From: Clostridia bacterium
GTDB taxonomy: Bacteria; Bacillota; Clostridia; Lachnospirales; Anaerotignaceae
Reading direction: 5' to 3'
Length of the DNA stretch: 64,000 bases
Assembly: GCA_022651385.1 (NCBI GenBank)
Contig: JALCQR010000008.1
Coordinates: 62,001-126,000 of the forward strand
In this document: positions 1 to 64,000 of the stretch, in pieces
How positions within the stretch are numbered: the first letter of the stretch is position 1
How the letters are laid out: each line of letters starts with the position of its first letter
Notes under the pieces: generated by a model
Database searches by the model: none
Told to the model about the DNA's origin: nothing
What the model saw: the letters and a program-made list of their open reading frames with translations, nothing else
Program-made: the position numbers and the translations under genes

Positions 1-525
1 AACCGGACACCCTATTCCCGGTGAGCCGTCTATTATGGCAAGCTCCGCATCCGTCGCTTCGTTTACAAGCTGATTTTTTACCGCCGCTACGAGTTTTCCG
101 GATGTACCGCTGCCCATTTTAAGCTGTGCCGAAGAAAATACCTTATCGTCATACTTATATAGTTTAAGGCTTCCCGATGAATATTCAGTCATCTTAATTG
201 CATGTACGGGACAAATTTCCGCACATAATCCGCAGCCTTCACATTCATAAATTCCAACCGTATAGTCTTTTATTGCATCAAAACGGCAGCTTTTTTCACA
301 TAAACCGCATTGAATACACTTTGAACTGTCAATAACCGCTTTGCCTAAGCCATAAAAATCCGTCTTTACTGGTTCAGGCATTTTTTGTGAAACAATTAAA
401 TGAAGATTAGGCGCATCTACATCACAGTCTGCAAAAGCACGGCATTTACTAAGCTCTATAAATGCACTTGACACTGTAGTTTTGCCAGTGCCGCCTTTGC
501 CGCTTAATACAAGAAGCTGTTTCAT
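1..525 (-). CDS. MinD-family ATPase with ferredoxin insert, partial (runs off the window start)
   Basis: The first 175 residues of a P-loop ATPase of the MinD/Mrp class are visible; the C-terminus lies outside the window. The deviant Walker A motif GKGGTGKTT is at residues 9-17. Two CxxCxxCxxxC ferredoxin motifs follow at about residues 70-80 and 95-105, giving two predicted 4Fe-4S clusters inserted in the ATPase fold. The start ATG overlaps the stop of the upstream gene by ATGA, so the two MinD genes are translationally coupled. Paired MinD proteins with ferredoxin inserts beside a NifX-like protein are known from the orange-protein (ORP) clusters of sulfate reducers and from clostridia. A role in metal-sulfur cluster assembly or transfer is inferred. 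Confidence 0.9.
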   Translation of the reverse strand, partial: MKQLLVLSGKGGTGKTTVSSAFIELSKCRAFADCDVDAPNLHLIVSQKMPEPVKTDFYGLGKAVIDSSKCIQCGLCEKSCRFDAIKDYTVGIYECEGCGLCAEICPVHAIKMTEYSSGSLKLYKYDDKVFSSAQLKMGSGTSGKLVAAVKNQLVNEATDAELAIIDGSPGIGCPV

Positions 526-1358
526 TGCTCTGCCTCCTTTTCAACGTCTTTAAGCAGTTTTTGAAAAAGCTCTTTATACTGCTTTGTTTCACGTACGGCT
601 ATAAGACCTTTGGAATTTAATTTGCCTAAATCCTGATTAAAAGGAACTTTGGCAAGAATATTGATTTTTTTATCAATGCAAAATTTTTCAGCAGGATTTT
701 CTTCAGGCAAACATTTGTTAAGCACAACTCCAAACGGTTTTTTAAACAGTTTAACCAAATTATAAACCATTTCCAGATTATGCACTCCAAAAAGTGTCGG
801 CTCCGCAACCAAAATACAAAAATCTGCTTTTCTAATGCTCTCCATTACAATACAGGCACTTCCCGGAGGGCAGTCAATTACCGTCGTTCCCTGATTTGGC
901 ATTTTCTCCATAAGCCCTTTTATAATAGGCACTCCTGAAACCTCTCCAGTATTTAAACATCCTGTTAGAATAGTTACATTTTCAGATGTACCATTTTCAA
1001 TTGTGCCGATTTCTCTGTCTTTTTCGGAAATTGCTTTTTCTGGACAAATGACTGAACATCCGCCGCATGAATGGCATACCTCATAAAAAATTAAAAATTT
1101 CTTTTTAATCAGAGCAAGTGCATTATATCTGCAAAATTCAACACATTTTCTGCATCCTGTGCATTTACTCATATCAACTTCAGGTACAGATACCGCAACA
1201 GGTAGCTTTTTTGTATTTTCGGGTTTTAAAAACAAATATCCGTTTGGTTCCTCAACATCACAATCCACATATACCGACTTATCAGCGGCACAGGCAAGAT
1301 TGACAGATACAAAAGTTTTTCCGGTTCCCCCTTTTCCGCTGAGCACGGCAATTTTCAT
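522..1358 (-). CDS. MinD-family ATPase with ferredoxin insert
   Basis: This 278-residue P-loop ATPase has Walker A GKGGTGKTF at residues 9-17 and two 4Fe-4S binding motifs, CTGCRKCVEFC near residue 66 and CHSCGGCSVIC near residue 95. Later a DCPPGSACIV stretch matches the Walker B/switch region of MinD proteins. It is a paralogue of the next gene in the operon, with which it overlaps by 4 bp; its own start overlaps the stop of the NifX-like gene by one base. Such pairs probably act as a heterodimer that hydrolyses ATP to load or move a metal-sulfur cluster. The family assignment is firm; the substrate is inferred from the neighbours. Confidence 0.92.
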   Translation of the reverse strand: MKIAVLSGKGGTGKTFVSVNLACAADKSVYVDCDVEEPNGYLFLKPENTKKLPVAVSVPEVDMSKCTGCRKCVEFCRYNALALIKKKFLIFYEVCHSCGGCSVICPEKAISEKDREIGTIENGTSENVTILTGCLNTGEVSGVPIIKGLMEKMPNQGTTVIDCPPGSACIVMESIRKADFCILVAEPTLFGVHNLEMVYNLVKLFKKPFGVVLNKCLPEENPAEKFCIDKKINILAKVPFNQDLGKLNSKGLIAVRETKQYKELFQKLLKDVEKEAEQ

Positions 1359-1729
1359 TATTTTTCACCCCCATGGTTGTGAAAACCAGCATGAATCTGA
1401 GTCAATAAAGGAAGTTTTCCGGCTTTAAATTTTTCAATATTTTCATTAACCGAACCGTCCTGTGCTTTATACATTTTAATATCGGCTGCATTTAACACAT
1501 CGGCTGCATTCTGGCCGCATCTATATGTTATAACAGCATCGGCATGGCTGTCTACGAGCATTTGAGCTGCTTTAATTCCTGCCCCGCCCTGACTGGCAAT
1601 AGCCGAGTTATCAATAAACTTATGTTCTTCGCTTTCTGTGTCATATAAAGCAAAAAAAGGAGTTCGTCCGAATGAAGGGCATACAGCAGTATCAAGAGAT
1701 TTCTTTTCCACAGGTAATATTAATTTCAT
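1358..1729 (-). CDS. NifX/NifB-domain (dinitrogenase iron-molybdenum cofactor family, orange-protein-like) protein
   Basis: This 123-residue protein has the features of the NifX/NafY/orange-protein fold: an N-terminal strand, the conserved CPSFGRTPFFALYD segment, a GGAGIKAAQML helix and a C-terminal CGxNA region. Relatives bind molybdenum or mixed Mo-Cu sulfide clusters, and in Desulfovibrio the orange protein is encoded beside MinD-type ATPases as here. AGGAGG lies just before the ATG, and the stop overlaps the start of the next MinD gene. The C-terminus has several histidines (HAGFHNHGG) that could bind metal. Which metal it carries cannot be told from sequence. Confidence 0.88.
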   Translation of the reverse strand: MKLILPVEKKSLDTAVCPSFGRTPFFALYDTESEEHKFIDNSAIASQGGAGIKAAQMLVDSHADAVITYRCGQNAADVLNAADIKMYKAQDGSVNENIEKFKAGKLPLLTQIHAGFHNHGGEK

Positions 1730-1794
1730 ATTGCTTTCCTCCTATAGTTTTTTATTGTTCTGTATTTTGGATTATACAGCAGTGTTTTATTTAC

Positions 1795-2643
1795 TTAGTT
1801 TTTATTTAATAACGCCTCAATTTCTTCAGACGCATATTTTAAACAATCATTGCTGAACCTTTCAAATTCACCTTTATCGGCAAGCTTTGCCATAACGGGG
1901 TCAATAGGCACTCTTCCAAGCACATTAAGGCTCAAGTCTTTTGCTGTTTCCGTCAGATTGCTTTCACCAAAGAGTTTAATAACTTTTCCGCAGTCAGGAC
2001 ATTTTATATAGCTCATATTTTCTACGACACCTAATACAGGAATATTCATTTGCTTTGCCATGTTATATGCTTTTTTAACAATCATTGAAACAAGTTCCTG
2101 AGGCGAAGTTACAATTACAATTCCGTCCAAAGGAATAGACTGAAATACAGTAAGCGGAACATCTCCGGTTCCCGGCGGCATATCAATAAACAAAACGTCC
2201 AAATCTCCCCATATTACATCTGTCCAAAATTGTTTAACCACTCCTCCAAGCAAAGGTCCCCTCCATATAACCGGCGCATCAGCCTGTTCAAGCAGCAAGT
2301 TTATAGACATAATGCTTATATCATTTCTCGTTTTAGCTGGTAAAATACCATCTTTATTCATAGTTGCCCTTTCGTTAATACCAAACATTTTTGGTATTGA
2401 AGGTCCGGTAATATCAGCGTCAAGAATTCCTGTTTTATAATCTTTTCTGTTCATCAAGACGGCAAGCATTGCTGTAACAAACGATTTTCCAACCCCGCCT
2501 TTGCCGCTTACTACTCCTATTACTTTTTTTATTGAATTTAATTTATTTGTTTCCTCAATAAAACTTTTTGGGTTCTTTTCACACCCTTCACAGGATTCTC
2601 TGCTGCATTCGCTATCTGAACAGGCTCTGTTTTCTTCCGACAT
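1795..2643 (-). CDS. mrp: Mrp/NBP35-family Fe-S cluster carrier ATPase
   Basis: This 282-residue protein is a Mrp/ApbC/NBP35-type P-loop ATPase. The N-terminus is cysteine-rich (four cysteines within residues 8-22), as in NBP35 proteins with an N-terminal 4Fe-4S site. Walker A is GKGGVGKS near residue 50, and the C-terminal CPDCGK supplies the CxxC that holds a bridging Fe-S cluster in this family. The ATG at 2643 follows an AAGGAG; an in-frame TTG one codon earlier is less likely. It lies in the same run as the radical SAM gene upstream (84-bp gap) and the NifX-MinD genes downstream. Its general role is carrying and transferring Fe-S clusters. Confidence 0.93.
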   Translation of the reverse strand: MSEENRACSDSECSRESCEGCEKNPKSFIEETNKLNSIKKVIGVVSGKGGVGKSFVTAMLAVLMNRKDYKTGILDADITGPSIPKMFGINERATMNKDGILPAKTRNDISIMSINLLLEQADAPVIWRGPLLGGVVKQFWTDVIWGDLDVLFIDMPPGTGDVPLTVFQSIPLDGIVIVTSPQELVSMIVKKAYNMAKQMNIPVLGVVENMSYIKCPDCGKVIKLFGESNLTETAKDLSLNVLGRVPIDPVMAKLADKGEFERFSNDCLKYASEEIEALLNKN

Positions 2644-2727
2644 CAAACTACAACTCCTTCGCTTTTATTGTTTTCTTAATAAATTAAGCTTATTAAAAAA
2701 TTTATGTACTTATACTTTTATTTTATT

Positions 2728-4095
2728 TCAAACAATTTCGTTTTCTGCTTTAAATGCCTGAATCATAACAGCACATTCAATTCTTTTCTTTTGAAGAGTA
2801 CATGAAAGCTCATTTGGCTCTGAAATATCGCCGTTTGTAAAATACGCATTTGCATGGCATCCGCCGGAACAAAACAGTTTTGCCCAGCAATCCCTGCATT
2901 TTTCTTTTGTAAGTATATTGTTTTTCATAAATTTATCACACAAATCATTGTTGCTTATTCCGTTATATATGTTTCCCACAATAAACTCATCCTGACCAAC
3001 AAATTGGTGGCATGGATATAAATCACCGTCGGGAGACACAGCCAAATATTCGTGCCCGGCTCCGCAGGCCGTTACTCTTTTAAATAAGCAAGGTCCGTTA
3101 TATATGTCGATATTAAAATGATAAAAACGGAATCTTTTTTTATCATCTTTCAGCCGCTCAATATATTGGCATGCCAAATTTTCATATTCTTTTAAAATAT
3201 CCGGAACATCCGAATCAGTAAAATACAAGTCACTTCCGGAACCCACAACCGGCTCAACTGAAATCTCTTTAAATCCTTTATCCGCCAAGTGCATAACATC
3301 TTTGGAAAAGTCCTTGTTCTTAGCTGTAAAGGTACCCCTAATAAAATATCTTTTTCCGTTTCTTCCTGAAACAAGCTTTTGAGCAAGAGGCATTATTTTT
3401 TCGTAGCTTCCGTTGCCTGCACAGTCATGACGTACAGTATCATGTACTTCTTTGCGTCCGTCAATGCTTATTACAACGTTATCCATATTTTCATTAAGGT
3501 AATTAATTCTTTCCTCATTAAGCAGCGTACCGTTTGTTGTAATGGTAAAATAAAAATGCTTTCCTGTTTCCTTTTCAATTTTTCTTCCGTAGGCAACAGT
3601 TTCTTTAACAACATCAAAATTCATAAGCGGCTCGCCGCCGAAAAAGTCAATTTCTATGTTGTGTCTGCCTTTTGAATTTTGTACAAGATAATCCACAGAT
3701 TTAAGTGCAACGTCTTTGCTCATCAATTTACGCCCGCTGTTATAATCCCCGCTTGATGCAAAGCAGTATTCACATCTTAAATTACAGTCATGTGATACAT
3801 GAAGACAAAGCGCTTTAAGGTCACTGTTTAATTTTTTTGAGCATGCGGCTTTTTCAAGTTCTTCCTCTGAAGAAAAAAGCATGTCTTGTTCATTTAATGT
3901 TTTGATTTCTTCATAAGCTTCATTAATTTCCTCTGAATTATACTTCCCGCCAAGCTTTTTTTGCGCGTTAATTAACGACGGCATTTTATCTTCATTTTTC
4001 AGCATTTCAAACGTGATATCATCAAGCAGATGAATTGTTCCGCTGTTTCCGTCTACTGCAATATTATATCCGTTAAGAGAGTAAGTATGAACCAT
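2728..4095 (-). CDS. Radical SAM/SPASM protein related to the SCIFF peptide maturase
   Basis: This 455-residue protein has the radical SAM motif CNLRCEYC near residue 110, the GGEP motif, and a C-terminal SPASM region rich in cysteine (CGAGHEY, CHQF, CRDCWAKLFCSGGC) for auxiliary Fe-S clusters. The N-terminus (HTYSLNGYNIAVDGNSG) and overall layout match the thioether-forming SCIFF maturase (CteB/ScfB) family. The ATG at 4095 is chosen because AAAGGAGAT precedes it; a 50-codon in-frame extension upstream has no ribosome site and an unlikely composition. The cysteine-rich SCIFF precursor usually found directly upstream is not seen here. The gene heads the Mrp-NifX-MinD run, and its promoter lies at 4351-4379. 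Confidence 0.85.
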   Translation of the reverse strand: MVHTYSLNGYNIAVDGNSGTIHLLDDITFEMLKNEDKMPSLINAQKKLGGKYNSEEINEAYEEIKTLNEQDMLFSSEEELEKAACSKKLNSDLKALCLHVSHDCNLRCEYCFASSGDYNSGRKLMSKDVALKSVDYLVQNSKGRHNIEIDFFGGEPLMNFDVVKETVAYGRKIEKETGKHFYFTITTNGTLLNEERINYLNENMDNVVISIDGRKEVHDTVRHDCAGNGSYEKIMPLAQKLVSGRNGKRYFIRGTFTAKNKDFSKDVMHLADKGFKEISVEPVVGSGSDLYFTDSDVPDILKEYENLACQYIERLKDDKKRFRFYHFNIDIYNGPCLFKRVTACGAGHEYLAVSPDGDLYPCHQFVGQDEFIVGNIYNGISNNDLCDKFMKNNILTKEKCRDCWAKLFCSGGCHANAYFTNGDISEPNELSCTLQKKRIECAVMIQAFKAENEIV

Positions 4096-4326
4096 TTTCC
4101 AATCTCCTTTTAGTAATGCCAATGCACAGCGGAGTACATATATATAAAAGCCGTAATACAGTAACATATTTACAGTGCAAAGGCATAATCTTTTGTAATA
4201 ATTTCTTGCACTGTCATATGTACTTACAAATTTAATCTGACACATGCCGGTCTGTATTTACAAATCATACACCGCAAGAAAACAATTACCATTATAGACA
4301 TGTATGTTTATTTATAATGGTACGAT

Positions 4327-4344
4327 TGTGAACTTATGTTCACA
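4327..4344. promoter_or_regulatory. 18-bp palindrome just after the radical SAM promoter
   Basis: TGTGAACTTATGTTCACA has perfect 7-bp arms around TTAT. It sits a few bases after the predicted transcription start of the radical SAM/Mrp/NifX/MinD unit, a position fit for a repressor. It differs from the TTATGnnCATAA site in the promoter itself, so a second regulator may act here. Confidence 0.5.
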
Positions 4345-4350
4345 ACAGTT

Positions 4351-4379
4351 ATTTTAGTACAGTTATGAGCATATGTCAA
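4351..4379 (-). promoter_or_regulatory. Promoter with TTATGnnCATAA-type operator (radical SAM/Mrp/NifX/MinD unit)
   Basis: On the minus strand, TTGACA (4374-4379) and TAAAAT (4351-4356) are separated by exactly 17 bp. The element TTATGAGCATAT occupies 4363-4374, against and inside the -35 end of the spacer. The same arrangement recurs at 6593-6621 and 8681-8709. Confidence 0.75.
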
Positions 4380-4467
4380 TATTGATATTGAAAATAGGGA
4401 TAAAAAAATAAGGTAAAAATAAATCGAATTTTCAGAGAAAAAATATTAGCAAAATCACACGAAAATA

Positions 4468-4499
4468 CGGGATGCTTTCCAATTTTAAAAAACACCCCG
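4468..4499 (-). terminator. Weak hairpin terminator after the DUF134 gene
   Basis: The minus strand has CGGGGTG paired with CATCCCG (one G-T wobble) across an A/T-rich loop, followed by TATTTTCG. The T-run is poor, so termination may be partial. Confidence 0.4.
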
Positions 4500-4549
4500 A
4501 AACTGAGAAGATTTAAGCCGAAATAATTATAGCGCACTCAGAATAATTA

Positions 4550-5029
4550 TTATTGTTCACTGTTTCTGCCGTGCCGCCAGCAGTTTCTTCTGCAGAACTT
4601 CCCCTTGCATGTCTGCTCACAGGCAATTTTTGTAGAGCCGCACTCCGGACATGAGTAATCTCCGTTTTTTATAGATTCCAGATTTTCGTAACTTTCCATC
4701 CATTCCTTGCCGCAGTCCATACATTTCACAGGACATATGTGCCTTGTAAAATTTCCGCCCTCTATGTGAATAGTTTTTCCGTTTACCAAACTGTCGGCGA
4801 CTTTCTCCCTTGCAGATAAAAGTATGCGCTGAAATGTTGGGCGTGACACCTGCATTTTTTCAGCACACTCGCTTTGTTCAAGCCCTTCAAGGTCTTTAAG
4901 TCTTATAGCTTCCAGCTCCTCAAGCTTTAATATATTCTCCGGAATTTCGTCCACACATTTATCCGACGGAACAAAGTATGGAATAGTAGGTATGTTTTCA
5001 ATTTTTCTCCATTTAGTAGGTCTTGCCAC
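4550..5029 (-). CDS. DUF134-family HTH protein, candidate regulator of this region
   Basis: This protein of about 159 residues belongs to the DUF134 family. It starts with the typical ARPTKWR sequence and has a sigma-70-region-4-like helix-turn-helix at about residues 45-75 (EQSECAEKMQVSRPTFQRIL). The C-terminus is rich in cysteine (CPVKCMDCG, CPECG and a final four-cysteine group), a likely zinc or Fe-S site. GTG at 5029 is preferred because GGAG lies 9 bp before it and family members begin MARP; an ATG at 5035 is possible. It is last in a unit with the DUF1847 and DUF89 genes. Being the only clear DNA-binding protein here, it is the natural candidate reader of the repeated operator. Confidence 0.82.
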   Translation of the reverse strand: MARPTKWRKIENIPTIPYFVPSDKCVDEIPENILKLEELEAIRLKDLEGLEQSECAEKMQVSRPTFQRILLSAREKVADSLVNGKTIHIEGGNFTRHICPVKCMDCGKEWMESYENLESIKNGDYSCPECGSTKIACEQTCKGKFCRRNCWRHGRNSEQ

Positions 5030-5058
5030 AACCATCAGCTCCGTTTCATCAGATTTTT

Positions 5059-5901
5059 TTATTTGTACATAAAAACATATTCATTTAAAGAAACTTCAAG
5101 TCTTTTGGAAATCAATGGGCATTTTGCCTTTAGAAGGAAGAATATCGGTCTTCCGCATTCCGACAGAGTTTCAAAATTTCCCTGACCTTTACTTATAACA
5201 ATATCCGCATTTTTAAATATGTTTAAAAACTCATCGGTACAGTCTTTAAGAATTGTTCCCGGTGCGTCACACCCTGTAGAAATTATTTTTGCATAATCAT
5301 CTAATCCTGAATCATACGCGTCTTTAACAGTTGCGTCATTAAGTATGGGATTGCTTCTTACAGCATATGTAATGTTTCTTGGTAAAAGACGTTCTGCCAA
5401 TATTTGGTCAAACACAGTCTCCCCGGCATTATCAGCGATAATCAATATATTTTTAGCTGTTCTAAGCTTATTTTCTAAAAGTTTGACATCACAGACCAAA
5501 AATTCTTTTTTAAGCTCACCTGAAACATATTCCGTCATGTTTGCGTTGTTATTTACCGCCGAGTCAATAATATTCCCTGTAGCCGCAATTTTAAGCGCCC
5601 AGTAAAGGCTGTTTTCTTTTTCTTTCAAAAAGTCTTTTAAGTATGGCAGTAATTGTTTTGCCGATTTTATATCTCTGCTTTTAATATGTGCATAAGGGTC
5701 CTTATTTTCTGTGCGGCTTTTTACCATTTTATGTATTGTCCTGCACAAATCCGGAGAACACTCATAGTCTTTATAATGAGATATAATCTCTATTGAGTCT
5801 TCCATTATTTTTCTTTGTAAATCCAAGTCATCTGTAGCCAAGCGCGAAGCCTCCAATGTTTGCCTTAAAACGCATGGCAGACAATCAAGAAATATTTCCA
5901 T
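5059..5901 (-). CDS. DUF89-family protein (ARMT1-like phosphatase fold)
   Basis: This 280-residue protein fits the DUF89 family. It has an N-terminal CLPCVLRQ, the conserved DNAGE motif near residue 155 that binds metal, and a later KGQGNFETL segment. DUF89 enzymes studied elsewhere are metal-dependent damage-control phosphatases acting on phosphorylated metabolites. The archaeal/clostridial branch with an N-terminal CxxC has no settled substrate. It lies 22 bp after the DUF1847 gene and 30 bp before the DUF134 gene, so the three are probably one transcript from the promoter at 6593-6621. Start ATG at 5901 follows AGAGGAAATACA. Confidence 0.85.
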   Translation of the reverse strand: MEIFLDCLPCVLRQTLEASRLATDDLDLQRKIMEDSIEIISHYKDYECSPDLCRTIHKMVKSRTENKDPYAHIKSRDIKSAKQLLPYLKDFLKEKENSLYWALKIAATGNIIDSAVNNNANMTEYVSGELKKEFLVCDVKLLENKLRTAKNILIIADNAGETVFDQILAERLLPRNITYAVRSNPILNDATVKDAYDSGLDDYAKIISTGCDAPGTILKDCTDEFLNIFKNADIVISKGQGNFETLSECGRPIFFLLKAKCPLISKRLEVSLNEYVFMYK

Positions 5902-5923
5902 TGTATTTCCTCTTTCATATGTA

Positions 5924-6550
5924 TTATTTTTTATTATATAATTTATCTTTATAGTATCCGTCAGATAAATAAAGTGCGCCTAACGGATTATGCGCCAAAA
6001 CTCTGTCTTTTACAGCAAAAACCGTAATAGGTGCATTTGAATATTTTATAAAAAGCGAGTCATGTCCTACACATAATCCCAAAATAATATTTAATTGTGT
6101 TTCAGACTTATTAAGAAAAACAGCCTGCCCGATAGGGTTGCACATAGGTTCATATTTACCGGGATGTACCTTTTGTTCTTCTTTAATCCCTATAAATTCT
6201 TTTTGTATGCTCCCGTTTTTACATGCAATAGAATTTACTTCAAAGCCATTATTTATAAGAATTTTGCATAATATATTGGCTTCTTTGCCAAGCCCCGTAC
6301 AAAAGGCCAGCCCAAGTTTTTTATAGCCGCACTTATGAGCAAAGTCCATAATTTCCTCAAGTCTTGTTTTCCTGCAGTAGCCTTCCGCTTCCGTAAGTGC
6401 AGAATTATACGCAAGTTTTTTATTTTCCTCGTCGGAATATAACTTTTTTATTTCATCCAGCTCATTTTCTTCTTTACATGGACAATTAAGCGGCATTTTA
6501 TCAAAGTCTCCTGATTCGCATGAATGAGCACACATGGCACAAGTATACAT
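5924..6550 (-). CDS. DUF1847 metal-binding protein
   Basis: This 208-residue protein of the DUF1847 family is cysteine-rich at its N-terminus (CAMCAHSC then CPC) and has further cysteines in the core (FCTGLG, CNPIG, GLCVGHD). The pattern suggests an Fe-S or zinc site, and the family is annotated as metal-binding without a known reaction. An AGAGGGAT ribosome site precedes the ATG. It is first in the DUF1847-DUF89-DUF134 unit and lies behind a promoter carrying the regional operator. Confidence 0.8.
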   Translation of the reverse strand: MYTCAMCAHSCESGDFDKMPLNCPCKEENELDEIKKLYSDEENKKLAYNSALTEAEGYCRKTRLEEIMDFAHKCGYKKLGLAFCTGLGKEANILCKILINNGFEVNSIACKNGSIQKEFIGIKEEQKVHPGKYEPMCNPIGQAVFLNKSETQLNIILGLCVGHDSLFIKYSNAPITVFAVKDRVLAHNPLGALYLSDGYYKDKLYNKK

Positions 6551-6592
6551 TTTAATCCCTCTTTTCTAAACACAAGATGCAGTATTTATTTT

Positions 6593-6621
6593 ATGGTATC
6601 TTAATTATGGGCATATGTCAA
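6593..6621 (-). promoter_or_regulatory. Promoter with TTATGnnCATAA-type operator (DUF1847/DUF89/DUF134 unit)
   Basis: On the minus strand TTGACA (6616-6621), a 17-bp spacer and TACCAT (6593-6598) are found. TTATGGGCATAT at 6605-6616 abuts the -35 box, as in the promoters at 4351 and 8681. Because the DUF134 gene is in this unit, autoregulation is possible. Confidence 0.72.
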
Positions 6622-6632
6622 CGCAATCATCA

Positions 6633-7580
6633 TTATATATTTTTTATATTTTTTCTATAAAACTTTTTGCCTTCATACGAAAACTCAAGCAGTTTTCCTT
6701 CTTTTACCAGCTGGTTTATTACAGCTTTGTCTGCGTTTCTTTTTTTGAGCAGCTCATCAACAATTTCTTCTCTTACAGGATGAACGGACGCAATGCTCAG
6801 CAAATCATCTGCTACAGCTTCAGTAAAGAAAAAGCCTTCTTCTTTTTCATCTCCCGTAATACACTCAACATCTGTTCCGGACATATCTTTAATAATTTTG
6901 TAAGCACTTAAAACCCTATCTTTTGCTGCTCTCTGTACATTATTTTCAGCAGGCGGACGTGTTGGTACCAATAAATATGCTTTGCTTGGATTTATAAGCG
7001 ACAGCTGTTTTGATATATATTTTATACAGTCTTCATCGTCATTAATTCCGTCTACAAGCATTGTCTCTGTCACAAGTGTTCCTTTATACATTTTTGAAAA
7101 CTCAATTATACCGTTTAAAATATCCTTATTATTCAGAGCTCCATGAGGTCTATCTATTTTGTGCCAAGTATCATTGTCCGTGGCGTCAATGCTTACCGAC
7201 ACCCAGTCCGCTTTCATCAAATCATTTTTTACGCTTTCCATCCATAATAGAGAAGCATTTGTTATTACGGCAATTTTAATGCCGAATTGTTTAAGCATGT
7301 CAATTTCGTACCCGAGGTTTATATCAAGAGTAGGCTCTCCATCCGGAACAAATGAAAAATAATCAGCGTGTTTATTTTGATTTTTTAATTGTTCCATTTT
7401 TAATTTTGCCTCATTAAAAATAACTTCCGGTTTATAAAACTCCTGTCTTTTAATCTGCATTTTATCAGTTTTTCCAAGCTGGCAGTAAATACAAGAATAT
7501 GAACATGTCTTAGGCGGTATATTATTTATGCCAATACTCTGACCCAAACGTCTTGAAGGTACAGGTCCGTATACAATCAT
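6633..7580 (-). CDS. Radical SAM protein, COG0731 (wybutosine-type) family
   Basis: This 315-residue protein begins IVYGPVPSRRLGQSIG, typical of COG0731 radical SAM enzymes. The cluster motif CSYSCIYC is at about residues 27-34, and VPDGEPTLD supplies the S-adenosylmethionine-binding GEP element. The C-terminal part lacks the tRNA-modifying domains of TYW1 and ends in a winged-helix-like region. The reaction is unknown for bacterial members, which often sit near Fe-S assembly genes. Unlike its neighbours it lacks the TTATGnnCATAA element in its upstream region. Its stop is close to the DUF1847 promoter. Confidence 0.88.
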   Translation of the reverse strand: MIVYGPVPSRRLGQSIGINNIPPKTCSYSCIYCQLGKTDKMQIKRQEFYKPEVIFNEAKLKMEQLKNQNKHADYFSFVPDGEPTLDINLGYEIDMLKQFGIKIAVITNASLLWMESVKNDLMKADWVSVSIDATDNDTWHKIDRPHGALNNKDILNGIIEFSKMYKGTLVTETMLVDGINDDEDCIKYISKQLSLINPSKAYLLVPTRPPAENNVQRAAKDRVLSAYKIIKDMSGTDVECITGDEKEEGFFFTEAVADDLLSIASVHPVREEIVDELLKKRNADKAVINQLVKEGKLLEFSYEGKKFYRKNIKNI

Positions 7581-7712
7581 TTTTCTTCATCCCCTTATTT
7601 TTATGCTTACGGTTAATTTAATAAATACACTTTATTTTATTCAATTTTTATTAAAATATAAAGTTTACAAAAAATCAGCGCCTTAATTTGCTACAAGCAT
7701 GGATTTAAAAAA

Positions 7713-7733
7713 AAGGCAGGAATACCCTGCCCT
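7713..7733 (-). terminator. Intrinsic terminator of the ferredoxin/DUF5320 unit
   Basis: The minus strand has GGCAGG and CCTGCC arms around a short loop, followed by seven or more T residues. Confidence 0.85.
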
Positions 7734-7751
7734 TTTACATAAGTTAACAAC

Positions 7752-8066
7752 TTATTCCGCATCTTTACTCAAATCGGAAATACGCTTTTTGACTTTTTCA
7801 AGCTGACCTACCAAAAATTCTTCCTGCTGATTTAAAAGCTTCTTTTCATCAATAGAAGGCTCATACGTTTCATCATATCCAGAACGTGCCCATCTCGGCA
7901 ATCCGGTTAAATAATACATTCTTCTATATCCGTGACCTCTGCCAAAACCACATCCTATTCTTTCATGATTATCGTATCCCTGCTCTGCAAAGCCTGCACA
8001 ATAACCTGCTTTTCTACCTGTCATAGGGCCCATTTCCATAGGTCCTGTACCGTTTCTTCTCGGCAT
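7752..8066 (-). CDS. DUF5320 protein
   Basis: This 104-residue protein has the glycine/methionine/arginine-rich N-terminus MPRRNGTGPMEMGPMTGR that defines DUF5320, then a GYC segment and a charged helical C-terminus (about residues 70-104, likely coiled coil). DUF5320 genes commonly accompany NifX-like and MinD genes; their role is unknown. AAAGGAG precedes the ATG. It is paralogous to the next gene upstream and last before the terminator at 7713-7733. Confidence 0.8.
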   Translation of the reverse strand: MPRRNGTGPMEMGPMTGRKAGYCAGFAEQGYDNHERIGCGFGRGHGYRRMYYLTGLPRWARSGYDETYEPSIDEKKLLNQQEEFLVGQLEKVKKRISDLSKDAE

Positions 8067-8095
8067 AGTTTATCTCCTTTCAAATTTATAATAAT

Positions 8096-8302
8096 TTAAT
8101 TTTGTGTTCTGTGATTTAACCAGCGGCAAGCGATGTATCCACATCCGGCCATCAGTCCCAGAAACCTAAACATTTTTCTAAACCGCCATCTGTGCCCAAA
8201 AATGGTGTTCATAAATCCGGGTTTATTAAAGCCTATGCAACCTGCCCCTCGGCCTGTTATCGGCCCCATTCCCATAGGCCCTGTACCGTCTCCTCTTGGC
8301 AT
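8096..8302 (-). CDS. Short DUF5320 protein
   Basis: This 68-residue protein has the same GDGTGPMGMGPITGRGAG start as its neighbour but lacks the charged C-terminal helix, ending instead in a hydrophobic stretch (FRFLGLMAGCGYIACRWL) that may be a membrane segment. ATG at 8302 is chosen: AAGGTGGTGAG stands before it, and the family always starts MPRGD or MPRRN. In-frame GTG codons just upstream lie inside that ribosome site. Confidence 0.75.
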   Translation of the reverse strand: MPRGDGTGPMGMGPITGRGAGCIGFNKPGFMNTIFGHRWRFRKMFRFLGLMAGCGYIACRWLNHRTQN

Positions 8303-8461
8303 AAATCTCACCACCTTTTAAATCATTAACCTAATGTAAATTATAAGCTTATAACTTTGATTTAAAAAATACGTTTTTCTTGCAAACATTTCTTTTAAAC
8401 TGTTTTAATATCACGTATATTTTTAACAGTGCTTACTTTTTTATCTTTTTAAAGCACAATT

Positions 8462-8629
8462 TTATACGCTTATTGCCTTATTCTGACATACATCTGTACA
8501 TGCACCGCATTCAATACAATCATCGCTTACAACAGCTTTTCCGTCTACAATTTTAATTGCTCCTACCGGACATGCATCTTCACATTTCCCGCAGCCTATA
8601 CATTTTTCTTTATTAACCTGAGCAGCCAT
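8462..8629 (-). CDS. Small 2[4Fe-4S] ferredoxin
   Basis: A 55-residue ferredoxin is encoded here. It has two CxxCxxCxxxC(P) motifs, [12 protein letters not shown] near residue 10 and [11 protein letters not shown] near residue 38, the layout of clostridial 2[4Fe-4S] ferredoxins. AAAGGAGATGATACCC gives a good ribosome site before the ATG at 8629. It is the first gene behind a promoter with two regional operators, and the two DUF5320 genes follow. A role as electron donor to the radical SAM or MinD proteins of this region is inferred. Confidence 0.9.
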
Positions 8630-8666
8630 GGGTATCATCTCCTTTAAAAAAAATATAGTTATTAGC

Positions 8667-8709
8667 TTATGCCCATAATTATAATAACTCCATTATGAGC
8701 ATATGTCAA
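8667..8709 (-). promoter_or_regulatory. Promoter with two TTATGnnCATAA-type operators (ferredoxin unit)
   Basis: Minus-strand TTGACA (8704-8709), a 17-bp spacer and TATTAT (8681-8686). TTATGAGCATAT at 8693-8704 abuts the -35 box as in the other two promoters. A second, perfectly palindromic copy TTATGCCCATAA lies at 8667-8678, immediately after the -10 box. Confidence 0.78.
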
Positions 8710-8737
8710 TAACTATATAAATAAATTTAAAAATAAA

Positions 8738-8760
8738 AAAAGAGCACATAGTGCTCTTTT
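8738..8760 (-). terminator. Intrinsic terminator of the znu-fur operon
   Basis: AAAAGAGCAC and GTGCTCTTTT arms with a 3-nt loop. On the minus strand the stem is followed by a run of T residues, just after the Fur-family gene. Confidence 0.88.
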
Positions 8761-8772
8761 ATACATACATAC

Positions 8773-9225
8773 TTAAATGTTATTTTTTCCCCCATTTATT
8801 TTTTTCTGACACTGAGGACATAAACCATATATGTCAAGCCTATGGCCTGAAATTTTAAAATGTGTTTCCTGTTCAAGTTCTTTCTCATAATTTTCAAGAG
8901 GGCAATAATATATATCAAGGATTTTCTTACATTCGGTACAGATTAAATAATGCTTATGCATCATATTGTTAGTTTCAAAAAGAGACTTGCTGTTACCGTC
9001 AATACTTACCTTTAAAACCAAATTTTTACTCGTCAATAGCTCAAGAGTTCTGTAAACAGTTGATAAATTGATGGAAATATTGTTTGACTTTAAATTTTCA
9101 TAGACTTCTTCCGCAGCAATCGGCTGTTTGCTTTTATCAAGAATATCCAATATGGCAACACGCTGCTTTGTAATCTTCAAACCGCTTTGTTTTAGGTTTT
9201 CACTATAATCCTTGTTAGTTTTCAT
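8773..9225 (-). CDS. Fur-family metalloregulator, probably Zur
   Basis: This 150-residue Fur-family repressor has the N-terminal winged helix (LKITKQRVAILDIL, then INLSTVYRTLELL as recognition region). Its dimer domain has the metal-binding HKHYLICTECKK and a second CPQC, together forming the structural zinc Cys4 site. It is the last gene of an operon for a zinc/manganese-type ABC transporter, which favours a Zur role over Fur or PerR. The probable target is the 21-bp palindrome at 11868-11888. The metal is inferred from context. Confidence 0.85.
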   Translation of the reverse strand: MKTNKDYSENLKQSGLKITKQRVAILDILDKSKQPIAAEEVYENLKSNNISINLSTVYRTLELLTSKNLVLKVSIDGNSKSLFETNNMMHKHYLICTECKKILDIYYCPLENYEKELEQETHFKISGHRLDIYGLCPQCQKKINGGKNNI

Positions 9226-9240
9226 ATTATCAAGCCTCTA

Positions 9241-10116
9241 TTATGGAATACATTTTGTAGTTTCTGCTGTTTTTGTTTCTTCTTTTGTTTCTGTTTTTTT
9301 CCTTCCTAATCTCCTACTTATTAATTTTACCATATATGATACAAAATAAGAAACAACTGATAAAATAACGATAGCAGCACCTGAAGCTATATTAATTTCA
9401 TATGAAATCCACAGTCCGGCAATACTAAAAACAATACCGAGCAAAATAGCATAAATCATACGCTTTTTTAGGTCGTCAGTTAAAAGTCCTGCCATTGCCG
9501 CCGGAGCCGTAAGCAGTGCAATTACAAGAATAATTCCAACTACTCTAATAAGAACAACTACCGTCATTGCTATTAAAATTAAAAGCAGATAATCAAGAAA
9601 AACTGTTTTTATACCTATAATTGAGGCAAATTCCTCGTCAAAAAGATAGGCTTTCCAATCATTATACAAGGAAATAATAATAATTGTTACAATAAAAGTC
9701 AATATAATTATTAAATAAAGATTAGCTTTTGTCACAGATAATATGTTTCCGAAAAGATATGAGCTTAAATCCGGAGGATATCCCGGCATAAGTGCAATAA
9801 AAAGAATACCCAAAGCCATTCCAAGAGACCAAAACAGTCCTATTATCACATCAGAATGTACCCCGCCTTTTCTTTTAATATATCCTATTCCCAGTGCCGC
9901 GCATATAGAAAATATAAAAGCACCTATAATAGGTTCAAAACCCAATAAATAGCCTAAACCTACACCGCCGTATGACGTATGTGCAATTCCTCCGCTCATC
10001 ATTACCAGTTTTTTTTCAACAATGATAACACCAATCATGCCGCAAACAATGCTTGCAAGTATACCTGAAAACAGAGCATTCTGCAAAAACTGATATTCAA
10101 AAAGTGCCTTAATCAT
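9241..10116 (-). CDS. znuB: Zinc/manganese-type ABC transporter permease
   Basis: This 291-residue membrane protein of the ABC-3 family has about eight hydrophobic segments and the conserved LVMMSGGIAHTSYGGVGLG segment near residue 40. It forms the channel for metal import with the ATPase and lipoprotein upstream. ATG at 10116 is chosen because GGAGGG stands 8 bp before it; a start 18 bp upstream has no such site. It overlaps the ATPase gene by 8 bp. The charged C-terminal tail (KKTETKEETKTAETTK) is unusual but not informative. Confidence 0.88.
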   Translation of the reverse strand: MIKALFEYQFLQNALFSGILASIVCGMIGVIIVEKKLVMMSGGIAHTSYGGVGLGYLLGFEPIIGAFIFSICAALGIGYIKRKGGVHSDVIIGLFWSLGMALGILFIALMPGYPPDLSSYLFGNILSVTKANLYLIIILTFIVTIIIISLYNDWKAYLFDEEFASIIGIKTVFLDYLLLILIAMTVVVLIRVVGIILVIALLTAPAAMAGLLTDDLKKRMIYAILLGIVFSIAGLWISYEINIASGAAIVILSVVSYFVSYMVKLISRRLGRKKTETKEETKTAETTKCIP

Positions 10117-10885
10117 TGTCTTTTCCCTCCTCATGTTTTCTTAGCACCCTATGAGGCACACCATGAGCAATTAAGTCAACCGGACATCCATACAGACTGT
10201 TTACAATATTTTCTGTAAGCTCCGGCTCTCCATGATAAACGAGATGTCCGTTCAGACATGCAATTCTATGAACCTGTGAAGAAACAGCAAATAAATCATG
10301 TGTAACCAAAATAATAGTCATACTTTTATTAAGCTCAGAAAGAAGTGAATATATCTGTTCACGTGAAACCGCATCCACGCTTGCGGTTGGTTCATCCAAA
10401 AGCAAAAGCTTTGGATTAACAGCAAGTGCTCTTGCAATAAGCATTTTCTGAAATTCTCCTCCGGAAAGCTCCGATATCTGACGGTCTGCAAGATCAGCAA
10501 TTCCAACACGTTCAAGAAGTTTATATGCCGATATTTTATTTTTTGAAGAAAACCGGAAAAAAGGAGATAAACCGCGTTTTAAATGCCCTGTAAGCACAAC
10601 TTCAAATAACGTAATTGGGAATTTTTTGTCAACAGACGAAAACTGAGGAACATAACCAACCAACGCTTTTCCGCTTCCCGGCTTTTTACCATAAATCTCA
10701 ACAATTCCGGATGAAGGAGAAACAAGACCAAGAATCGTTTTAAGCAATGTGGATTTTCCGCCGCCGTTAGGTCCTATAATTCCAAGATATTCTCCGTCAG
10801 ATACATCAAGACAGACATCTGTAAGCGCAGATGTCCGTCCGTAATTTACCGACAGGTTTTCAATATGAACTGCCGTTTCACTCAT
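10109..10885 (-). CDS. znuC: Zinc/manganese-type ABC transporter ATP-binding protein
   Basis: This 258-residue ATPase has Walker A GPNGGGKST near residue 40, the signature LSGGEFQK, Walker B LLLLDEPTASVD and the switch histidine in ILVTHD. It belongs to the MntB/ZnuC branch. Its start overlaps the stop of the binding lipoprotein gene by ATGA, and its stop overlaps the permease gene, so the three are tightly coupled. Confidence 0.9.
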   Translation of the reverse strand: MSETAVHIENLSVNYGRTSALTDVCLDVSDGEYLGIIGPNGGGKSTLLKTILGLVSPSSGIVEIYGKKPGSGKALVGYVPQFSSVDKKFPITLFEVVLTGHLKRGLSPFFRFSSKNKISAYKLLERVGIADLADRQISELSGGEFQKMLIARALAVNPKLLLLDEPTASVDAVSREQIYSLLSELNKSMTIILVTHDLFAVSSQVHRIACLNGHLVYHGEPELTENIVNSLYGCPVDLIAHGVPHRVLRKHEEGKDND

Positions 10886-11841
10886 TGCATAGCCTCCGCC
10901 ATAGTTTGAGCCATTCTTTTAAGATTATCAATATAATCGGCCGCTAACGGTTCAAGCTGTATAGTTTTTCCGCCGATTTCCTCGGCAAATGATTGGGACT
11001 GACTGCTGTCAATTTCTTCCTGATAAAAGATTACCTTGATATTTTCTTTCTTTGCAAGATCAACCATTTCCTGTAAATGCTGCGGCGTTGCTTCTTTTCC
11101 CTCATCTTCCAAAGCATACATTTTTAATCCGTAATCATCTGCAAGATATCCGAAAGCAGGATGATATACTATAAACTTTTTGCTCTTAACCCCTTCAAGT
11201 GAAGATTTTATTTCCTTATCAAGATCTTCGAGTTTGTTTATGTATGCTTCTGCATTTTTTTCGTATGTATCTTTATTTGCCTCATCTATTTTTCCAAGTT
11301 CCTGAGCAATTGTAGCAACCATTACCTCGGCTCTTTTCGGAGAAAGCCAAATATGAGGATCTCTTTCGCCGGACTCAAATTTTCTTTCTGGATATACATC
11401 GGCAACTTTACCCTGAAGCGAAACTACCTTAACATCTCCCACATTAGGCAGTATGTTTGCCTCTTCGGTCGGAACGCCAATAGAAAAATATAATGATGCT
11501 TTGCTGAATTTTTCCATCTGTTCCGGTGTAGGTTCATAATTTTCAGGACTGTTTCCCGGAGGAACCATAGTAATTACATCATCCAAATCCCCGCAGACTG
11601 CTTTTACAAATGTTTCTTCCGGAACAATTGTAACAGCAATAATCGGTTTTTCTTTTGGTTCAGCTGATGTACTTGCTGCTGCGCTTGATGCATTTGATGC
11701 ACTACTTGATGCGCTGGCTCCACTTGATGAATCAACTGTTTTGCTTGATGTAGTTTTTTGACTGTCACAGCCAGTGAACAACATCAAACAACAAACAAGC
11801 ATTACTCCCAACATAGAACAAATTACATTTTTAACTTTCAT
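10882..11841 (-). CDS. znuA: Zinc/manganese-type ABC transporter substrate-binding lipoprotein
   Basis: This 319-residue lipoprotein has a signal peptide ending in the lipobox LFTGC and then a serine/alanine-rich linker. The body is of the ZnuA/TroA family, with predicted metal-binding sites at the DPHIWLSP histidine, the HPAFGYLADDYG histidine and later acidic residues. It lacks the long histidine-rich loop of some ZnuA proteins. ATG at 11841 follows AAAAGGTGGA; an upstream in-frame ATG lies inside the operator palindrome and is rejected. It captures metal outside the cell and hands it to the permease. Confidence 0.88.
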   Translation of the reverse strand: MKVKNVICSMLGVMLVCCLMLFTGCDSQKTTSSKTVDSSSGASASSSASNASSAAASTSAEPKEKPIIAVTIVPEETFVKAVCGDLDDVITMVPPGNSPENYEPTPEQMEKFSKASLYFSIGVPTEEANILPNVGDVKVVSLQGKVADVYPERKFESGERDPHIWLSPKRAEVMVATIAQELGKIDEANKDTYEKNAEAYINKLEDLDKEIKSSLEGVKSKKFIVYHPAFGYLADDYGLKMYALEDEGKEATPQHLQEMVDLAKKENIKVIFYQEEIDSSQSQSFAEEIGGKTIQLEPLAADYIDNLKRMAQTMAEAMQ

Positions 11842-11867
11842 ATTTATCCACCTTTTCTCATAAATGC

Positions 11868-11888
11868 AAATGCAAATTATTTGCATTT
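11868..11888. promoter_or_regulatory. 21-bp palindrome, candidate Zur operator
   Basis: AAATGCAAATTATTTGCATTT is a perfect palindrome with 10-bp arms around one central base, the geometry of Fur-family boxes. It starts one base after the -10 box of the znu promoter, so binding would block transcription start. Confidence 0.72.
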
Positions 11889-11917
11889 ATTATAAGGCCG
11901 AGTCGGCAATATGTCAA
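11889..11917 (-). promoter_or_regulatory. Promoter of the znuA-znuC-znuB-fur operon
   Basis: Minus-strand TTGACA (11912-11917), a 17-bp spacer and TATAAT (11889-11894) give a consensus promoter about 50 bp ahead of the znuA start. Confidence 0.82.
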
Positions 11918-12049
11918 TGATATATTTTAAAAATATTTCAAGTTTATTTATTAAACACATGACATGCTTGAGAATCAGAATCGTTAATTAATATGAAATG
12001 TAAGAAAATGAATATATATTCTTTATTTTAAATGTCTGCATAATAAAAA

Positions 12050-12082
12050 CACCAAGGCAAACTTACTAAGTCAGCCATGGTG
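12050..12082 (-). terminator. Intrinsic terminator after the alcohol dehydrogenase gene
   Basis: The minus strand has CACCATGGC paired with GCCTTGGTG (one mismatch), then TTTTTATT. Confidence 0.8.
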
Positions 12083-12096
12083 CTTTATTTCAACTT

Positions 12097-13212
12097 TTAA
12101 TATCTTATGTCATATATATATTCTATTACATCCTTTGTCATTGGAACATAACTGTTTTTAAGAAGACGCTGTTGGTTTTGTATTACGTTTTCGGCAAATA
12201 AAATACATTCCGTCTTGCTCATGCCATAATCTCTGAGCTGTTTTTGAGGTACTATTTTTTCAAATAAATTTTCAAATTCATAAAATACATCCTTGCTGCT
12301 TTCTATGTCCAGCGTATCTGAAAACAATTTAATAAGGTTTTTAATTTTGCCGTTCGGTTTGGCTTTTTCGTAGTATTTAAGACAATCCATCATAAATTGA
12401 TTTACAGCTTCCCCATGCGGCACATGATAAACAGAACCAAGAGGATATGCCATAGCATGAGCCGTAGCAGTACCGGCATGTCCAAACGAAATGCCTCCGT
12501 AACAGCTTGCAAAAAGCAGTTCTTTTAAGTTTTTATAAGCCTCGTCTCCTCCGTTTTCAGCCATTTTTTTATAAACAGAAAGTATTGTTTTTATGGCCTC
12601 GGCAGAATACATTTCAGACATAGTCGTTGCTCTCGGCGAAAGATATGACTCAACAGCATGCGCAAGAGCGTCAAGCGAGCTGTTTATAATTACTTTAAGC
12701 GGCAGACTTTGAAGTATTTCCGGTATCAATACGGCTTGGTCCGCAAACATGGCATCATTCGCAAGCCCCATTTTTGTATGAAGCGACCTTATTTCCGCAA
12801 CAGATACATTTGACACTTCGCTTCCAGTGCCGCATGTAGTCGGAATTATTACAAGTTCTTTTTCTTTTACTATAGGTATCTCTTTTTTAAAAAGTGCTTC
12901 TGTGCTTGTGACATCTTTAAGCACAAGTATTTTTGCAATATCAACAATCGAACCTCCGCCCATGGCAATAACACGCTTAAAATTTAAGTTTTTCAGATAT
13001 TCCAATATTTCATCTATTATACTGTCTGTTGGTTCGCTTTTTCCAAAATCGTCATTAAATACAAATATCGGCTTTGTTTTCAACTGATTAAAAAAAGGCA
13101 TGAAAGCCTTCCTTGTAAATATAACATCATCATTATTTATATTAAACGCCTCAACAAATTCATTAAAAGTATCAAAATAATATATTTCACTTTTATAGCT
13201 TATTTCTTTCAC
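12097..13212 (-). CDS. Iron-containing alcohol dehydrogenase, 4-hydroxybutyrate dehydrogenase type
   Basis: This 371-residue protein is a group III metal-dependent alcohol dehydrogenase. It has the nucleotide-binding GGGSIVDIAK, PTTCGTGSEVSNVSV, and metal-ligand regions DALAHAVESYLSP and YHVPHGEA. Length and many segments, including the C-terminal QQRLLKNSYVP, resemble the 4-hydroxybutyrate dehydrogenase of Clostridium kluyveri, which interconverts succinate semialdehyde and 4-hydroxybutyrate with NAD(H). GTG at 13212 is preferred (GAGG 8 bp before it, length equal to the family); GTG at 13221 is possible. It ends the catabolic locus and may reduce an aldehyde from that pathway; this link is inferred. 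Confidence 0.82.
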   Translation of the reverse strand: MKEISYKSEIYYFDTFNEFVEAFNINNDDVIFTRKAFMPFFNQLKTKPIFVFNDDFGKSEPTDSIIDEILEYLKNLNFKRVIAMGGGSIVDIAKILVLKDVTSTEALFKKEIPIVKEKELVIIPTTCGTGSEVSNVSVAEIRSLHTKMGLANDAMFADQAVLIPEILQSLPLKVIINSSLDALAHAVESYLSPRATTMSEMYSAEAIKTILSVYKKMAENGGDEAYKNLKELLFASCYGGISFGHAGTATAHAMAYPLGSVYHVPHGEAVNQFMMDCLKYYEKAKPNGKIKNLIKLFSDTLDIESSKDVFYEFENLFEKIVPQKQLRDYGMSKTECILFAENVIQNQQRLLKNSYVPMTKDVIEYIYDIRY

Positions 13213-13435
13213 TGCCGTCACCTCTTTACTATTTTATATGTGAGAACGGAAATGCTGACTTTTTCCGTTCCCCTGATTCTATGAATAATCTGTTTATGAG
13301 CGAAGGGGATGCCAAAAACAGAAATCCATTCAAATAATTTAACCTTTACGGCATAACTGCTATTATAGTAAATTCCACCGGCTCACAGCCTGCCGGTATC
13401 CATTTTTTCCAAGCCTCATCAAACTCAGGCCCTCT

Positions 13436-14632
13436 TTACATACATAAGTCAAGTGCAGTTAAAGCATAAATTTTTGCAGCCTCAGCAAGTTCGTCTATAC
13501 ATACCCATTCGTTGGATTTATGTATACAGTCCAAAGTGCCCGGGCCGTACATAAGTGCCGGAACACCTTTTTTATGGAAAAGGCAGTTATCTCCTGCGGC
13601 AATAAAACCGCCGAGTTCGGAAGCCTTTTTGTACACTTCTTCCGAATTTGAAATAAGCGATTTTACAAGGTCACTGTCATCAGGTATTACAACTGCGTTT
13701 GTGCATCTACTGCAGAAGTCAATTTCAGCCTTAAAGTTTTTGTCTTCTTTGGAAAGCTCATCAATTATATCCCGTATTTCTTCTATAACGCCGTCATAAG
13801 TTTGGCCCGGAACAAATCTTCCGTCTATTTTAAATGTACACTCGTCCGGAACAACATTTATAGCCGTTCCGCCGTTTATCATGCCTATATTTAAAGAGCC
13901 GTCTCCAAGCAGTTTATCAGGTGTAAACTTTACGCCTCTTTCATCAAGTCTTGTTATAAGCTTTGCGGCATTCACAATTGCGTTTACCCCAAGACTCGGC
14001 CTGCTTCCATGAGCTGTAACGCCTTTAACTTTTACTTCCATCCACGCACAGCCTTTGTAAGCTATTATTATTTTCATTTCGGTTTGCTCCGCATTTATAA
14101 AGAAATCAGGTGACACAATGCCCGCATTAACAAGGAAGTCCATTCCGTAGGGTCCGCCTATCTCCTCGTCAACTGTAGCAACAAACTGTATGTTCCCTTT
14201 CGGCTTTATTCCGCATTCCTTTATTGCTTTAAGCGCCATAAAGCAAGCTGCAAGACCGCCTTTCATATCTGCGGCTCCTCTGCCTATGAGCATACCGTCT
14301 TTAACTGTGGGAATGAAGCCTCCGTCCGTTTTCCAGTCGTCCTCATCCGCAGCTACTACATCGTAATGGCCTCCCATGGCAAGTGTTTTGCCGTTTCCGG
14401 TTCCGGGTATCTGCGCAACAAGATTGCATCCGCCCGGAGAAAGAGCGTGTTTGTAAGCCGTTATGCCAAACTTTTTAAACTCCGTTACGAGATAATTGGC
14501 TTCTTTTTCATAGTTTTCATTTGAGTCCTCACGTCCGGAAATTGAAGGTATGCTTATAAGACCAGAGGCTATCCTAACTATCTCATCTTTGTTATTTTCT
14601 ATATATTTGATTACTTTTTCTCTGTCATCCAT
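13436..14632 (-). CDS. M20-family metallopeptidase (ArgE/DapE/acetylornithine deacetylase type)
   Basis: This 398-residue protein has the M20 catalytic layout: GGHYDVV (metal histidine and catalytic aspartate), GRGAADMKGG (bridging aspartate), VDEEIGG (catalytic and metal glutamates) and a late IHKSNE histidine. A dimerisation domain sits in the middle. The family hydrolyses amide bonds of N-acylated amino acids or small peptides. GGAGGCAGTAT precedes the ATG. The creatininase-family gene starts 23 bp upstream, so the two are probably co-transcribed. The exact substrate is unknown. Confidence 0.9.
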   Translation of the reverse strand: MDDREKVIKYIENNKDEIVRIASGLISIPSISGREDSNENYEKEANYLVTEFKKFGITAYKHALSPGGCNLVAQIPGTGNGKTLAMGGHYDVVAADEDDWKTDGGFIPTVKDGMLIGRGAADMKGGLAACFMALKAIKECGIKPKGNIQFVATVDEEIGGPYGMDFLVNAGIVSPDFFINAEQTEMKIIIAYKGCAWMEVKVKGVTAHGSRPSLGVNAIVNAAKLITRLDERGVKFTPDKLLGDGSLNIGMINGGTAINVVPDECTFKIDGRFVPGQTYDGVIEEIRDIIDELSKEDKNFKAEIDFCSRCTNAVVIPDDSDLVKSLISNSEEVYKKASELGGFIAAGDNCLFHKKGVPALMYGPGTLDCIHKSNEWVCIDELAEAAKIYALTALDLCM

Positions 14633-14655
14633 ATACTGCCTCCGTTTTGATACTG

Positions 14656-15429
14656 TCAGTCAATTTTCATTTTTGAAAAACCATTTTTAATGAAGTCGAC
14701 AATGTTATCTATAACTGCCTCTACACTGTCATGCCCCATCTTTAGTGTTGCAAGCTTAGGGTCCTCGCCATAGTTTCCGCATGTTCCGGTAACATCAATA
14801 GTGTTAAGCCAAATACCGTAGTTTATGCCCTTATATCCAAATGTAGCACTGCCCCTTGTTTCAACACCGTCTGCAAGAGTTTTAAAACCTTCAAATCTAA
14901 TCTTGTCTTTATGTACATACTGAGGGAAAAGATACATCATTGCTGCTGTTTCAGGTTTTCCGGCATGGCCGAGTTCTTCCCATTCAGGTTTAATCTGTCC
15001 TGCAATGTTCCACCAATCCAGTATAAGCCCCATAACGCCGAATTCTATTCTGAGGTTCATAGATACTCTTTTAAGCACATAGCTGTTTCCGCCGTGGCCG
15101 TTCATAAATATTATTTTTTTTGCTCCAAGATTTACAAGCTGTTTTGATACTGAATAGTATACATCGTAAAGCAAATCCTGGTCAAAACCTATTGTTCCCG
15201 GAAAACTGTTTTTGTGATATTCCGTATAGCCGTAGTTTACAGTAGGGGCAACAAGTATGCCCGTTCTTTCAGATATCCTCTTTGCAAATTCTTTTGCTAT
15301 ATGAAAATCCGTTCCAAGCACCATATGACACCCATGCTGTTCCGTTGAGCCGCATGGCAGAATTACCATATCGTTTCCGTCCTCAAAATATTTTTTTACT
15401 TCTTCATATGTCATTTCTTCAAGCAGCAT
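14656..15429 (-). CDS. Creatininase-family amidohydrolase
   Basis: This 257-residue protein has the creatininase metal-binding set: GSTEQHGCH near residue 27, the TDFH aspartate, NGHGGNS near residue 110 and GKPETAAMMY near residue 167. The length equals that of typical creatininases. The family opens cyclic amides such as creatinine, but many members act on other lactams or imides, so creatinine use should not be assumed. The gene lies between an M20 peptidase and an FAD oxidoreductase subunit, 14 bp after the latter. Confidence 0.87.
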   Translation of the reverse strand: MLLEEMTYEEVKKYFEDGNDMVILPCGSTEQHGCHMVLGTDFHIAKEFAKRISERTGILVAPTVNYGYTEYHKNSFPGTIGFDQDLLYDVYYSVSKQLVNLGAKKIIFMNGHGGNSYVLKRVSMNLRIEFGVMGLILDWWNIAGQIKPEWEELGHAGKPETAAMMYLFPQYVHKDKIRFEGFKTLADGVETRGSATFGYKGINYGIWLNTIDVTGTCGNYGEDPKLATLKMGHDSVEAVIDNIVDFIKNGFSKMKID

Positions 15430-15443
15430 TTTTATCTCCCCCT

Positions 15444-16595
15444 TTAATTAAAATAATATTTTGGCTGTTTTTTTGCGTAATCAAATCTTTCATAAGCAAG
15501 TTTTGAAATATCAACATCGGGTTTTTCATTATTTGCAAGCTGGGCAAGCGTATATCCAACTGCCGGTCCCGGGCAGAAGCCGTGTCCAGTAGCGCCTATA
15601 TCCAGTACAAGATTAGGAACTTCCGGCACATTTCCTATAATAGGTACTCCGTCATTTGACATATCAACCCATCCGGACCATGAACGTATTATTTTTGCAG
15701 TCTTTAAAGCAGGTATGTCTTCGCCTATGTGAGAGCATATATTGGAAGGATTATAAGATGTTGATAAAATTCCGCCAACATCAGCCATACAGTTTTCACG
15801 TCCCGTGCTGTCGCCAAATACAAATGAACCGTGGTCCGTCTGATGTCCGTAAAACCCACTCATGCCGCCTATCATATGGTGAAACATTACAGGCATAGGC
15901 TCCGTTACTATTACTTCAATAAGACGCTTAAAAAGAGGAAGGTCAAGGCCAACCGTATTTATAAGACTTCTTCCGCCGTATCCTGCAGAAACAATTATCT
16001 TGCCGCCTTCATATATATTTCCTCTTTCAGTTACAACCTGTCTTGCTTCTCCTTTATAAAGGTTTATCTTTACTGCTTTTTCTCCTGTTATAAACCGCAC
16101 GCCCATCTCTCTTGCTCTTTTATAAAAACCGAGAGTTGCCGTAAGAGGATTTGCAACACCGTCTGTAGGTGTCCAGCCGGCACATGTTACATGCTCAGAA
16201 AGATACGGATTTATTTTCTTAAGGTCATCGCCTTCTATAAGAAACATTTCTATCCCTGATTTTGCGGCGTCTTTAATTCTTTTTTTAATTCCTTCTTTGT
16301 GGGTATCGTTGTAGCCGCATACAAGGTATCCCTTGCGTCTGTATTCAGGGTCAATTCCCAGTTCATCTTTAAGATTAGGCCAGATTTTCTGTGTGGCATA
16401 TATGGCAAGAGGCATTTCTCTCAGGTCACGGCCTGAAACTCTGGCGCCTCCGCCGTTTCTGCTTGAACCGCCGTTGCCTATCATTTCTTCTTCCAAAACT
16501 ATTACTTTAAGGCCTTTTTTTGCGCAGTAGTAAGCAGCCGAATTCCCGGCAATACCTGCGCCTACTATAATAACATCAGCAATATTTTTACTCAT
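15444..16595 (-). CDS. FAD-dependent amine oxidoreductase, DAO-fold (beta) subunit
   Basis: This protein of about 383 residues is a DAO-superfamily flavoprotein: an N-terminal Rossmann motif VGAGIAGNSAAYYCAKKG, SSRNGGGARVSG for flavin binding, and a C-terminal GATGHGFCPGPAVG. It resembles the beta subunits of multi-subunit sarcosine oxidase, opine oxidase, hydroxyproline dehydrogenase and hydrogen-cyanide synthase, which oxidise the C-N bond of an amino acid. ATG at 16595 is used because GAGGTGG precedes it; it overlaps the BFD-like gene by 8 bp. With the next three genes upstream it makes a complete four-part enzyme. Confidence 0.88.
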   Translation of the reverse strand: MSKNIADVIIVGAGIAGNSAAYYCAKKGLKVIVLEEEMIGNGGSSRNGGGARVSGRDLREMPLAIYATQKIWPNLKDELGIDPEYRRKGYLVCGYNDTHKEGIKKRIKDAAKSGIEMFLIEGDDLKKINPYLSEHVTCAGWTPTDGVANPLTATLGFYKRAREMGVRFITGEKAVKINLYKGEARQVVTERGNIYEGGKIIVSAGYGGRSLINTVGLDLPLFKRLIEVIVTEPMPVMFHHMIGGMSGFYGHQTDHGSFVFGDSTGRENCMADVGGILSTSYNPSNICSHIGEDIPALKTAKIIRSWSGWVDMSNDGVPIIGNVPEVPNLVLDIGATGHGFCPGPAVGYTLAQLANNEKPDVDISKLAYERFDYAKKQPKYYFN

Positions 16596-16920
16596 TGCTT
16601 TCCACCTCATTTCCTAAAACCTGCATTTCTGCCGGACGTACAGGCGGCCTCGGCGTTATATCATCAAGAGATGATACCGGCACATTAAGTTCCTTTGCAA
16701 TTATTGCCTTTACATGTTTTGAGCATGTCTGCCCCTGACAAAGGCCCATTCCCGGACGTATAAAACGCTTTACTTCGGTCATCGTCCACATTCCCTGATG
16801 TACTGCTTTTCTTATATCGCCCTTTGTTATTTCCTCACATCTGCATATTATAAGTCCGTCATCAGGCTGAGGTATAAACTCGCCTATATCGGCGGAACGG
16901 TCTTTATATTCGCTGCTCAT
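16588..16920 (-). CDS. BFD-like [2Fe-2S]-binding subunit
   Basis: This 110-residue protein has the bacterioferritin-associated-ferredoxin pattern CRCEEIT, then a helical segment and GLCQGQTC: four cysteines as CxC and CxxxxC for a [2Fe-2S] cluster. In opine and proline oxidases this domain is often fused to the large subunit; here it is separate. It probably passes electrons between the two flavin subunits. Its start overlaps the stop of the alpha-subunit gene by one base. Confidence 0.85.
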   Translation of the reverse strand: MSSEYKDRSADIGEFIPQPDDGLIICRCEEITKGDIRKAVHQGMWTMTEVKRFIRPGMGLCQGQTCSKHVKAIIAKELNVPVSSLDDITPRPPVRPAEMQVLGNEVESNE

Positions 16921-18512
16921 TATAAAGTCGCCTCCATTCCTTTATAAAAACGGGCTTTCATTGACATATCTCTCGGTACTTTTATAGTTAAAAGCGTTGT
17001 ATGGTCAAATGCCGGATTTTTTCTGACCTCAACCACTTCTGCTTTGCATACTTTATGCCCGCTTCTGTCAAGACCAACTCCAACATCACCCACAGCCGGC
17101 ACAGGCAAAAATTCATACGGAAGCGTTACGGATGCAAATCCCGGCTCATAATCATTGTTTACAAGAAATATCGCCTGTCCTGAACATGATGCAACACACA
17201 TTCCGCAGTTTGTACATTTGCTTTTTTTATTTACTTCCGGAAGGCTTGTAATATCGTCCCCTACCATTATGCAGCCGAATTTGCAGGCGTCCTGACAAGG
17301 ATTGCACGGTATATTCTGCGTACATTCTATAACAGGATGAACTCCCTTTATATCGTCATCAACACCAGGGAAACTATTTATTTCGTTATCTGCAACATAA
17401 CCCTTTGATAAAAGTGTCTGTGAAAGCTCATATCCTTCATCGGTTTTTGTAAGGTCTGTTCTGCCTTTGTTTTCATGGCTGAACATTCCCTTTCTGAGTT
17501 TATTTATTGAGTTATTAAGCTCATCATATTCGTTTTTAAATTCTTCTTCAGTTACATATCCGTCTTTCTTGGCAGCAGCCAAAGCCGATATTCTGCCTGT
17601 TATCATAGCTGAACTTGCTTCCTCAATGCCTGCAACATCGCCGGCGGCATAAAGCCCTTCTATGGAAGTAGCGCCGTATTTATCTGTTTTAGGAACGGCC
17701 CCTCCTTTGTCAACCATTTCGCAGCCAGTCATAGCAGCCAGTTTGCTCATAGGCGAAAGGCCTACCGCCATACATATAGTATCAACATCCAAATGTTTCT
17801 CTGTTCCCTTTATTACCTTAAAGTGTTCATCAACCTTTGCTATTGTGGCTCCCGTTACATGGTCGCTGCCTTCGGCTTTCACAACCGTGTGTGAAACAAG
17901 AAACGGAACTCCCGCTCTTGAAAGTTTTGAAGCATGAACTCCATATCCGCCTATTCTCTGAGCGGCATCAATTACTGCTACAACGTCGCACCCTGCCTGA
18001 AGAAGCTGAAAGCTTACTACAAGGCCGACGTTTCCGCTGCCAACCATAAGTATTCTGTTTCCGGGCATAACGCCGTTTAAATTCATCATTGTCTGAGCGG
18101 CACCGGCACCCATTACGCCGGGAAGCGTCCAGCCGTCAAACGGGATAAAGTTTTCATTTGCACCAGTTGCAATAATTACATTGTCTGCAGAATAATTGGT
18201 AAGTGAATCATTTTCAACTACACCCAGTCTTTTCATAGGGTAATAAATACCTTCAACAACAGCTTTAAGGTGTACATCAACTCCAAGTTCCCGTGCCTCT
18301 GTAAGAAGTTCCTCACCTATGCGAAAGCCTCTCTCTTTTGCTTTGTGTTCTTTTGAGCCGAAAAATTTATGTATCTGTTTAAAAAGCTGACCTCCGGGAC
18401 GTGAGTTTTCATCAAATACGGCTACATTTTTCATGCCGTGCTTTTTTGCTTCTATAGCCGCTGACAGCCCGGCAGGTCCGGCTCCTATTACAGCCAAATT
18501 ATATCTTTTCAT
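16920..18512 (-). CDS. FAD/NAD-dependent oxidoreductase alpha subunit with 4Fe-4S domain
   Basis: This 530-residue flavoprotein has GAGPAGLSAA near residue 10 for FAD, an inner GSGNVGLV near residue 180 for NAD(P), and the YAAGDVAG motif. After about residue 400 there are cysteine groups CTQNIPCNPCQDACKFGC and CTNCGMCVASC, predicting two 4Fe-4S clusters not found in aerobic sarcosine oxidase. This suggests electrons go to ferredoxin or NAD rather than oxygen. AGGAGGGG precedes the ATG. The gene is part of the four-part enzyme 15444-18830. Confidence 0.88.
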   Translation of the reverse strand: MKRYNLAVIGAGPAGLSAAIEAKKHGMKNVAVFDENSRPGGQLFKQIHKFFGSKEHKAKERGFRIGEELLTEARELGVDVHLKAVVEGIYYPMKRLGVVENDSLTNYSADNVIIATGANENFIPFDGWTLPGVMGAGAAQTMMNLNGVMPGNRILMVGSGNVGLVVSFQLLQAGCDVVAVIDAAQRIGGYGVHASKLSRAGVPFLVSHTVVKAEGSDHVTGATIAKVDEHFKVIKGTEKHLDVDTICMAVGLSPMSKLAAMTGCEMVDKGGAVPKTDKYGATSIEGLYAAGDVAGIEEASSAMITGRISALAAAKKDGYVTEEEFKNEYDELNNSINKLRKGMFSHENKGRTDLTKTDEGYELSQTLLSKGYVADNEINSFPGVDDDIKGVHPVIECTQNIPCNPCQDACKFGCIMVGDDITSLPEVNKKSKCTNCGMCVASCSGQAIFLVNNDYEPGFASVTLPYEFLPVPAVGDVGVGLDRSGHKVCKAEVVEVRKNPAFDHTTLLTIKVPRDMSMKARFYKGMEATL

Positions 18513-18515
18513 TGC

Positions 18516-18830
18516 TTACCCCTCCTTTTTCGCCGATACACCATACTGTGTTTCAACAGTCATTCCCTCTTCAAGAGCAGTTACACATGTTCTTGTGTTT
18601 GGTTTGCCGTTTACAACCATTACACAGTCGGTGCATCTTCCTATGGCACAGAATATGCCTCTCGGTTCTTTTTTCTTTTTGGTGTATCTGTGTATCATAA
18701 CTCCGGCAGCTTTTAACGCTGCTGCTATAGGTTCCCCTTCATAGCCTGTCATTTCTTTTCCGTTGTAGGTAAATTTTACCAGTCTGCCCTTTTTAAAATC
18801 GTCAATAATAGGATGTGACTTTATCCTCAT
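18516..18830 (-). CDS. [2Fe-2S] ferredoxin-like subunit (SoxA/HcnA N-terminal type)
   Basis: This 104-residue protein of the Fer2_4 type has the cluster cysteines in FCAIGRCTDC and a later CVTAL. It matches the small subunit of HcnABC, opine oxidase and hydroxyproline dehydrogenase complexes. It is first in the minus-strand catabolic run, 3 bp before the alpha subunit. The intergenic region upstream is shared with the divergent PucR gene. Confidence 0.87.
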   Translation of the reverse strand: MRIKSHPIIDDFKKGRLVKFTYNGKEMTGYEGEPIAAALKAAGVMIHRYTKKKKEPRGIFCAIGRCTDCVMVVNGKPNTRTCVTALEEGMTVETQYGVSAKKEG

Positions 18831-19149
18831 TAAGCATCTCTCCCGTCTTTTTATTGTTACTGCATTTTTAAAAAAGATTAATAAGCTTTAACGTTTCAGA
18901 TTTCCTCCTTTATTGATATATAAAATCATGTTCTTATGTTACTACCGAAATATTCATTTTTTAATAACTATCTGTTCTTAATTTGTTGTGCAATTGCACA
19001 ATATGGAAAATAACTTATACATTAAAATTCAATATTTGTATTGATTTATCATTGTTTTTATGTCAGAATAAATTAAAAATTATAATTAAATCACTTGAGG
19101 ATATATCATTTGACCAATATATAGTATGAAAATACAGGAGGCGTTATAT
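18831..19149. other. Divergent intergenic region between the oxidoreductase and pucR-type genes
   Basis: This 320-bp, very AT-rich region contains no gene. It must hold the promoters for both directions. The only clear signal is the 16-bp palindrome at 18986-19001. Confidence 0.7.
18986..19001. promoter_or_regulatory. 16-bp perfect palindrome between divergent genes
   Basis: TTGTGCAATTGCACAA is a perfect palindrome, placed about midway between the oxidoreductase operon and the PucR gene. It is a candidate binding site for the PucR protein or for a global regulator. Confidence 0.55.
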
Positions 19150-20322
19150 ATGTCTGCAACTGTGTCAAATATTTTTGAAAACTTATCTCCGTCTTACCGC
19201 CTTAAATGTATAGCCGGAAAAAACGGCATAAATAGCCAGCCTGTCCACTGGGTAAGTGTAGTTGAGGATGACGATGAAAAGAAATTCAGAAACACAAACG
19301 AAATTATACTTACATCGGGGCTCAGAAATTCCCACGAAGATTATTTATTGAAATTTGCTCAAAAACTTAATCAGGCAAATGCCTGTGCTTTGATAATTAA
19401 TATCGGTCCGTATATAAAAGAGATACCCAAAAATCTAATAGATTTTTGCAATGAAGTAAGTCTTCCGCTTTTTATTATGCCGTGGGAAATACTTATGGTT
19501 GACGTAGTTAGAGATATATGCCACTTTATAATTTATGAGGAAACGACTCAGTCCAATATTTCGGAGTTGGTACAAAATATAATATTTAAGACAGAAAACA
19601 TAGAATCACAGATAAAACAGCTTGAGCGCTATGGATATTCAAAAGACAGTATCTACTGCCCCGCAATACTTAAAATACAGGTTGAGGGAAAAGACGACTA
19701 TGACGCCCTTACAAAACACCTTGGCATATATTGCGAGGAAATAACAGGAAGCACAAGTACACATAAGTGTATATCTTTTGTATATAACCGACTGATAACG
19801 CTTATATTTGTGGATTATACAAAAGAGCTTGTGGAAAATTTTATCACATCATTTTACAAAAACCTGCCTTTAAAATTTTTAAGACACAAAATTTATATGT
19901 GCATAGGCTCAAACAAAAATGATATATACAGCCTGTCTGTAAATTTCAAAAGGATATTGCCCTTAATCAAAGTTGCAATAAAAAACGATACAAAAGTTTT
20001 ATTTTATGATTCGGCAGGTATTTATAAAATTCTTGCGGAAGTAAATGATTTGAATGTACTCAAAGAATATTATGACGAAACAATAGGCCTTATAATCAGG
20101 TATGACGGTGAAAAGCTTACCGACCTTTATCAGTTTATAAAAAGCTATATACTGCTTGACGGAAACGTACAGGCTGTGGCCGAAAAGCATTTTGTACATC
20201 GAAATACCGTAAACAATCAGCTAAAAAAAATAGAAAAGATAACAGGCATAGACCCATTTTCAGTAGAAGGAAAAGCACGATTTTCAATTGCTTTAAAAAT
20301 ACTTGATTTATATGCTTTTTAA
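19150..20322 (+). CDS. PucR-family transcriptional regulator
   Basis: This 390-residue protein has an N-terminal PucR sensing domain (about residues 1-120), a middle GGDEF-like region and a C-terminal HTH_30 helix-turn-helix (GNVQAVAEKHFVHRNTVNNQLKKI). Family members usually activate genes for nitrogen-compound catabolism (purines, proline, amines). ATG at 19150 has GGAGG 8 bp before it, and the family starts there; an ATG at 19126 lies ahead of that site. It stands between the oxidoreductase operon (divergent) and the Dpp transporter (same strand), and probably controls both. Confidence 0.87.
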   Translation: MSATVSNIFENLSPSYRLKCIAGKNGINSQPVHWVSVVEDDDEKKFRNTNEIILTSGLRNSHEDYLLKFAQKLNQANACALIINIGPYIKEIPKNLIDFCNEVSLPLFIMPWEILMVDVVRDICHFIIYEETTQSNISELVQNIIFKTENIESQIKQLERYGYSKDSIYCPAILKIQVEGKDDYDALTKHLGIYCEEITGSTSTHKCISFVYNRLITLIFVDYTKELVENFITSFYKNLPLKFLRHKIYMCIGSNKNDIYSLSVNFKRILPLIKVAIKNDTKVLFYDSAGIYKILAEVNDLNVLKEYYDETIGLIIRYDGEKLTDLYQFIKSYILLDGNVQAVAEKHFVHRNTVNNQLKKIEKITGIDPFSVEGKARFSIALKILDLYAF

Positions 20323-20334
20323 TTGCGGCATTTT

Positions 20335-20370
20335 AAAATACCTGTGCAAAGGCATAAAAATACCTGTTCA
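20335..20370 (+). promoter_or_regulatory. Two direct repeats ahead of the dpp promoter
   Basis: AAAATACCTGTGCA (20335-20348) and AAAATACCTGTTCA (20357-20370) are 13/14 identical and start 22 bp apart, about two helical turns. They lie directly ahead of a weak -35 region (TTGATA at 20379) and TATAAT at 20400-20405, the place for an activator such as the PucR protein. Confidence 0.6.
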
Positions 20371-20476
20371 GATGTACATTGATAAACATTCGCGACGGAT
20401 ATAATATTATTAACATAGATAGTGTGTTTAAAAAATAGGTTTTAAACTAAATAGAGCTGTAACAACAGAAATAGAC

Positions 20477-20508
20477 AACGGCGTATATTCCATATATGCC
20501 GTTTTTTT
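20477..20508 (+). terminator. Intrinsic terminator in the dpp leader
   Basis: AACGGCGTATAT and ATATATGCCGTT (one G-T wobble) form a 12-bp stem with a 3-nt loop, followed by seven T residues. It ends pucR transcription. Because the likely dpp promoter (20379-20405) lies ahead of it, it may also attenuate dpp transcription. Confidence 0.82.
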
Positions 20509-20549
20509 GTTTATTTATTTTGTTTTTTATTTGAAAGGAGAGAAAAGCT

Positions 20550-21491
20550 ATGAACAGATTAAGTTATATCATCCGACGGCTTATACAGATGATACCGGTA
20601 TTCTTTATAGTTACGGTACTGGTTTTTGTACTTATTAGATGTATTCCCGGAGATCCGGCCCTTACAATGCTCGGAGATAGGGCAACACATGAAATGATTG
20701 AAGCATACAGGCAAAAAATAGGCTATTATGACCCCTTATGGCTTCAGTATTTTATTTTCTTAAAGGATTTGCTTCATTTTGACCTCGGATCATCTTTAAG
20801 GTACAGTGAGCCTGTTATAAACCTTATTTTAGAAAGACTTCCGGTTACAATAGGCCTTACAGTATCAGTTGTATTTTTTACTGTAGTAATAGGTTTTCCT
20901 CTTGGATTTATGGCAGGCAAAAAACGGAATAAACTTCCGGATTATATTATTAGAATTTATTCTCTTTTCGGTCTTTCGGCACCACAGTTTTGGGTAGGTC
21001 TTATGCTTCTTCTTATGTTTGGTGTAAAAATAAAGCTGTTTCCCGTAAGCAACTGGGGAGACACACTGCCAGAGCATATAATGGCTTTAATACTTCCCGG
21101 AATTACGCAGGCTCTCGGCATAATGGCTGTAATAATAAGAAATTTAAGAAACAATGTTGTTGATATAAGCGGCACCAGTTATGTAACATTTGCGAGAAGC
21201 AAAGGTCTTTCAGAAGGAAGAATAGATTTAAGGTATATTTTCAGAAACGCTCTTTTGCCTACAACCACAATACTTTCCCTTTGGATAGCTTCACTTCTCG
21301 GAGGCTGCATAATTATAGAAACTGTATTTAATCTTCCGGGGCTCGGCGCTCTTATGATAAACAGCGTACTTTCGAGAGATTATTCCGTTATACAGGGAGG
21401 AGTGCTTATTTTTGTAATTACGGTGCTCATTATAAACCTTATAACAGATATAATCTACTCTATGCTTGACCCGAGGGTAACGTTGAATTAA
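20550..21491 (+). CDS. dppB: Peptide/opine-type ABC transporter permease (DppB family)
   Basis: This 313-residue permease has the DppB N-terminus (YIIRRLIQMIPVFFIV, FVLIRCIPGDPA), about six membrane segments and the EAA-like loop around ARSKGLSEGRI. Such permeases import di/oligopeptides, opines or nickel with DppC. AAAGGAG precedes the ATG. It is the first gene of a five-gene transporter operon. Confidence 0.9.
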   Translation: MNRLSYIIRRLIQMIPVFFIVTVLVFVLIRCIPGDPALTMLGDRATHEMIEAYRQKIGYYDPLWLQYFIFLKDLLHFDLGSSLRYSEPVINLILERLPVTIGLTVSVVFFTVVIGFPLGFMAGKKRNKLPDYIIRIYSLFGLSAPQFWVGLMLLLMFGVKIKLFPVSNWGDTLPEHIMALILPGITQALGIMAVIIRNLRNNVVDISGTSYVTFARSKGLSEGRIDLRYIFRNALLPTTTILSLWIASLLGGCIIIETVFNLPGLGALMINSVLSRDYSVIQGGVLIFVITVLIINLITDIIYSMLDPRVTLN

Positions 21492-21509
21492 AAAGAAAGG
21501 AGAATTTCT

Positions 21510-22409
21510 ATGGATATTCGGTGTTCCGCAGTTGCCGATACATCTGCAAAAAGTTTTATAGAAAAGAAAAAGCAAAATATTTTAATAGATACTTTTATTT
21601 TAATACTTAAAAGCAAAGCTCTCGTTATAGGACTCATAATAATAGGCATTATGCTTGTGCTTGCTTTGTTTCCTTCCGTTTTTACAAAGTTTGACCCAAA
21701 TTACATAGACGGAAATGCAATTATGCTTTCACCGTGTACCACCCATTGGTTTGGAACGGATATGTACGGGCGCGATTTGTTTTCACGTGTTATATATGCA
21801 ACAAGGCTTGACCTTTTTATAGGTGTTTCAGCAATGTTTGTTCCTTTTGCCATAGGCACATCTCTTGGACTTATATCCGGCTATTACGGCGGAAAAGTAG
21901 ACGCATTAATAATGAGAATAGTTGATATACTTATGAGTTTTCCATATATGGTGCTTTGTATAATGATAGTCGCAATAATAGGCGCAGGTATAAAAAGCCT
22001 TCTTATAGCCATGTGGCTTGTTGACTGGAAAAACTATGCAAGGCTTATACGAAGCGAAGTAATGATAGTGAAAAACTCTGACTTCATACAGGCGGCAAAA
22101 GTTATGGGATTCAGTGACAAAAGGATACTTTTAAGACATATTCTTCCCAATGTACTTAGCAGCGCACTTGTATATGCCGCAAGCGATATAGTTGTCTGCA
22201 TGATGGCAAGCGCCGGACTTAGTTTTCTCGGCATAGGCGTACAGCCGCCAACCCCTGAATGGGGCGCTCTTATAGCACTTGGCAAAACCAGTCTTTCAAA
22301 AAGCTGGTGGCAGAGTTTCTTCCCGGGCATATTTCTTATACTCTCAGGATTTGGCTTCAGTCTTATAGGCGACGGCATGTCAGACCTATTAAGAACAAGA
22401 GGAAGATAA
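21510..22409 (+). CDS. dppC: Peptide/opine-type ABC transporter permease (DppC family)
   Basis: This 299-residue permease has a cytoplasmic N-terminus, the HWFGTDMYGRDLFSRVIY segment typical of DppC, about six membrane segments and the AAKVMGFSDKRI coupling loop. It pairs with DppB, 18 bp upstream. Confidence 0.9.
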   Translation: MDIRCSAVADTSAKSFIEKKKQNILIDTFILILKSKALVIGLIIIGIMLVLALFPSVFTKFDPNYIDGNAIMLSPCTTHWFGTDMYGRDLFSRVIYATRLDLFIGVSAMFVPFAIGTSLGLISGYYGGKVDALIMRIVDILMSFPYMVLCIMIVAIIGAGIKSLLIAMWLVDWKNYARLIRSEVMIVKNSDFIQAAKVMGFSDKRILLRHILPNVLSSALVYAASDIVVCMMASAGLSFLGIGVQPPTPEWGALIALGKTSLSKSWWQSFFPGIFLILSGFGFSLIGDGMSDLLRTRGR

Positions 22410-22428
22410 ACAGAAAGGAATTTTTGCC

Positions 22429-23424
22429 ATGGAAAATAATATTCTTGAAGTTAAAAATTTAAAAATGCATTACGTTTCTAAATACGAAACAGTAAAGGCA
22501 ATAAATGATATAAGTTTTTCAGTAAAAAAGGGCGAGACATTCGGCCTTGTCGGTGAGAGCGGCTGCGGTAAAAGCTCTGTATGCAAAACGCTTTTGCAGC
22601 TTCTTCCGCCAAACGCTAAATTTATGGGAGGCTCAATAAAATACAAAGGAAAAGAGCTTATAGGTTTAAGCAACAAAGAACTCCAGAAAATAAGAGGACG
22701 TGAAATAAGCATGAGTTTTCAGGAGCTTATGACGGCCCTTAATCCGGTAACAAAAGTTAAAGAACAGATATATGAACAGTTTATAGGCCTTAAAATGACA
22801 AAACAGGAAAAATATGCCAAGGCAGTTAATCTTCTTAAACTTGTGGGCATACCTTCTCCGGAACAGAGACTTGAGGAATATGTACACCAGTTTTCAGGCG
22901 GTATGCGCCAAAGAATAATGATAGCCATTGCTCTTGCCGCACAGCCTTCAATGCTCCTTGCAGATGAGCCCACCACAGCCCTTGACGTTACCATACAGGA
23001 CCAGATTATAAAGCTTATAAACAGTCTTAAAGAAACTCTCGGCATGAGCATAATACTTGTAACTCATGATCTTGGTGTTGTAAGCCAAATGTGCGACAGT
23101 ATAGCAGTTATGTATGCCGGAAGCATTGTGGAAACCGGCGACACTCTTACTATTTTCAGCAAACCTCGGCATCCGTATACGGAAGGCCTCATTCGTTCAA
23201 TGCCGAAAGATGACGGTTCAAAAGACAGACTTGAGTCTATAGAAGGCGCTCCGCCAAACTTAAATAATCTTCCGAAAGGCTGTTCTTTTGCCGAAAGATG
23301 CAAATATGCAACTGAAATATGCATAAACCAGATGCCGCCTTTAAAGGAAGTCGGCGAAAATCACTATTCAAAATGTTTTCATACAGATTTACTTATAAAC
23401 AGCAAAGGTCTTATTGAATTATAA
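22429..23424 (+). CDS. dppD: Peptide-type ABC transporter ATPase (DppD family)
   Basis: This 331-residue ATPase has Walker A GESGCGKSS, signature FSGGMRQR and Walker B LLADEPTTALD. The C-terminal oligopeptide-transporter domain contains CSFAERCKYATEIC plus a last cysteine, a pattern that in some DppD/OppD proteins holds a 4Fe-4S cluster. It lies 19 bp after dppC. Confidence 0.91.
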   Translation: MENNILEVKNLKMHYVSKYETVKAINDISFSVKKGETFGLVGESGCGKSSVCKTLLQLLPPNAKFMGGSIKYKGKELIGLSNKELQKIRGREISMSFQELMTALNPVTKVKEQIYEQFIGLKMTKQEKYAKAVNLLKLVGIPSPEQRLEEYVHQFSGGMRQRIMIAIALAAQPSMLLADEPTTALDVTIQDQIIKLINSLKETLGMSIILVTHDLGVVSQMCDSIAVMYAGSIVETGDTLTIFSKPRHPYTEGLIRSMPKDDGSKDRLESIEGAPPNLNNLPKGCSFAERCKYATEICINQMPPLKEVGENHYSKCFHTDLLINSKGLIEL

Positions 23425-23437
23425 GGAGGTGTTTTAA

Positions 23438-24442
23438 ATGTCTGAATATACTTTAAAAAATAACAATTCGGAAGTGCTTTTAAGCGTAAAACACCTGAGA
23501 AAAGAATTTCCCATAAAGCAAACCATATTCGACATAATACAGAAAAAAGAAAAGAAAAAGCTTACCGCCGTAGACGATGTGTCAATTGATATATATAAAG
23601 GAGAAAACTTGGGTATAGTCGGTGAAAGCGGCTGCGGCAAAACCACATTTGCAAAGTCTGCAATACAGCTTTACAAACCAAATTCAGGTGAAGTGTTTTT
23701 TGAAGGCATAGACATTACTAAAGTATCAAGGAGAGAACTCAGAAAATTGTGCAGAAATTTTCAAATGATATTTCAGGACCCTTTTTCATCTCTTAATCCC
23801 AGAATGTCAGTACGTGACGTTTTAAGCGAAGCTCTTACTGTACATAAAATAGTAGAAAAAAGCAAAGTAAATACCAAAATAGCTAACCTTATAGATATGG
23901 TAGGCCTTAATATTGACCAGCTTGACAGATTCCCCGGAGAATTTTCAGGCGGCCAACAGCAGCGAATAGGCATAGCAAGAGCGCTTGCGCTTAACCCAAA
24001 GCTAATAATTGCCGACGAGCCTGTTTCGGCACTTGATGTTTCAATACAAGCTCAGATTATAAACCTTATAAAAGATTTGCAGGAACGTCTTGGAATAACG
24101 TTTATTTTTATATCCCATGATCTTAGAGTAGTACGGTATGTTACAACAAGAGTGGTTGTTATGTATCTCGGAAAAATTATAGAAACCGCAGATACTGAAA
24201 AGCTGTATCGTAATCCTCTGCATCCGTATACAAAAATACTGCTTGAGTCAAATCCAAACTTAGACCCAAGAAAACGCGAGAAAAAAAGCCTTATAGAAGG
24301 AGAGCCGCCAAGCCCGATAGACCTTCCGAAAGGATGCCGATTCTGCAAACGCTGTAAATACGCAATGGATATATGTCATGAAAAAGAGCCTGATTTAAAG
24401 GAAATCCGTCCGGGGCATAAAGCAGCATGTTTTAAACTGTAA
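23438..24442 (+). CDS. dppF: Peptide-type ABC transporter ATPase (DppF family)
   Basis: This 334-residue ATPase has Walker A GESGCGKTT, signature FSGGQQQR and Walker B IIADEPVSALD. Like DppD it ends with a cysteine-rich segment, CRFCKRCKYAMDIC and a further cysteine. AAGGAGG precedes the ATG. DppD and DppF would form the heterodimeric motor. Confidence 0.91.
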   Translation: MSEYTLKNNNSEVLLSVKHLRKEFPIKQTIFDIIQKKEKKKLTAVDDVSIDIYKGENLGIVGESGCGKTTFAKSAIQLYKPNSGEVFFEGIDITKVSRRELRKLCRNFQMIFQDPFSSLNPRMSVRDVLSEALTVHKIVEKSKVNTKIANLIDMVGLNIDQLDRFPGEFSGGQQQRIGIARALALNPKLIIADEPVSALDVSIQAQIINLIKDLQERLGITFIFISHDLRVVRYVTTRVVVMYLGKIIETADTEKLYRNPLHPYTKILLESNPNLDPRKREKKSLIEGEPPSPIDLPKGCRFCKRCKYAMDICHEKEPDLKEIRPGHKAACFKL

Positions 24443-24496
24443 ATTACACAAAATATGTGTACATCAAATTATTTTTAACTTATAGGAGGAATGTGT

Positions 24497-26098
24497 ATGA
24501 AAAAATTCAAAAGATTTTTAACGGGATTTTTAAGCATAGCTATTTTGATATGTGCTCTTACAGGGTGTGGAAGTTCTGCTTCTTCATCAAATAGTTCTGC
24601 AAAAGGTTCCGAAGCTGCATCATCAGGTTCATCATCAGCTGATGCGTCAGGAACACTGAAAGACAGATTTACAATGGCAAGGCCTATAGACTCCGATAAC
24701 CTTGACCCTGTAACAAATCAGTATAAATACGACATATGGGTACTGGCTTCCATATGCGAAGGCCTTGTAAAAATAGGCGATGACGGTTCTACAGTGGAGC
24801 CTTGCCTTGCAAAAAGCTGGGATAAAAGTGAAGACGGTCTTACATGGACTTTCCATCTTCTGCCCGACATAAAGTTTTCAGACGGCACTCCTGTTACCGG
24901 AGCCGACTGGGTATTCTCATTTGAAAGAGCAATGAAGCATGACGAAAGTATTTTCTATACATACTGCAAATCAATAGATTCTGTTGAGGCGCCTGATGAT
25001 ACAACTTTTGTTTTACACCTAAAATATGTGGACCCTTCTATACTTACAAATCTCTGTATGTGCAACATGGTAGTACAGAGCAAGGCTTATTACGATAAAG
25101 TAGGAGAAGATAACTACATAAACGGTCCTGTTGCCACCGGTCCTTATTATATCAAAGACTGGAAAAAAGGAGAGTATCTTCTTCTTGCCAAAAACCCATA
25201 TTATCGTGACACTGTAAACATGAATGAAATAATGCTTAAGGTTGTTTCGGATGCACAGACCAGAGAACTTATGCTTCAGTCTGGCGAAGTTGACCTTATA
25301 ACAGAAGTGCCTTTCAACAATATAAATGACCTTAATTCACAAGACGGCATAACAGCTCTCGGTCTTCCTGCCGGTCAGGAAAGGTATTTCATAATAAATC
25401 ACAGGCATAAACCTTTTGACAACGAAAAAGTAAGAGAAGCCATAAGAGACGCCGTAGATATACCGCAGATAATAAATGTTGTTCTTGCTGGTCAGGGGCA
25501 AGAGGCAAACACATTTATTCCTAATGCATGTATGTACTGGGACGACTCAGTGCCTTATCCAAAGCGAGATGTAGAAAAAGCAAAAGAACTGCTTAAAGAA
25601 GCCGGATACCCTAATGGTTTCTCATTTGAGTACTGTATAGTTTCAGGCGATTCCGTACAGGAGCAGATAGCAACAATAGTAAAACAGCAGCTGGCAGAAG
25701 TAGGCATTACGGCAAACATAGTAGTATATGAAAACGCGGCCTTCAGAGACAAATATGCAAACAACGGTCTCGACTTTTACGTAGGCCAGTGGACAATACA
25801 GTCAAACGATCCTACATCAATCGCCGATTATTGGTTTATATACGACCAGTCGGATGCATATATGTCGGGATACAAAAACGACCAGCTTACAAAATTAAAC
25901 GAGCTTGCAAAACATGAGCTCGATGATAATAAACGCGCCGAATACTTTAAACAAATGCAGGAAACATTTTATAAAGACGCAGTTGCAATACCTATTTACT
26001 GGGGTACATTCCCTATCGCTTATTCCGATAAAGTAAAAGACTTTGTACAGTCGCCTTTAGGATATTACAGATTCCAGTATGTAAAATGTTATAAATAA
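24497..26098 (+). CDS. Peptide/opine-type ABC transporter substrate-binding lipoprotein
   Basis: This 533-residue lipoprotein of the SBP_bac_5 family has a signal peptide ending in the lipobox ALTGC, followed by a serine-rich linker to about residue 55. The domain includes LAKSWDKSEDGLTWTF, typical of DppA/OppA-like proteins. ATG at 24497 has AGGAGG 7 bp before it; an ATG at 24491 is too close. As the last gene of the dpp-like operon, it sets the substrate. Beside an amine oxidoreductase, a creatininase-like and an M20 enzyme, the ligand may be an N-substituted amino acid or peptide; this is inference. Confidence 0.9.
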   Translation: MKKFKRFLTGFLSIAILICALTGCGSSASSSNSSAKGSEAASSGSSSADASGTLKDRFTMARPIDSDNLDPVTNQYKYDIWVLASICEGLVKIGDDGSTVEPCLAKSWDKSEDGLTWTFHLLPDIKFSDGTPVTGADWVFSFERAMKHDESIFYTYCKSIDSVEAPDDTTFVLHLKYVDPSILTNLCMCNMVVQSKAYYDKVGEDNYINGPVATGPYYIKDWKKGEYLLLAKNPYYRDTVNMNEIMLKVVSDAQTRELMLQSGEVDLITEVPFNNINDLNSQDGITALGLPAGQERYFIINHRHKPFDNEKVREAIRDAVDIPQIINVVLAGQGQEANTFIPNACMYWDDSVPYPKRDVEKAKELLKEAGYPNGFSFEYCIVSGDSVQEQIATIVKQQLAEVGITANIVVYENAAFRDKYANNGLDFYVGQWTIQSNDPTSIADYWFIYDQSDAYMSGYKNDQLTKLNELAKHELDDNKRAEYFKQMQETFYKDAVAIPIYWGTFPIAYSDKVKDFVQSPLGYYRFQYVKCYK

Positions 26099-26105
26099 AA
26101 AATAA

Positions 26106-26140
26106 AACAACCCTCCAAAGATTATTTCTGGAGGGTTGTT
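26106..26140. terminator. Bidirectional terminator between convergent genes
   Basis: AACAACCCTCC and GGAGGGTTGTT form a perfect 11-bp stem, with T-runs on both sides. It separates the dpp operon (plus) from the glycosyltransferase operon (minus). Confidence 0.9.
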
Positions 26141-26162
26141 TTATATCATTATAGTTTAGTAT

Positions 26163-27101
26163 TTATTTTTTAAATTTATCTCTTAACATGTGTATAATAT
26201 TTAGCTGAATTTCAAAATTCTGACGTGCTTTTTTAGTTTCCGTATCCAAAATCAAGCCGCACGTAAATAACTGAATTGCAACAAGTGCCATAATACCTGA
26301 TACTATAAGCGTAGGGAATCTCGGGACAAGACCTGTCTTGCTAAATTCCAATAAAATCGAAATAAAAAGCACCATTGAGAAAAAAGCCACTATCGCCGAT
26401 AAAATACCAAAAAAATAAAATGGCTTATAGTCTTTGTAAAGTCTGAATATTGTTAAAATAACCTTCATTCCGTCTTTATATGTGCTTAACTTCGACTCGC
26501 TTCCGTCAGGCCGGTCTCTGTATGCAACCGGTATTGATTTCAACGACAAGTTTTTATCTAAAGCATGTATACTCATTTCAGTTTCAATTTCAAAGCCCTT
26601 TGACAAAACAGGAAATGATTTAACAAATATTGGGCTGAATGCTCTGTAGCCTGTCATAATATCGGTAATGTTTCCGCCGAAAAATTTGTTTACAAGGTTT
26701 CTAACAATTACATTTCCGCTGTTATGAAAAAGTCTTTTGTTTTCAGTAAAATATGTAGACGATAATCTGTCACCGATTACCATATCAACCCCGTCATTTA
26801 ACACAAGAGAAACCATTTCTTTTGCACATTCGGCAGGATATGTATCGTCGCCGTCTATCATAATATAGCAGTCGGCATTTATTTCTCTAAACATAGTTCT
26901 TATTACATTGCCCTTTCCCTGCCTATGCTCATAACGAACAATAGCTCCTGCGTTTCTGGCAATTTTATCTGTGTCGTCTGTTGAGTTATTATCATATACG
27001 TATATATCGGCATTAGGAAGTACTTTTTTTAAATCTCCAATTACTTTTTCTATAGTTTTGCTCTCATTATAACAAGGAATTAAAACCGCAACCTTATTCA
27101 T
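26163..27101 (-). CDS. GT2-family glycosyltransferase (GtrB/DPM1-like)
   Basis: This 312-residue protein has a family 2 catalytic domain: VLIPCYNESKTI, YDNNSTDDT, the metal-binding MIDGDDTYP, and TGYRAFSP near residue 155. Two membrane segments follow (about residues 225-250 and 265-290). It probably moves a sugar from a nucleotide to polyprenyl phosphate on the inner face of the membrane. ATG at 27101 has GGAG at good distance; an ATG at 27113 does not. It lies 24 bp after the GtrA gene. Confidence 0.87.
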   Translation of the reverse strand: MNKVAVLIPCYNESKTIEKVIGDLKKVLPNADIYVYDNNSTDDTDKIARNAGAIVRYEHRQGKGNVIRTMFREINADCYIMIDGDDTYPAECAKEMVSLVLNDGVDMVIGDRLSSTYFTENKRLFHNSGNVIVRNLVNKFFGGNITDIMTGYRAFSPIFVKSFPVLSKGFEIETEMSIHALDKNLSLKSIPVAYRDRPDGSESKLSTYKDGMKVILTIFRLYKDYKPFYFFGILSAIVAFFSMVLFISILLEFSKTGLVPRFPTLIVSGIMALVAIQLFTCGLILDTETKKARQNFEIQLNIIHMLRDKFKK

Positions 27102-27124
27102 ATTTTTCTCCATTTAATTTATTT

Positions 27125-27520
27125 TCAATTATTTACTATTGCTTTTCGTTTAGCTATGTAATTCCAAAACATAACAATTATAGTTGCAATTATTTTTGCA
27201 GTCATATAGTAAATTCCAAATTTGCTTACAAACAGCCACATAAGTATCTGATTAAACCCAAGGCCAATAACGCTTGACACAATAAAAATAAATTTTGCCT
27301 TGCTGTCAGTATTTTTTGCTCCTTCAAATACCCATAACACACAAATTATATAGTTTACAACTACAGAGGCAGTGAAACTTGCAGCCGCAGATATTAAATA
27401 GTAAACACCGCAAAATTCTGTAAGGACATATAAAATTCCAAAATCAACAGCAAAACTTATTCCGCCGTTAATTGCAAATTTTATAAATTCCTTTATCCTT
27501 TTAGTATTAATTTTCGTCAC
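27125..27520 (-). CDS. GtrA-family membrane protein
   Basis: This 131-residue protein has four membrane segments and the GtrA pattern FAINGGISFAVDFGILYVL. GtrA proteins are thought to flip polyprenyl-linked sugars across the membrane. The GTG start at 27520 has a close GGAA, so the exact start is uncertain. It stands between the GT2 gene and the large membrane protein, as in three-component Gtr systems. Confidence 0.85.
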   Translation of the reverse strand: MTKINTKRIKEFIKFAINGGISFAVDFGILYVLTEFCGVYYLISAAASFTASVVVNYIICVLWVFEGAKNTDSKAKFIFIVSSVIGLGFNQILMWLFVSKFGIYYMTAKIIATIIVMFWNYIAKRKAIVNN

Positions 27521-27525
27521 TTCCT

Positions 27526-29658
27526 TTAATCGTTGCTTCTCTGTTCTATTATATTTACCCAGTATGGCTTAAAGCTTTGCTCATCAAAATTATTAGAATT
27601 ATATATTGTAAACCTTATTTTCGCATCTCTGCCTATTTCATTTTCGGGTATATTTACATTTTCTTTAACATATGAACTGCCCGGCAGCCACTTAGCATTA
27701 AATAATTCTTTGCAGCCTTTGTCCGATATTAATTCTGCATTAACTATAAAACCGCTGTTTCCCATACCTGAAGCGGCAATATATCTGCCTATGAAAAATT
27801 CCGACTTATACCCCGTTCTCTTATAGTCATCCAAATCAATATCATAGTCAGCCGTGTCTTTTAAAGTATATACCCTTTCACCTTTATCCAAATCTTCGTT
27901 ATACTCCAATTTAAAAAACGTTAAAGGTTTATCGGAATAGTTGCAGTTTGACGTGTATATGTCTTTAATTTTAAAATTGCCGTTTCTTATTTTTTCTATT
28001 ACATTTCTGATATCAGCTTTGTTTGAAATCGTATAGACATTTTTGTTCTTCATGTTTTCCAAATATTTATCGTAAATTTTTTGAGTGGTTTCGTTTGTAA
28101 TGCCATAAAAAGATGTTACCATAGGAACCGGTTTTATAAGGCTTGCATACCCGCTGTTGTTTTCTATAATATACCAATAATCAACGTCATTTATAATTTT
28201 TTTATCAACACCGTTTTCGTAATCTTTGAAAAGCAGCTTTGCATTTTTCTTATATATATCGGAATCCGTTAAAATTGATTTGCTTCCTGCTCTGTTTATA
28301 TTGTATATATAAGTATTTCTCACTACAATTCCCACACTTACCGCAATGCTTAAAATCATAACAACTGAAACAAATTTAATTAATTTGCTTTTTTTTTCCC
28401 TAATCCACACATAACAGTATATACCTATAATAACGGCAGATAAACTGTCCACTATTATTGAGTATCTGTTGTACCCGTTAATGGCAATTAAATAAAACAA
28501 ATAAAAAACTATCCAAATAATGTCAACATACAAAATTTTTTTGCCGTATTTTTTCTTTGAAAAAAAAGCAATAAAAATAATAATAAAACATTGTAAAATA
28601 TAACCAATATAAAATCCACTATTTGCACAAAGTTCTGGTCTTATTATTATATATATTGGCCAAAATATATATTGCAGTACATTTTTAGGCCCAAACCAAT
28701 CATAAAAGTCTGACAGCGTATTAGGCGATACATCAGTTGCAAAATAAGGCGACTTAAACAAGCTGTTTAAATACGGAAACAATGGGTTTCCTGTAAGTTT
28801 AAAACTTAAAACTAAGTACAATGCTACTGTAAACAAAGCTGCCAAAACAGAAAAAACAATACTTTTTAATGTAATGCTTTTTCTAAACTTTATAATATAT
28901 ATAAATGCCAAGGGAATTAAAAAAAAGGTATTTGACATTTTTAATGACACTGAAACACCTGCAATAAACGCCAAAAAACACATTTTATAAATGCTGTTAT
29001 CTTCATCAAAAATTACAATTCTAAGACATTCCAATATAAGCGGCAATGCCAATAAATCAACATAATAAATATTAAAGTCCAATACTATATTTTCTATTAA
29101 TACTCCTGACAGCGCAATCAATGCTACAGCATAATCCTTAACTTTAAAATCAAGTGTCATATCGGCAAAAATTTTTCTTATAAAATCCGTAAGCTGTGTA
29201 AAAAACAGTATTGCAACAATGGTATTTAATACGGTACCCATTCTATATCCGAGGAAATACCTGAAAAAATAAAACATTCTGTCCGCAAAATACAAGCTGA
29301 CTTCATTCATTACTCTGTTAGGAAAAAAATCATGATTTACAAAATCTCTTCCCAGAAACTGCTGAAAATATATATGATAATTTAAAGTATCCCATGAAAA
29401 ATCCGGAATAGTCATTTTTAAAACAAATAATAAAATTAAAATGCCTATGGCAAAAACATCAAATTTACTTATTTTTATTTTATAAATATCAACATGTTTT
29501 ATTAAAAACTTTTTCCAAACAACTAATAAAATTATCCCTGAAAAAACAAGTGAAGCTCTGTAGTCGATTTTTGTTATGTATTCTATGTAATCATTTAATA
29601 AAAGCAATAAACATAGTGATACATACGCAAATAATCCCCTGTTAATTTTTATATTCAT
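27526..29658 (-). CDS. Large membrane protein, probable GT-C-type glycosyltransferase
   Basis: This 710-residue protein has about 11-12 membrane segments in the first 440 residues and a soluble C-terminal domain of about 250 residues. The first outside loop carries DFSWDTLNYH, in the place where GT-C transferases keep acidic catalytic residues. No family is recognised with certainty. The position with GtrA and GtrB-like genes fits the third, specificity-setting component that attaches the sugar to a cell-wall polymer or glycan outside the cell. It is first in the operon, 5 bp before gtrA. Confidence 0.65.
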   Translation of the reverse strand: MNIKINRGLFAYVSLCLLLLLNDYIEYITKIDYRASLVFSGIILLVVWKKFLIKHVDIYKIKISKFDVFAIGILILLFVLKMTIPDFSWDTLNYHIYFQQFLGRDFVNHDFFPNRVMNEVSLYFADRMFYFFRYFLGYRMGTVLNTIVAILFFTQLTDFIRKIFADMTLDFKVKDYAVALIALSGVLIENIVLDFNIYYVDLLALPLILECLRIVIFDEDNSIYKMCFLAFIAGVSVSLKMSNTFFLIPLAFIYIIKFRKSITLKSIVFSVLAALFTVALYLVLSFKLTGNPLFPYLNSLFKSPYFATDVSPNTLSDFYDWFGPKNVLQYIFWPIYIIIRPELCANSGFYIGYILQCFIIIFIAFFSKKKYGKKILYVDIIWIVFYLFYLIAINGYNRYSIIVDSLSAVIIGIYCYVWIREKKSKLIKFVSVVMILSIAVSVGIVVRNTYIYNINRAGSKSILTDSDIYKKNAKLLFKDYENGVDKKIINDVDYWYIIENNSGYASLIKPVPMVTSFYGITNETTQKIYDKYLENMKNKNVYTISNKADIRNVIEKIRNGNFKIKDIYTSNCNYSDKPLTFFKLEYNEDLDKGERVYTLKDTADYDIDLDDYKRTGYKSEFFIGRYIAASGMGNSGFIVNAELISDKGCKELFNAKWLPGSSYVKENVNIPENEIGRDAKIRFTIYNSNNFDEQSFKPYWVNIIEQRSND

Positions 29659-29865
29659 AAAATTTCTCCGTTTTATATTTTTCTGCTGTAGTATATTTTT
29701 TGTGCTTATTCAATTTTCTATAATAATATTATTATAATCTTAATTCAACATTTTTGTGCAAAATTTTACATCTATTATAATTAAATAATTCTATATATGT
29801 GATTATTAAGAAAAATACAGTACAAGTACAAAAGTATGCCTTTAATATATAATTATAACATAAAA

Positions 29866-29901
29866 AAACAAACCCCATACTTAAGATTCAAGGGTTTGTT
29901 T
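29866..29901 (-). terminator. Terminator of the LarA-family operon
   Basis: AAACAAACCC and GGGTTTGTTT form a 10-bp stem. On the minus strand a T-run follows, 30 bp after the LarA-family stop. Confidence 0.8.
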
Positions 29902-29929
29902 TATATAACCACAATTAGTTTAAATACGT

Positions 29930-31189
29930 TTAGCACATCATAGTAACATCTTCATTTTCATCAAATGTCCATTTAACATCTTCATCAAGCAAATCAACAT
30001 TGTCTTTAATTTCTTTATAGACAGCTTCCGAAACCAAAAGTCTGCTTATATTTAATGTGTTTTCGCAAACAATTACCTTTGCTTCTTCCGGTTTAATTAT
30101 TCCGAGAGTCTTAAAAGCAGCGGCAATAGTTTCTTTTTCAGTAGCAAAATGCGCCGGAACTTTTCCTCTTTCAAGATATGTCGTAGGCATAAGATTTATA
30201 TACATTGCCTCATAATCAATCATATCCACCAATTTTTGCGTAGTTAAATCCGCAAGTCCGATTCCAACTGCATTGCCGTAAGAATCCGGCGAAAGCCTAA
30301 GTATGGCAAGCTTATTTATATCCGGGGATGATGGTTCAGGCACTCCTCTTACTTTTATTCTTCCTACTACTTTTGTGTCAACACCTGTGCCGCTGAACAT
30401 TTTTCCCATCTCTTTTACTATTAAAATATCCAGCTTGTCTACAGGCAGGTGAGGAACCTGCTGCTTTGCAATTTCCAAAAGCTTTGCTTCTTCTTCGAGA
30501 AAATTTTCAGGCTTAAGCGCCTTTATGATATATGTCTCATCAACAGAGTTTTCTATTATTGCAAGCCCTGCAAGATATGGTGCTTTTTTAAGTGATACTT
30601 TGAAAGAAAGCGGAATTGTCTCTCCAAGACCGTATCCATGCATTGCCGTTGCGCCCTTTTGCTTTCCAAGCCCCACAGCACACATTTTTACAACGCCGCT
30701 TTCGTTTTTGGCAAGAAAATCCGTGTGCGGCTTTACTCTGTTTACAACTATTATCCCGGCGGAACCATAGGCATTTTTGTCAAAATATACCGGCGCTCCA
30801 TTTTCTGCTTTGCCGATATACACCGGCTCCATATCCGAACGTATCTCACATCCCATTATTTTTTCGCTTATACCGAATTTTTCAAGAACATGAATTTGGC
30901 CTTCAGCAGTAGCTCCGCCGTGGCTTCCCATTGCCGGAACAATAAACGGCTTTCCCCCATGCTCAAAAACATAGTCCACTGCCGCCTTTACTATTTTGTC
31001 AATATTATTAATGCCTCTTGAACCGGCGCACACTGCAATTTCTCCGTCTTTTTTTATTTTCTTGTCTATGCCTATAGAGTCAAGCTCATCAAACACAGTC
31101 TTTCTTAAATCCATTAGTTTTTCCTGATTTAAGTGCTGGCGAATTCTGTACATTTTAGGATATGTAAAATCACTTTTCACATGATACAT
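29930..31189 (-). CDS. LarA-family (nickel-pincer racemase-like) protein
   Basis: This 419-residue protein belongs to the lactate-racemase LarA superfamily (DUF2088/DUF362-like annotations). It shows PAMGSHGGATAEGQ near residue 100, VKPHTDF near residue 150, the SGVVKM lysine and an AMH histidine. These positions correspond to the histidines and lysine that bind the nickel-pincer cofactor in LarA. Homologues racemise or epimerise 2-hydroxy acids, and many have unknown substrates. No LarB/LarC/LarE cofactor genes are in the window. It is last in a sigma-54-dependent operon with an SDR dehydrogenase, so a hydroxy-acid or sugar-acid pathway is likely but unproved. Confidence 0.75.
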   Translation of the reverse strand: MYHVKSDFTYPKMYRIRQHLNQEKLMDLRKTVFDELDSIGIDKKIKKDGEIAVCAGSRGINNIDKIVKAAVDYVFEHGGKPFIVPAMGSHGGATAEGQIHVLEKFGISEKIMGCEIRSDMEPVYIGKAENGAPVYFDKNAYGSAGIIVVNRVKPHTDFLAKNESGVVKMCAVGLGKQKGATAMHGYGLGETIPLSFKVSLKKAPYLAGLAIIENSVDETYIIKALKPENFLEEEAKLLEIAKQQVPHLPVDKLDILIVKEMGKMFSGTGVDTKVVGRIKVRGVPEPSSPDINKLAILRLSPDSYGNAVGIGLADLTTQKLVDMIDYEAMYINLMPTTYLERGKVPAHFATEKETIAAAFKTLGIIKPEEAKVIVCENTLNISRLLVSEAVYKEIKDNVDLLDEDVKWTFDENEDVTMMC

Positions 31190-31201
31190 AAAATTACCCC
31201 C

Positions 31202-32224
31202 TCAGCACTCGGCATATTTAATTTTAACAATATCTTTTGAATCATAAATCTTATAGTCCTCACAGCCCGGTATGAGCTCATCGGCTCTTTTAATAATTTC
31301 CTCTGCTGTCAGAAGCGGAAAATCTTTGTGAAGATATTCTTTTGTAAAGCCTACGCTTGCAAGTTCTTCATATGCTTTTTTAGTAATATTATCAAAGTCT
31401 ATTTTTTTATGGAGATATTTTGCAACTGTAAGTACAGCCGGTGAACCGCCTATTGTACGCCCTGGAACCATTCCGCATTCAAGAGCCTGAATTATATATC
31501 TTGCAAGAACAGGTTTTTCAACGCAAATAATAGGAATATGTTTTTTAAGTGTTTTTGCATACTCTCCAGAACCATGGGCTGTATCTCCGCACATATACTG
31601 TCTTTTAGGCACAATACGTCCGTATTCCTCAGGCACTACCATTCCTATGCCGACAGAAATAATCTCTCCGGTATTTCCCAAAAGGACTTTTCCGTCTTTC
31701 ATAATTTCAAGCTGTCCAAGTATAGGCAGAAGAATTTCCTCCATTGTTACAATGTTCATCATCTCAGTAGCTGAATTATTGTTTGCCGCACGTCCCGTAA
31801 TCACAACATTATGTACAGGTATTTTCTTTTTCCTGTAGTCCGGTCCCATATAAAGCGTACGCTTAGGATACTTATCCTTCCATACTTTAAGATGCGGCTC
31901 TCTTTTTATATCTTCATCCGTATAATTAAGCGGAATCATTTCAAGGTAGCCGAAATCTTTATTTATTCTGCCTCTGTCTGAAGCTGCCATTCTTATGATA
32001 GCACCTTCTACAACTATTCCGTCGCTTGTTGTTGTAACGGCATCAAGGTCTATTATATTGAGCCCGGCAGGCGCATCAATTGTTTTCGCAATTGCTTCAA
32101 AAGCAGCTTTAGGCTCAAGACCACAGTCTTTTACATCTTTATAGTCAATCAAAACAATGTTGAGAGGAATAAGCTTTCCGTTAAGCATTCCCTCAGGTAT
32201 CATTCTGTATTTTAACTTAGCCAT
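31202..32224 (-). CDS. Unrecognised 340-residue protein in the sigma-54 operon
   Basis: The family is not recognised. The 340-residue product looks soluble, with no signal peptide or membrane segment. Notable stretches are ITGRAANNNSATEMMN (about residue 145), GNTGEIISVGIGMVVPEEYG (about 185), CGDTAHGSGEYAKT (about 215) and GGSPAVLTVAKY (about 275), which look like a ligand-binding or catalytic core. ATG at 32224 follows AGGAGGAATTATT; an in-frame start 27 bp upstream does not. It lies 12 bp ahead of the LarA-family gene, which suggests the two proteins act together or on successive intermediates. Confidence 0.7.
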   Translation of the reverse strand: MAKLKYRMIPEGMLNGKLIPLNIVLIDYKDVKDCGLEPKAAFEAIAKTIDAPAGLNIIDLDAVTTTSDGIVVEGAIIRMAASDRGRINKDFGYLEMIPLNYTDEDIKREPHLKVWKDKYPKRTLYMGPDYRKKKIPVHNVVITGRAANNNSATEMMNIVTMEEILLPILGQLEIMKDGKVLLGNTGEIISVGIGMVVPEEYGRIVPKRQYMCGDTAHGSGEYAKTLKKHIPIICVEKPVLARYIIQALECGMVPGRTIGGSPAVLTVAKYLHKKIDFDNITKKAYEELASVGFTKEYLHKDFPLLTAEEIIKRADELIPGCEDYKIYDSKDIVKIKYAEC

Positions 32225-32252
32225 AATAATTCCTCCTAATAATTTAAACAAA

Positions 32253-32642
32253 TCAGTGGTTTCCGATTATAGGCCTTCTGTCATCTATGTTTTCAGGATC
32301 ACAGTCAAGTAAATATGCTTCTTCTGTAGGATGAAGTATATTTACAATTTCAAGTACGGCTTTATCGCATTTTCCGTCCTTATTCATGCCTTTTACTATA
32401 ACCGTCTGCATTGTTTCAGGCACACGAGGAATAACTATAAGCTCCAAATTTTCAACATTATCAAGAGCAGCCAATTCGCCTACAGCGTGCTCTATTCGCC
32501 CCGTTCTTAGGCTCTGCATTTTGGCAGATCTGAGATTTTCAAGGCCCATTATTTTAATTTCCTTAGGCTTCTTGCCTTTTTCTGCTGCTGCAACCTGCAT
32601 TTTCTTAATAAACTCAGGCAGTTTGGTATGCAATAATTTCAT
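32253..32642 (-). CDS. Unrecognised 129-residue protein in the sigma-54 operon
   Basis: This small soluble protein of about 129 residues has no recognised family. It begins with a basic helix (KLLHTKLPEFIKKMQ), has a central hydrophobic strand ENLELIVIPRVPETMQTVIV, and ends with acidic DCDPENIDDRRP. ATG at 32642 (GAGAGG 9 bp before) is preferred to ATG at 32651, which is too near that site. It lies between the SDR gene and the 340-residue protein gene; it could be a partner subunit of the latter. Confidence 0.65.
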   Translation of the reverse strand: MKLLHTKLPEFIKKMQVAAAEKGKKPKEIKIMGLENLRSAKMQSLRTGRIEHAVGELAALDNVENLELIVIPRVPETMQTVIVKGMNKDGKCDKAVLEIVNILHPTEEAYLLDCDPENIDDRRPIIGNH

Positions 32643-32687
32643 ATTATTCATCCTCTCTTTTAACTAAAACTAATTATTATTTAAAAC

Positions 32688-33464
32688 TTAGACGGAAGTC
32701 CAGCCTCCGTCTATATAAATTATCTGGCCCGTTGTGTAATTTGACGCCTGAGAGGCAAAGTATACCGCAATTCCAGCAATATCCTCAAAAGGCTGACCAA
32801 AACGTTTAAGAGGAATATGTGCAAGCATATTTGCTTTTTTTACAGGGTCCTCAAAAAGAACTTTTGTCATTGCAGTCTCAACAAACCCCGGAGCAATTGC
32901 ATTAACATTAATTCCATACTGTGCCCATTCAACTGCAAGAGCTTTTGTCATCTGCATTACGGCGCCCTTTGCCGCAATATATGAAACTATATTCTGAGCG
33001 GCAACAATTCTTGCATTTATTGATGAAAGATTTATTATTTTTCCCCGTATGCCTTTTTCAACCATATGTTTTCCGACTGCCTGACAGGCAAGAAAAACAC
33101 CTTTAAGCTGAACGTTTTGAACGGCATCCCAGTCATGCTCCGTATACTCCAAAGCTGGCTTTCTTATATTGATTCCGGCACTGTTTACAAGAATATCAAT
33201 CTGCCCAAGTTTTTCGATTGCTTCTGCAACCAGTTTTTCAACTCCGGCTTTTGTGGAAATATCCGAGGCTATTGGGTAAACCTTTTCTTTTCCAACTTTT
33301 TCGTTAATCTCTAACGCAGCGTTTTCGCAGTCTTTTATATTTCTGCTTGTTACAACAATATCAGCTCCTGCTTTTGATATACCTTCCGCAATCCCCTTTC
33401 CTATGCCTTTGCTTCCTCCAATAATAAGCGCTTTTTTTCCTTCAAGTGAAAAAAGATTAAGCAT
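32688..33464 (-). CDS. Short-chain dehydrogenase/reductase (SDR)
   Basis: This 258-residue classical SDR has the cofactor motif GGSKGIGKG, NSAGIN near residue 88, and catalytic Ser-Tyr-Lys with the YxxxK as YIAAKG. The C-terminus GQIIYIDGGWTSV is typical of gluconate 5-dehydrogenase and 3-oxoacyl-reductase-like SDRs that act on sugar acids or polyols. ATG at 33464 has AGGAGG 6 bp before it; a longer in-frame version runs into the sigma-54 promoter. It is first in the operon with the LarA-family protein. Confidence 0.88.
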   Translation of the reverse strand: MLNLFSLEGKKALIIGGSKGIGKGIAEGISKAGADIVVTSRNIKDCENAALEINEKVGKEKVYPIASDISTKAGVEKLVAEAIEKLGQIDILVNSAGINIRKPALEYTEHDWDAVQNVQLKGVFLACQAVGKHMVEKGIRGKIINLSSINARIVAAQNIVSYIAAKGAVMQMTKALAVEWAQYGINVNAIAPGFVETAMTKVLFEDPVKKANMLAHIPLKRFGQPFEDIAGIAVYFASQASNYTTGQIIYIDGGWTSV

Positions 33465-33509
33465 AATATTCCTCCTCGCTTTATAAAAACTACTGTTCAT
33501 ATAAAAATG

Positions 33510-33528
33510 CAGCATAAACCATGCCAAA
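33510..33528 (-). promoter_or_regulatory. Sigma-54 (-24/-12) promoter
   Basis: The minus strand reads TTGGCATGGTTTATGCTG, with the invariant GG and GC separated by exactly 10 bp and a good match to the TGGCAC-N5-TTGC consensus. It lies 46 bp ahead of the SDR start, and the adjacent gene upstream encodes a sigma-54 activator. Confidence 0.82.
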
Positions 33529-33567
33529 TTTAAAAAGCCTTGTTTCCTTATAAAATTAAATGTTCTT

Positions 33568-33606
33568 GTCTTGCTTTTAAGACAAAATAGGTCTTGTTTT
33601 TAAGAC
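33568..33606 (-). promoter_or_regulatory. Two inverted-repeat upstream activator sites
   Basis: GTCTTGCTTTTAAGAC (33568-33583) and GTCTTGTTTTTAAGAC (33591-33606) are 15/16 identical, each an inverted repeat of GTCTT/AAGAC, centred 23 bp apart. They lie about 40 bp upstream of the -24 element, as enhancer sites for the neighbouring PAS/sigma-54 activator would. Confidence 0.78.
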
Positions 33607-33632
33607 ATACGTCGCAAAATCAAGACCTACTA

Positions 33633-35018
33633 CTATTTATTATTTTGCCTAAGTTTATATTTTTCAATTTTTGAATATAAAACCGAACGATGAATGCCAA
33701 GTTTATCGGCTGTTTTTTGTATTTTCCATCCGCAGTCAATAAGCACAGATTTTATATATTCTTTTTCAAATTCCTCTTTTGCGCTTCTGAGGTCTTTTGT
33801 ACATTTTGATTTTTTAGTATTATCGCTTAAACACTCTTTATTAATAATCCTGTCTGAAAGAATATTTTTATCACCGTTAATTATTACGTAGCGCTCTATC
33901 TCATTTCTCAATTCTCTGATATTTCCCGGCCATGAATAACTGTTAAGTCTTTCTTTTTGCTCTTTGCTAAAACCTATGTTTCTATTGTATTTCTGATTAA
34001 ATTCCTTTAAATAATATTCTGAAATTGCCTTTATATCATCAGGACGCTCCCTAAGCGGCGGTATAAATATAGGGATAATATTTAATCTGTAATATAATTC
34101 TTCTCTGAATTTACCTTCTTTAACAAGCTGTTTTAAATCCTTGTTTGTTGCAGCAAGTATACGTACATCGGAATATATTATTTTTGTGCTTCCTATTCTT
34201 TTAATTTCTCCCGAATCCAGAAATCTTAATAGTTTTGCCTGCATAAAAAGCGGCAAATCGCCTATCTCATCTAAAAATACTGTTCCGCCTTTTCCCATTT
34301 CAAAAATGCCTTTTTTGCCTCTTCTGTCGGCACCTGTAAAAGCACCTTTCTCATATCCGAAAAATTCGGCTTCCATAAGCTCAGAAGGTATTGCGCCGCA
34401 GTTTACAGGCATGAATATTTCATCTTTTCTGATACTGTTATTATGTATATAGTTTGCCAAAACGTCCTTGCCGACACCTGATTCGCCGTAAAGTATTATT
34501 GAGCTGTCGCTTGCGGCAAGATATTTAAGGCTCCTGAATATATTTTTCATCTGTTTATCGGCAGTTATTATGGAACGGTATTTATTGTTTGCCTGCTGTA
34601 TAAAAAGCAGCTTGTCCTTAAATTCTTCCGTTCTTGCTTTTTCTATGCTCAGCTGCCTTTGCATTTCCCTCATGAATGTTTCGTCATAACTAATTGCTAT
34701 TATATACTCCACTTCGCCGTCACTGCCGTATACAGGCTTTGCAACACAGTCAATCATAACTCCGGAGTTTACACAAAGCTTTATAAATGCCGACTTGCCT
34801 GTTTTTAAAGCCTCAATAACAGCGGATTTATCCAATATCCCTTCTTTTATAAAATCATAAACACTCATCGAAAGTGCCCTTTCTCTTGTAAGGCCATACA
34901 TTTTTAAAAGTGTTTCATTTACATAAAGAATTTTTCCGACATTGTCCGAAATAAGTATATTTCCATAATAATAATCAAGACACTTATTAAACATATAAAG
35001 TTCTTTTTCATTATCCAA
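33633..35018 (-). CDS. PAS-domain sigma-54-dependent transcriptional activator
   Basis: This activator of about 461 residues has a PAS sensor domain at about residues 20-125 and an AAA+ domain at about 155-395 with Walker A GESGVGKD, the sigma-54-contacting GAFTGA loop and GTVFLDEIGDLP. A Fis-type helix-turn-helix lies at the end (KTADKLGIHRSVLYSKI). A TTG start at 35018 is preferred because GGGAGG lies 7-10 bp before it; ATG at 34994 has no site, and an upstream ATG lies ahead of the GGGAGG. It probably binds the repeats at 33568-33606 and switches on the SDR-LarA operon when its PAS domain senses a ligand. Confidence 0.88.
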   Translation of the reverse strand: MDNEKELYMFNKCLDYYYGNILISDNVGKILYVNETLLKMYGLTRERALSMSVYDFIKEGILDKSAVIEALKTGKSAFIKLCVNSGVMIDCVAKPVYGSDGEVEYIIAISYDETFMREMQRQLSIEKARTEEFKDKLLFIQQANNKYRSIITADKQMKNIFRSLKYLAASDSSIILYGESGVGKDVLANYIHNNSIRKDEIFMPVNCGAIPSELMEAEFFGYEKGAFTGADRRGKKGIFEMGKGGTVFLDEIGDLPLFMQAKLLRFLDSGEIKRIGSTKIIYSDVRILAATNKDLKQLVKEGKFREELYYRLNIIPIFIPPLRERPDDIKAISEYYLKEFNQKYNRNIGFSKEQKERLNSYSWPGNIRELRNEIERYVIINGDKNILSDRIINKECLSDNTKKSKCTKDLRSAKEEFEKEYIKSVLIDCGWKIQKTADKLGIHRSVLYSKIEKYKLRQNNK

Positions 35019-35334
35019 GCAAAAACACCTCCCAGACATAGGCAAATATATTACAGCTTTTCAATGTTAAAAATTACTATTAAATATAATTATATACCAT
35101 AACTTTATATTGCAACAATAAAAAAGAAATACAAATTATTATATGTTTACAGAAAATATGTTACAAAAATAAATAAAATAAAGCGAAAATATTTATTTTA
35201 TTTTCGTTTAAGCAGTTTAAAAAAATCATTTTGCAATAATTTAAATATATTTGCAAAAAATAATAGGAGTATTGTAATTCAGTCACAGAAAAAATATAAT
35301 GTTTTATATATTCTTATATTAGGAGGCGATTTGC
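35019..35334. other. Divergent AT-rich intergenic region
   Basis: There is no gene in this 316-bp stretch between the sigma-54 activator (minus) and the CoA-binding protein gene (plus). No clear operator or promoter beyond A/T-rich sequence could be picked out with confidence. Confidence 0.6.
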
Positions 35335-35697
35335 ATGGATTTAAAAAACGTTATGGAAAAGAAAAACTTTGTAGTTGTAGGAGATACTCTAAACCCCGAA
35401 AAATTTGCTTATAAAATTAAGAGCGGCCTTTTGGAGCACGGCTACAATGTACACGCAGTTGGAAAAGAGCTGAAATCCATAAATGATGTTCAGGAAAAAA
35501 TAGATATAATTGATTTATGCATTAACCCGGCAAAAGGACTTAAATTAATTAAAGAATGCAAAAAAGATTTTGACTGTATTGTAATTCAGCCAGGAGCAGA
35601 AAGCGACGAGCTTGAAAATTATCTAAAGGAAAAAAATATGCCTTATATCAACAATTGTGTCCTTGTAGGTTTGGACCTATATGGCAAAAAAAATTAA
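35335..35697 (+). CDS. CoA-binding-domain protein (YccU-like)
   Basis: This 120-residue protein has the Rossmann-type CoA-binding fold: FVVVGDTLNPEKFAYKI at the start, NVHAVGKE, then IDLCINPAKG and CIVIQPGAES. Single-domain proteins of this family bind CoA or a nucleotide; their role is unknown. AGGAGG precedes the ATG, and a strong terminator follows. It forms a single-gene unit. Confidence 0.82.
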   Translation: MDLKNVMEKKNFVVVGDTLNPEKFAYKIKSGLLEHGYNVHAVGKELKSINDVQEKIDIIDLCINPAKGLKLIKECKKDFDCIVIQPGAESDELENYLKEKNMPYINNCVLVGLDLYGKKN

Positions 35698-35731
35698 AAT
35701 GTATCTTAAACACAAATTTAGTTATATAGTA

Positions 35732-35771
35732 AAACAGGCTTTGTAATGTTAGTTTATCAAAGCCTGTTTTT
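35732..35771 (+). terminator. Intrinsic terminator after the CoA-binding gene
   Basis: AAACAGGCTTTG and CAAAGCCTGTTT form a perfect 12-bp stem, followed by a T-run. Confidence 0.9.
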
Positions 35772-35876
35772 TAATATAGTTATTGATATGGGGTGTGAGG
35801 ATTGATTTATAAGAATGTCTAAAATAGGAAATGGATAAAAATTGAAATTTTACCCATTTTAAGATTTATCATAAAA

Positions 35877-36500
35877 CTATTTACGGTTAATTTTATTTTT
35901 ATATTCCCAAACAAAATGACATTCATTGCATCCATCTGCGATACGTTGATTTATACCATTACGATGAAATATAATTTCTTCTGGTAAGTAAGAATTAAAT
36001 ACTGCATTATCCACTTGACAGATTAATTTTGTTGCTTCAGGGATTTGTAAATAAGTTGTTAATTCATGATAAAGGCATTTAGTTATTTTTATCTCAAATT
36101 TATTTTCATTCTTACAAACTACTTCTAAGTCATTCCATTTAGTTGTTCCTGTTTTATTAATTTGCAATTCTTGTTTAATGAAATTTTCAAAAGTTCGTGG
36201 TTTATTGACAGAATCAAATAAAATGCTTTGTTTTGCAAGTCCACCTGTAAGTAGTGCTATTCGCATTATTTCAAATGCTTTCTTTTCACCTAACTTATCT
36301 TTTAAATTTATGTACACCCATAATGGCATTGAAATAAAATTTATTAAGTCAGGTGGAAAATTTTTATCAATGGTGCTTTGAAAGGTTGGAAGAGATGATT
36401 TACACTCTTGCAAAAAACATTCTGGTGAAGGCATTTCTTCCTGCAAAAGTTCTAATAATATAGGTGTTGTGATTTTTGTGAAATCAAATTCTTTTTTCAA
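35877..36500 (-). CDS. ATC hydrolase-like (L-2-amino-thiazoline-4-carboxylate hydrolase family) protein
   Basis: This protein of about 207 residues matches the ATC hydrolase family pattern: a helical N-terminal half, then ITKCLYHELTTYLQIPEATKLICQVDNAVF and a final FHRNGINQRIADGCNECHFVWEY. The cysteines and histidine are those conserved in the family. The named activity is ring opening of an aminothiazoline carboxylate; most homologues are untested. GGAGGT lies 7 bp before TTG at 36500, the preferred start; an ATG at 36515 overlaps that site. It follows a MarR regulator gene in the same direction, and the two probably form an operon. Confidence 0.72.
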   Translation of the reverse strand: MKKEFDFTKITTPILLELLQEEMPSPECFLQECKSSLPTFQSTIDKNFPPDLINFISMPLWVYINLKDKLGEKKAFEIMRIALLTGGLAKQSILFDSVNKPRTFENFIKQELQINKTGTTKWNDLEVVCKNENKFEIKITKCLYHELTTYLQIPEATKLICQVDNAVFNSYLPEEIIFHRNGINQRIADGCNECHFVWEYKNKINRK

Positions 36501-36566
36501 TTTTAATACCTCCATAAAATCAAAATTTTTTAGCAGCTAAAATATTTTTCTTATTTAAAGCCTTCA

Positions 36567-37007
36567 TTAATTAGAAGGCCAAGAATTGATTAATTCATCA
36601 AGAAAGTTATTTATAGTATTTATTTCTTCAAGAGAGAGTTTATTTATATATTCTTCCATACAACTATATTGCTCTTTATGATAATTGTTATGTGCTATAT
36701 TAGCAATTTGTCCTTGAGTGGTCAGGCTATAATAAACATCTTTTTTATTATCATTTGTTCGATACTGTTCTAACAACCCTTTTTTAATAAGTTTATTAGC
36801 TACTTGATTAATAGCTCCATTTGTAATTCCCATAATAGCGGCAAGTTCACTAGCATTAACATTTTTGTGAGTGCTAACGGCTTCTATCATATGAATTTCA
36901 GATGTGTAGAGTATATGATTAGTTCCATAAGTATTTGGTTTTTTATTATTTTGATTAATTTTATTTGAAAGACATACAATTTTTTCTAAAATTTTATTAC
37001 AAATCAT
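36567..37007 (-). CDS. MarR-family transcriptional regulator
   Basis: This protein of about 146 residues has a MarR-type winged helix: helices NASELAAIMGITNGAINQVANKLIKKGLLEQ, then a wing with DNKKDVYYSLT. Position 37007 (GGTGA 5 bp before) or ATG at 37013 are possible starts; any longer version reads through the promoter. The promoter itself is a 47-bp perfect palindrome, so the protein probably represses its own gene and the ATC-hydrolase-like gene. Confidence 0.85.
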   Translation of the reverse strand: MICNKILEKIVCLSNKINQNNKKPNTYGTNHILYTSEIHMIEAVSTHKNVNASELAAIMGITNGAINQVANKLIKKGLLEQYRTNDNKKDVYYSLTTQGQIANIAHNNYHKEQYSCMEEYINKLSLEEINTINNFLDELINSWPSN

Positions 37008-37023
37008 TTTCATCACCAAGTAC

Positions 37024-37072
37024 ATTATATAGTAGCTAAAAAATATTGTCAATATTTTTTAGCTACTATATA
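37024..37072 (-). promoter_or_regulatory. MarR promoter embedded in a 47-bp perfect palindrome
   Basis: Positions 37026-37072 form two perfect 23-bp arms around one central base. Inside it, minus-strand TTGACA (37047-37052) and TATAAT (37024-37029) are separated by 17 bp. The core GTAGCTAAAAAATATTG is repeated in both arms, so a dimer could cover the -35 and the -10. Confidence 0.85.
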
Positions 37073-37155
37073 ATAATTTGACAATGAAATACAAATCTTA
37101 TAAAAAAAGAAAAACAATTTCATAGCAAAGAAAACCCATAGTGAAGACCAATTAA

Positions 37156-37248
37156 ATAGTTATAATTATTGGAGCAATTCTCTTCTCCGGCGGACTGGCT
37201 AAGCTTCATCCAACCGAAGATTTAAAACTTGAAAATTTAAATGTATAA
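37156..37248 (+). pseudogene. Possible C-terminal remnant of a lost gene
   Basis: An open frame of about 30 codons ends in TAA and reads IIGAILFSGGLAKLHPTEDL. It has codons such as CTC TTC TCC GGC GGA that are unlike the surrounding A/T-rich spacer. A stop codon lies directly upstream and no start is seen. It may be the tail of a decayed membrane-protein gene; this is weakly supported. Confidence 0.3.
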
Positions 37249-37367
37249 TTAAAATAGGTATTTGATAAATCCATAGGCGATAATTGCCGAATAGATGATA
37301 TAATAAACTGTATATTTTAATTGTCATTTGATTAAGGCCCAAATTTATAATAATAGAAGGGATTATT

Positions 37368-39044
37368 ATGATGCAAATACTTTTTTTATTGACAAGCCTG
37401 ATGAAAAATTTGGGTTTTATTGCTTTAATAGTTGTGGTTTTAAATCAAATACCGAGCTTCAGTAAATTAATGCAGAAAGAAAAATATACAAAAAAAGATA
37501 TTATAATTTTGTCATTGTTATTCGGTGTTTTGGGAATTTACGGAACCTATAACGGAACAAATATTGACGGAGCCATTGCCAATACACGTGTCATGGCTGT
37601 GATTGCAGGAGGACTTCTTTGCGGTCCTACAGTGGGAATAGCTTCCGGTATTATTGCAGGTCTGCACCGACTGTTATTAATCCCTTTTGGCATTACAAGT
37701 ATTCCGTGTGCAATTGCTACAATCATTTCCGGATTTTTCAGCGGTCTTTTATATACAAAAGTAAAATATAAACGCAAAAAAGCATTTACCGGTTTTATTC
37801 TTGTAGTTTTAATGGGCATATTTGAAATAATTTTGATTTTATGCATTTCAAAGCCTTTTGAAACAGCTTTAAATATTTCCAAGTCAATCTTTATCCCTAT
37901 GACATGTGCAAACGGAATTGGTGTTGCCATTTTAATTTTGTTAATTGAAGACACTATTGACCAAAAAGACAAAATCGCAGCTTCTCAGGCAAAATTAGCA
38001 TTAGAAATAGCAAATGAGACATTACCCTATTTTAAGGTAAACGACAGTGATTCTTATGAGAAAATATGTCAGATTATAAATAAAAACATAAAATCGGACG
38101 CTGTAGCAATTACAAATACCACTACTATTCTCGCCCATGTTGGAATAGGAGCCGACCATCATTTTAAAGGCCAAAAAATTCAAACAAAAGCTACCAAGGA
38201 ATGTCTAAGAACCAATAAGCCGATTGTTTTAAGAAACGCTGATGATATCAACTGCAGTGTTAAAAACTGTCCGTTAAAATCCGGAATAATTGTACCTTTA
38301 AAAATAGGAAACGATACAATAGGAACTCTTAAAATATATTACGCAACGGAAAACCGTATTAATGAACGCATAAAATCATTGGCAGTCGGCATCTCGAAAT
38401 TTATTTTTTCTCAAATGGAACTTACAAAAATAACAGAATTAGAGGAAAAAGCACGAATAAGCGAAATAAAAGCTTTGCAGGCTCAAATTAATCCTCATTT
38501 TTTATTTAATGCATTAAATACAATAGCCTCTTTTGTAAGAACAGATCCAGACAGAGCAAGAGATTTAATTGTAAATTTAAGCAGTTATCTGCGCTACAAT
38601 TTAAAATCTAATAACAATTTAGTTTCTATTTATAAAGAAATGAGTCAGGTTATGGCTTATGTAGAAATAGAGAAAGCGCGTTTTGGTTCAAGATTAAAAA
38701 TTGAGTATGATATTGATTATAATATTGATATTTTAATTCCGTCACTTATTATTCAGCCTATAGTTGAAAACTCTATTAGGCATGGAATTTTACCAAGCGA
38801 CAAAAATGGTTTGGTAAAAATTACGGCACATCAAAAAGGAAAAGAACTGTTTATTTCAATAACGGACAACGGAGTCGGCATCAAAAAAGAAGTAATTGAT
38901 AATTTAAGCAGCATTAACAATAACCATGTCGGTTTAAAAAATGTCAATAATCGATTAGAATTATTGTATGGCGAGGGGCTGAAGTTTAAATTATTGAATC
39001 CGGGTACAAAGATTAGTTTTAAAGTCAGGGAGGTAAAATTATGA
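37368..39044 (+). CDS. LytS/BtsS-type sensor histidine kinase
   Basis: This 558-residue kinase has an N-terminal 5TMR_LYT membrane domain (about residues 5-190, six segments, with ANTRVMAVIAGGLLCGPTVG), a GAF domain (about 205-350), a His_kinase domain with ALQAQINPHFLFNALNT near residue 370, and a C-terminal HATPase (NGVGI). This layout equals BtsS/YehU and LytS. ATG at 37368 or the next codon starts it. It overlaps the response-regulator gene by 4 bp. Next to a CstA-type transporter it is best compared to the pyruvate-sensing BtsS. Confidence 0.9.
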   Translation: MMQILFLLTSLMKNLGFIALIVVVLNQIPSFSKLMQKEKYTKKDIIILSLLFGVLGIYGTYNGTNIDGAIANTRVMAVIAGGLLCGPTVGIASGIIAGLHRLLLIPFGITSIPCAIATIISGFFSGLLYTKVKYKRKKAFTGFILVVLMGIFEIILILCISKPFETALNISKSIFIPMTCANGIGVAILILLIEDTIDQKDKIAASQAKLALEIANETLPYFKVNDSDSYEKICQIINKNIKSDAVAITNTTTILAHVGIGADHHFKGQKIQTKATKECLRTNKPIVLRNADDINCSVKNCPLKSGIIVPLKIGNDTIGTLKIYYATENRINERIKSLAVGISKFIFSQMELTKITELEEKARISEIKALQAQINPHFLFNALNTIASFVRTDPDRARDLIVNLSSYLRYNLKSNNNLVSIYKEMSQVMAYVEIEKARFGSRLKIEYDIDYNIDILIPSLIIQPIVENSIRHGILPSDKNGLVKITAHQKGKELFISITDNGVGIKKEVIDNLSSINNNHVGLKNVNNRLELLYGEGLKFKLLNPGTKISFKVREVKL

Positions 39045-39721
39045 ATTGTATTATTGTTGATGATGAAATTCCAGCTTGTGAAGAACTAAAATATTTTATA
39101 AATAAGTACAGCAATATTGAAATCATGGGGATATACAACAGCAGTTTATCAGCTTTGGAATATCTGACAAAAAATCAAGTTGATGTTGTTTTTTTGGATA
39201 TAAACATGCCGAAATTAAACGGACTGGAACTTGCCGGATTATTAAAAGATACAAAAGTTGTGTTTGTTACCGCATACAGAGAATACGGTGCCGATGCTTT
39301 TGATTTAAACGCTTTTGATTATTTAGTAAAACCTTATTCCAAAGAAAGAGTTGTAGCAACATTTAATCGTTTAAGGGATAAACATAAAAACAAAATAACT
39401 AAATTAAGTATTTATTATGAGGACAAAATTATAGTTATTGATGTATGCAATATTGTTTACATAGAAGCAAATCAAAGAGACGTAAATATTTATACTGAAG
39501 AAAAAAAATATACAATGAATGAAAAAATATCCAAAATACAGGAAAAACTGCCAGAATTATTTGTCAGATGTCACAGAAGATTTATTGTTAATACGGATAA
39601 AATTGTTGAAATTGACAGTTGGTTTAACAATACTTATCTTTTAAAACTTGCCGGAAGCAATGAGAAAATACCCGTTAGCAGACATTATATGTCTGCATTT
39701 AAAAACTTCATGCACATATAA
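39041..39721 (+). CDS. LytTR-family response regulator
   Basis: This 226-residue protein has a receiver domain with DDE near residue 8, phospho-acceptor Asp in VVFLDINMP near residue 55, and the lysine in YLVKPY. A LytTR DNA-binding domain (about 125-226) includes IVYIEANQRDVNIYT and FVRCHRRFIVN. It probably binds the two direct repeats right after its stop codon (39721-39756) and activates cstA. Confidence 0.92.
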   Translation: MNCIIVDDEIPACEELKYFINKYSNIEIMGIYNSSLSALEYLTKNQVDVVFLDINMPKLNGLELAGLLKDTKVVFVTAYREYGADAFDLNAFDYLVKPYSKERVVATFNRLRDKHKNKITKLSIYYEDKIIVIDVCNIVYIEANQRDVNIYTEEKKYTMNEKISKIQEKLPELFVRCHRRFIVNTDKIVEIDSWFNNTYLLKLAGSNEKIPVSRHYMSAFKNFMHI

Positions 39722-39792
39722 TTGTAACTCATGTATGAATTATTGTAACTGATGTAATAAAATACATTTAAAAGGCAATGATATATTATAAT
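39721..39792 (+). promoter_or_regulatory. LytTR-type direct repeats and promoter of the CstA-family gene
   Basis: ATTGTAACTCATGTA (39721-39735) and ATTGTAACTGATGTA (39742-39756) are 14/15 identical and 21 bp apart, the spacing LytTR regulators use. TATAAT at 39787-39792 lacks a good -35 box, which suits an activated promoter. Confidence 0.75.
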
Positions 39793-39847
39793 TAAGAGAG
39801 CAAAAAGAGAGTAAAAAAAATTTCAGGAAGAAAAGAGGTAGAAAGTC

Positions 39848-41269
39848 ATGATTACATTTTTTGTATGTTTAATTGCTCTCATCTTAGGATATGTCTTCTA
39901 TTCAAAATTCGTGGAAAAAACTTTTGGAGCGGATGATTCCATAAAGACACCGGCAATTAGATTGGAAGACGGAGTTGATTATGTACCATTGCCGACATGG
40001 CGTATTTTCTTAATTCAGTTTTTAAACATTGCCGGTTTAGGTCCTATTTTCGGAGCCATTGCAGGTGCTTTATGGGGACCGGTTGCATTTATATGGATTG
40101 TACTTGGTACAATTTTTGCAGGCGGTGTACATGACTATTTTTCAGGAATGTTGTCCACAAGAAGTGACGGCGCAAGTATTCCGGAAGTTGTGGGCAAATA
40201 CTTAGGTCCGGCTTTAAAAGTTTTCATGCGTTTCTTCAGTGTTGTAGTATTAGTGCTGGTAGGCGTTGTTTTTGTTGCAGGTCCGGCAGGACTGCTTCAG
40301 GGCATTACACCAATAAGCCAGTCAATTTGGCTTTATGTAATATTTGCTTATTATATTGTTGCAACAATGGTGCCTATTGATAAATTAATAGGTAAAATTT
40401 ATCCTATTTTCGGAATTGTTTTGTTGATTATGGCAATTGGCGTTATAGGCGGAATTTTGTTCGGCGGATATACTATTCCTGAGATGAAATTAGCAAACAT
40501 GCGTCCTGACGGGCTTCCTATTTGGCCTTTCTTATGTATTACAATCGCCTGCGGCGCTATTTCAGGCTTTCATTCAACCCAGTCTCCGTTGATGGCCCGG
40601 TGTATAACATCTGAAAAACAGGGCCGCCGTGTATTTTACGGTGCAATGGTTGCTGAAGGTGTTGTCGCTTTAATTTGGGCAGCAGCTGCTATGTCATTTT
40701 TCGGCTCAACGTCAGCATTAAGTGACGCAATGAACGCACACGGTGGAGCTGCTTATGTGGTAAACGTTATTTCAAATACTCTGCTTGGTAAAATCGGCGG
40801 TATATTGGCAATTTTAGGCGTTGTTGCCTGTCCTATAACATCAGGAGATACTTCATTCCGTTCTGCACGTTTAACCATTGCAGACGCACTGCATTTTAAC
40901 CAAGAACCAATTAAAAATCGTTTTATAATATCTATTCCGTTATTTGTTATCGGATTTATTTTGACTCGTATAGATTTCAGTGTTCTTTGGCGTTATTTCG
41001 CATGGTCAAACCAAACATTGGCTATGGTTGTACTGTGGGCAGCAGCCGGATTTTTAGTTGTTAACAAACGCAACTTTTGGATTGCAATTATCCCAGCTAT
41101 ATATATGTCTGCCGTAACATCTGTTTACATTTTGGAAGCACCTGAGGGATTGAAATTGCCGTCTACTATTGCTTATCCTATAGGAGCTGTTATTACTATC
41201 ATTTTCCTCTTATTATTTATAAGCCATATGAAAAAAAGTGAAAAAGGGGTAGACATAGCTAATAATTAA
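39848..41269 (+). CDS. cstA: CstA-family transporter, probable pyruvate importer (BtsT-like)
   Basis: This 473-residue membrane protein of the CstA family has about 12-13 membrane segments. It includes LPTWRIFLIQFLNIAGLGPIFGA, GGVHDYFSGMLSTR and SGFHSTQSP, the family signatures. It is shorter than E. coli CstA and BtsT (about 700 residues), as usual in Firmicutes. CstA and BtsT import peptides or pyruvate with protons. The adjacent LytS/LytTR pair mirrors the BtsSR-BtsT system, so pyruvate is the favoured substrate. AAGAGG precedes the ATG. Confidence 0.9.
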   Translation: MITFFVCLIALILGYVFYSKFVEKTFGADDSIKTPAIRLEDGVDYVPLPTWRIFLIQFLNIAGLGPIFGAIAGALWGPVAFIWIVLGTIFAGGVHDYFSGMLSTRSDGASIPEVVGKYLGPALKVFMRFFSVVVLVLVGVVFVAGPAGLLQGITPISQSIWLYVIFAYYIVATMVPIDKLIGKIYPIFGIVLLIMAIGVIGGILFGGYTIPEMKLANMRPDGLPIWPFLCITIACGAISGFHSTQSPLMARCITSEKQGRRVFYGAMVAEGVVALIWAAAAMSFFGSTSALSDAMNAHGGAAYVVNVISNTLLGKIGGILAILGVVACPITSGDTSFRSARLTIADALHFNQEPIKNRFIISIPLFVIGFILTRIDFSVLWRYFAWSNQTLAMVVLWAAAGFLVVNKRNFWIAIIPAIYMSAVTSVYILEAPEGLKLPSTIAYPIGAVITIIFLLLFISHMKKSEKGVDIANN

Positions 41270-41300
41270 TTTAATACTAAACTAAAGCATATATATTTTA

Positions 41301-41335
41301 AGCCGCAAAACTAAATGTGTTTGCGGCTTTTTTTT
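41301..41335 (+). terminator. Intrinsic terminator after the CstA-family gene
   Basis: AGCCGCAAA and TTTGCGGCT stem followed by eight T residues. Confidence 0.9.
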
Positions 41336-41343
41336 GAAAACAA

Positions 41344-41460
41344 TTACTTCACTTGCTTTCTGGTAAATATCCACGATGCTATTATAACAGTTGCAGGCAC
41401 ACACAGCACAACGCCAAAGCTGCCGGAAAGCCCCTGCATTATTGCTATACCTATATGGTT
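41344..41460 (-). pseudogene. Possible C-terminal remnant of a YibE/F-like membrane protein
   Basis: The minus strand encodes GLSGSFGVVLCVPATVIIASW before a stop, like the last membrane segment of YibE/F-family proteins. The sequence upstream in this frame does not look like a protein of that family and no good start exists. It is reported as a remnant at low confidence. Confidence 0.3.
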
Positions 41461-41677
41461 TTTGACACTTATTAACAGCTGTTTTTCTTTTATCCTCCTT
41501 TTAATTTTTATATACTTTGATGATACCAACAGAATGTTAAATTCACCACCGCTTGGAGGTAAACTGTCAGTAAAATTAAGGCTAAGTTCATTGACAACAA
41601 TGAAAAACACAAGATTATTTTTTACTGCAACAGCCAAGAGATTCGGTAATATCAAAACTATTTATTATTTAAAAAAG

Positions 41678-41718
41678 CTCTCAATGACAATAAAGCTGCA
41701 TTGAGAGTTCTCTTTTTA
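41678..41718. terminator. Hairpin terminator after the TetR gene
   Basis: CTCTCAATG and CATTGAGAG stem with T-rich sequence on both strands. It lies 47 bp beyond the TetR stop. Confidence 0.75.
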
Positions 41719-41753
41719 ATTTATCAAAAGCTTAATATATTAATTATTTAATT

Positions 41754-42320
41754 TTAGTGGGAAAGCAAAGTATCGAAATATTTAGTCATTTCTTGTATAG
41801 ACACTGACATTCCTGTTCTAAACCACCATACTGCAAGTGAAACAGCTGCTCCTGTATAAAATTCCGCAATAACAACAATAGGCAGTTTAAAATCAGTTCT
41901 TCCTTTAGCATTATTTATACTCTTAAGTTCATCACATATATACTTAGAAATACTTTCATTAAAAACATGTCTTATATAGTCTCCACCTGAAATGAGGTTT
42001 TTTTCATAAAAGGCCCTGTGTTCCTTTATATCTTTCAGCACCTGCTCAAACATATATATAAAATATTCCTTGGAAGGCTTGTTATTTTCGTTTCCCGGAA
42101 AATGCTGGGTGAATTTTATTTTAAGTTCTTTCAGAAGCTGCATAAGCAACTGCTGTTTGTCCTCAAAACGATTATAAAACGTAGACCTATTAACCTGCGC
42201 CACATTACAAATTTCCTTTACTGATATTTCCTCAAAACTTTTCTGCTGCATTAATTCAAAAAGTGCATCCGTAAGCAATCTTATTGTAGTCCTTGTACGC
42301 AAATCCATTATTTTGTCCAT
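41754..42320 (-). CDS. TetR-family transcriptional regulator
   Basis: This regulator of about 188 residues has an N-terminal TetR helix-turn-helix (TIRLLTDALFELMQQKSFEEISVKEI, then VNRSTFYNRFEDKQQL) and a variable ligand-binding C-terminal domain with WWFRTG near the end. ATG at 42320 is chosen; the GGAGAG is somewhat far (14 bp), and ATG at 42308 is an alternative. It is divergent from the RND efflux genes and probably represses them through the palindrome at 42431-42446. Confidence 0.86.
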   Translation of the reverse strand: MDKIMDLRTRTTIRLLTDALFELMQQKSFEEISVKEICNVAQVNRSTFYNRFEDKQQLLMQLLKELKIKFTQHFPGNENNKPSKEYFIYMFEQVLKDIKEHRAFYEKNLISGGDYIRHVFNESISKYICDELKSINNAKGRTDFKLPIVVIAEFYTGAAVSLAVWWFRTGMSVSIQEMTKYFDTLLSH

Positions 42321-42430
42321 ATTTAATACACATTCTCTCCTTTTGTCTATAAAAACCACACTTAAAAATTATTGTTGATTGTATTTTGATATTTATAAGT
42401 ATATATTGTTTTGGTATAAAAGTAAATATA

Positions 42431-42446
42431 TTAGACATATGTCCAA
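42431..42446. promoter_or_regulatory. Palindrome, candidate TetR operator
   Basis: TTAGACATATGTCCAA is palindromic apart from one base pair. It lies between the divergent tetR and RND-adaptor genes, 32 bp before the adaptor start. Confidence 0.6.
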
Positions 42447-42477
42447 TAATTTGAAATGATTTTAAGGAGTGTGCAAT

Positions 42478-43783
42478 ATGAAATACTACAGCAAACAAAT
42501 TGCTATTATTTGCTTTTTATTAAGTGCAGTGCTTACAGGCTGCGGCAACAGCAGTCCAAGTTCTGTAAGTGCAACACGCTATGTTTCCATTCAATCCGTT
42601 TCTCAAAGCACAGATTCAAATGTACTTACTGTAAGCGGAAATGTTACGCCGACCGAAACAGTAAAGCTTTCATTTAAGCTTTCCGGCATTATTGAAAACT
42701 TGCCTCTAAATGAGGGTGACATAGTTAACAAAGGAGACCCGGTAGCAACCCTGGACGTAAGTGATTACTCTCTTGCATTAAATTCAGCCAAATCCGCAAG
42801 CTTAATGGCATCGGCTCAGATTTCGGCTTCTCAGGATCAGCAGCAGGCGGCTCAGGCAAATTACGACGCGGCAAAACTTCAGCTTGATAAAGAGCTTCCG
42901 TCAAAAATTGCTCAGGCAAAAGCTCAGCTTGATTTAACACAGACTACATATAATAGAACAAAAACTTTATATGATAAAGGAATAGTATCAAAAAGCCAGC
43001 TTGATGAAATAAGCGCAAAACTCAAATCCGACAGCGAAACCTATAATCAGGCACTTGATGCCGTTGAAACAACAAAGGCTAAGCTGGAAGCATCCAAAAA
43101 AAGTATTGACGCATATTCAGCACAAGTTTCAGCAGATGAGGCTCAGCTTCAAAAGACTGATGCAGCAACACAAAAAGCCGAAAACGATTTGAATGATACA
43201 AAACTTACAAGCCCAATAAACGGTGTTGTTTTAAGCAAAATTATGAATACCGATGAAGTCACATCAGCCGGAACCCCTGTTGTAGCTTTAGGTTCCATTG
43301 ATAATGTATACATAGAAATAGGCGTTCCTGACACAAAAATAGGTTTTATATCAAAAGGTGAGCCAGCAAAAATATCTGTATACGGACAAGATAAAGTTTA
43401 TGACGGCATTGTTGAAGAAATAGGTTCTGTTGCCGACAGTACAACACGAACATTTACAGTGAAAATACGTGTAAGCAATAAAAACCATAATCTTCGCCCC
43501 GGTATGATTGCAAAATCAGAAATTAAATTAAATTCAGGTAAGGCTGTACTTGTTCCGCTTGACAGCGTAATTCAAAAAGCATCAGGTCCTATTGTATTTA
43601 TATATGATGACTCAACAAAGAAAGTCTAAAGTCTCTTTACGCAAAGTCGTTTTAGGCGAAATTACAGGAGATAAAATACAGATATTATCCGGTATTTCAA
43701 CAGGCGATAAGCTTGTCACTTCCGGGCAGTACCAACTTAAAGACGGCGAAAGCGTATCTCTTAAGGAGGCTGAAAAAGAATGA
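42478..43783 (+). pseudogene. RND efflux adaptor (HlyD/AcrA family) lipoprotein, frameshifted
   Basis: From ATG 42478 (AAGGAG 8 bp before) the frame reads a lipoprotein signal with lipobox VLTGC, an HlyD-type barrel and a coiled-coil hairpin rich in A/Q/K/D (about residues 90-240), stopping at 43629. The missing last part (KVVLGEITGDKIQILSGIS) continues in another frame to 43783 and overlaps the pump gene. The cause is a tandem duplication AAAGTCT-AAAGTCT at 43621-43634; with one copy removed the frame is open throughout. The truncated product, about 383 residues, lacks only the membrane-proximal end, so partial function is possible. Confidence 0.85.
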
Positions 43784-46700
43784 CAAAATGGAGTGTTACC
43801 CACCGCGGTATACTTGCTCTTTTATGCTTGGTTTTCGTTTTAATAGGCACATATGCTTTTGCCGTTATGGAAAGACAGGAAAACCCCACTTTCTCCAGCC
43901 CGGCAGCATCCGTGACATGTGTATATCCCGGTGCAAGTCCGGAAGACATTGAAAAACAGGTAGTAAAGCCGCTTGAAGACAAAATAAATGAAATGAGCAA
44001 TATTAAAACTCTTGAGTCGTACTCAATGGATTCTGTAGGTATCATTAAAGTTAAACTTGAGGACATGTCCGACAGCGACATAAATAAAAAATGGGAGGAC
44101 TTGAAAGACAAAGTCGATAAAGCTAAGCCGGACCTTCCTGATTCCGCCGAAGAGCCAAAAATCGAAACAGATTTTACAAGCTCTTACGGACTTATAATCG
44201 GCCTTTCTTCATACGAATATAATAACGAAACTATATACAAAGCCGCAAAAGAAGTAAAAGACTTATTAAAAGATGATAAAGATGTTAAAGCCGTAGATAT
44301 TAAGGGCAATGTAAATCAGCAAATTGAAATAGACCTCGATATGACCAAGCTTCAGCAGTACGGTATCTCCCCTTCAAATGTTGCTTCAATAATTGCAGCA
44401 AGAAACACAAATATACCGGGCGGAAACCTTAAACTTGACGGTACAAAAATACCGGTTCAGATTTCAGGCGAGTATAAAAGTATTGATGAAATTAAAAACA
44501 CTGTTGTTGGAGCATCAGATAAGGGAACTCCCGTATATTTAAAAAATCTTGCCTCTGTACAAAAAAGCGACGAAGATGCAGACCAGCTTGTTTATATAAA
44601 CGGTGTAAAAGGTGTTTTTGTAGGTGTAAAATACCGCGACGGAATAAATCAGCCGAAAGCAGAAAAAAGGCTCTCAGCACTTCTTGACAATTACAGAGAA
44701 AACGGACTTTATGCAGATATGGCCATGGACATAATGTATGACGAGTCAACATATATACATAACTCCATATCGGACTTTACAAAAAATCTCGTTTCCGCAA
44801 TAATACTTATGCTTATTGTAATAATGCTTGTTCTCGGTATACGTTCGGCAGTAATTGTGTCAATACAAATACCGCTTGTTATATTTGTTGTGCTTTCATA
44901 TATGTATTTAACAGGAATTCCGCTTCACCAAATGTCTATAGCTTCGCTTATTATATGTTTAAGTCTCCTTGTTGCAAACGGGATTGTATCAAACGATAAT
45001 ATAAATGTTTACCTTTCCAAAGGCGAAAAAATACAAAAAGCATGCATAGACGGTGTAAACGAAGTTAAAATTCCTATTTTGACTTCTACACTTACAACCA
45101 TAGCATCATTTCTGCCTCTGGCAATGATGCAGGGCTCAGCCGGAAAATTTGTAAAATCAATGCCTATACTTGTTTCGGTAGCGTTAATTGCTTCTTTTGT
45201 AGCATCGCTTACAGTTGTCCCCGCAATGGCTTACATAATACTGCGCCCTAAAAACAAAAAAATCAAACAGACAGAAAACAAACAAAACTTAAAGTCAAAA
45301 ATTGCTAAAAAGCTTCGTATAGACAAGATTTTCGGCTCAATAAATAATTTATACGATAGGCTGCTGCTCTTTTCACTTAAACGTCCAAAACGGCTTTTAA
45401 TTATATTTACACTGCTTTTTGTACTTGTAATAAGCATCGTGCCTTCAATGAAAGTTCAGCTTTTTCCGCCTGTAGACCGTGACCAGTATATTTTAAATAT
45501 TACGGCTCCTGACGGTTCAACAGTTAAGGAAACGGCGGATATTGCAGAAAAAGTTTCAAAAGTGCTCGCAAAACAAGACTCTGTAACAAAATACTCATGC
45601 TCGGTAGGAAAAGGATACTTGAAATACTATGTGACCTTCTACCCTAATACGCAGGTGGCAAACAAAGCGCAGTTTTTGATTGACGGCACAAGAGTTAAGG
45701 CCCCTGAAGTTGAAACCGCTGTACAGGAAGCAGTGCCGGACGCTAAGACAACAATTAAATACCTTGAAATAAATCTCCCGAGTGACTATCCTATTTTAAT
45801 TCGTATTTCCGGAAACGATACAGATACTTTAAGGCTCCTTGCCGAACAAGTATCCGATAAACTGCAAGATACTGAAGGCGTATGCAATGTTGAAAACGAT
45901 TATGGAAATTCAGACTATAAACTGAAAGTTAACGTAAATGATGAAAAAGCCAGTCTTGTAGGCCTTACAAATTACCAAATAGCATCCATTGTGCGTATGG
46001 CGGTAAACGGAACCGAAATATCCCAGTATCATCAGAAAAACATTGATGATGATTCATTACCTATTGTGGCAAAAATTGCCGATAAAGATAAAACAACCCG
46101 TGATGTGCTTGATTCGATATATGTTACATCATCAGTTACAGGTGCAAATGTTCCCCTTACACAGGTTGCAAATATCAAAACCGAATCATCACAGAATGAA
46201 ATTATACGCCGAAACGGAGTGCGTACAATTACCGTTGGAATTAATACTAAAAATGGATATAATACGAATACCGTTTTATCATCTGTGAAGAAAACTCTTT
46301 CAGATTACAGTCTACCAGACGGATATAAAATGGAATATGGCGGCGATAACGAAAACAGCAATGATGCTTTCTCCTCTTTAAAGCTTCCTTCAATTATTGC
46401 CGTTATTCTTATTTACCTTATACTTGCGTTTCAGTTTGGCGATTTATCACAGCCTCTTATAATTCTCGGAACAATACCCCTTTCATTTATCGGTGTTTTC
46501 AGTGGTTTAAAGCTTATGGGATATCCTATAGGTTTCATGGCACTTTTAGGCGGGATAAGCCTTATGGGAGTTGTTGTAAATAACGGTATTGTGCTTTTGG
46601 ATTATATGAATATACAGGTTAAAAAGCAGGAAAATGTTATTGATGCAGTTGTTGAAGCATGCAAAACAAGGCTGCGTCCTATAATGGTAGGAATGGTTAC

Positions 46701-46929
46701 AACAGTTATTTCTATGCTTCCTCTTATGCTAAGAGGCGGAGATTTATGGGCACCTCTTGCGGCATCAATAGTTTTTGGAATGCTTGTTTCGTCTGTTCTT
46801 ACAATGCTTGTTACACCTGCTGGATTTTTATTGTTATATAAAAATAAACGAAAACATTACCGCAAATTAATGAGAATGAAATATAAAATAAAAAAAGCAA
46901 GGAAAAAGCCATCCAATAAACCAGTTTAA
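43780..46929 (+). CDS. RND-family efflux pump permease
   Basis: This 1049-residue protein has the AcrB/YerP-type layout: one N-terminal membrane helix, a large outside loop (PGASPEDIEKQVVKPLE), five helices, a mid-protein helix near residue 540, a second outside loop and a final five helices with FMALLGGISLMGVVVNNGIVLLD. It exports small hydrophobic compounds using the proton gradient. A ATGA overlap couples it to the frameshifted adaptor. No TolC-like outer-membrane gene is present, as expected for a one-membrane Firmicute. Whether the pump is active with a truncated adaptor is open. Confidence 0.93.
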   Translation: MTKWSVTHRGILALLCLVFVLIGTYAFAVMERQENPTFSSPAASVTCVYPGASPEDIEKQVVKPLEDKINEMSNIKTLESYSMDSVGIIKVKLEDMSDSDINKKWEDLKDKVDKAKPDLPDSAEEPKIETDFTSSYGLIIGLSSYEYNNETIYKAAKEVKDLLKDDKDVKAVDIKGNVNQQIEIDLDMTKLQQYGISPSNVASIIAARNTNIPGGNLKLDGTKIPVQISGEYKSIDEIKNTVVGASDKGTPVYLKNLASVQKSDEDADQLVYINGVKGVFVGVKYRDGINQPKAEKRLSALLDNYRENGLYADMAMDIMYDESTYIHNSISDFTKNLVSAIILMLIVIMLVLGIRSAVIVSIQIPLVIFVVLSYMYLTGIPLHQMSIASLIICLSLLVANGIVSNDNINVYLSKGEKIQKACIDGVNEVKIPILTSTLTTIASFLPLAMMQGSAGKFVKSMPILVSVALIASFVASLTVVPAMAYIILRPKNKKIKQTENKQNLKSKIAKKLRIDKIFGSINNLYDRLLLFSLKRPKRLLIIFTLLFVLVISIVPSMKVQLFPPVDRDQYILNITAPDGSTVKETADIAEKVSKVLAKQDSVTKYSCSVGKGYLKYYVTFYPNTQVANKAQFLIDGTRVKAPEVETAVQEAVPDAKTTIKYLEINLPSDYPILIRISGNDTDTLRLLAEQVSDKLQDTEGVCNVENDYGNSDYKLKVNVNDEKASLVGLTNYQIASIVRMAVNGTEISQYHQKNIDDDSLPIVAKIADKDKTTRDVLDSIYVTSSVTGANVPLTQVANIKTESSQNEIIRRNGVRTITVGINTKNGYNTNTVLSSVKKTLSDYSLPDGYKMEYGGDNENSNDAFSSLKLPSIIAVILIYLILAFQFGDLSQPLIILGTIPLSFIGVFSGLKLMGYPIGFMALLGGISLMGVVVNNGIVLLDYMNIQVKKQENVIDAVVEACKTRLRPIMVGMVTTVISMLPLMLRGGDLWAPLAASIVFGMLVSSVLTMLVTPAGFLLLYKNKRKHYRKLMRMKYKIKKARKKPSNKPV

Positions 46930-46978
46930 GCTAAAATCAAGCCATGTTTCAGGCGCCATATACATTTTCTGGCAGCCA

Positions 46979-47015
46979 AAAGAGCCCGGATGTTTTTAAT
47001 ACCCGGACTCTTTTT
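46979..47015 (+). terminator. Intrinsic terminator after the RND pump gene
   Basis: An AAAGAGCCCGG / CCCGGACTCTTT imperfect stem, followed by TTTTT. Confidence 0.75.
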
Positions 47016-47025
47016 CAATGGCTTT

Positions 47026-47149
47026 TTATTTGTCCTCTACACGATTTGCATATATAGAAGTTCCTTTGCTTTCTGCCGAATTATCAATAACCTTTACATT
47101 ATTACAAAAATTTGAAGTGACAAATCTTTTTATTTCTTTGAAATTAATT
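47026..47149 (-). pseudogene. Possible short coding remnant
   Basis: A 40-codon open frame without a good start reads INFKEIKRFVTSNF and later SAESKGTSIYANRVEDK before TAA. Its composition is protein-like, and it directly follows (overlapping slightly) the GyrI-like gene in another frame. It could be the broken tail of a second gene. No family is recognised. Confidence 0.3.
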
Positions 47150-47602
47150 AACAGCTATATATAAATAGCAATGCGCCTTGCCGTCTTTTGTATAATCTGC
47201 AGGAACACTGCTTTCATAGTCTGCAGTAAATGCTCTTTTTATTTCTCCTGCTTTTTGTTCACTCCAAACTTTTTGCCATGCCTTTTTAGTGCATGCGCCT
47301 ATATCTCCTGTTTCATCACTTTCATCGTATTTTTTATAGACACCATTGCTTATTTGAATTTCCATTTTCTTAAAAAAATCCGATGTTACGCCAATTATAC
47401 TAAGGTCATAATCTCCGTTTTCATCACTTTGATAATTATCGTATCTGGAAACAGGAGAAATTCCTTTCTTAAAATTATGTTGGCTGTCATAAAGAATCGG
47501 CAGCTTTCCGCTTATAATATCATTCCATACTTCTTCCGTTTTCTTTATACCTTCGGCAGTATTGTTTGTTCTAATTGTAATTTGTGTTAAAATATATGAC
47601 AT
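47144..47602 (-). CDS. GyrI-like (AraC effector-binding-domain) protein
   Basis: This 152-residue protein resembles stand-alone effector-binding domains of the GyrI/SbmC type: EGIKKTEEVWNDIISGKLP, then SPVSRYDNYQSDENGDYDLSIIGV, a KAWQKVWS helix, and a final strand CYLYIAVN. Such domains bind small hydrophobic ligands or drugs. It has no DNA-binding part. It lies convergent to the RND pump gene, which may be significant for drug handling but is only a position argument. Confidence 0.6.
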   Translation of the reverse strand: MSYILTQITIRTNNTAEGIKKTEEVWNDIISGKLPILYDSQHNFKKGISPVSRYDNYQSDENGDYDLSIIGVTSDFFKKMEIQISNGVYKKYDESDETGDIGACTKKAWQKVWSEQKAGEIKRAFTADYESSVPADYTKDGKAHCYLYIAVN

Positions 47603-47760
47603 AAATACACCTACCTATAAAATTATTAAGTCTCTTATTTAAATTAATCTGACTCCCAATAACGCTCATTAATTTGAATTTCACTCTCTATCAATTGTAT
47701 CTCACACTATGACAGTCCACAATGTTTATATCAAAAAAAATTTAAATTTTAAGCAAAAAA

Positions 47761-47797
47761 ACACTCAAAGCACCTTAAAAAGGTTAACTTTGAGTGT
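47761..47797 (-). terminator. Terminator after the SLH protein gene
   Basis: ACACTCAAAG and CTTTGAGTGT form a perfect 10-bp stem. On the minus strand seven T residues follow. Confidence 0.88.
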
Positions 47798-47849
47798 CTG
47801 TTAAGCGGCTAAAAAGTACCTGTTAAGGCATAAAAATTAGTCGGATTTT

Positions 47850-50800
47850 TTATTTCTCACTTATTTCCAAATAACCATTTAATATTCTTGCCAGTTCTCC
47901 TCTTGTTGCAAGTCCCTTTGGATCAAGAATTTTATTACCTTTGCCGGTAATTATTTTGTTTTCACTTGCCCATTCCAAAGCAGGTTTTGCATAATCGGAA
48001 ATTTCATTATAATCTGTAAACTGCATTAATTCATTATAATTTTCTGTCTCCGGGAATCCGGCATATCTCCATAAAATTGCTACAAGCTGTTCTCTTGTAA
48101 CTTTGTCCTCCGGCCCGTACTTTCCATTGCCGTATCCTTCTACTACCTTATACTTTTCTGCCCAGCCAATAGGAGTATAATAATATTTATCTTTAGCCAC
48201 ATCTGTAAACGTACTGTCTATCTTTTCGTCTGATTTATCAATACGATATACAATAGTTGCTATCATTCCTCTGGTTGTAGAAATGTACGGTCCAAATTCA
48301 TCATCTGATATACCCTGCATTATGCCTTTATCATAAATTTTAAGCACATCATTATAGAACCAGTCTTTTTTACTTATGTCTTTAAACACATTAGAATCTT
48401 TATTTGTGTTCTCTTTAATGTCCTTGTTCGTGTTCTCTGTATCAGATTCCTCAAACACAGCCTTTATTGTATGTGCTTCATCTATATCATTAAATGAATA
48501 GTTTTCTACAGCACCGACACTTTCTCCGTCTACTATTACATCGTCAATGCTATATCCATCATCAGGTGTAATTGTAAATTCCTTATATTCACCTTTTGAT
48601 ACAGCAACGCTGCCGCTTGGTGAAATACTTCCGCCGTCTCCTGCGCTTGCTGTAATTGTATAATAAGAAGTGCTGCTTCCGCCGCCTGATGGACTGCTTG
48701 CCTTTTCCGTATATGCTATTGTATATGTTGAGAACTTATCTGCCTCAAATGTAAGTGTCTGAAGCTCGCTGTCATATACTGGCGTAATAATATCAGCTGT
48801 ACCGTCATGCATTCTTATTATTGAATATGGTGCTTTGTTTTGTAATTCTAAAGGTATTGCAATTGTAATTTTTATCTTTTGACCTTCAGGAGGCTGTATA
48901 CTTTCAGGTTCTCCGTCATTTATAATTTTTTGTAATTTAAGGTCAAGATATATACCGACTTTTCCCTCTGATGACAATTTTTTCTCTATTTTTTCTTTTT
49001 CATCAGAAGAAATGTTGTCTCCATTTTCTTTTTCAACTATTAACTTTATTTTTACAGAATTTGTTTTGGCTGTCTCTTGGTCTTCATCAGTAAACATGTT
49101 GTCTAAGTTATCTGCCGCAACTGAAGGAGTATCTCCGATAACCTGCAATAATGTATCTTTTCGTCCTATAGGAAGTGTAATATCCTCTACTGCGTTTGCA
49201 TTCTTAATTACCATTGTTTTTGTAATGGTTTTTCCGTCTTTTGTTGCCACAAGACTATAAACACCATCACTTAGACCGCTTATCGCATACTTACCGTTTT
49301 CATCTGTAGTTGTCTGTGCAACCGCACTACTGTCTGTGCCGTATTTAGTAAGTTTAACAGTTACACCGCTTAATTTGTTAGAATCTTCGTCGGTTACTGT
49401 TCCTGACAGTGTTCTTGTGTTTTCATCACTTTCACCTGTAGTAATTGTTACCTTAGCAGGAACTGAACTAAATGTACCGTCTGTTGCTTTTTTACGGACA
49501 TATAATGTATAATCCGCACCGCTTTCCAACCCCGTAAAAGCACCTGTGGTTTTCCATGTTTTCCCGTCTATTGAATACTCACAGTCATCAAAATCATCTG
49601 TATTTATAACCGCAATGCTGTTTGTGCTTTTGCTAATCTTAATTTCTGCACTTGGCTGTGCCGGTTTTGCAGGAACAGACAAGTTCAGCGCCGTACTGTC
49701 AGTTTTGGTTGTGCCGTTTCCGTTCTTTACAATTGAAATGCCTGTTCCGAACCAGTCATCATCTATTTTAAGTGATACAGAATCCATAGTTGTTGTTTTG
49801 CCGTTTATTGTATATGCGGCGCCTGTTGTAAAACCTGTAATCTGTCCATTTTTAAAATCAAACTGGATATTAGGCGTTTCCTGCTGCACACTGTCGTCTG
49901 AACCTACTGTAACGGTTTCTATCTTAGATGCAAATGATTTATTCTCACCATTTGTCACTGCCTTAACACGTACATAATACGTTCCGTTCGGCAATCCCGT
50001 TAATTCCGATTCCGTAATAGAAGTCCAGTTCTTTTGGTCTGTGCTGTATTCCATAGTGCCGTCGACACCTGTTATTTTTCCGTCTTTGCCTCCGGAATAT
50101 GTTTCGTTTACTCCCGTTGCTGTCGGAGTGCTTGGTCTTGACGGTATTGTCAAGACTTGCTCATCGCTGTCTGACGAAGTTATGTTGTCTCCTTTTTTTA
50201 CAATTGAGACATCTGTGCCGAATAAGCCATCAGCAATATCTGCTGACTCTGAATCAGGTGTTATTGTATATGCATCACCTGTTGTTGAGCTTATTGAATA
50301 TGCAGCGCCTGTTGTAAATCCTTTAAGTTCTGCATTTTCATAATCTATCTGTATATTTGGTGTTTCTTCTGCTGCCGGTTTAGGTTTAACTGTAATTGTA
50401 TATGTTGTTTTAGTTGAACCGTCAGCAGCTGTTACAACTATTTTATCTCCTGTCTCAATAGGGTCATGAACATTGCTGCTGTCAATAGTCTGACCTGACA
50501 CATTTTTTGTTAAATTTGCTAATAAATCAGCTTTGCTTGTGTGATACGGAACATCCTTAATTGTTTCACCGGACGTTTCTCCGTTTGAAACAGTGTAAGT
50601 ATCTGAAGTTAACAGCGTACTAATAATATCTGATTTACCGACACTTGCAATATTGCTTGTTCCTGCGTTATCTCCTCCGGTTACAATTAATTTGAATTTA
50701 TATGTCTTATTTGGAGAAAGGCCGGTAACACCAGCTATAGTGGAATCGCCTGTCAATGTATTGCTTGTTGTTGAATCAGACCATGTTTTGCCACCGTCTG

Positions 50801-52748
50801 TTGACTGCTGAATTTTTAAACTTGTAGCATTTGTTGCTTTGCTCCATGTTAAATTAACCTCTGTACCTGTACGACTGGTACTTGCTAAATCCGTAATAAC
50901 ATTGCTTGCAGTTACAGTAGATGTTATTGCCAACGCAGTTTCGTTTTCGCTTTTTCCCGTATTGGCACCGCTGTCTATTGCTTTTACCAATTCAAATACA
51001 CGGTCACCCGGTGTTAATTTTGTAAGCGTATTTTTATATTTGAGATTGTCTATAAAAGTATTCATGTCAGAATCATGAAGTCCCATATTGGTAAAATTGA
51101 TGGATACGCTGCTGCCGGTAGTTGTTACAGTATAATCAATTGAATTGTCGGCTGTTTTTCCGCTTGTTCCGTCCTTAAATGCTATATCTGTACCGTCTGC
51201 TGTTAAAAATTCATTATCTGAGTCTTTAATGCCAGTTGCAGTCAAATCAAGCTCGCTAAAGCTTTCTGTATTCTCTATAGTTGTTGCATCTGCGTTAGAA
51301 AACAGAATATCTTTTCCATCCGAACCATTATTATATGCAGGATTTTTTGCCGTTGCGGTAAATTCAGGCGGATGACTGAACTGATTAACAATATTTATTG
51401 TGCTTGCTGCTGTTGCGGCACCTGATTCTCCGTCTTCGTCTACAAATTTAACATTCAGATTTCTTGTGCTTTCTGGGTCTTCAGATGTGCATTTATAATT
51501 TACCAACAATGCAATCTGCTGAGCCACATCTGCACTGTATGCTGAACCATAAACCTGAATGTTGTCAATCCACAGATATGATCCTACTGCATAACCGCCT
51601 GTCTGGTCATATGTACCGTTTATGAAAACAAACTGATATGTTCCGTCATCAGGAATTGTACCTTCTGAAGTTGTCCAAGGCTGTGAAGCTCCTCTTCCAT
51701 AGAAAACCAACGTATATACATTTGTAGTAACATTTCTAACATATCCATAAACTTCATAGTCATCCATTTGACGTACTGCCTTCCAGTCTATAGATATCTT
51801 TTCACCGGCTTTTGCTGTAAAAGAATCACTTGTAACAACAGGTCCGAATGCAGAACCGAATTTTTCAATTCCGCTCCCGTATGCAACGCCTCCGTTAGGG
51901 TCTCCTGCTCCTGTATTATCAATTATTACATTGCCTTTTGATGTTAATTTTAATGACCTTCCTCCTGAGCCTCCGGCAGTATCATCAATTGAAACCGTAG
52001 TGGTAAATGGCCCCCATGTTGATGATGGGTCAGGTCTCTCAACTGATTCATATTCCCATGCACTATTAGATAATGGTGGGATATACCAGTCAGAAGTATA
52101 TGTATATGGATCTCCGTTTTTATCCGTTCCTGTAATTTCATGAGGCTTTGTGCTTTCACCCATACTGGTATACTTTGTTCCGTTTGAACGAAGATTTAAA
52201 TGGTTTCCGTATAAATCGTATACACCGTTTTTGATTGTCCATCCTTCAAGAGTGTTTCCATCAGAAAAAATTGTACCTGTCTGGCCGTCTAAGAAGTTTG
52301 CATTAGGCAGTGTTCTTTTAAAAACGATTTTTAATTTATTTCCGTCTTCTCCGTTTTCTGCAGAGTCGACGGCTCCGATGGCATCATATGCTGAGCCGTT
52401 TCCCAAATACACAATGCCGTCACAAACTGAAACTTTTCCGTTTTCTGTAGAAATCGAAGCTTTATCAGAAACTTCCTGTAATCCCAGCTGATCATAAGCA
52501 TCTGCGCTGTCAACAGAAAACTCAACATAACTTTTGCTGCCAAAGCTTGAGGTTGATGATAATCTCAAGTTCGGCAAAGCCAATACCGGTGTTGGACTCA
52601 TTTCATTAAAATCAACGCTTGTCCCGGTAACACCGGTTATTGTTGATGCTGCATATACCACATTAAGATTAATTGAGCTTGACAGCAGCAAAATACTTAA
52701 TGCTATTGAAAAACATTTTGTGATTTTTAATTTCTTCCTAAAAATCAA
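47850..52748 (-). CDS. Large secreted surface protein with three SLH domains
   Basis: This 1632-residue protein starts with a TTG codon (GGAGGTG 8 bp before) and a signal peptide ending near VVYAAS. Next are a lectin/jelly-roll-like region (LWIDNIQVYG near residue 400), an FN3-like domain near 630-710, a cadherin-like beta-sandwich near 720-800, and two copies of a module beginning ETPNIQ with GFTTGAAY. A carboxypeptidase-regulatory-like domain and a TITASAGDGGSISPSG repeat follow. Three SLH domains fill the last 180 residues (DVAKDKYYYTPIGWA). SLH domains bind pyruvylated wall polymers, so it sits on the cell surface, probably in adhesion or polysaccharide contact. It lies 62 bp after the pseudo-receiver gene. 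Confidence 0.9.
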   Translation of the reverse strand: MIFRKKLKITKCFSIALSILLLSSSINLNVVYAASTITGVTGTSVDFNEMSPTPVLALPNLRLSSTSSFGSKSYVEFSVDSADAYDQLGLQEVSDKASISTENGKVSVCDGIVYLGNGSAYDAIGAVDSAENGEDGNKLKIVFKRTLPNANFLDGQTGTIFSDGNTLEGWTIKNGVYDLYGNHLNLRSNGTKYTSMGESTKPHEITGTDKNGDPYTYTSDWYIPPLSNSAWEYESVERPDPSSTWGPFTTTVSIDDTAGGSGGRSLKLTSKGNVIIDNTGAGDPNGGVAYGSGIEKFGSAFGPVVTSDSFTAKAGEKISIDWKAVRQMDDYEVYGYVRNVTTNVYTLVFYGRGASQPWTTSEGTIPDDGTYQFVFINGTYDQTGGYAVGSYLWIDNIQVYGSAYSADVAQQIALLVNYKCTSEDPESTRNLNVKFVDEDGESGAATAASTINIVNQFSHPPEFTATAKNPAYNNGSDGKDILFSNADATTIENTESFSELDLTATGIKDSDNEFLTADGTDIAFKDGTSGKTADNSIDYTVTTTGSSVSINFTNMGLHDSDMNTFIDNLKYKNTLTKLTPGDRVFELVKAIDSGANTGKSENETALAITSTVTASNVITDLASTSRTGTEVNLTWSKATNATSLKIQQSTDGGKTWSDSTTSNTLTGDSTIAGVTGLSPNKTYKFKLIVTGGDNAGTSNIASVGKSDIISTLLTSDTYTVSNGETSGETIKDVPYHTSKADLLANLTKNVSGQTIDSSNVHDPIETGDKIVVTAADGSTKTTYTITVKPKPAAEETPNIQIDYENAELKGFTTGAAYSISSTTGDAYTITPDSESADIADGLFGTDVSIVKKGDNITSSDSDEQVLTIPSRPSTPTATGVNETYSGGKDGKITGVDGTMEYSTDQKNWTSITESELTGLPNGTYYVRVKAVTNGENKSFASKIETVTVGSDDSVQQETPNIQFDFKNGQITGFTTGAAYTINGKTTTMDSVSLKIDDDWFGTGISIVKNGNGTTKTDSTALNLSVPAKPAQPSAEIKISKSTNSIAVINTDDFDDCEYSIDGKTWKTTGAFTGLESGADYTLYVRKKATDGTFSSVPAKVTITTGESDENTRTLSGTVTDEDSNKLSGVTVKLTKYGTDSSAVAQTTTDENGKYAISGLSDGVYSLVATKDGKTITKTMVIKNANAVEDITLPIGRKDTLLQVIGDTPSVAADNLDNMFTDEDQETAKTNSVKIKLIVEKENGDNISSDEKEKIEKKLSSEGKVGIYLDLKLQKIINDGEPESIQPPEGQKIKITIAIPLELQNKAPYSIIRMHDGTADIITPVYDSELQTLTFEADKFSTYTIAYTEKASSPSGGGSSTSYYTITASAGDGGSISPSGSVAVSKGEYKEFTITPDDGYSIDDVIVDGESVGAVENYSFNDIDEAHTIKAVFEESDTENTNKDIKENTNKDSNVFKDISKKDWFYNDVLKIYDKGIMQGISDDEFGPYISTTRGMIATIVYRIDKSDEKIDSTFTDVAKDKYYYTPIGWAEKYKVVEGYGNGKYGPEDKVTREQLVAILWRYAGFPETENYNELMQFTDYNEISDYAKPALEWASENKIITGKGNKILDPKGLATRGELARILNGYLEISEK

Positions 52749-52810
52749 TTTAATTACACCTCCAATTGTGATTTCTAACTTTTAAAATCATAGTCTTATA
52801 GGCTTTATAT

Positions 52811-53170
52811 TTAAAAGTTGTGTACCAGTTTGTTTATGCACCGTTCAAACTTACTTTTATCCAACGGATCAATAAGATATCCCGAAGCACCAACGTCAAA
52901 TGCATTAAGGGCTTGTCCTGTATCATCTGAAATAAAAATCACCTTAATAGTTTCACAAAAGCCCTTTATTTTTTCTCCAAGCAAAAGGCCATTGTTTTTA
53001 TTGGTTCCTAAGTGAATCATCACAATATCCGGCATGTCACTTTTAACATAGGTCATTAGATTTAACTCACTCTTTAAATATAAAACTTGGTCAATCTCCT
53101 TTCGTTCGGCTAACCAAAGCAAAACATTTTTGTCCATAGACCTACTTCCTTCAAGCAAACATACACGCAC
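52811..53170 (-). CDS. Pseudo-receiver (CheY-like) protein lacking the phospho-acceptor
   Basis: This 119-residue single-domain receiver starts at a GTG with GGGGGGAG before it. The fold is recognisable (MPDIVMIHLG, VIFISDD, GASGYLIDPLD), but the phospho-acceptor aspartate is replaced by His53, the conserved lysine by Asp101, and the acidic pair at the start is reduced to one glutamate. It can hardly be phosphorylated in the normal way. It is upstream of the SLH protein gene, and both may be read from the promoter at 53222-53268. Confidence 0.75.
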   Translation of the reverse strand: MRVCLLEGSRSMDKNVLLWLAERKEIDQVLYLKSELNLMTYVKSDMPDIVMIHLGTNKNNGLLLGEKIKGFCETIKVIFISDDTGQALNAFDVGASGYLIDPLDKSKFERCINKLVHNF

Positions 53171-53221
53171 ATAACTCCCCCCTTTCTTAAGCAAAGAAGC
53201 CCACCCTTCATACATATGCAT

Positions 53222-53268
53222 ATTTTACCAAACGCTTTTCATCAAAATTTCATCAAATCGTCATAAAA
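53222..53268 (-). promoter_or_regulatory. Three 11-bp-spaced direct repeats at the pseudo-receiver promoter
   Basis: On the plus strand CATCAAA (53240), CATCAAA (53251) and CATAAAA (53262) start exactly 11 bp apart. On the minus strand they lead into TAAAAT (53222-53227), 12 bp after the last repeat. This is the layout of SARP/BTAD and OmpR-type binding sites. The neighbouring response regulator has a BTAD domain. Confidence 0.6.
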
Positions 53269-53276
53269 ACATAAAA

Positions 53277-53300
53277 AAATCCTGCTTTTCAGCAGGATTT
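53277..53300 (-). terminator. Terminator after the BTAD response-regulator gene
   Basis: AAATCCTGC and GCAGGATTT stem with a 6-nt loop. On the minus strand it is followed by TTTTTTTAT. Confidence 0.88.
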
Positions 53301-53305
53301 CACAA

Positions 53306-54397
53306 TTACTTTCTTATTAATCTTTCAATTTCTTTGCTCGGCTCAAGTGTGAAGTCTTCCATCATACTTTTTTTATAAAGGTTATATATCCTTTGCGCAT
53401 TTGAGAAAAGATTTTGTTTTTTATAGAGCTGTATTAAAGTGCTAACTATTTCCTCATTACTCTTATTCTTTTCAAAATATTTTAATAGTATTTCTTCGGC
53501 TTCTTTTAATTCATTATCCCTTATAAATTTTTTAGACAGGCCTAATGCTGCAAACTCAAGAAGTCTATTATACTTAATTCGTTCCAATTCAATCCATGAA
53601 TAATAATAACCATTCAAATATTCACCTGTCATACATTCAATCAGTTTTTTTGTATTATTTATGTCAAGATTATCAATTTTTTCTCTAAGTGCATCAAACT
53701 GCTCAATGTCAAATATTACGTCCCCCAATGTCAATTTATACTTACTGTCAATGCTTACATGCTTTCGTTCAATTCCATAACTTTTAAGATTCTTTCTAAT
53801 ATAGTAAATTCCGTTATATAATTGTTTCACAGATTTTGACGGATCATCATCCGGCCATAATTGATCCAGAAGTTCGTACTTTGAAATGCTTCTGCTGCGG
53901 TTTTGAACAAGATATAAAAATAGTTCCTTAGTTTTTTCTGCTCTCCACTTAATACAGTCATGATCTTCCCAAAACATTTGAAATCCGCCGAAAAAACGAA
54001 TATGTAATTGCTTTTCATTTATTTTGTATTTAATATTTTTTCGTGCCAAAATCCTTTTGATGCTTTTTTCCAAGCGTTCATCAGAAACAGGTTTCAGTAA
54101 ATAATCCAAAGCATTTATTTCAAATGCCTCAATTGCGTATTGATTATATGCCGTCACAAATACAATATCCAAATCACTATAAGCTTCAAGAATTGCAGAT
54201 GCGGCATCAATACCGCGAAGCTGAGGCATTTCAATATCTAAAAAAACAACATCCGGCTTAATGACTCCGATTTCTTTAATTGCCTGAATCGGGTTTGTAT
54301 ACATTCCTGCAATTTGAATTATTTCATATTTTTTCAGCATATGCTCCAAACCCTTTAATGCAAGTCTTTCATCATCAATCAATACTGCTTTTAACAT
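53306..54397 (-). CDS. Response regulator with winged-helix and BTAD (SARP-like) output
   Basis: This 363-residue protein has a receiver domain (IDDERLAL, phospho-acceptor in VVFLDIEMP, lysine in YLLKPV), then a winged-helix region about 140-225 (CIKWRAEKTKELFLYLVQN), then a bacterial transcriptional activation (BTAD) helical domain to the end. SARP-type proteins bind heptamer repeats 11 bp apart. Its gene overlaps the sensor kinase by 7 bp, so they are a two-component pair. The likely target is the repeat array at 53222-53268, controlling the pseudo-receiver and SLH genes. Confidence 0.88.
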   Translation of the reverse strand: MLKAVLIDDERLALKGLEHMLKKYEIIQIAGMYTNPIQAIKEIGVIKPDVVFLDIEMPQLRGIDAASAILEAYSDLDIVFVTAYNQYAIEAFEINALDYLLKPVSDERLEKSIKRILARKNIKYKINEKQLHIRFFGGFQMFWEDHDCIKWRAEKTKELFLYLVQNRSRSISKYELLDQLWPDDDPSKSVKQLYNGIYYIRKNLKSYGIERKHVSIDSKYKLTLGDVIFDIEQFDALREKIDNLDINNTKKLIECMTGEYLNGYYYSWIELERIKYNRLLEFAALGLSKKFIRDNELKEAEEILLKYFEKNKSNEEIVSTLIQLYKKQNLFSNAQRIYNLYKKSMMEDFTLEPSKEIERLIRK

Positions 54398-57300
54398 AAG
54401 CCTTCTCCTTTAAATATAGGTATACTCCATGAAACACTTGTTCCGATATTCCGCTCGCTTTTAATTATTAAACCTTTTCCATAAAGTTTTTTCAGTCTGG
54501 AATCAATATTTTTAAGTCCTACACTTGTTTTGTTTTGAACATATTTGTCAATTTCAGTTTTATTTAAGTCCATTCCAACACCGTTGTCTTTAATATTAAA
54601 TAAAGCTTCATCGCCTTCTACTTTTATTGATACAGTTACTTTTCCGCCTTCGATCTTAGGTAAAACTCCATGAATAATTGCATTTTCTACAATTGGCTGC
54701 AAAATAAGTATCGGAACTTGAATATCCAATTTGTCTGTTAAGTCAAGCTCAATTTCAAGTCTTTCTTCAAACCTTGCACGTTCAATTTTCAAATATGCTT
54801 TAAGAAGTTCCAATTCATCTTTTAAAGAAGTGGTTTGGCTTGCATCCTTAAAATCAAAGCTCATGCGAAGATACTGGCTAAAACTTATCATAAGCGATAC
54901 AGCTTTTTCTACATCATATCGTGCAATAGTAATAAAAGTGTTAATTGCATTAAACAGAAAATGAGGTTTAATTTGTGCCCGTAAAAACGAAAGCTCAGAA
55001 GCTCTCATTTTTTCAACCGATAATTTCATTTGAATTAATGTCCGCACTCTTGCAAGAAATTCGTCTGCATCAAAAGGCTTTGCCAAATAATCGTTAGCTC
55101 CCGATTTTAGACCTTGTACAATATCTTTTGTTGCTGTTTTAGCTGTAAGCATAAGAACCGGCAATTCCGATATAGAGTAATTTTTTCTTATGCTTTCGCA
55201 AATTTCATATCCTGATAAACCCGGAAGCATTACATCCAAAATTATAAGGTCACTGTTTTTATTTTTATTAAATTCTGAATAAAAATCATCAACACTGTCA
55301 AAAGCAAGAATACTATAATCATTTGCCTTCAAAATTCCTATCATGGAAATCAAATTGACTTGATTGTCATCAACAATAGCAACCGTCGGTCCTTTTCCCA
55401 AATAAGCATAAGGAAATTGAAAAACATCTTTGTATTCATCATTAACTTGTACCGTAATTTCATCCGGCTGTTCCGTTTCTTTTATATCTTCGCCTTTATA
55501 AATCGGAATAGTAAAGCTAACGCTTGTTCCTTCTCCTTCTTTTGATTTCATATTAATTTGTCCGCCCTGTGCTTCCACAAGTTTTTTGGTTATAGCAAGG
55601 CCAAGCCCTGTGCCGTTTAAATTACTGTACTGATTTGACTCAACCTGAAAATACGGTTCAAAAATAACGCTGAGTTTATCTTCAGAAATGCCTTTCCCTG
55701 TATCAACAATAATTATTTTTACAAACTCGCCTTGAGACAGTGCTTTTACTTTTATGTATCCTTTTTCTGTATTTTTTATGGCATTTCCTATTAAATTATA
55801 AAAAATTTGTATTAATCTGTTTTTATCCGCCAAAATATTTGGAATATCCTTAGGGATATCAGTAATTAATTGAACGTTTTCATTTGAATTTACACGTTTT
55901 AATTCATTAACAATCCGTATTACAATTTTATTTGTTGGCATTCCCTCTAAATTCAAAGCAATATTTGAATTCTTTAACTTTGAATAATCCAAAATTTCAT
56001 TTACAATTGAAGATAAACGTTTTCCGCTGTTAATAACTATGTATAAGCTTTCCCGCTGATATTTTGAAAAACGTTTTTCTGTATCTCTATATAGTCCTTC
56101 ACAAATATTTATTATGGCATTTAAGGGTGTTCTCAGTTCATGTGCCGTATTTGCTAAAAACTCATCCTTGAGTACGTCAAGCTGTTCTAATTTTAATTTG
56201 GCAGAACTTAATTCATCATAAGCCTTGTAGTTCTTAATAGCTAATATAAGTGACTGAATAATTAAAAATATCATTATGCCGATTGGTGACAATTCTCCTA
56301 AGTCAGATTTAATTATATTATCCTGAAACAGAGTATCATACAAAGCACTCAGTATAACTATTAATAATCCTAAAAAAAACAATGTTTTTTCAATTTCATA
56401 ATGCTTAAAATTTTTGATAATAAATGAAACAGCATAAAATCCAATTAAAAAAGTTGAACACTGATATAATAAAGTTAAATGTGTAAAAACAGGAATAGGG
56501 AGCACTAAAATCAATGCTGCTAAAAACAAAGAAAACTTTAATACATATTTTTTGAATTTAATTATATTAAGCCCTTTAAATACGTTATCTACAAATAATA
56601 CGCCTAAAAATGGCAATAATGCCACTGTAATATAATCTAATTTTACAATCCCATAATAACCAACTTGCGGAAATAAATAGTTAATTGAATAGTCACCATA
56701 AATCATTACCCTTATAGCTGCGCAAAGAGAAAAAAACACTAATATAAGATTGCTTTTCTCATTTCTCCTTAAAATAAACATGAGCATATGATAAACCGCA
56801 AACATTAGAAAAGAACCTATAAGCATTAAATCTTTAATTTGAATTATTTGATCAAAGTTTAAAATGCTTTTTGAAGTTCCGAAATATAACTGATACCACA
56901 TTCCGCCTCTTGCATAAGAATAATTTGCTACTTGTACAATGATATCAAATTCTTTACTTTTCGGCTTAAATGTTACGACATTAGGTTGATACCCCGGTTC
57001 AAATCCATTTTTGTCTTTGCTTATTTTCCCGTTGGAGCTTAAAAGTGTATCATCAACATACAAATTATATGCCGTAGATACGGTAGGCATCCTGATTGCC
57101 AATTCGCTGTCAGTATCTGCATAAACATGCAAACGATAAGTTCCGTATCCAAATCCTGACAGATGCTTACTGTTAATAGTATATTTATTCCATACTTTGG
57201 GTACTTGAGCAAAAATACAGTTTTGCTGCAACCCATTTATAAAATCATCATGTGTCAGAAATTGTTTCCAATAAAATTCCCACTCACCTGATAAAGATAC

Positions 57301-57477
57301 AACTTCATCATCTTTTAACATTCTATTGTCAAAACTCAAAACCCCTTTATTTATAACAACATCCTCACTGCTAAAATCTACATAAACTTTTAAAAAAAAC
57401 GAAAAAATCACTGCAATACAAACAATAACCATTACTAATAATGTTGTTTTCTTTTTATTATCACCAGTTATACCCAT
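54391..57477 (-). CDS. Hybrid sensor with 7TM domain and two kinase modules
   Basis: This 1028-residue protein has, in order, one membrane segment (about 12-32), an outside 7TMR-DISM-type jelly-roll (about 50-200, FGYGTYRLHVYADTDS), seven membrane segments (about 215-420), HisKA with AHELRTPLNAI near 445, and HATPase (GTGLGLAITKK). A receiver with LIILDVMLPG near 755 follows, then a second, LytS-type kinase with LRAQIKPHFLFNAINT near 845 and a final HATPase (NGVGMDL). AAGGGGAT precedes the ATG. It probably senses a carbohydrate or similar outside ligand and controls the BTAD regulator next to it. Confidence 0.92.
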   Translation of the reverse strand: MGITGDNKKKTTLLVMVIVCIAVIFSFFLKVYVDFSSEDVVINKGVLSFDNRMLKDDEVVSLSGEWEFYWKQFLTHDDFINGLQQNCIFAQVPKVWNKYTINSKHLSGFGYGTYRLHVYADTDSELAIRMPTVSTAYNLYVDDTLLSSNGKISKDKNGFEPGYQPNVVTFKPKSKEFDIIVQVANYSYARGGMWYQLYFGTSKSILNFDQIIQIKDLMLIGSFLMFAVYHMLMFILRRNEKSNLILVFFSLCAAIRVMIYGDYSINYLFPQVGYYGIVKLDYITVALLPFLGVLFVDNVFKGLNIIKFKKYVLKFSLFLAALILVLPIPVFTHLTLLYQCSTFLIGFYAVSFIIKNFKHYEIEKTLFFLGLLIVILSALYDTLFQDNIIKSDLGELSPIGIMIFLIIQSLILAIKNYKAYDELSSAKLKLEQLDVLKDEFLANTAHELRTPLNAIINICEGLYRDTEKRFSKYQRESLYIVINSGKRLSSIVNEILDYSKLKNSNIALNLEGMPTNKIVIRIVNELKRVNSNENVQLITDIPKDIPNILADKNRLIQIFYNLIGNAIKNTEKGYIKVKALSQGEFVKIIIVDTGKGISEDKLSVIFEPYFQVESNQYSNLNGTGLGLAITKKLVEAQGGQINMKSKEGEGTSVSFTIPIYKGEDIKETEQPDEITVQVNDEYKDVFQFPYAYLGKGPTVAIVDDNQVNLISMIGILKANDYSILAFDSVDDFYSEFNKNKNSDLIILDVMLPGLSGYEICESIRKNYSISELPVLMLTAKTATKDIVQGLKSGANDYLAKPFDADEFLARVRTLIQMKLSVEKMRASELSFLRAQIKPHFLFNAINTFITIARYDVEKAVSLMISFSQYLRMSFDFKDASQTTSLKDELELLKAYLKIERARFEERLEIELDLTDKLDIQVPILILQPIVENAIIHGVLPKIEGGKVTVSIKVEGDEALFNIKDNGVGMDLNKTEIDKYVQNKTSVGLKNIDSRLKKLYGKGLIIKSERNIGTSVSWSIPIFKGEGLC

Positions 57478-57966
57478 CTATTAATCCCCTTATATTACAC
57501 TTAAAAATAGTGACAGTATAAACATCATTTAAAATGATAACTATCCGAAAGAAAAAGTTCATTAATACAGAAATATAGGTTTTTTTAGTTTGTTTTTTTG
57601 AAAATATAATGATTGATTGGAGAAGTCCAATAAAAAGATTGTACATAAAAAGAACTGTACCTATTATTAAAATTAATATACCGCGGAAACTATGATATGT
57701 CAATGTTTGGCAGCTCTTGTTGCTGACAGAAGAAACAAGCTGAAATATGCATAATATACACGCTTTGGAAGAACACAGAAAAAGAATTCCAATACAAAAA
57801 AATATTAATCATATACTTAAAAAACTAATAGATGAGTTACAATTGAAGTTATGTTGGTTTATATCAAATCTTAGACAAGCAATCCCATTCTTTTGAAATC
57901 GTTAATTTTGGCTTTTTTTTAAAAAAATACTCTTTTCCCCACATATGTAATAAGGCACTTATCACA
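57478..57966. other. Intergenic region upstream of the sensor kinase
   Basis: This 490-bp region has no convincing gene; one short hydrophobic frame on the minus strand lacks a ribosome site. A 15-bp perfect inverted repeat ATCATTTAAAATGAT lies at 57524-57538, about 50 bp before the kinase start, and may be an operator. Confidence 0.55.
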
Positions 57967-58605
57967 CTATCTATAAATTTCGCGTTCGTCAAAAAGAGGT
58001 TTTTTATATTTTTCGCACACTTTCTTTATTTGTTCCAAAATAATATCAGTATCAATTTTATTACTATAACTTATAGTTAATGCTCCTCTAAGAATATCCA
58101 TAATAAAATGCATGTCACAAGGCACCTTCGTTATAATGTTGCCAATATCATTAAACGAAGTAATATCTCTATTTATTTCTTTAAATAAATAGCACACCGC
58201 TTCATCAATACAATTTTCATCTATAATGCTTAGCCATTTTGAATCGGCAAATATCCCGTCTTTAACAGCATATATCGTTTTATTACTGTTACCTATATAT
58301 AAATTTTCAAATAAATTCTTTAAATCGTCATAGTATTTTAATAAATCCATATTGTTTTCGCACATGTTGGTTATTTCGTTTATAGTTTTGAAGCCTTGGG
58401 ACAAAAATTTCATTATTTCCACAAATATATTTTCAACCTCTGCATTACAAGCCAATTCGTGTCGTTCAAATACAGCAATTGTGTTTACTGTTTTTTCAGA
58501 ATTGTACATCTGTGAATATAAATCACAAAACGGAGTATCAATTAAAGAAAACTCAATACCAGGCTTCTCAAAACTTTTTTTAGTGCCAAAAAAATTAAAA
58601 AACAT
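57967..58605 (-). CDS. Unrecognised 212-residue protein
   Basis: The family is not recognised. The product is soluble, mostly helical and rich in Asp, Asn and Glu. It has cysteines in FCDLY, ACNAE, MCENN, NCIDEAVCY, PCDMH and VCEKY, about seven in 212 residues, which is unusual for a plain cytoplasmic protein and could bind metal. ATG at 58605 with GGGGA 6 bp before is preferred over ATG at 58620. It is a single gene between the sensor kinase and the ferredoxin. It could be a maturation partner of a small cysteine-rich product, but none is visible nearby. Confidence 0.6.
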   Translation of the reverse strand: MFFNFFGTKKSFEKPGIEFSLIDTPFCDLYSQMYNSEKTVNTIAVFERHELACNAEVENIFVEIMKFLSQGFKTINEITNMCENNMDLLKYYDDLKNLFENLYIGNSNKTIYAVKDGIFADSKWLSIIDENCIDEAVCYLFKEINRDITSFNDIGNIITKVPCDMHFIMDILRGALTISYSNKIDTDIILEQIKKVCEKYKKPLFDEREIYR

Positions 58606-58816
58606 ACTCATTCCCCGCATTTTGGCTTATCATAATATAACCCATTTAGCAAATTCTTTCCCGCCAAAAGCTCTACACATCCTAAAACATTTTCAATATA
58701 ATAATATTTTTTTATTGTTTATATTATAACATATTTCTCCAATCTTCAAATTCCCATAATCCTGAAAACATATTTGTTATATAAACATTTTTATCATATA
58801 CTGGCAGACAAAAATA

Positions 58817-58847
58817 ATTGCCTCATCAGATAAAAAGATGAGGCAAT
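58817..58847. terminator. Terminator after the ferredoxin gene
   Basis: ATTGCCTCATC and GATGAGGCAAT form a perfect 11-bp stem with T-rich tails in both directions. Confidence 0.88.
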
Positions 58848-58863
58848 ATTTTTATACTTAATA

Positions 58864-59055
58864 TTACTGTTCTATAGTTATAACAGAAACCGGACAACTT
58901 TTTTGTGCTTCAGTTGCTTTAGTTTCATCTTTTGAAGGTATTGTGTCAACGTAAACCTCTGCTGCTCCGTCCTCCCCCATACGAAATACATCCGGACATA
59001 CAGAAACGCAAAGCCCACATGAAATACATCCGCTTTTATCAATTTTTGCAATCAT
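58864..59055 (-). CDS. Small [4Fe-4S] ferredoxin
   Basis: This 63-residue ferredoxin has CISCGLCVSVCP near residue 10 and one further CP (SCPVSVI) near the C-terminus, the pattern of single-cluster [4Fe-4S] ferredoxins; the second motif is absent. It is a lone gene with its own terminator. It can carry electrons for many partners. Confidence 0.9.
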   Translation of the reverse strand: MIAKIDKSGCISCGLCVSVCPDVFRMGEDGAAEVYVDTIPSKDETKATEAQKSCPVSVITIEQ

Positions 59056-59828
59056 ATTTATTTCCTCCTATATTAGGCATAAACAATTTTTAATGCCGTC
59101 GTTTTAAATATTTTTACAACATTTGGCGATAAATATACGGTATAGTTAGTTAAATATGTATTTTTTTCTTCTTAATTCTTTGTTGTCTTTTAACTAAGTA
59201 ATTTATTAATAACAAATAGATATTACTATAATATTTATATTACTGCAAAACAAAAACGTAACGCTCATATTGAAGATGAAAACTTAATCTTAAAAAAAAG
59301 CCATTTCAATGACTGTATTTCTTCATCATGTCATGAAATGTTAAATTTGATATTAATTAATCACTATATTAAACAATACTTGTATTAATTTAATTTTGCT
59401 GTTAACATTTTTTATAATGGTTATATATGTAAATTACTAAAACCGACAATAGCGGTGAAACTTTTTGCAAAACCCCTTCTTAAAACCTTATAAAATAGAT
59501 TTGTTTAATTTATAAAAAATATACAACAAAAATATATATATTTATAATTATTTGAATATAATTTAAGCAAAAGATGAATTTAATAAAAAATTATTAATAT
59601 TTTTAATAAATGTATTTTTGACTTTTTATACAAAATCATTGTATTAATATTAACAAAATTATCATAACTGTTAAAATAATATCTATATATTAAAATAATT
59701 CATAAAAATATGTGAGGTATTTTTGTTTAAATGATACATATACAAATAATTTTAAGATGATATAATAAAAACATAGACTAACATCCTACGTTATACGTAT
59801 GGTGTAATAATTAAGGAGGAAATATTAA
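59056..59828. other. Long AT-rich intergenic region before the racemase-TRAP operon
   Basis: This 770-bp region has no open frame or RNA feature that can be supported. Only the last 70 bp hold clear signals: TATAAT at 59761-59766 and the inverted repeat at 59782-59804. The extreme A/T content in 59480-59720 could mark curved DNA. Confidence 0.55.
59761..59804 (+). promoter_or_regulatory. -10 box and candidate GntR operator of the TRAP operon
   Basis: TATAAT (59761-59766) is followed by CATCCTACG-TTATA-CGTATGGTG (59782-59804), an inverted repeat with 7 of 9 matching positions. It lies at the likely transcription start, where a FadR/GntR repressor such as the one encoded at 63524 could block initiation. 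Confidence 0.5.
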
Positions 59829-60500
59829 ATGAAAGTAGGTCTTATTTACACAAGCACCACACCGGAACTGATTGAGCTGGTGGAAAGAGAAATTAAAAAT
59901 GAACTTGGTGAAAATGTTGAAATGGTTTCGTGGAAGGACCCGTCTATTTTGCAGGAAGCAATAGATAACGGCTATGTTACCAAAACTGCTGCCGCAAGGC
60001 TTATTGCAATGTATACCGAAGCAATAAACGCAGGTTGTGATGCAATAATTAACCTTTGCTCATCAGTAGGCGAGGTTGCAGACGCAGCACAAAATATTGC
60101 AAAATACATAGGTGTTCCGATTGTTAGGGTTGATGAAGAAATGTGCAGAGATGCCGCAAGAAAAGGAACTAACATTGCTGTAATGGCAACACTTCAATCA
60201 ACACTGGAACCAACAAAAAACACAATAAAAAGAGTTGCAAGAGAAATAGGTAAAAATGTTAATCTTGTTGATGTACTTGTTGACGGAGCATTTGGACTTT
60301 CTCAAGACGAATTTAAGAAAAGAATGCTTGAGGAAGCCGGAAAAGTTGCTGACAAAGTGGATGTAATACTTTTTGCACAAGGTTCTATGGCGTATTGTGA
60401 AGATGTTATTGCAAAAGCTTATAATAAAACTGTACTATCAAGTCCAAGATATGGTGCTAAAGCACTTAAAGCTGCACTTAAATTTAAAGGGTTAATATAA
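59829..60500 (+). CDS. Asp/Glu-racemase-fold enzyme, one catalytic Cys missing
   Basis: This 223-residue protein has the Asp/Glu/hydantoin racemase fold. The first catalytic cysteine is present as Cys77 in INLCSSVGE. At the place of the second (usually GCxGM) it has FAQGSMA, so Gln184 replaces the cysteine. True racemases need both; a one-cysteine form suggests another reaction, such as a decarboxylase or lyase like the arylmalonate decarboxylase branch. AAGGAGG precedes the ATG. The TRAP transporter follows 22 bp later, so the enzyme probably acts on the imported organic acid. Confidence 0.82.
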   Translation: MKVGLIYTSTTPELIELVEREIKNELGENVEMVSWKDPSILQEAIDNGYVTKTAAARLIAMYTEAINAGCDAIINLCSSVGEVADAAQNIAKYIGVPIVRVDEEMCRDAARKGTNIAVMATLQSTLEPTKNTIKRVAREIGKNVNLVDVLVDGAFGLSQDEFKKRMLEEAGKVADKVDVILFAQGSMAYCEDVIAKAYNKTVLSSPRYGAKALKAALKFKGLI

Positions 60501-60522
60501 AAAATAAGGGAGGGGTTTTGAT

Positions 60523-61554
60523 ATGATTAAAAATATTAAAAGAGCAGTTGCAGTTGCGGTTATGTCTACAATGGCGTTATCACTTACGGCCTGCGGCTCA
60601 TCATCTGGAAATTCAGCAGGCAAATCGTCTGATAAACCAATTACAATAAGAATGAGTCATACACAAGCACCAAACTCTGTAAGTGACAAAACAGCAAAAG
60701 AATTTAAGAAATTAGTTGAAGAAAAAAGCAACGGTAAGATTGACGTAGAAATCTATACTAATTGCGGCCTTTCAGGCGGAGATCTTACAAAAGCGGTTGA
60801 AATGGTTCAGACAGGTGATATAGATATACATTCCTGTGCTCCTGCCAATATTGCTAACTTCGATAAGAGATTTTTTGTTTTCTGGTTACCATATCTTTTT
60901 GATTCAACAGACGAGCTTATAGAAAAAACTTCAGAACCTGAAGTTCAGGAAGCAATTAACAGCTGGCTTAGCCCTATGAACATAACGATGCTTGGAATTA
61001 ACAATGCAGGTTCTCGTCAAATCTCTAACAACAAAAAAGAAATCAAAACTCCTGAAGATCTTAAAGGTATGAATATACGTGTACCTGGTGCAAATATATT
61101 TATTGACCTTTACAAAGATTATTATGGTGCTAATCCAATTGCTATGGATTTCTCAGAAGTGTATACATCACTTCAGCAGGGAACAATTGACGGTCAGGAA
61201 AACCCTATAAGCGTATTTGAATCATCAAAACTTAATGAAGTTCAAAAATACGTTACTTTATGGGACGCAGTAAGAGATACCACAATTTGGATTATAAACA
61301 AAGATAAACTTGAGAGTCTTAGCCCTGAAAATCAGACTATTATTAAGGACTCTGCAAACGAAGCTCTTAAGTGGGGCAATGATTATTTGGCAAATAATGA
61401 AGAACAAATTATTAGTCAGCTTGAAGACAGCGGAACAGTATTCACAAGACTGACAGATGAACAAAAAGAAGCCTTTAAAACTGCATCAGAAGGACTTTAC
61501 GATAAATATTCAGATGAAATCGGTCAGGATGTAATTGACCTTTTTAGAAAATAA
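60523..61554 (+). CDS. dctP: TRAP transporter substrate-binding lipoprotein (DctP family)
   Basis: This 343-residue lipoprotein has lipobox LTACG near residue 25 and the DctP domain: the GLSGGDLTKAVEMVQTGDID region, PEDLKGMNIRVPG with the carboxylate-binding arginine, and GTIDGQENP. It captures a carboxylate ligand outside the cell for import with sodium. GGGAGG precedes the ATG. Confidence 0.92.
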   Translation: MIKNIKRAVAVAVMSTMALSLTACGSSSGNSAGKSSDKPITIRMSHTQAPNSVSDKTAKEFKKLVEEKSNGKIDVEIYTNCGLSGGDLTKAVEMVQTGDIDIHSCAPANIANFDKRFFVFWLPYLFDSTDELIEKTSEPEVQEAINSWLSPMNITMLGINNAGSRQISNNKKEIKTPEDLKGMNIRVPGANIFIDLYKDYYGANPIAMDFSEVYTSLQQGTIDGQENPISVFESSKLNEVQKYVTLWDAVRDTTIWIINKDKLESLSPENQTIIKDSANEALKWGNDYLANNEEQIISQLEDSGTVFTRLTDEQKEAFKTASEGLYDKYSDEIGQDVIDLFRK

Positions 61555-61633
61555 AATTGCTTTTCAAAAGAAATATATGGTGTATGAAAAGTTGGATTTT
61601 TTCATGCCATTAAAAATTGAAAGGAAGAAAAAC

Positions 61634-62113
61634 ATGAATAAAAACAAGTCAAAAGCAGCTTATTTTTGGAATCATTTTGAAGATTATGTATGTTCAGTAG
61701 CTCTTATAATAATGACTATTGTTACATTTATCAATGTGTTTTCAAGAAAAATTCAAAGTTTAAATTTGGCTTTTACTCAGGAAATTGTAACAACGATGTT
61801 CGTTTGGGTTTGTTGCCTTGCGGCTTCTTCAGCTTTCAGAACAAATTCACATATGGGATTTGCTTATCTTACAGGTAAACTTAACGGCAAGGCAAAGTTT
61901 GTGCATAAAATTTTAAGAGTTTTAATTATAATTTTCACATACTGTATCTGGATTATATATGGCACAAAAATGGTTATAGGACAGTATCATACAGGCGTTC
62001 TTACAGCAGTTCTTCAAATGCCGGGATGGATAATCGGCATGGCAGTTCCTATTTCTGGGGTGCTTTCTATAATAAGATTATGTCAGTATGAATTTTCAAG
62101 GAGGGGCAAATAA
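61634..62113 (+). CDS. dctQ: TRAP transporter small permease (DctQ family)
   Basis: This 159-residue protein has four membrane segments and the DctQ features FINVFSRKIQSLNLAFTQEIVTT and MPGWIIGMAVPISG. ATG at 61634 has AAGGAAG in front; a longer frame overlapping dctP has none. Its stop overlaps the start of dctM (TAATG). Confidence 0.9.
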   Translation: MNKNKSKAAYFWNHFEDYVCSVALIIMTIVTFINVFSRKIQSLNLAFTQEIVTTMFVWVCCLAASSAFRTNSHMGFAYLTGKLNGKAKFVHKILRVLIIIFTYCIWIIYGTKMVIGQYHTGVLTAVLQMPGWIIGMAVPISGVLSIIRLCQYEFSRRGK

Positions 62114-63381
62114 TGGTAGCAGCAGTTCTTTTTATAACCCTTGCGGTACTTATTATTTTAAACATACCTATTGCTGTTGCTCTTGGTTTATCAAGCGCAG
62201 TAACTTTACTATATGCGGGATTCCCTCTTTCATCTGTTCCATCAATATTACAGGCTACGGTTCAGAAGTTTTCACTTCTTACAATTCCGCTTTTTGTTCT
62301 TGCCGGTGCTATTATGGATAAGGGTGGTATTTCAAAAAGACTTATAAATCTTGCAAACAGCTTGATTGGTCCTGTTTATGGCGGACTTGGCTATGTTTCT
62401 GTTATTGCTGCTATGTTTTTTGCCGCAATTTCAGGTTCAGGCACGGCCACCGTTGCTGCTATGGGTTCAATACTTATTCCCGCAATGACGAAACAAGGAT
62501 ATGACGCAGGTTTCTCCAGTGCGCTTTCCGCTATTTCTGGATCGCTTGGAACTGTAATTCCCCCAAGCATAACATTTATTATATACGGCATGATAACCGG
62601 AGAATCAATCGGAGATCTTTTCCTTGCCGGCATAATTCCAGGCTGTATCTTTGCTGCTATACTTTGTATTACAGTTTTTATTCAGGCTAAAAAGTATGGA
62701 TGGAAAAGTAATGAAAAAAGAGCAAGCAAAAAGGATATTTTAAAATGTTTTGTTGATGCACTCTGGGGGTTCATAAGTCCTATAATTGTTCTTGGAGGCA
62801 TATATGCTGGTATATTTACACCAACAGAGGCAGCATCGGTTGCTGTTGTTTACAGTTTTATAATAAGCACTTTTGTTTATAAAGAGCTTAATTTTGAAAA
62901 AGTAAGAGCAGCTTTGTTTTCAACAGCAAAAACTACGGGCATTATTCTTCTGATAATAATGAATGCAGGTGTATTTTCTTGGGTTCTTACTCAGCAGGGT
63001 ATCGCCGCACAGCTTACAGAACTTGCAATTGGACTTACATCAAATAAATACATAATGCTTATCGTAATCAATATTGTATTCCTTGCAGCTGGATGTGTAA
63101 TGGACAATACAAGTGCAATGTATATTCTTGTGCCAATAATTATGCCTATTGCTCAGGCTTTAGGAATTAATATGGTTCACCTTGGTGTTGTAATTGTTCT
63201 TAATCTTTCTATAGGACAGGTTACTCCTCCTGTCGGGCCAAATCTTTATGTTGCTGCAGATATTGGTAAAGTGAAATTCGAGGAAATATGCCACAAGATA
63301 GTGCCTCTTCTTATTATGTCTATATTGGCACTCTTTGTAGTAACTTATATACCTGCATTTTCAACATTTTTTATAAAATAA
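62113..63381 (+). CDS. dctM: TRAP transporter large permease (DctM family)
   Basis: This 422-residue protein has about 12 membrane segments and DctM signatures: SLLTIPLFVLAGAIMDKGG, AISGSGTATVAAMGSI and GQVTPPVGPNLYVA. It is the channel subunit of the tripartite transporter, using a sodium gradient. GGAGG lies a few bases before the ATG. Confidence 0.93.
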   Translation: MVAAVLFITLAVLIILNIPIAVALGLSSAVTLLYAGFPLSSVPSILQATVQKFSLLTIPLFVLAGAIMDKGGISKRLINLANSLIGPVYGGLGYVSVIAAMFFAAISGSGTATVAAMGSILIPAMTKQGYDAGFSSALSAISGSLGTVIPPSITFIIYGMITGESIGDLFLAGIIPGCIFAAILCITVFIQAKKYGWKSNEKRASKKDILKCFVDALWGFISPIIVLGGIYAGIFTPTEAASVAVVYSFIISTFVYKELNFEKVRAALFSTAKTTGIILLIIMNAGVFSWVLTQQGIAAQLTELAIGLTSNKYIMLIVINIVFLAAGCVMDNTSAMYILVPIIMPIAQALGINMVHLGVVIVLNLSIGQVTPPVGPNLYVAADIGKVKFEEICHKIVPLLIMSILALFVVTYIPAFSTFFIK

Positions 63382-63456
63382 ACTATTTTATTGAATAAAA
63401 AACTTTTGCAAATATTTCGACATAAAAATTTTATAGCTTTAAATTTTACACTTACA

Positions 63457-63486
63457 TTGTATTTTATAATTGCTAAATGATATAAT
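63457..63486 (+). promoter_or_regulatory. Promoter of the GntR-family gene
   Basis: TTGTAT (63457-63462), an 18-bp spacer and TATAAT (63481-63486) lie 38 bp before the TTG start codon. Confidence 0.65.
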
Positions 63487-63523
63487 TTACAAAAAAGAAA
63501 ATAAAAAAGAGGAGTAATTTATA

Positions 63524-64000
63524 TTGGAAAAAAATATTTTTGATTCACCTATTTCAAATAAATCTGTTGTTGACAGAATAGTAGACCAAATTACACAAGC
63601 GATAATATCCGGTGACTTAAAACCAGGAGATAAAATACCAACAGAAGTAGAAATCTGCGAGTCATTGCATGTTGGAAGAAATTCTGTTAGGGAGGCTATT
63701 AAAGTATTAGAGACATTTGGAGTTGTATACATAAAGCGAGCAGAAGGAACTTTTGTAAGCAGTAGTTTTAACAGAAAAATGCTTGACTATATGCTTTATG
63801 GAATTATACTTCAAAAAGACTCTAATTGCGAAATAATTGAACTAAGGCATGTTTTCGATATAGGAATACTCTACGATGCTATAGAAAAAATTAATGATGC
63901 TAAGATTGCTAAGATTGAGGAAAGTTTAGATGAGATGGAAAAAATATTAGCAAATAAAAACGCAACTATTAAAGAAATTTTGGATACAGATCTTTCATTT
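63524..64000 (+). CDS. FadR/GntR-family transcriptional regulator, partial (runs off the window end)
   Basis: The first 159 residues are visible. The start is a TTG with AGAGGAG 9 bp before it. The N-terminal winged helix (AIISGDLKPGDKIPTEVEICESLHVGRNSVREAIKVLETFGV) is typical of GntR, and the following FCD-type helices (ELRHVFDIG) place it in the FadR subfamily, which senses small carboxylates. It follows the TRAP operon and is its likely repressor, with a candidate site at 59782-59804. Confidence 0.9.
   Translation, partial: MEKNIFDSPISNKSVVDRIVDQITQAIISGDLKPGDKIPTEVEICESLHVGRNSVREAIKVLETFGVVYIKRAEGTFVSSSFNRKMLDYMLYGIILQKDSNCEIIELRHVFDIGILYDAIEKINDAKIAKIEESLDEMEKILANKNATIKEILDTDLSF

Follow-up and report, generated by a model that had tools for sequence, protein, structure and literature searches.

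The DUF134 protein encoded in the DNA analysed here is most likely an autoregulated repressor, which would act at a 22-bp operator lying over the -35 boxes of three promoters (P1 to P3) and control an ORP-type metal-sulfur module. The window, that is, the whole stretch analysed, is 64,000 nt from a Clostridia bacterium (Anaerotignaceae; JALCQR010000008.1, 62,001-126,000), and the studied stretch within it is 4351-8709 (Table 1). The sites, their conservation, the linkage to DUF134, the autoregulatory position, the correlation between helix and operator and the domain fusions are all evident from sequence comparison. They indicate that DUF134 reads the operator, and it now looks like a regulator that controls iron-sulfur and metal-sulfur protein genes as well as its own. 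If true, a widespread family (136/293 class genomes), still named as of unknown function in the 2025 Pfam, becomes a transcription-factor family with an operator and a regulon.

Table 1. Promoters, candidate operators and genes in the window
Feature	Position	Strand	Details
Promoter P1	-35 TTGACA 4379-4374; -10 TAAAAT 4356-4351	-	17-bp spacer
Promoter P2	-35 TTGACA 6621-6616; -10 TACCAT 6598-6593	-	17-bp spacer
Promoter P3	-35 TTGACA 8709-8704; -10 TATTAT 8686-8681	-	17-bp spacer
O3a, over P3 -35 box	8692..8713	-	25.1 bits, rank 1 in window; exact promoter motif
O1a, over P1 -35 box	4362..4383	-	22.9 bits, rank 2; exact promoter motif
O3b, second copy beyond P3 -10	8658..8679	-	20.4 bits, rank 3; zero-mismatch TTATGRGCATAWGNNNATAA match
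O2, over P2 -35 box	6604..6625	-	14.6 bits, rank 5; exact promoter motif
O1b, second copy past P1 -10	4325..4346	-	12.4 bits, rank 8; near-palindrome TTGTGAACATAAGTTCACAA
Second MinD-type ATPase with ferredoxin domain	1..525	-	Fer4 over cut-off, CbiA just under; runs off window
MinD/ParA-type ATPase with ferredoxin domain	522..1358	-	CbiA + Fer4
NifX/ORP-type protein	1358..1729	-	PF02579, 83.3 bits
Mrp/NBP35-type (NUBPL) Fe-S carrier ATPase	1795..2646	-	PF10609, 308.5 bits
Radical SAM/SPASM gene	2728..4095	-	PF04055 + SPASM; TIGR03974 622.6 bits (cut-off 425); first in P1 unit
DUF134 regulator (putative), 161 aa	4550..5035	-	PF02001, 79.2 bits (cut-off 27); last gene of P2 unit
DUF89/ARMT1-like damage-control phosphatase	5059..5901	-	PF01937; P2 unit
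DUF1847 gene	5924..6550	-	PF08901; first in P2 unit
DUF5320 gene	7752..8066	-	PF17253; P3 unit
DUF5320 gene	8096..8314	-	PF17253; P3 unit
Ferredoxin, two 4Fe-4S motifs	8462..8638	-	Fer4 families; first in P3 unit
Fur-family gene	8773..9225		Just outside the 4351-8709 stretch, adjoins P3; ZnuABC-type transporter encoded with it

Three promoters share a string over the -35 box

An earlier note on this DNA had described three minus-strand promoters, each with TTGACA, a 17-bp spacer and a -10 box, and reading 4379-4351, 6621-6593 and 8709-8681 confirmed them. Promoter likeness by itself is little information; positions 1-12000 of the window hold 56 promoter-like sites, compared to 44.6 +/- 6.9 in shuffles. 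The string TTGACATATGCYCATAA covers the -35 box in each of P1, P2 and P3. At up to one mismatch these copies are its only matches in the 2.6-Mb genome, and all three lie within 4 kb of the only DUF134 gene found there. A longer shared string, TTGACATATGNNCATAA, has three exact genome matches, all at P1 to P3, and none with one mismatch, and its reversed control matches once when one mismatch is allowed. At up to three mismatches, matches on the two genome strands numbered 112 and 122, compared to 85 and 109 for the reversed control.

The candidate operator is a 22-bp dyad

The operator had been proposed to be a 12-bp palindrome, TTATGnnCATAA, which proved to be off-centre. Judged by conservation, the putative operator is a 22-bp dyad with its axis in CATATG, so that the 12-bp motif is a pseudo-palindrome within one half-site. 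TTATGnnCATAA was not enriched in the window (11 matches at up to one mismatch; 7.1 +/- 2.7 in shuffles), and its 14 exact genome matches were equalled by the 14 of a reversed-pattern control. At 61 DUF134-promoter sites, symmetry was 0.34 about the TTATGnnCATAA axis and 0.73 about the CATATG axis, a comparison that favours CATATG because the matrix finding those sites was symmetrised about it. The unselected flanks are fairer evidence, and the bases flanking the search string (RTTA before, Y after) agree with the 22-bp dyad. The perfect 12-bp copy claimed at 8667-8678 is indeed present, inside the second operator, O3b.

The matrix used to score sites in the window was built solely on DUF134 promoters outside this genome. 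The best scores in 200 shuffled windows had a mean of 12.8, a 95th percentile of 16.5 and a maximum of 21.1 bits. The P2 operator, O2, is weak by itself; its score falls within the shuffled range, and one outer arm is degenerate. O1b, also weak by itself and within the shuffled range, had three mismatches in the genome scan with TTATGRGCATAWGNNNATAA and was also scored as a terminator-like stem. The second copies lie downstream, with O3b 34 bp from O3a and O1b 37 bp from O1a, centre to centre.

The site ranked fourth (42428-42449, 17.2 bits) is flanked by divergently oriented TetR-like and efflux-like genes, as judged by eye from the ORFs; it is unrelated and probably the TetR-like regulator's own site. 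Two weaker operator-like sites, G000:C12:8248 and that of genome G127, are both inside ORFs and were likewise set aside.

The operator accompanies DUF134 genes across genomes

Three observations support the proposal that DUF134 reads the shared operator: the two co-occur in the class, the operator lies upstream of the DUF134 gene itself, and the recognition helix changes in step with the operator. Conservation of the motif upstream of orthologous genes, fixed beforehand as the point on which the proposal could fail, was found. In Clostridia and Halanaerobiales the promoter motif precedes or adjoins genes for NifX/MinD/Mrp, ferredoxin, DUF5320 and DUF134; in Petrotoga and Campylobacterota it is found next to DUF134 genes.

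We used exact matches only after a null result in the family sample, where at up to one mismatch the motif showed no association with DUF134 (16/42 genomes with DUF134, 4/16 without; p 0.54). The reversed control matched as many of these genomes as the motif (20/58 each), so only exact matches are informative. One genome, G038, encodes a DUF134 protein 77% identical to that of the window, yet lacks a site even when one mismatch is allowed. In the class sample, DUF134 was present in 21/24 exact-motif genomes compared to 136/293 overall (Fisher 2e-5), and the reversed motif occurred in 2/293 genomes. The three exact-motif genomes without DUF134 are G127, whose site is the one inside an ORF, G319 and G338. 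By a hand count that includes the window's three, 19 of 34 sites were no more than 5 kb from a DUF134 gene, with ~0.07 expected.

A gene-blind motif scan of 84,980 species gave at least 118 stretches, and 80 loci were retrieved from the matches listed. Among these, a profile detected DUF134 within 8 kb at 40/80 loci; the other 40 represent 39 genomes, 27 of which have DUF134 elsewhere. Five loci beside regulon-type genes, also among the matches listed, belong to genomes without detected DUF134; the split by neighbours was made by hand, with the borderline loci L088, L120 and L152 counted as having regulon-type neighbours. A first gene was called for 83 of the 85 sites in the 80 loci (the other two had no ORF), and 78 proteins were taken to Pfam, with the calls at L084, L090, the L110 minus strand, L115 and the second site of L138 left out. 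The caller is heuristic and sometimes takes the second gene, choosing MinD though NifX is first (L085, L105, L161) or an oxidoreductase though DUF134 is first (L127, L158).

In the reverse direction, 140 DUF134 genes were identified by their protein, and 62 of them had a site of at least 12 bits within 250 bp upstream, compared to expectations of 0.4 from shuffled sequence and 2.9 from windows elsewhere in these loci. Genes that agreed in all of the first 60 residues entered the count once, and those with less than 150 bp upstream were dropped. The regions comprised 30 family and 30 class loci chosen automatically and 79 more picked by hand, mostly in list order but after the class motif results were known. 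Excluding genes shared with the blind loci left 61/134 with an upstream site, and the automatically chosen loci alone gave 29/55. By source the rates were 14/26 and 15/29 (automatic) and 32/79 (hand-picked), so hand-picking did not raise the rate. The remaining 78/140 genes had no such site; some of these, the window's gene included, lie further down their operon, and others may use other operators. The operator upstream of the gene or operon of DUF134 is conserved in relatives, and in the window it precedes the DUF134 unit at P2.

A predicted recognition-helix residue varies with the half-site

The window's DUF134 protein consists of a sigma-region-4-like HTH and a Cys-rich tail. The HTH matched Sigma70_r4_2, under its cut-off, and no other sigma region was matched in Pfam. 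The block pLDDT of the predicted HTH is 91-97, and the predicted recognition helix begins at residue 65. Residue 70, in this helix, was the top alignment column for half-site class, with Arg70 in 42/44 G-class cases compared to 4/63 others. Seven of eight independent tree pairs changed in the same direction and none in the opposite (n=66, sign p 0.016); well-supported branches alone leave two pairs. Half-site class thus correlates with residue 70, Arg going with the G-class, which lends indirect support to sequence-specific binding and would be the first recognition rule for the family. Residue 66 was rejected as a specificity residue. Gly66 occurs in 13/13 GTG-class proteins and in no others among the 149 with a site, but this match is one clade and one tree change and so carries no independent weight; a test of Pro, Gln or Ala at residue 66 against the half-site found nothing.

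Foldseek likened the HTH to DeoR on its operator and to SigE region 4 on -35 DNA, through short matches, none with E <=0.001. A PDB sequence search retrieved nothing but DeoR with the HTH alone, and DeoR plus weak matches to zinc-finger, rubredoxin and other proteins with the whole protein. The HTH superposes on that of Bacillus subtilis DeoR (SorC family, PDB 7bhy) at 0.7 A over 40 columns (Foldseek prob 1.00, E 0.1). As in DeoR, the recognition helix has an SRPT motif. DeoR, a 318-residue chain, has an effector domain, whereas DUF134 carries a Cys-rich tail or a NifX/ORP domain; a PF02579 (NifX/ORP) fusion exceeded the Pfam cut-off in six of ten DUF134 proteins scanned. DUF134 shares the HTH fold of sigma factor region 4 (sigma E, PDB 2h27), and both would sit at -35. 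Unlike a sigma factor, it matches no other sigma region and its operator is palindromic, which suggests a dimeric regulator.

Proposed repression by DUF134 and rival explanations

We propose that a DUF134 dimer binds the 22-bp CATATG-centred palindrome through its HTH and would thereby cover the -35 boxes of P1, P2 and P3. Second operators 34-37 bp downstream at P1 and P3 would bracket the -10 box. As the promoters so covered come close to the sigma-70 consensus, DUF134 most likely represses them by occlusion. P2 drives DUF134 itself, the last gene of its unit, which would amount to negative autoregulation if the sites are its operator. The likeness of the HTH to sigma region 4, in one case bound to -35 DNA, and the overlap of the operator with -35 could also fit an activator, or a partner of sigma-70 at -35. 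We regard this as improbable, because promoters with full-consensus -35 boxes, 17-bp spacers and, for P1 and P3, a good -10 box should need no help from an activator; the second operators past -10 are also in a position typical of repression.

DUF134 had been called the only DNA-binding protein inside the region. A Fur-family gene adjoins the stretch, next to P3, so DUF134 is not the only candidate regulator nearby. Were this Fur/Zur-family protein to bind the operator, it would link iron, zinc or peroxide to the regulon. In two relatives (L113 and L145) the promoter motif stands ahead of a ZnuA-ZnuC-ZnuB operon, with a Fur-family gene after it in the former and before it in the latter, and at L120, in a genome without detected DUF134, the first gene is Fur-type. 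However, tblastn detects DUF134 at L113 and L145 too, and among the matches listed it found Fur-type genes at 4/80 blind loci compared to DUF134 at 42/80, L120 adding one Fur by Pfam. No linkage of a Fur gene to the operator was found across the genomes of these listed loci, the operator variants track the DUF134 recognition helix, and the Fur box is presumably unlike the 22-bp operator. Collectively, this makes control by Fur very unlikely. That no regulator is involved, the conservation reflecting only sigma-70 promoter sequence and the shared ancestry of duplicated promoters, is scarcely credible: the motif includes TTGACA and duplication could explain three promoters in one cluster, but the conserved block extends outside -35 and -10, recurs as second copies beyond -10 and is found next to the same gene families in different phyla, and the sequence upstream in one DUF134 subclass is GTGCATATGCAC, which lacks TTGACA.

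The proposed regulon and known systems

Under repression by DUF134, the regulon would comprise the genes for radical SAM, Mrp, NifX/ORP, two MinD-ferredoxin ATPases, DUF1847, DUF89, ferredoxin and DUF5320. The NifX/ORP protein, Mrp and the two MinD-ferredoxin ATPases are encoded side by side as an ORP gene cluster, and from their spacing we infer one operon. A MrpORP fusion was not found, the NF041136 match reaching 345.6 bits (cut-off 450) over 1-242 of 365. A GGCAGG/CCTGCC hairpin at 7715-7731 follows the second DUF5320 gene of the P3 unit; it was detected on the + strand and its T-run was read on the minus strand.

The available text of PMC6345978 describes Desulfovibrio vulgaris ORP operons (DVU2103-2109) encoding Orp3 and Orp4, with 4Fe-4S motifs, and a Mrp/NBP35-type protein. 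The window cluster is of the same kind, but its Mrp and NifX are separate proteins. We take the remaining D. vulgaris Orp proteins to be of MinD and NifX type. In the accessible parts of PMC4641369 and PMC3897727, the two Desulfovibrio operons are sigma-54 dependent and activated by DVU2106 with IHF, whereas the window has sigma-70-type promoters overlapping a putative DUF134 operator; our reading proposes a mode of control for ORP-type metal-sulfur gene clusters outside Desulfovibrio.

The signal for release of DUF134 is probably the metal-sulfur, Fe-S or redox state, which the Cys-rich tail would sense or, in other family members, the fused NifX/ORP domain. More tentatively, and at slightly less than even likelihood, DUF134 may found a class of metal-sulfur-cluster-sensing repressors of anaerobes, in which the tail or NifX/ORP domain binds the cluster directly. 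The ligand would then be a thiometallate or Fe-S cluster, and the domain type that carries or stores clusters in the targets would report their level in the regulator. Campylobacterota DUF134 would control cytochrome bd or anion-channel genes. The putatively regulated NifX/ORP protein and the fused sensor-like domain belong to the superfamily of IssA/NifX/NafY proteins (IPR003731), which, in the available part of PMC5524996, bind, carry or store clusters and are nowhere described as part of a transcription factor. A literature search of titles and abstract openings, with most subscription journals outside its coverage, gave, among the papers listed, none pointing to a function for DUF134, UPF0251, COG1342 or PF02001. 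Its matches included PMC7565180 and PMC8347963 for DUF134 and PMC3622292 for COG1342, and a table row of PMC5886521 lists a possible transposon insertion in a UPF0251 gene in one adapted rex-deletion culture.

Shared promoters and their proposed operator

The three minus-strand promoters proposed earlier, P1, P2 and P3, were borne out by our analysis. They share the string TTGACATATGCYCATAA, which, with its two middle bases free, matched the 2.6-Mb genome of the window exactly three times, always at P1-P3, and never with one mismatch; the reversed control gave one genome match at up to one mismatch. At up to three mismatches, counts were little apart (112 and 122, against 85 and 109 in the control). 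The shorter TTATGnnCATAA, which the earlier note had read as the shared motif, was enriched neither in the window (11 versus 7.1 +/- 2.7) nor in the genome (14 versus 14), and the observation therefore holds only for the longer string. A single DUF134 gene was detected in this genome, encoding the helix-turn-helix (HTH) protein proposed to read the operator. A Fur-family gene adjoins P3, beside putative ZnuABC-type transporter genes.

Features of the window and of related loci
Feature	Position	Genes or properties
P1	4379-4351 (minus)	11/12 sigma-70 consensus positions; radical SAM/SPASM, Mrp, NifX/ORP, two MinD-ferredoxin ATPases
First gene of P1 unit	2728-4095	SCIFF-peptide maturase model TIGR03974, 622.6 bits (cut-off 425)
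P2	6621-6593 (minus)	10/12 positions; DUF1847, DUF89/ARMT1-like, DUF134
P3	8709-8681 (minus)	11/12 positions; ferredoxin, two DUF5320 genes
Fur-family gene	8773-9225	
Promoter of ZnuA-type gene	11917-11889	perfect sigma-70 consensus match; starts TTGACATATT
TetR-like gene	41754-42359	divergent from efflux-like gene
CATATG-centred palindrome	42428-42449	between the two divergent genes
Efflux-like gene	42469-43629	
Operator-like site in locus L312	2066-2085 (G000:C1:339565)	TTATGAGTATATGCCAATTA, 2 mismatches
Petrotoga contig, locus L110	1061-1108	two overlapping opposed promoter motifs, one inverted operator pair

The motif accompanies DUF134 across genomes

Using the promoter pattern TTGACATATGNNCATAANNNNNNTANNAT and disregarding genes, we searched a collection spanning 84,980 species. 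Among the matches listed, at least 118 stretches fell into at least 80 loci; rough arithmetic from base composition gives about 5 chance matches for the collection. One of the species hit is Ruminiclostridium cellobioparum. DUF134 lay within 40 of the 80 listed loci (each at most 8 kb) by profile and within 42 by tblastn, and Fur-type genes within four by tblastn. When 78 downstream proteins of these loci were compared with Pfam, the matches included DUF5320 (21), Nitro_FeMo-Co (NifX/ORP; 17), DUF134 (9) and NUBPL/Mrp (6). Judged by hand, eight listed loci had no regulon-type neighbour (L090, L092, L093, L097, L116, L129, L136 and L142). For the 40 loci without DUF134 inside, the genome encodes DUF134 in 27 of the 32 cases with regulon-type neighbours, three of these 32 being borderline, versus one of the eight without (Fisher 3e-4).

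DUF134 was present in 136 of 293 genomes of the class and in 21 of the 24 with the exact motif (Fisher 2e-5, a statistic that ignores relatedness); the reversed pattern occurred in 2/293. Counted by hand, 19 of 34 sites, including the window's three, had a DUF134 gene no more than 5 kb away, compared with about 0.07 expected from rounded genome sizes and some 165 DUF134 genes. Among 58 genomes of the family, exact matches were found in the window's own genome (G000) and in G020, G025, G026, G040 and G057. Those of G020, G025, G026 and G057 lie in clusters with DUF5320 and, contig permitting, radical SAM, DUF89 and DUF134; the G040 site has no such regulon-type neighbour, and G002 has a near match upstream of NifX-MinD-MinD. 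With up to one mismatch allowed, the motif and its reversed control each occurred in 20/58 family genomes, and the motif was not associated with DUF134 (16/42 genomes with the gene versus 4/16 without, p 0.54). At this threshold no site was found in G038, yet its DUF134 is 77% identical to that of the window.

Predicted operators lie upstream of many DUF134 genes

In the reverse direction, DUF134 genes were picked by protein or profile alone and scored with a matrix built from the gene-blind sites. An operator of at least 12 bits was present within 250 bp upstream of 62 of the 140 non-identical genes with sufficient upstream sequence, compared with 0.4 in composition shuffles and 2.9 in 250-bp segments taken elsewhere in these loci. 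The count was 61/134 after removal of genes shared with the gene-blind loci, and 29/55 among automatically chosen loci. Several sites are full CATATG-centred palindromes (GTTATTGACATATGTCAATAAC in locus L265, ATTATGTGCATATGCACATAAT in L205-L207), and at the gene-blind loci the positions left free in the search string, RTTA ahead of it and Y behind it, agree with this 22-bp dyad. It follows that the 12-bp palindrome previously put forward as the operator is a pseudo-dyad contained within a single half-site. At the window's sites the first half-site is biased towards TTGACA, a sequence that doubles as the -35 box. The second P3 copy, under no such constraint, reads ATTATGGGCATAAGCTAATAAC.

In the AlphaFold2 model of DUF134 (mean pLDDT 78, below 50 for the last 20 residues), the recognition helix spans residues 65-85. 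We compared helix and half-site in 107 DUF134 proteins found by protein, each with a site accepted in its own promoter or as a strong site from 3 kb upstream to 1.5 kb downstream. Residue 70 was Arg in 42 of the 44 proteins whose half-site begins with G, counting the GTG class, against 4 of the 63 others. This residue is the highest mutual-information column of the HTH alignment and changes eight times on the tree. In the own-promoter set (n=66), eight independent pairs differ at residue 70, a mean of 7 in the same direction and none opposite (sign p 0.016), and the 107 set gave 5.8 and none (p 0.03); these tests used all branches of a quick tree and purpose-written pairing code, and well-supported branches alone leave only two pairs, a number too small for such a test.

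Probable sign of control and signal

In the window the operator covers the -35 box (4362-4383 at P1, 6604-6625 at P2 and 8692-8713 at P3), and P1 and P3 have a second copy past the -10 box (8658-8679 at P3). With promoters this close to the sigma-70 consensus, the sign of control is most simply taken as repression through occlusion; activation by the operator's regulator is a possible alternative.

A Cys-rich tail marks the long DUF134 forms; across 29 aligned proteins C105 is invariant and C132 nearly so. In members 225-264 aa long, a Nitro_FeMo-Co (NifX/ORP) domain is present: among 10 DUF134 proteins run against Pfam, all six of this length exceeded its cut-off, and both domains did so in the fusions of L101, L150, L284, L294, L302 and L306. 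The other four of the 10, Campylobacterota forms of 190-196 aa, gave two weak matches below the cut-off and two none. The NifX/IssA superfamily is described in PMC5524996 as binding Fe-S and Fe-Mo-S clusters. Beyond the ORP set, too, the first genes have to do with metals, sulfur or redox. They include DUF364 (heavy-metal chelation), regulators of the DtxR and Fur types, an oxidoreductase that combines rhodanese and sulfite-reductase domains, cytochrome bd, a channel of SLAC1 type and ZnuACB. The Fur-type first gene is that of L120, from a genome without detected DUF134. At the Campylobacterota loci L107, L143, L128 and L115, the promoter motif is divergent from the DUF134 gene and precedes cytochrome bd subunit I (L107 and L143) or the SLAC1-type channel (L128), with no clear gene downstream in L115. 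The NifX/ORP domain and these first genes together suggest that the DUF134 ligand is probably a metal-sulfur or redox signal.

The P1 set is similar to the Desulfovibrio ORP cluster described in PMC6345978. According to PMC4641369 and PMC3897727, the Desulfovibrio orp operons are controlled by sigma-54, DVU2106 and IHF; the control proposed here would therefore be different for the same kind of genes. Pfam still gives the function of DUF134 as unknown, and a search under its four family names of titles and abstract starts, with most subscription journals outside its range, returned no functional paper.

Further candidate sites

The promoter of the ZnuA-type gene may be an eroded operator, since the ZnuACB promoters of L113 and L145 carry the full motif. 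The CATATG-centred palindrome between the TetR-like and efflux-like genes is probably the TetR-like regulator's own operator, its core shared by chance. The inverted operator pair of the Petrotoga contig lies beside a DUF134 gene. In L312, from the window's genome, the operator-like site directly precedes a CobW-type GTPase gene, a possible fourth target, which is followed by a second ORF similar to it.
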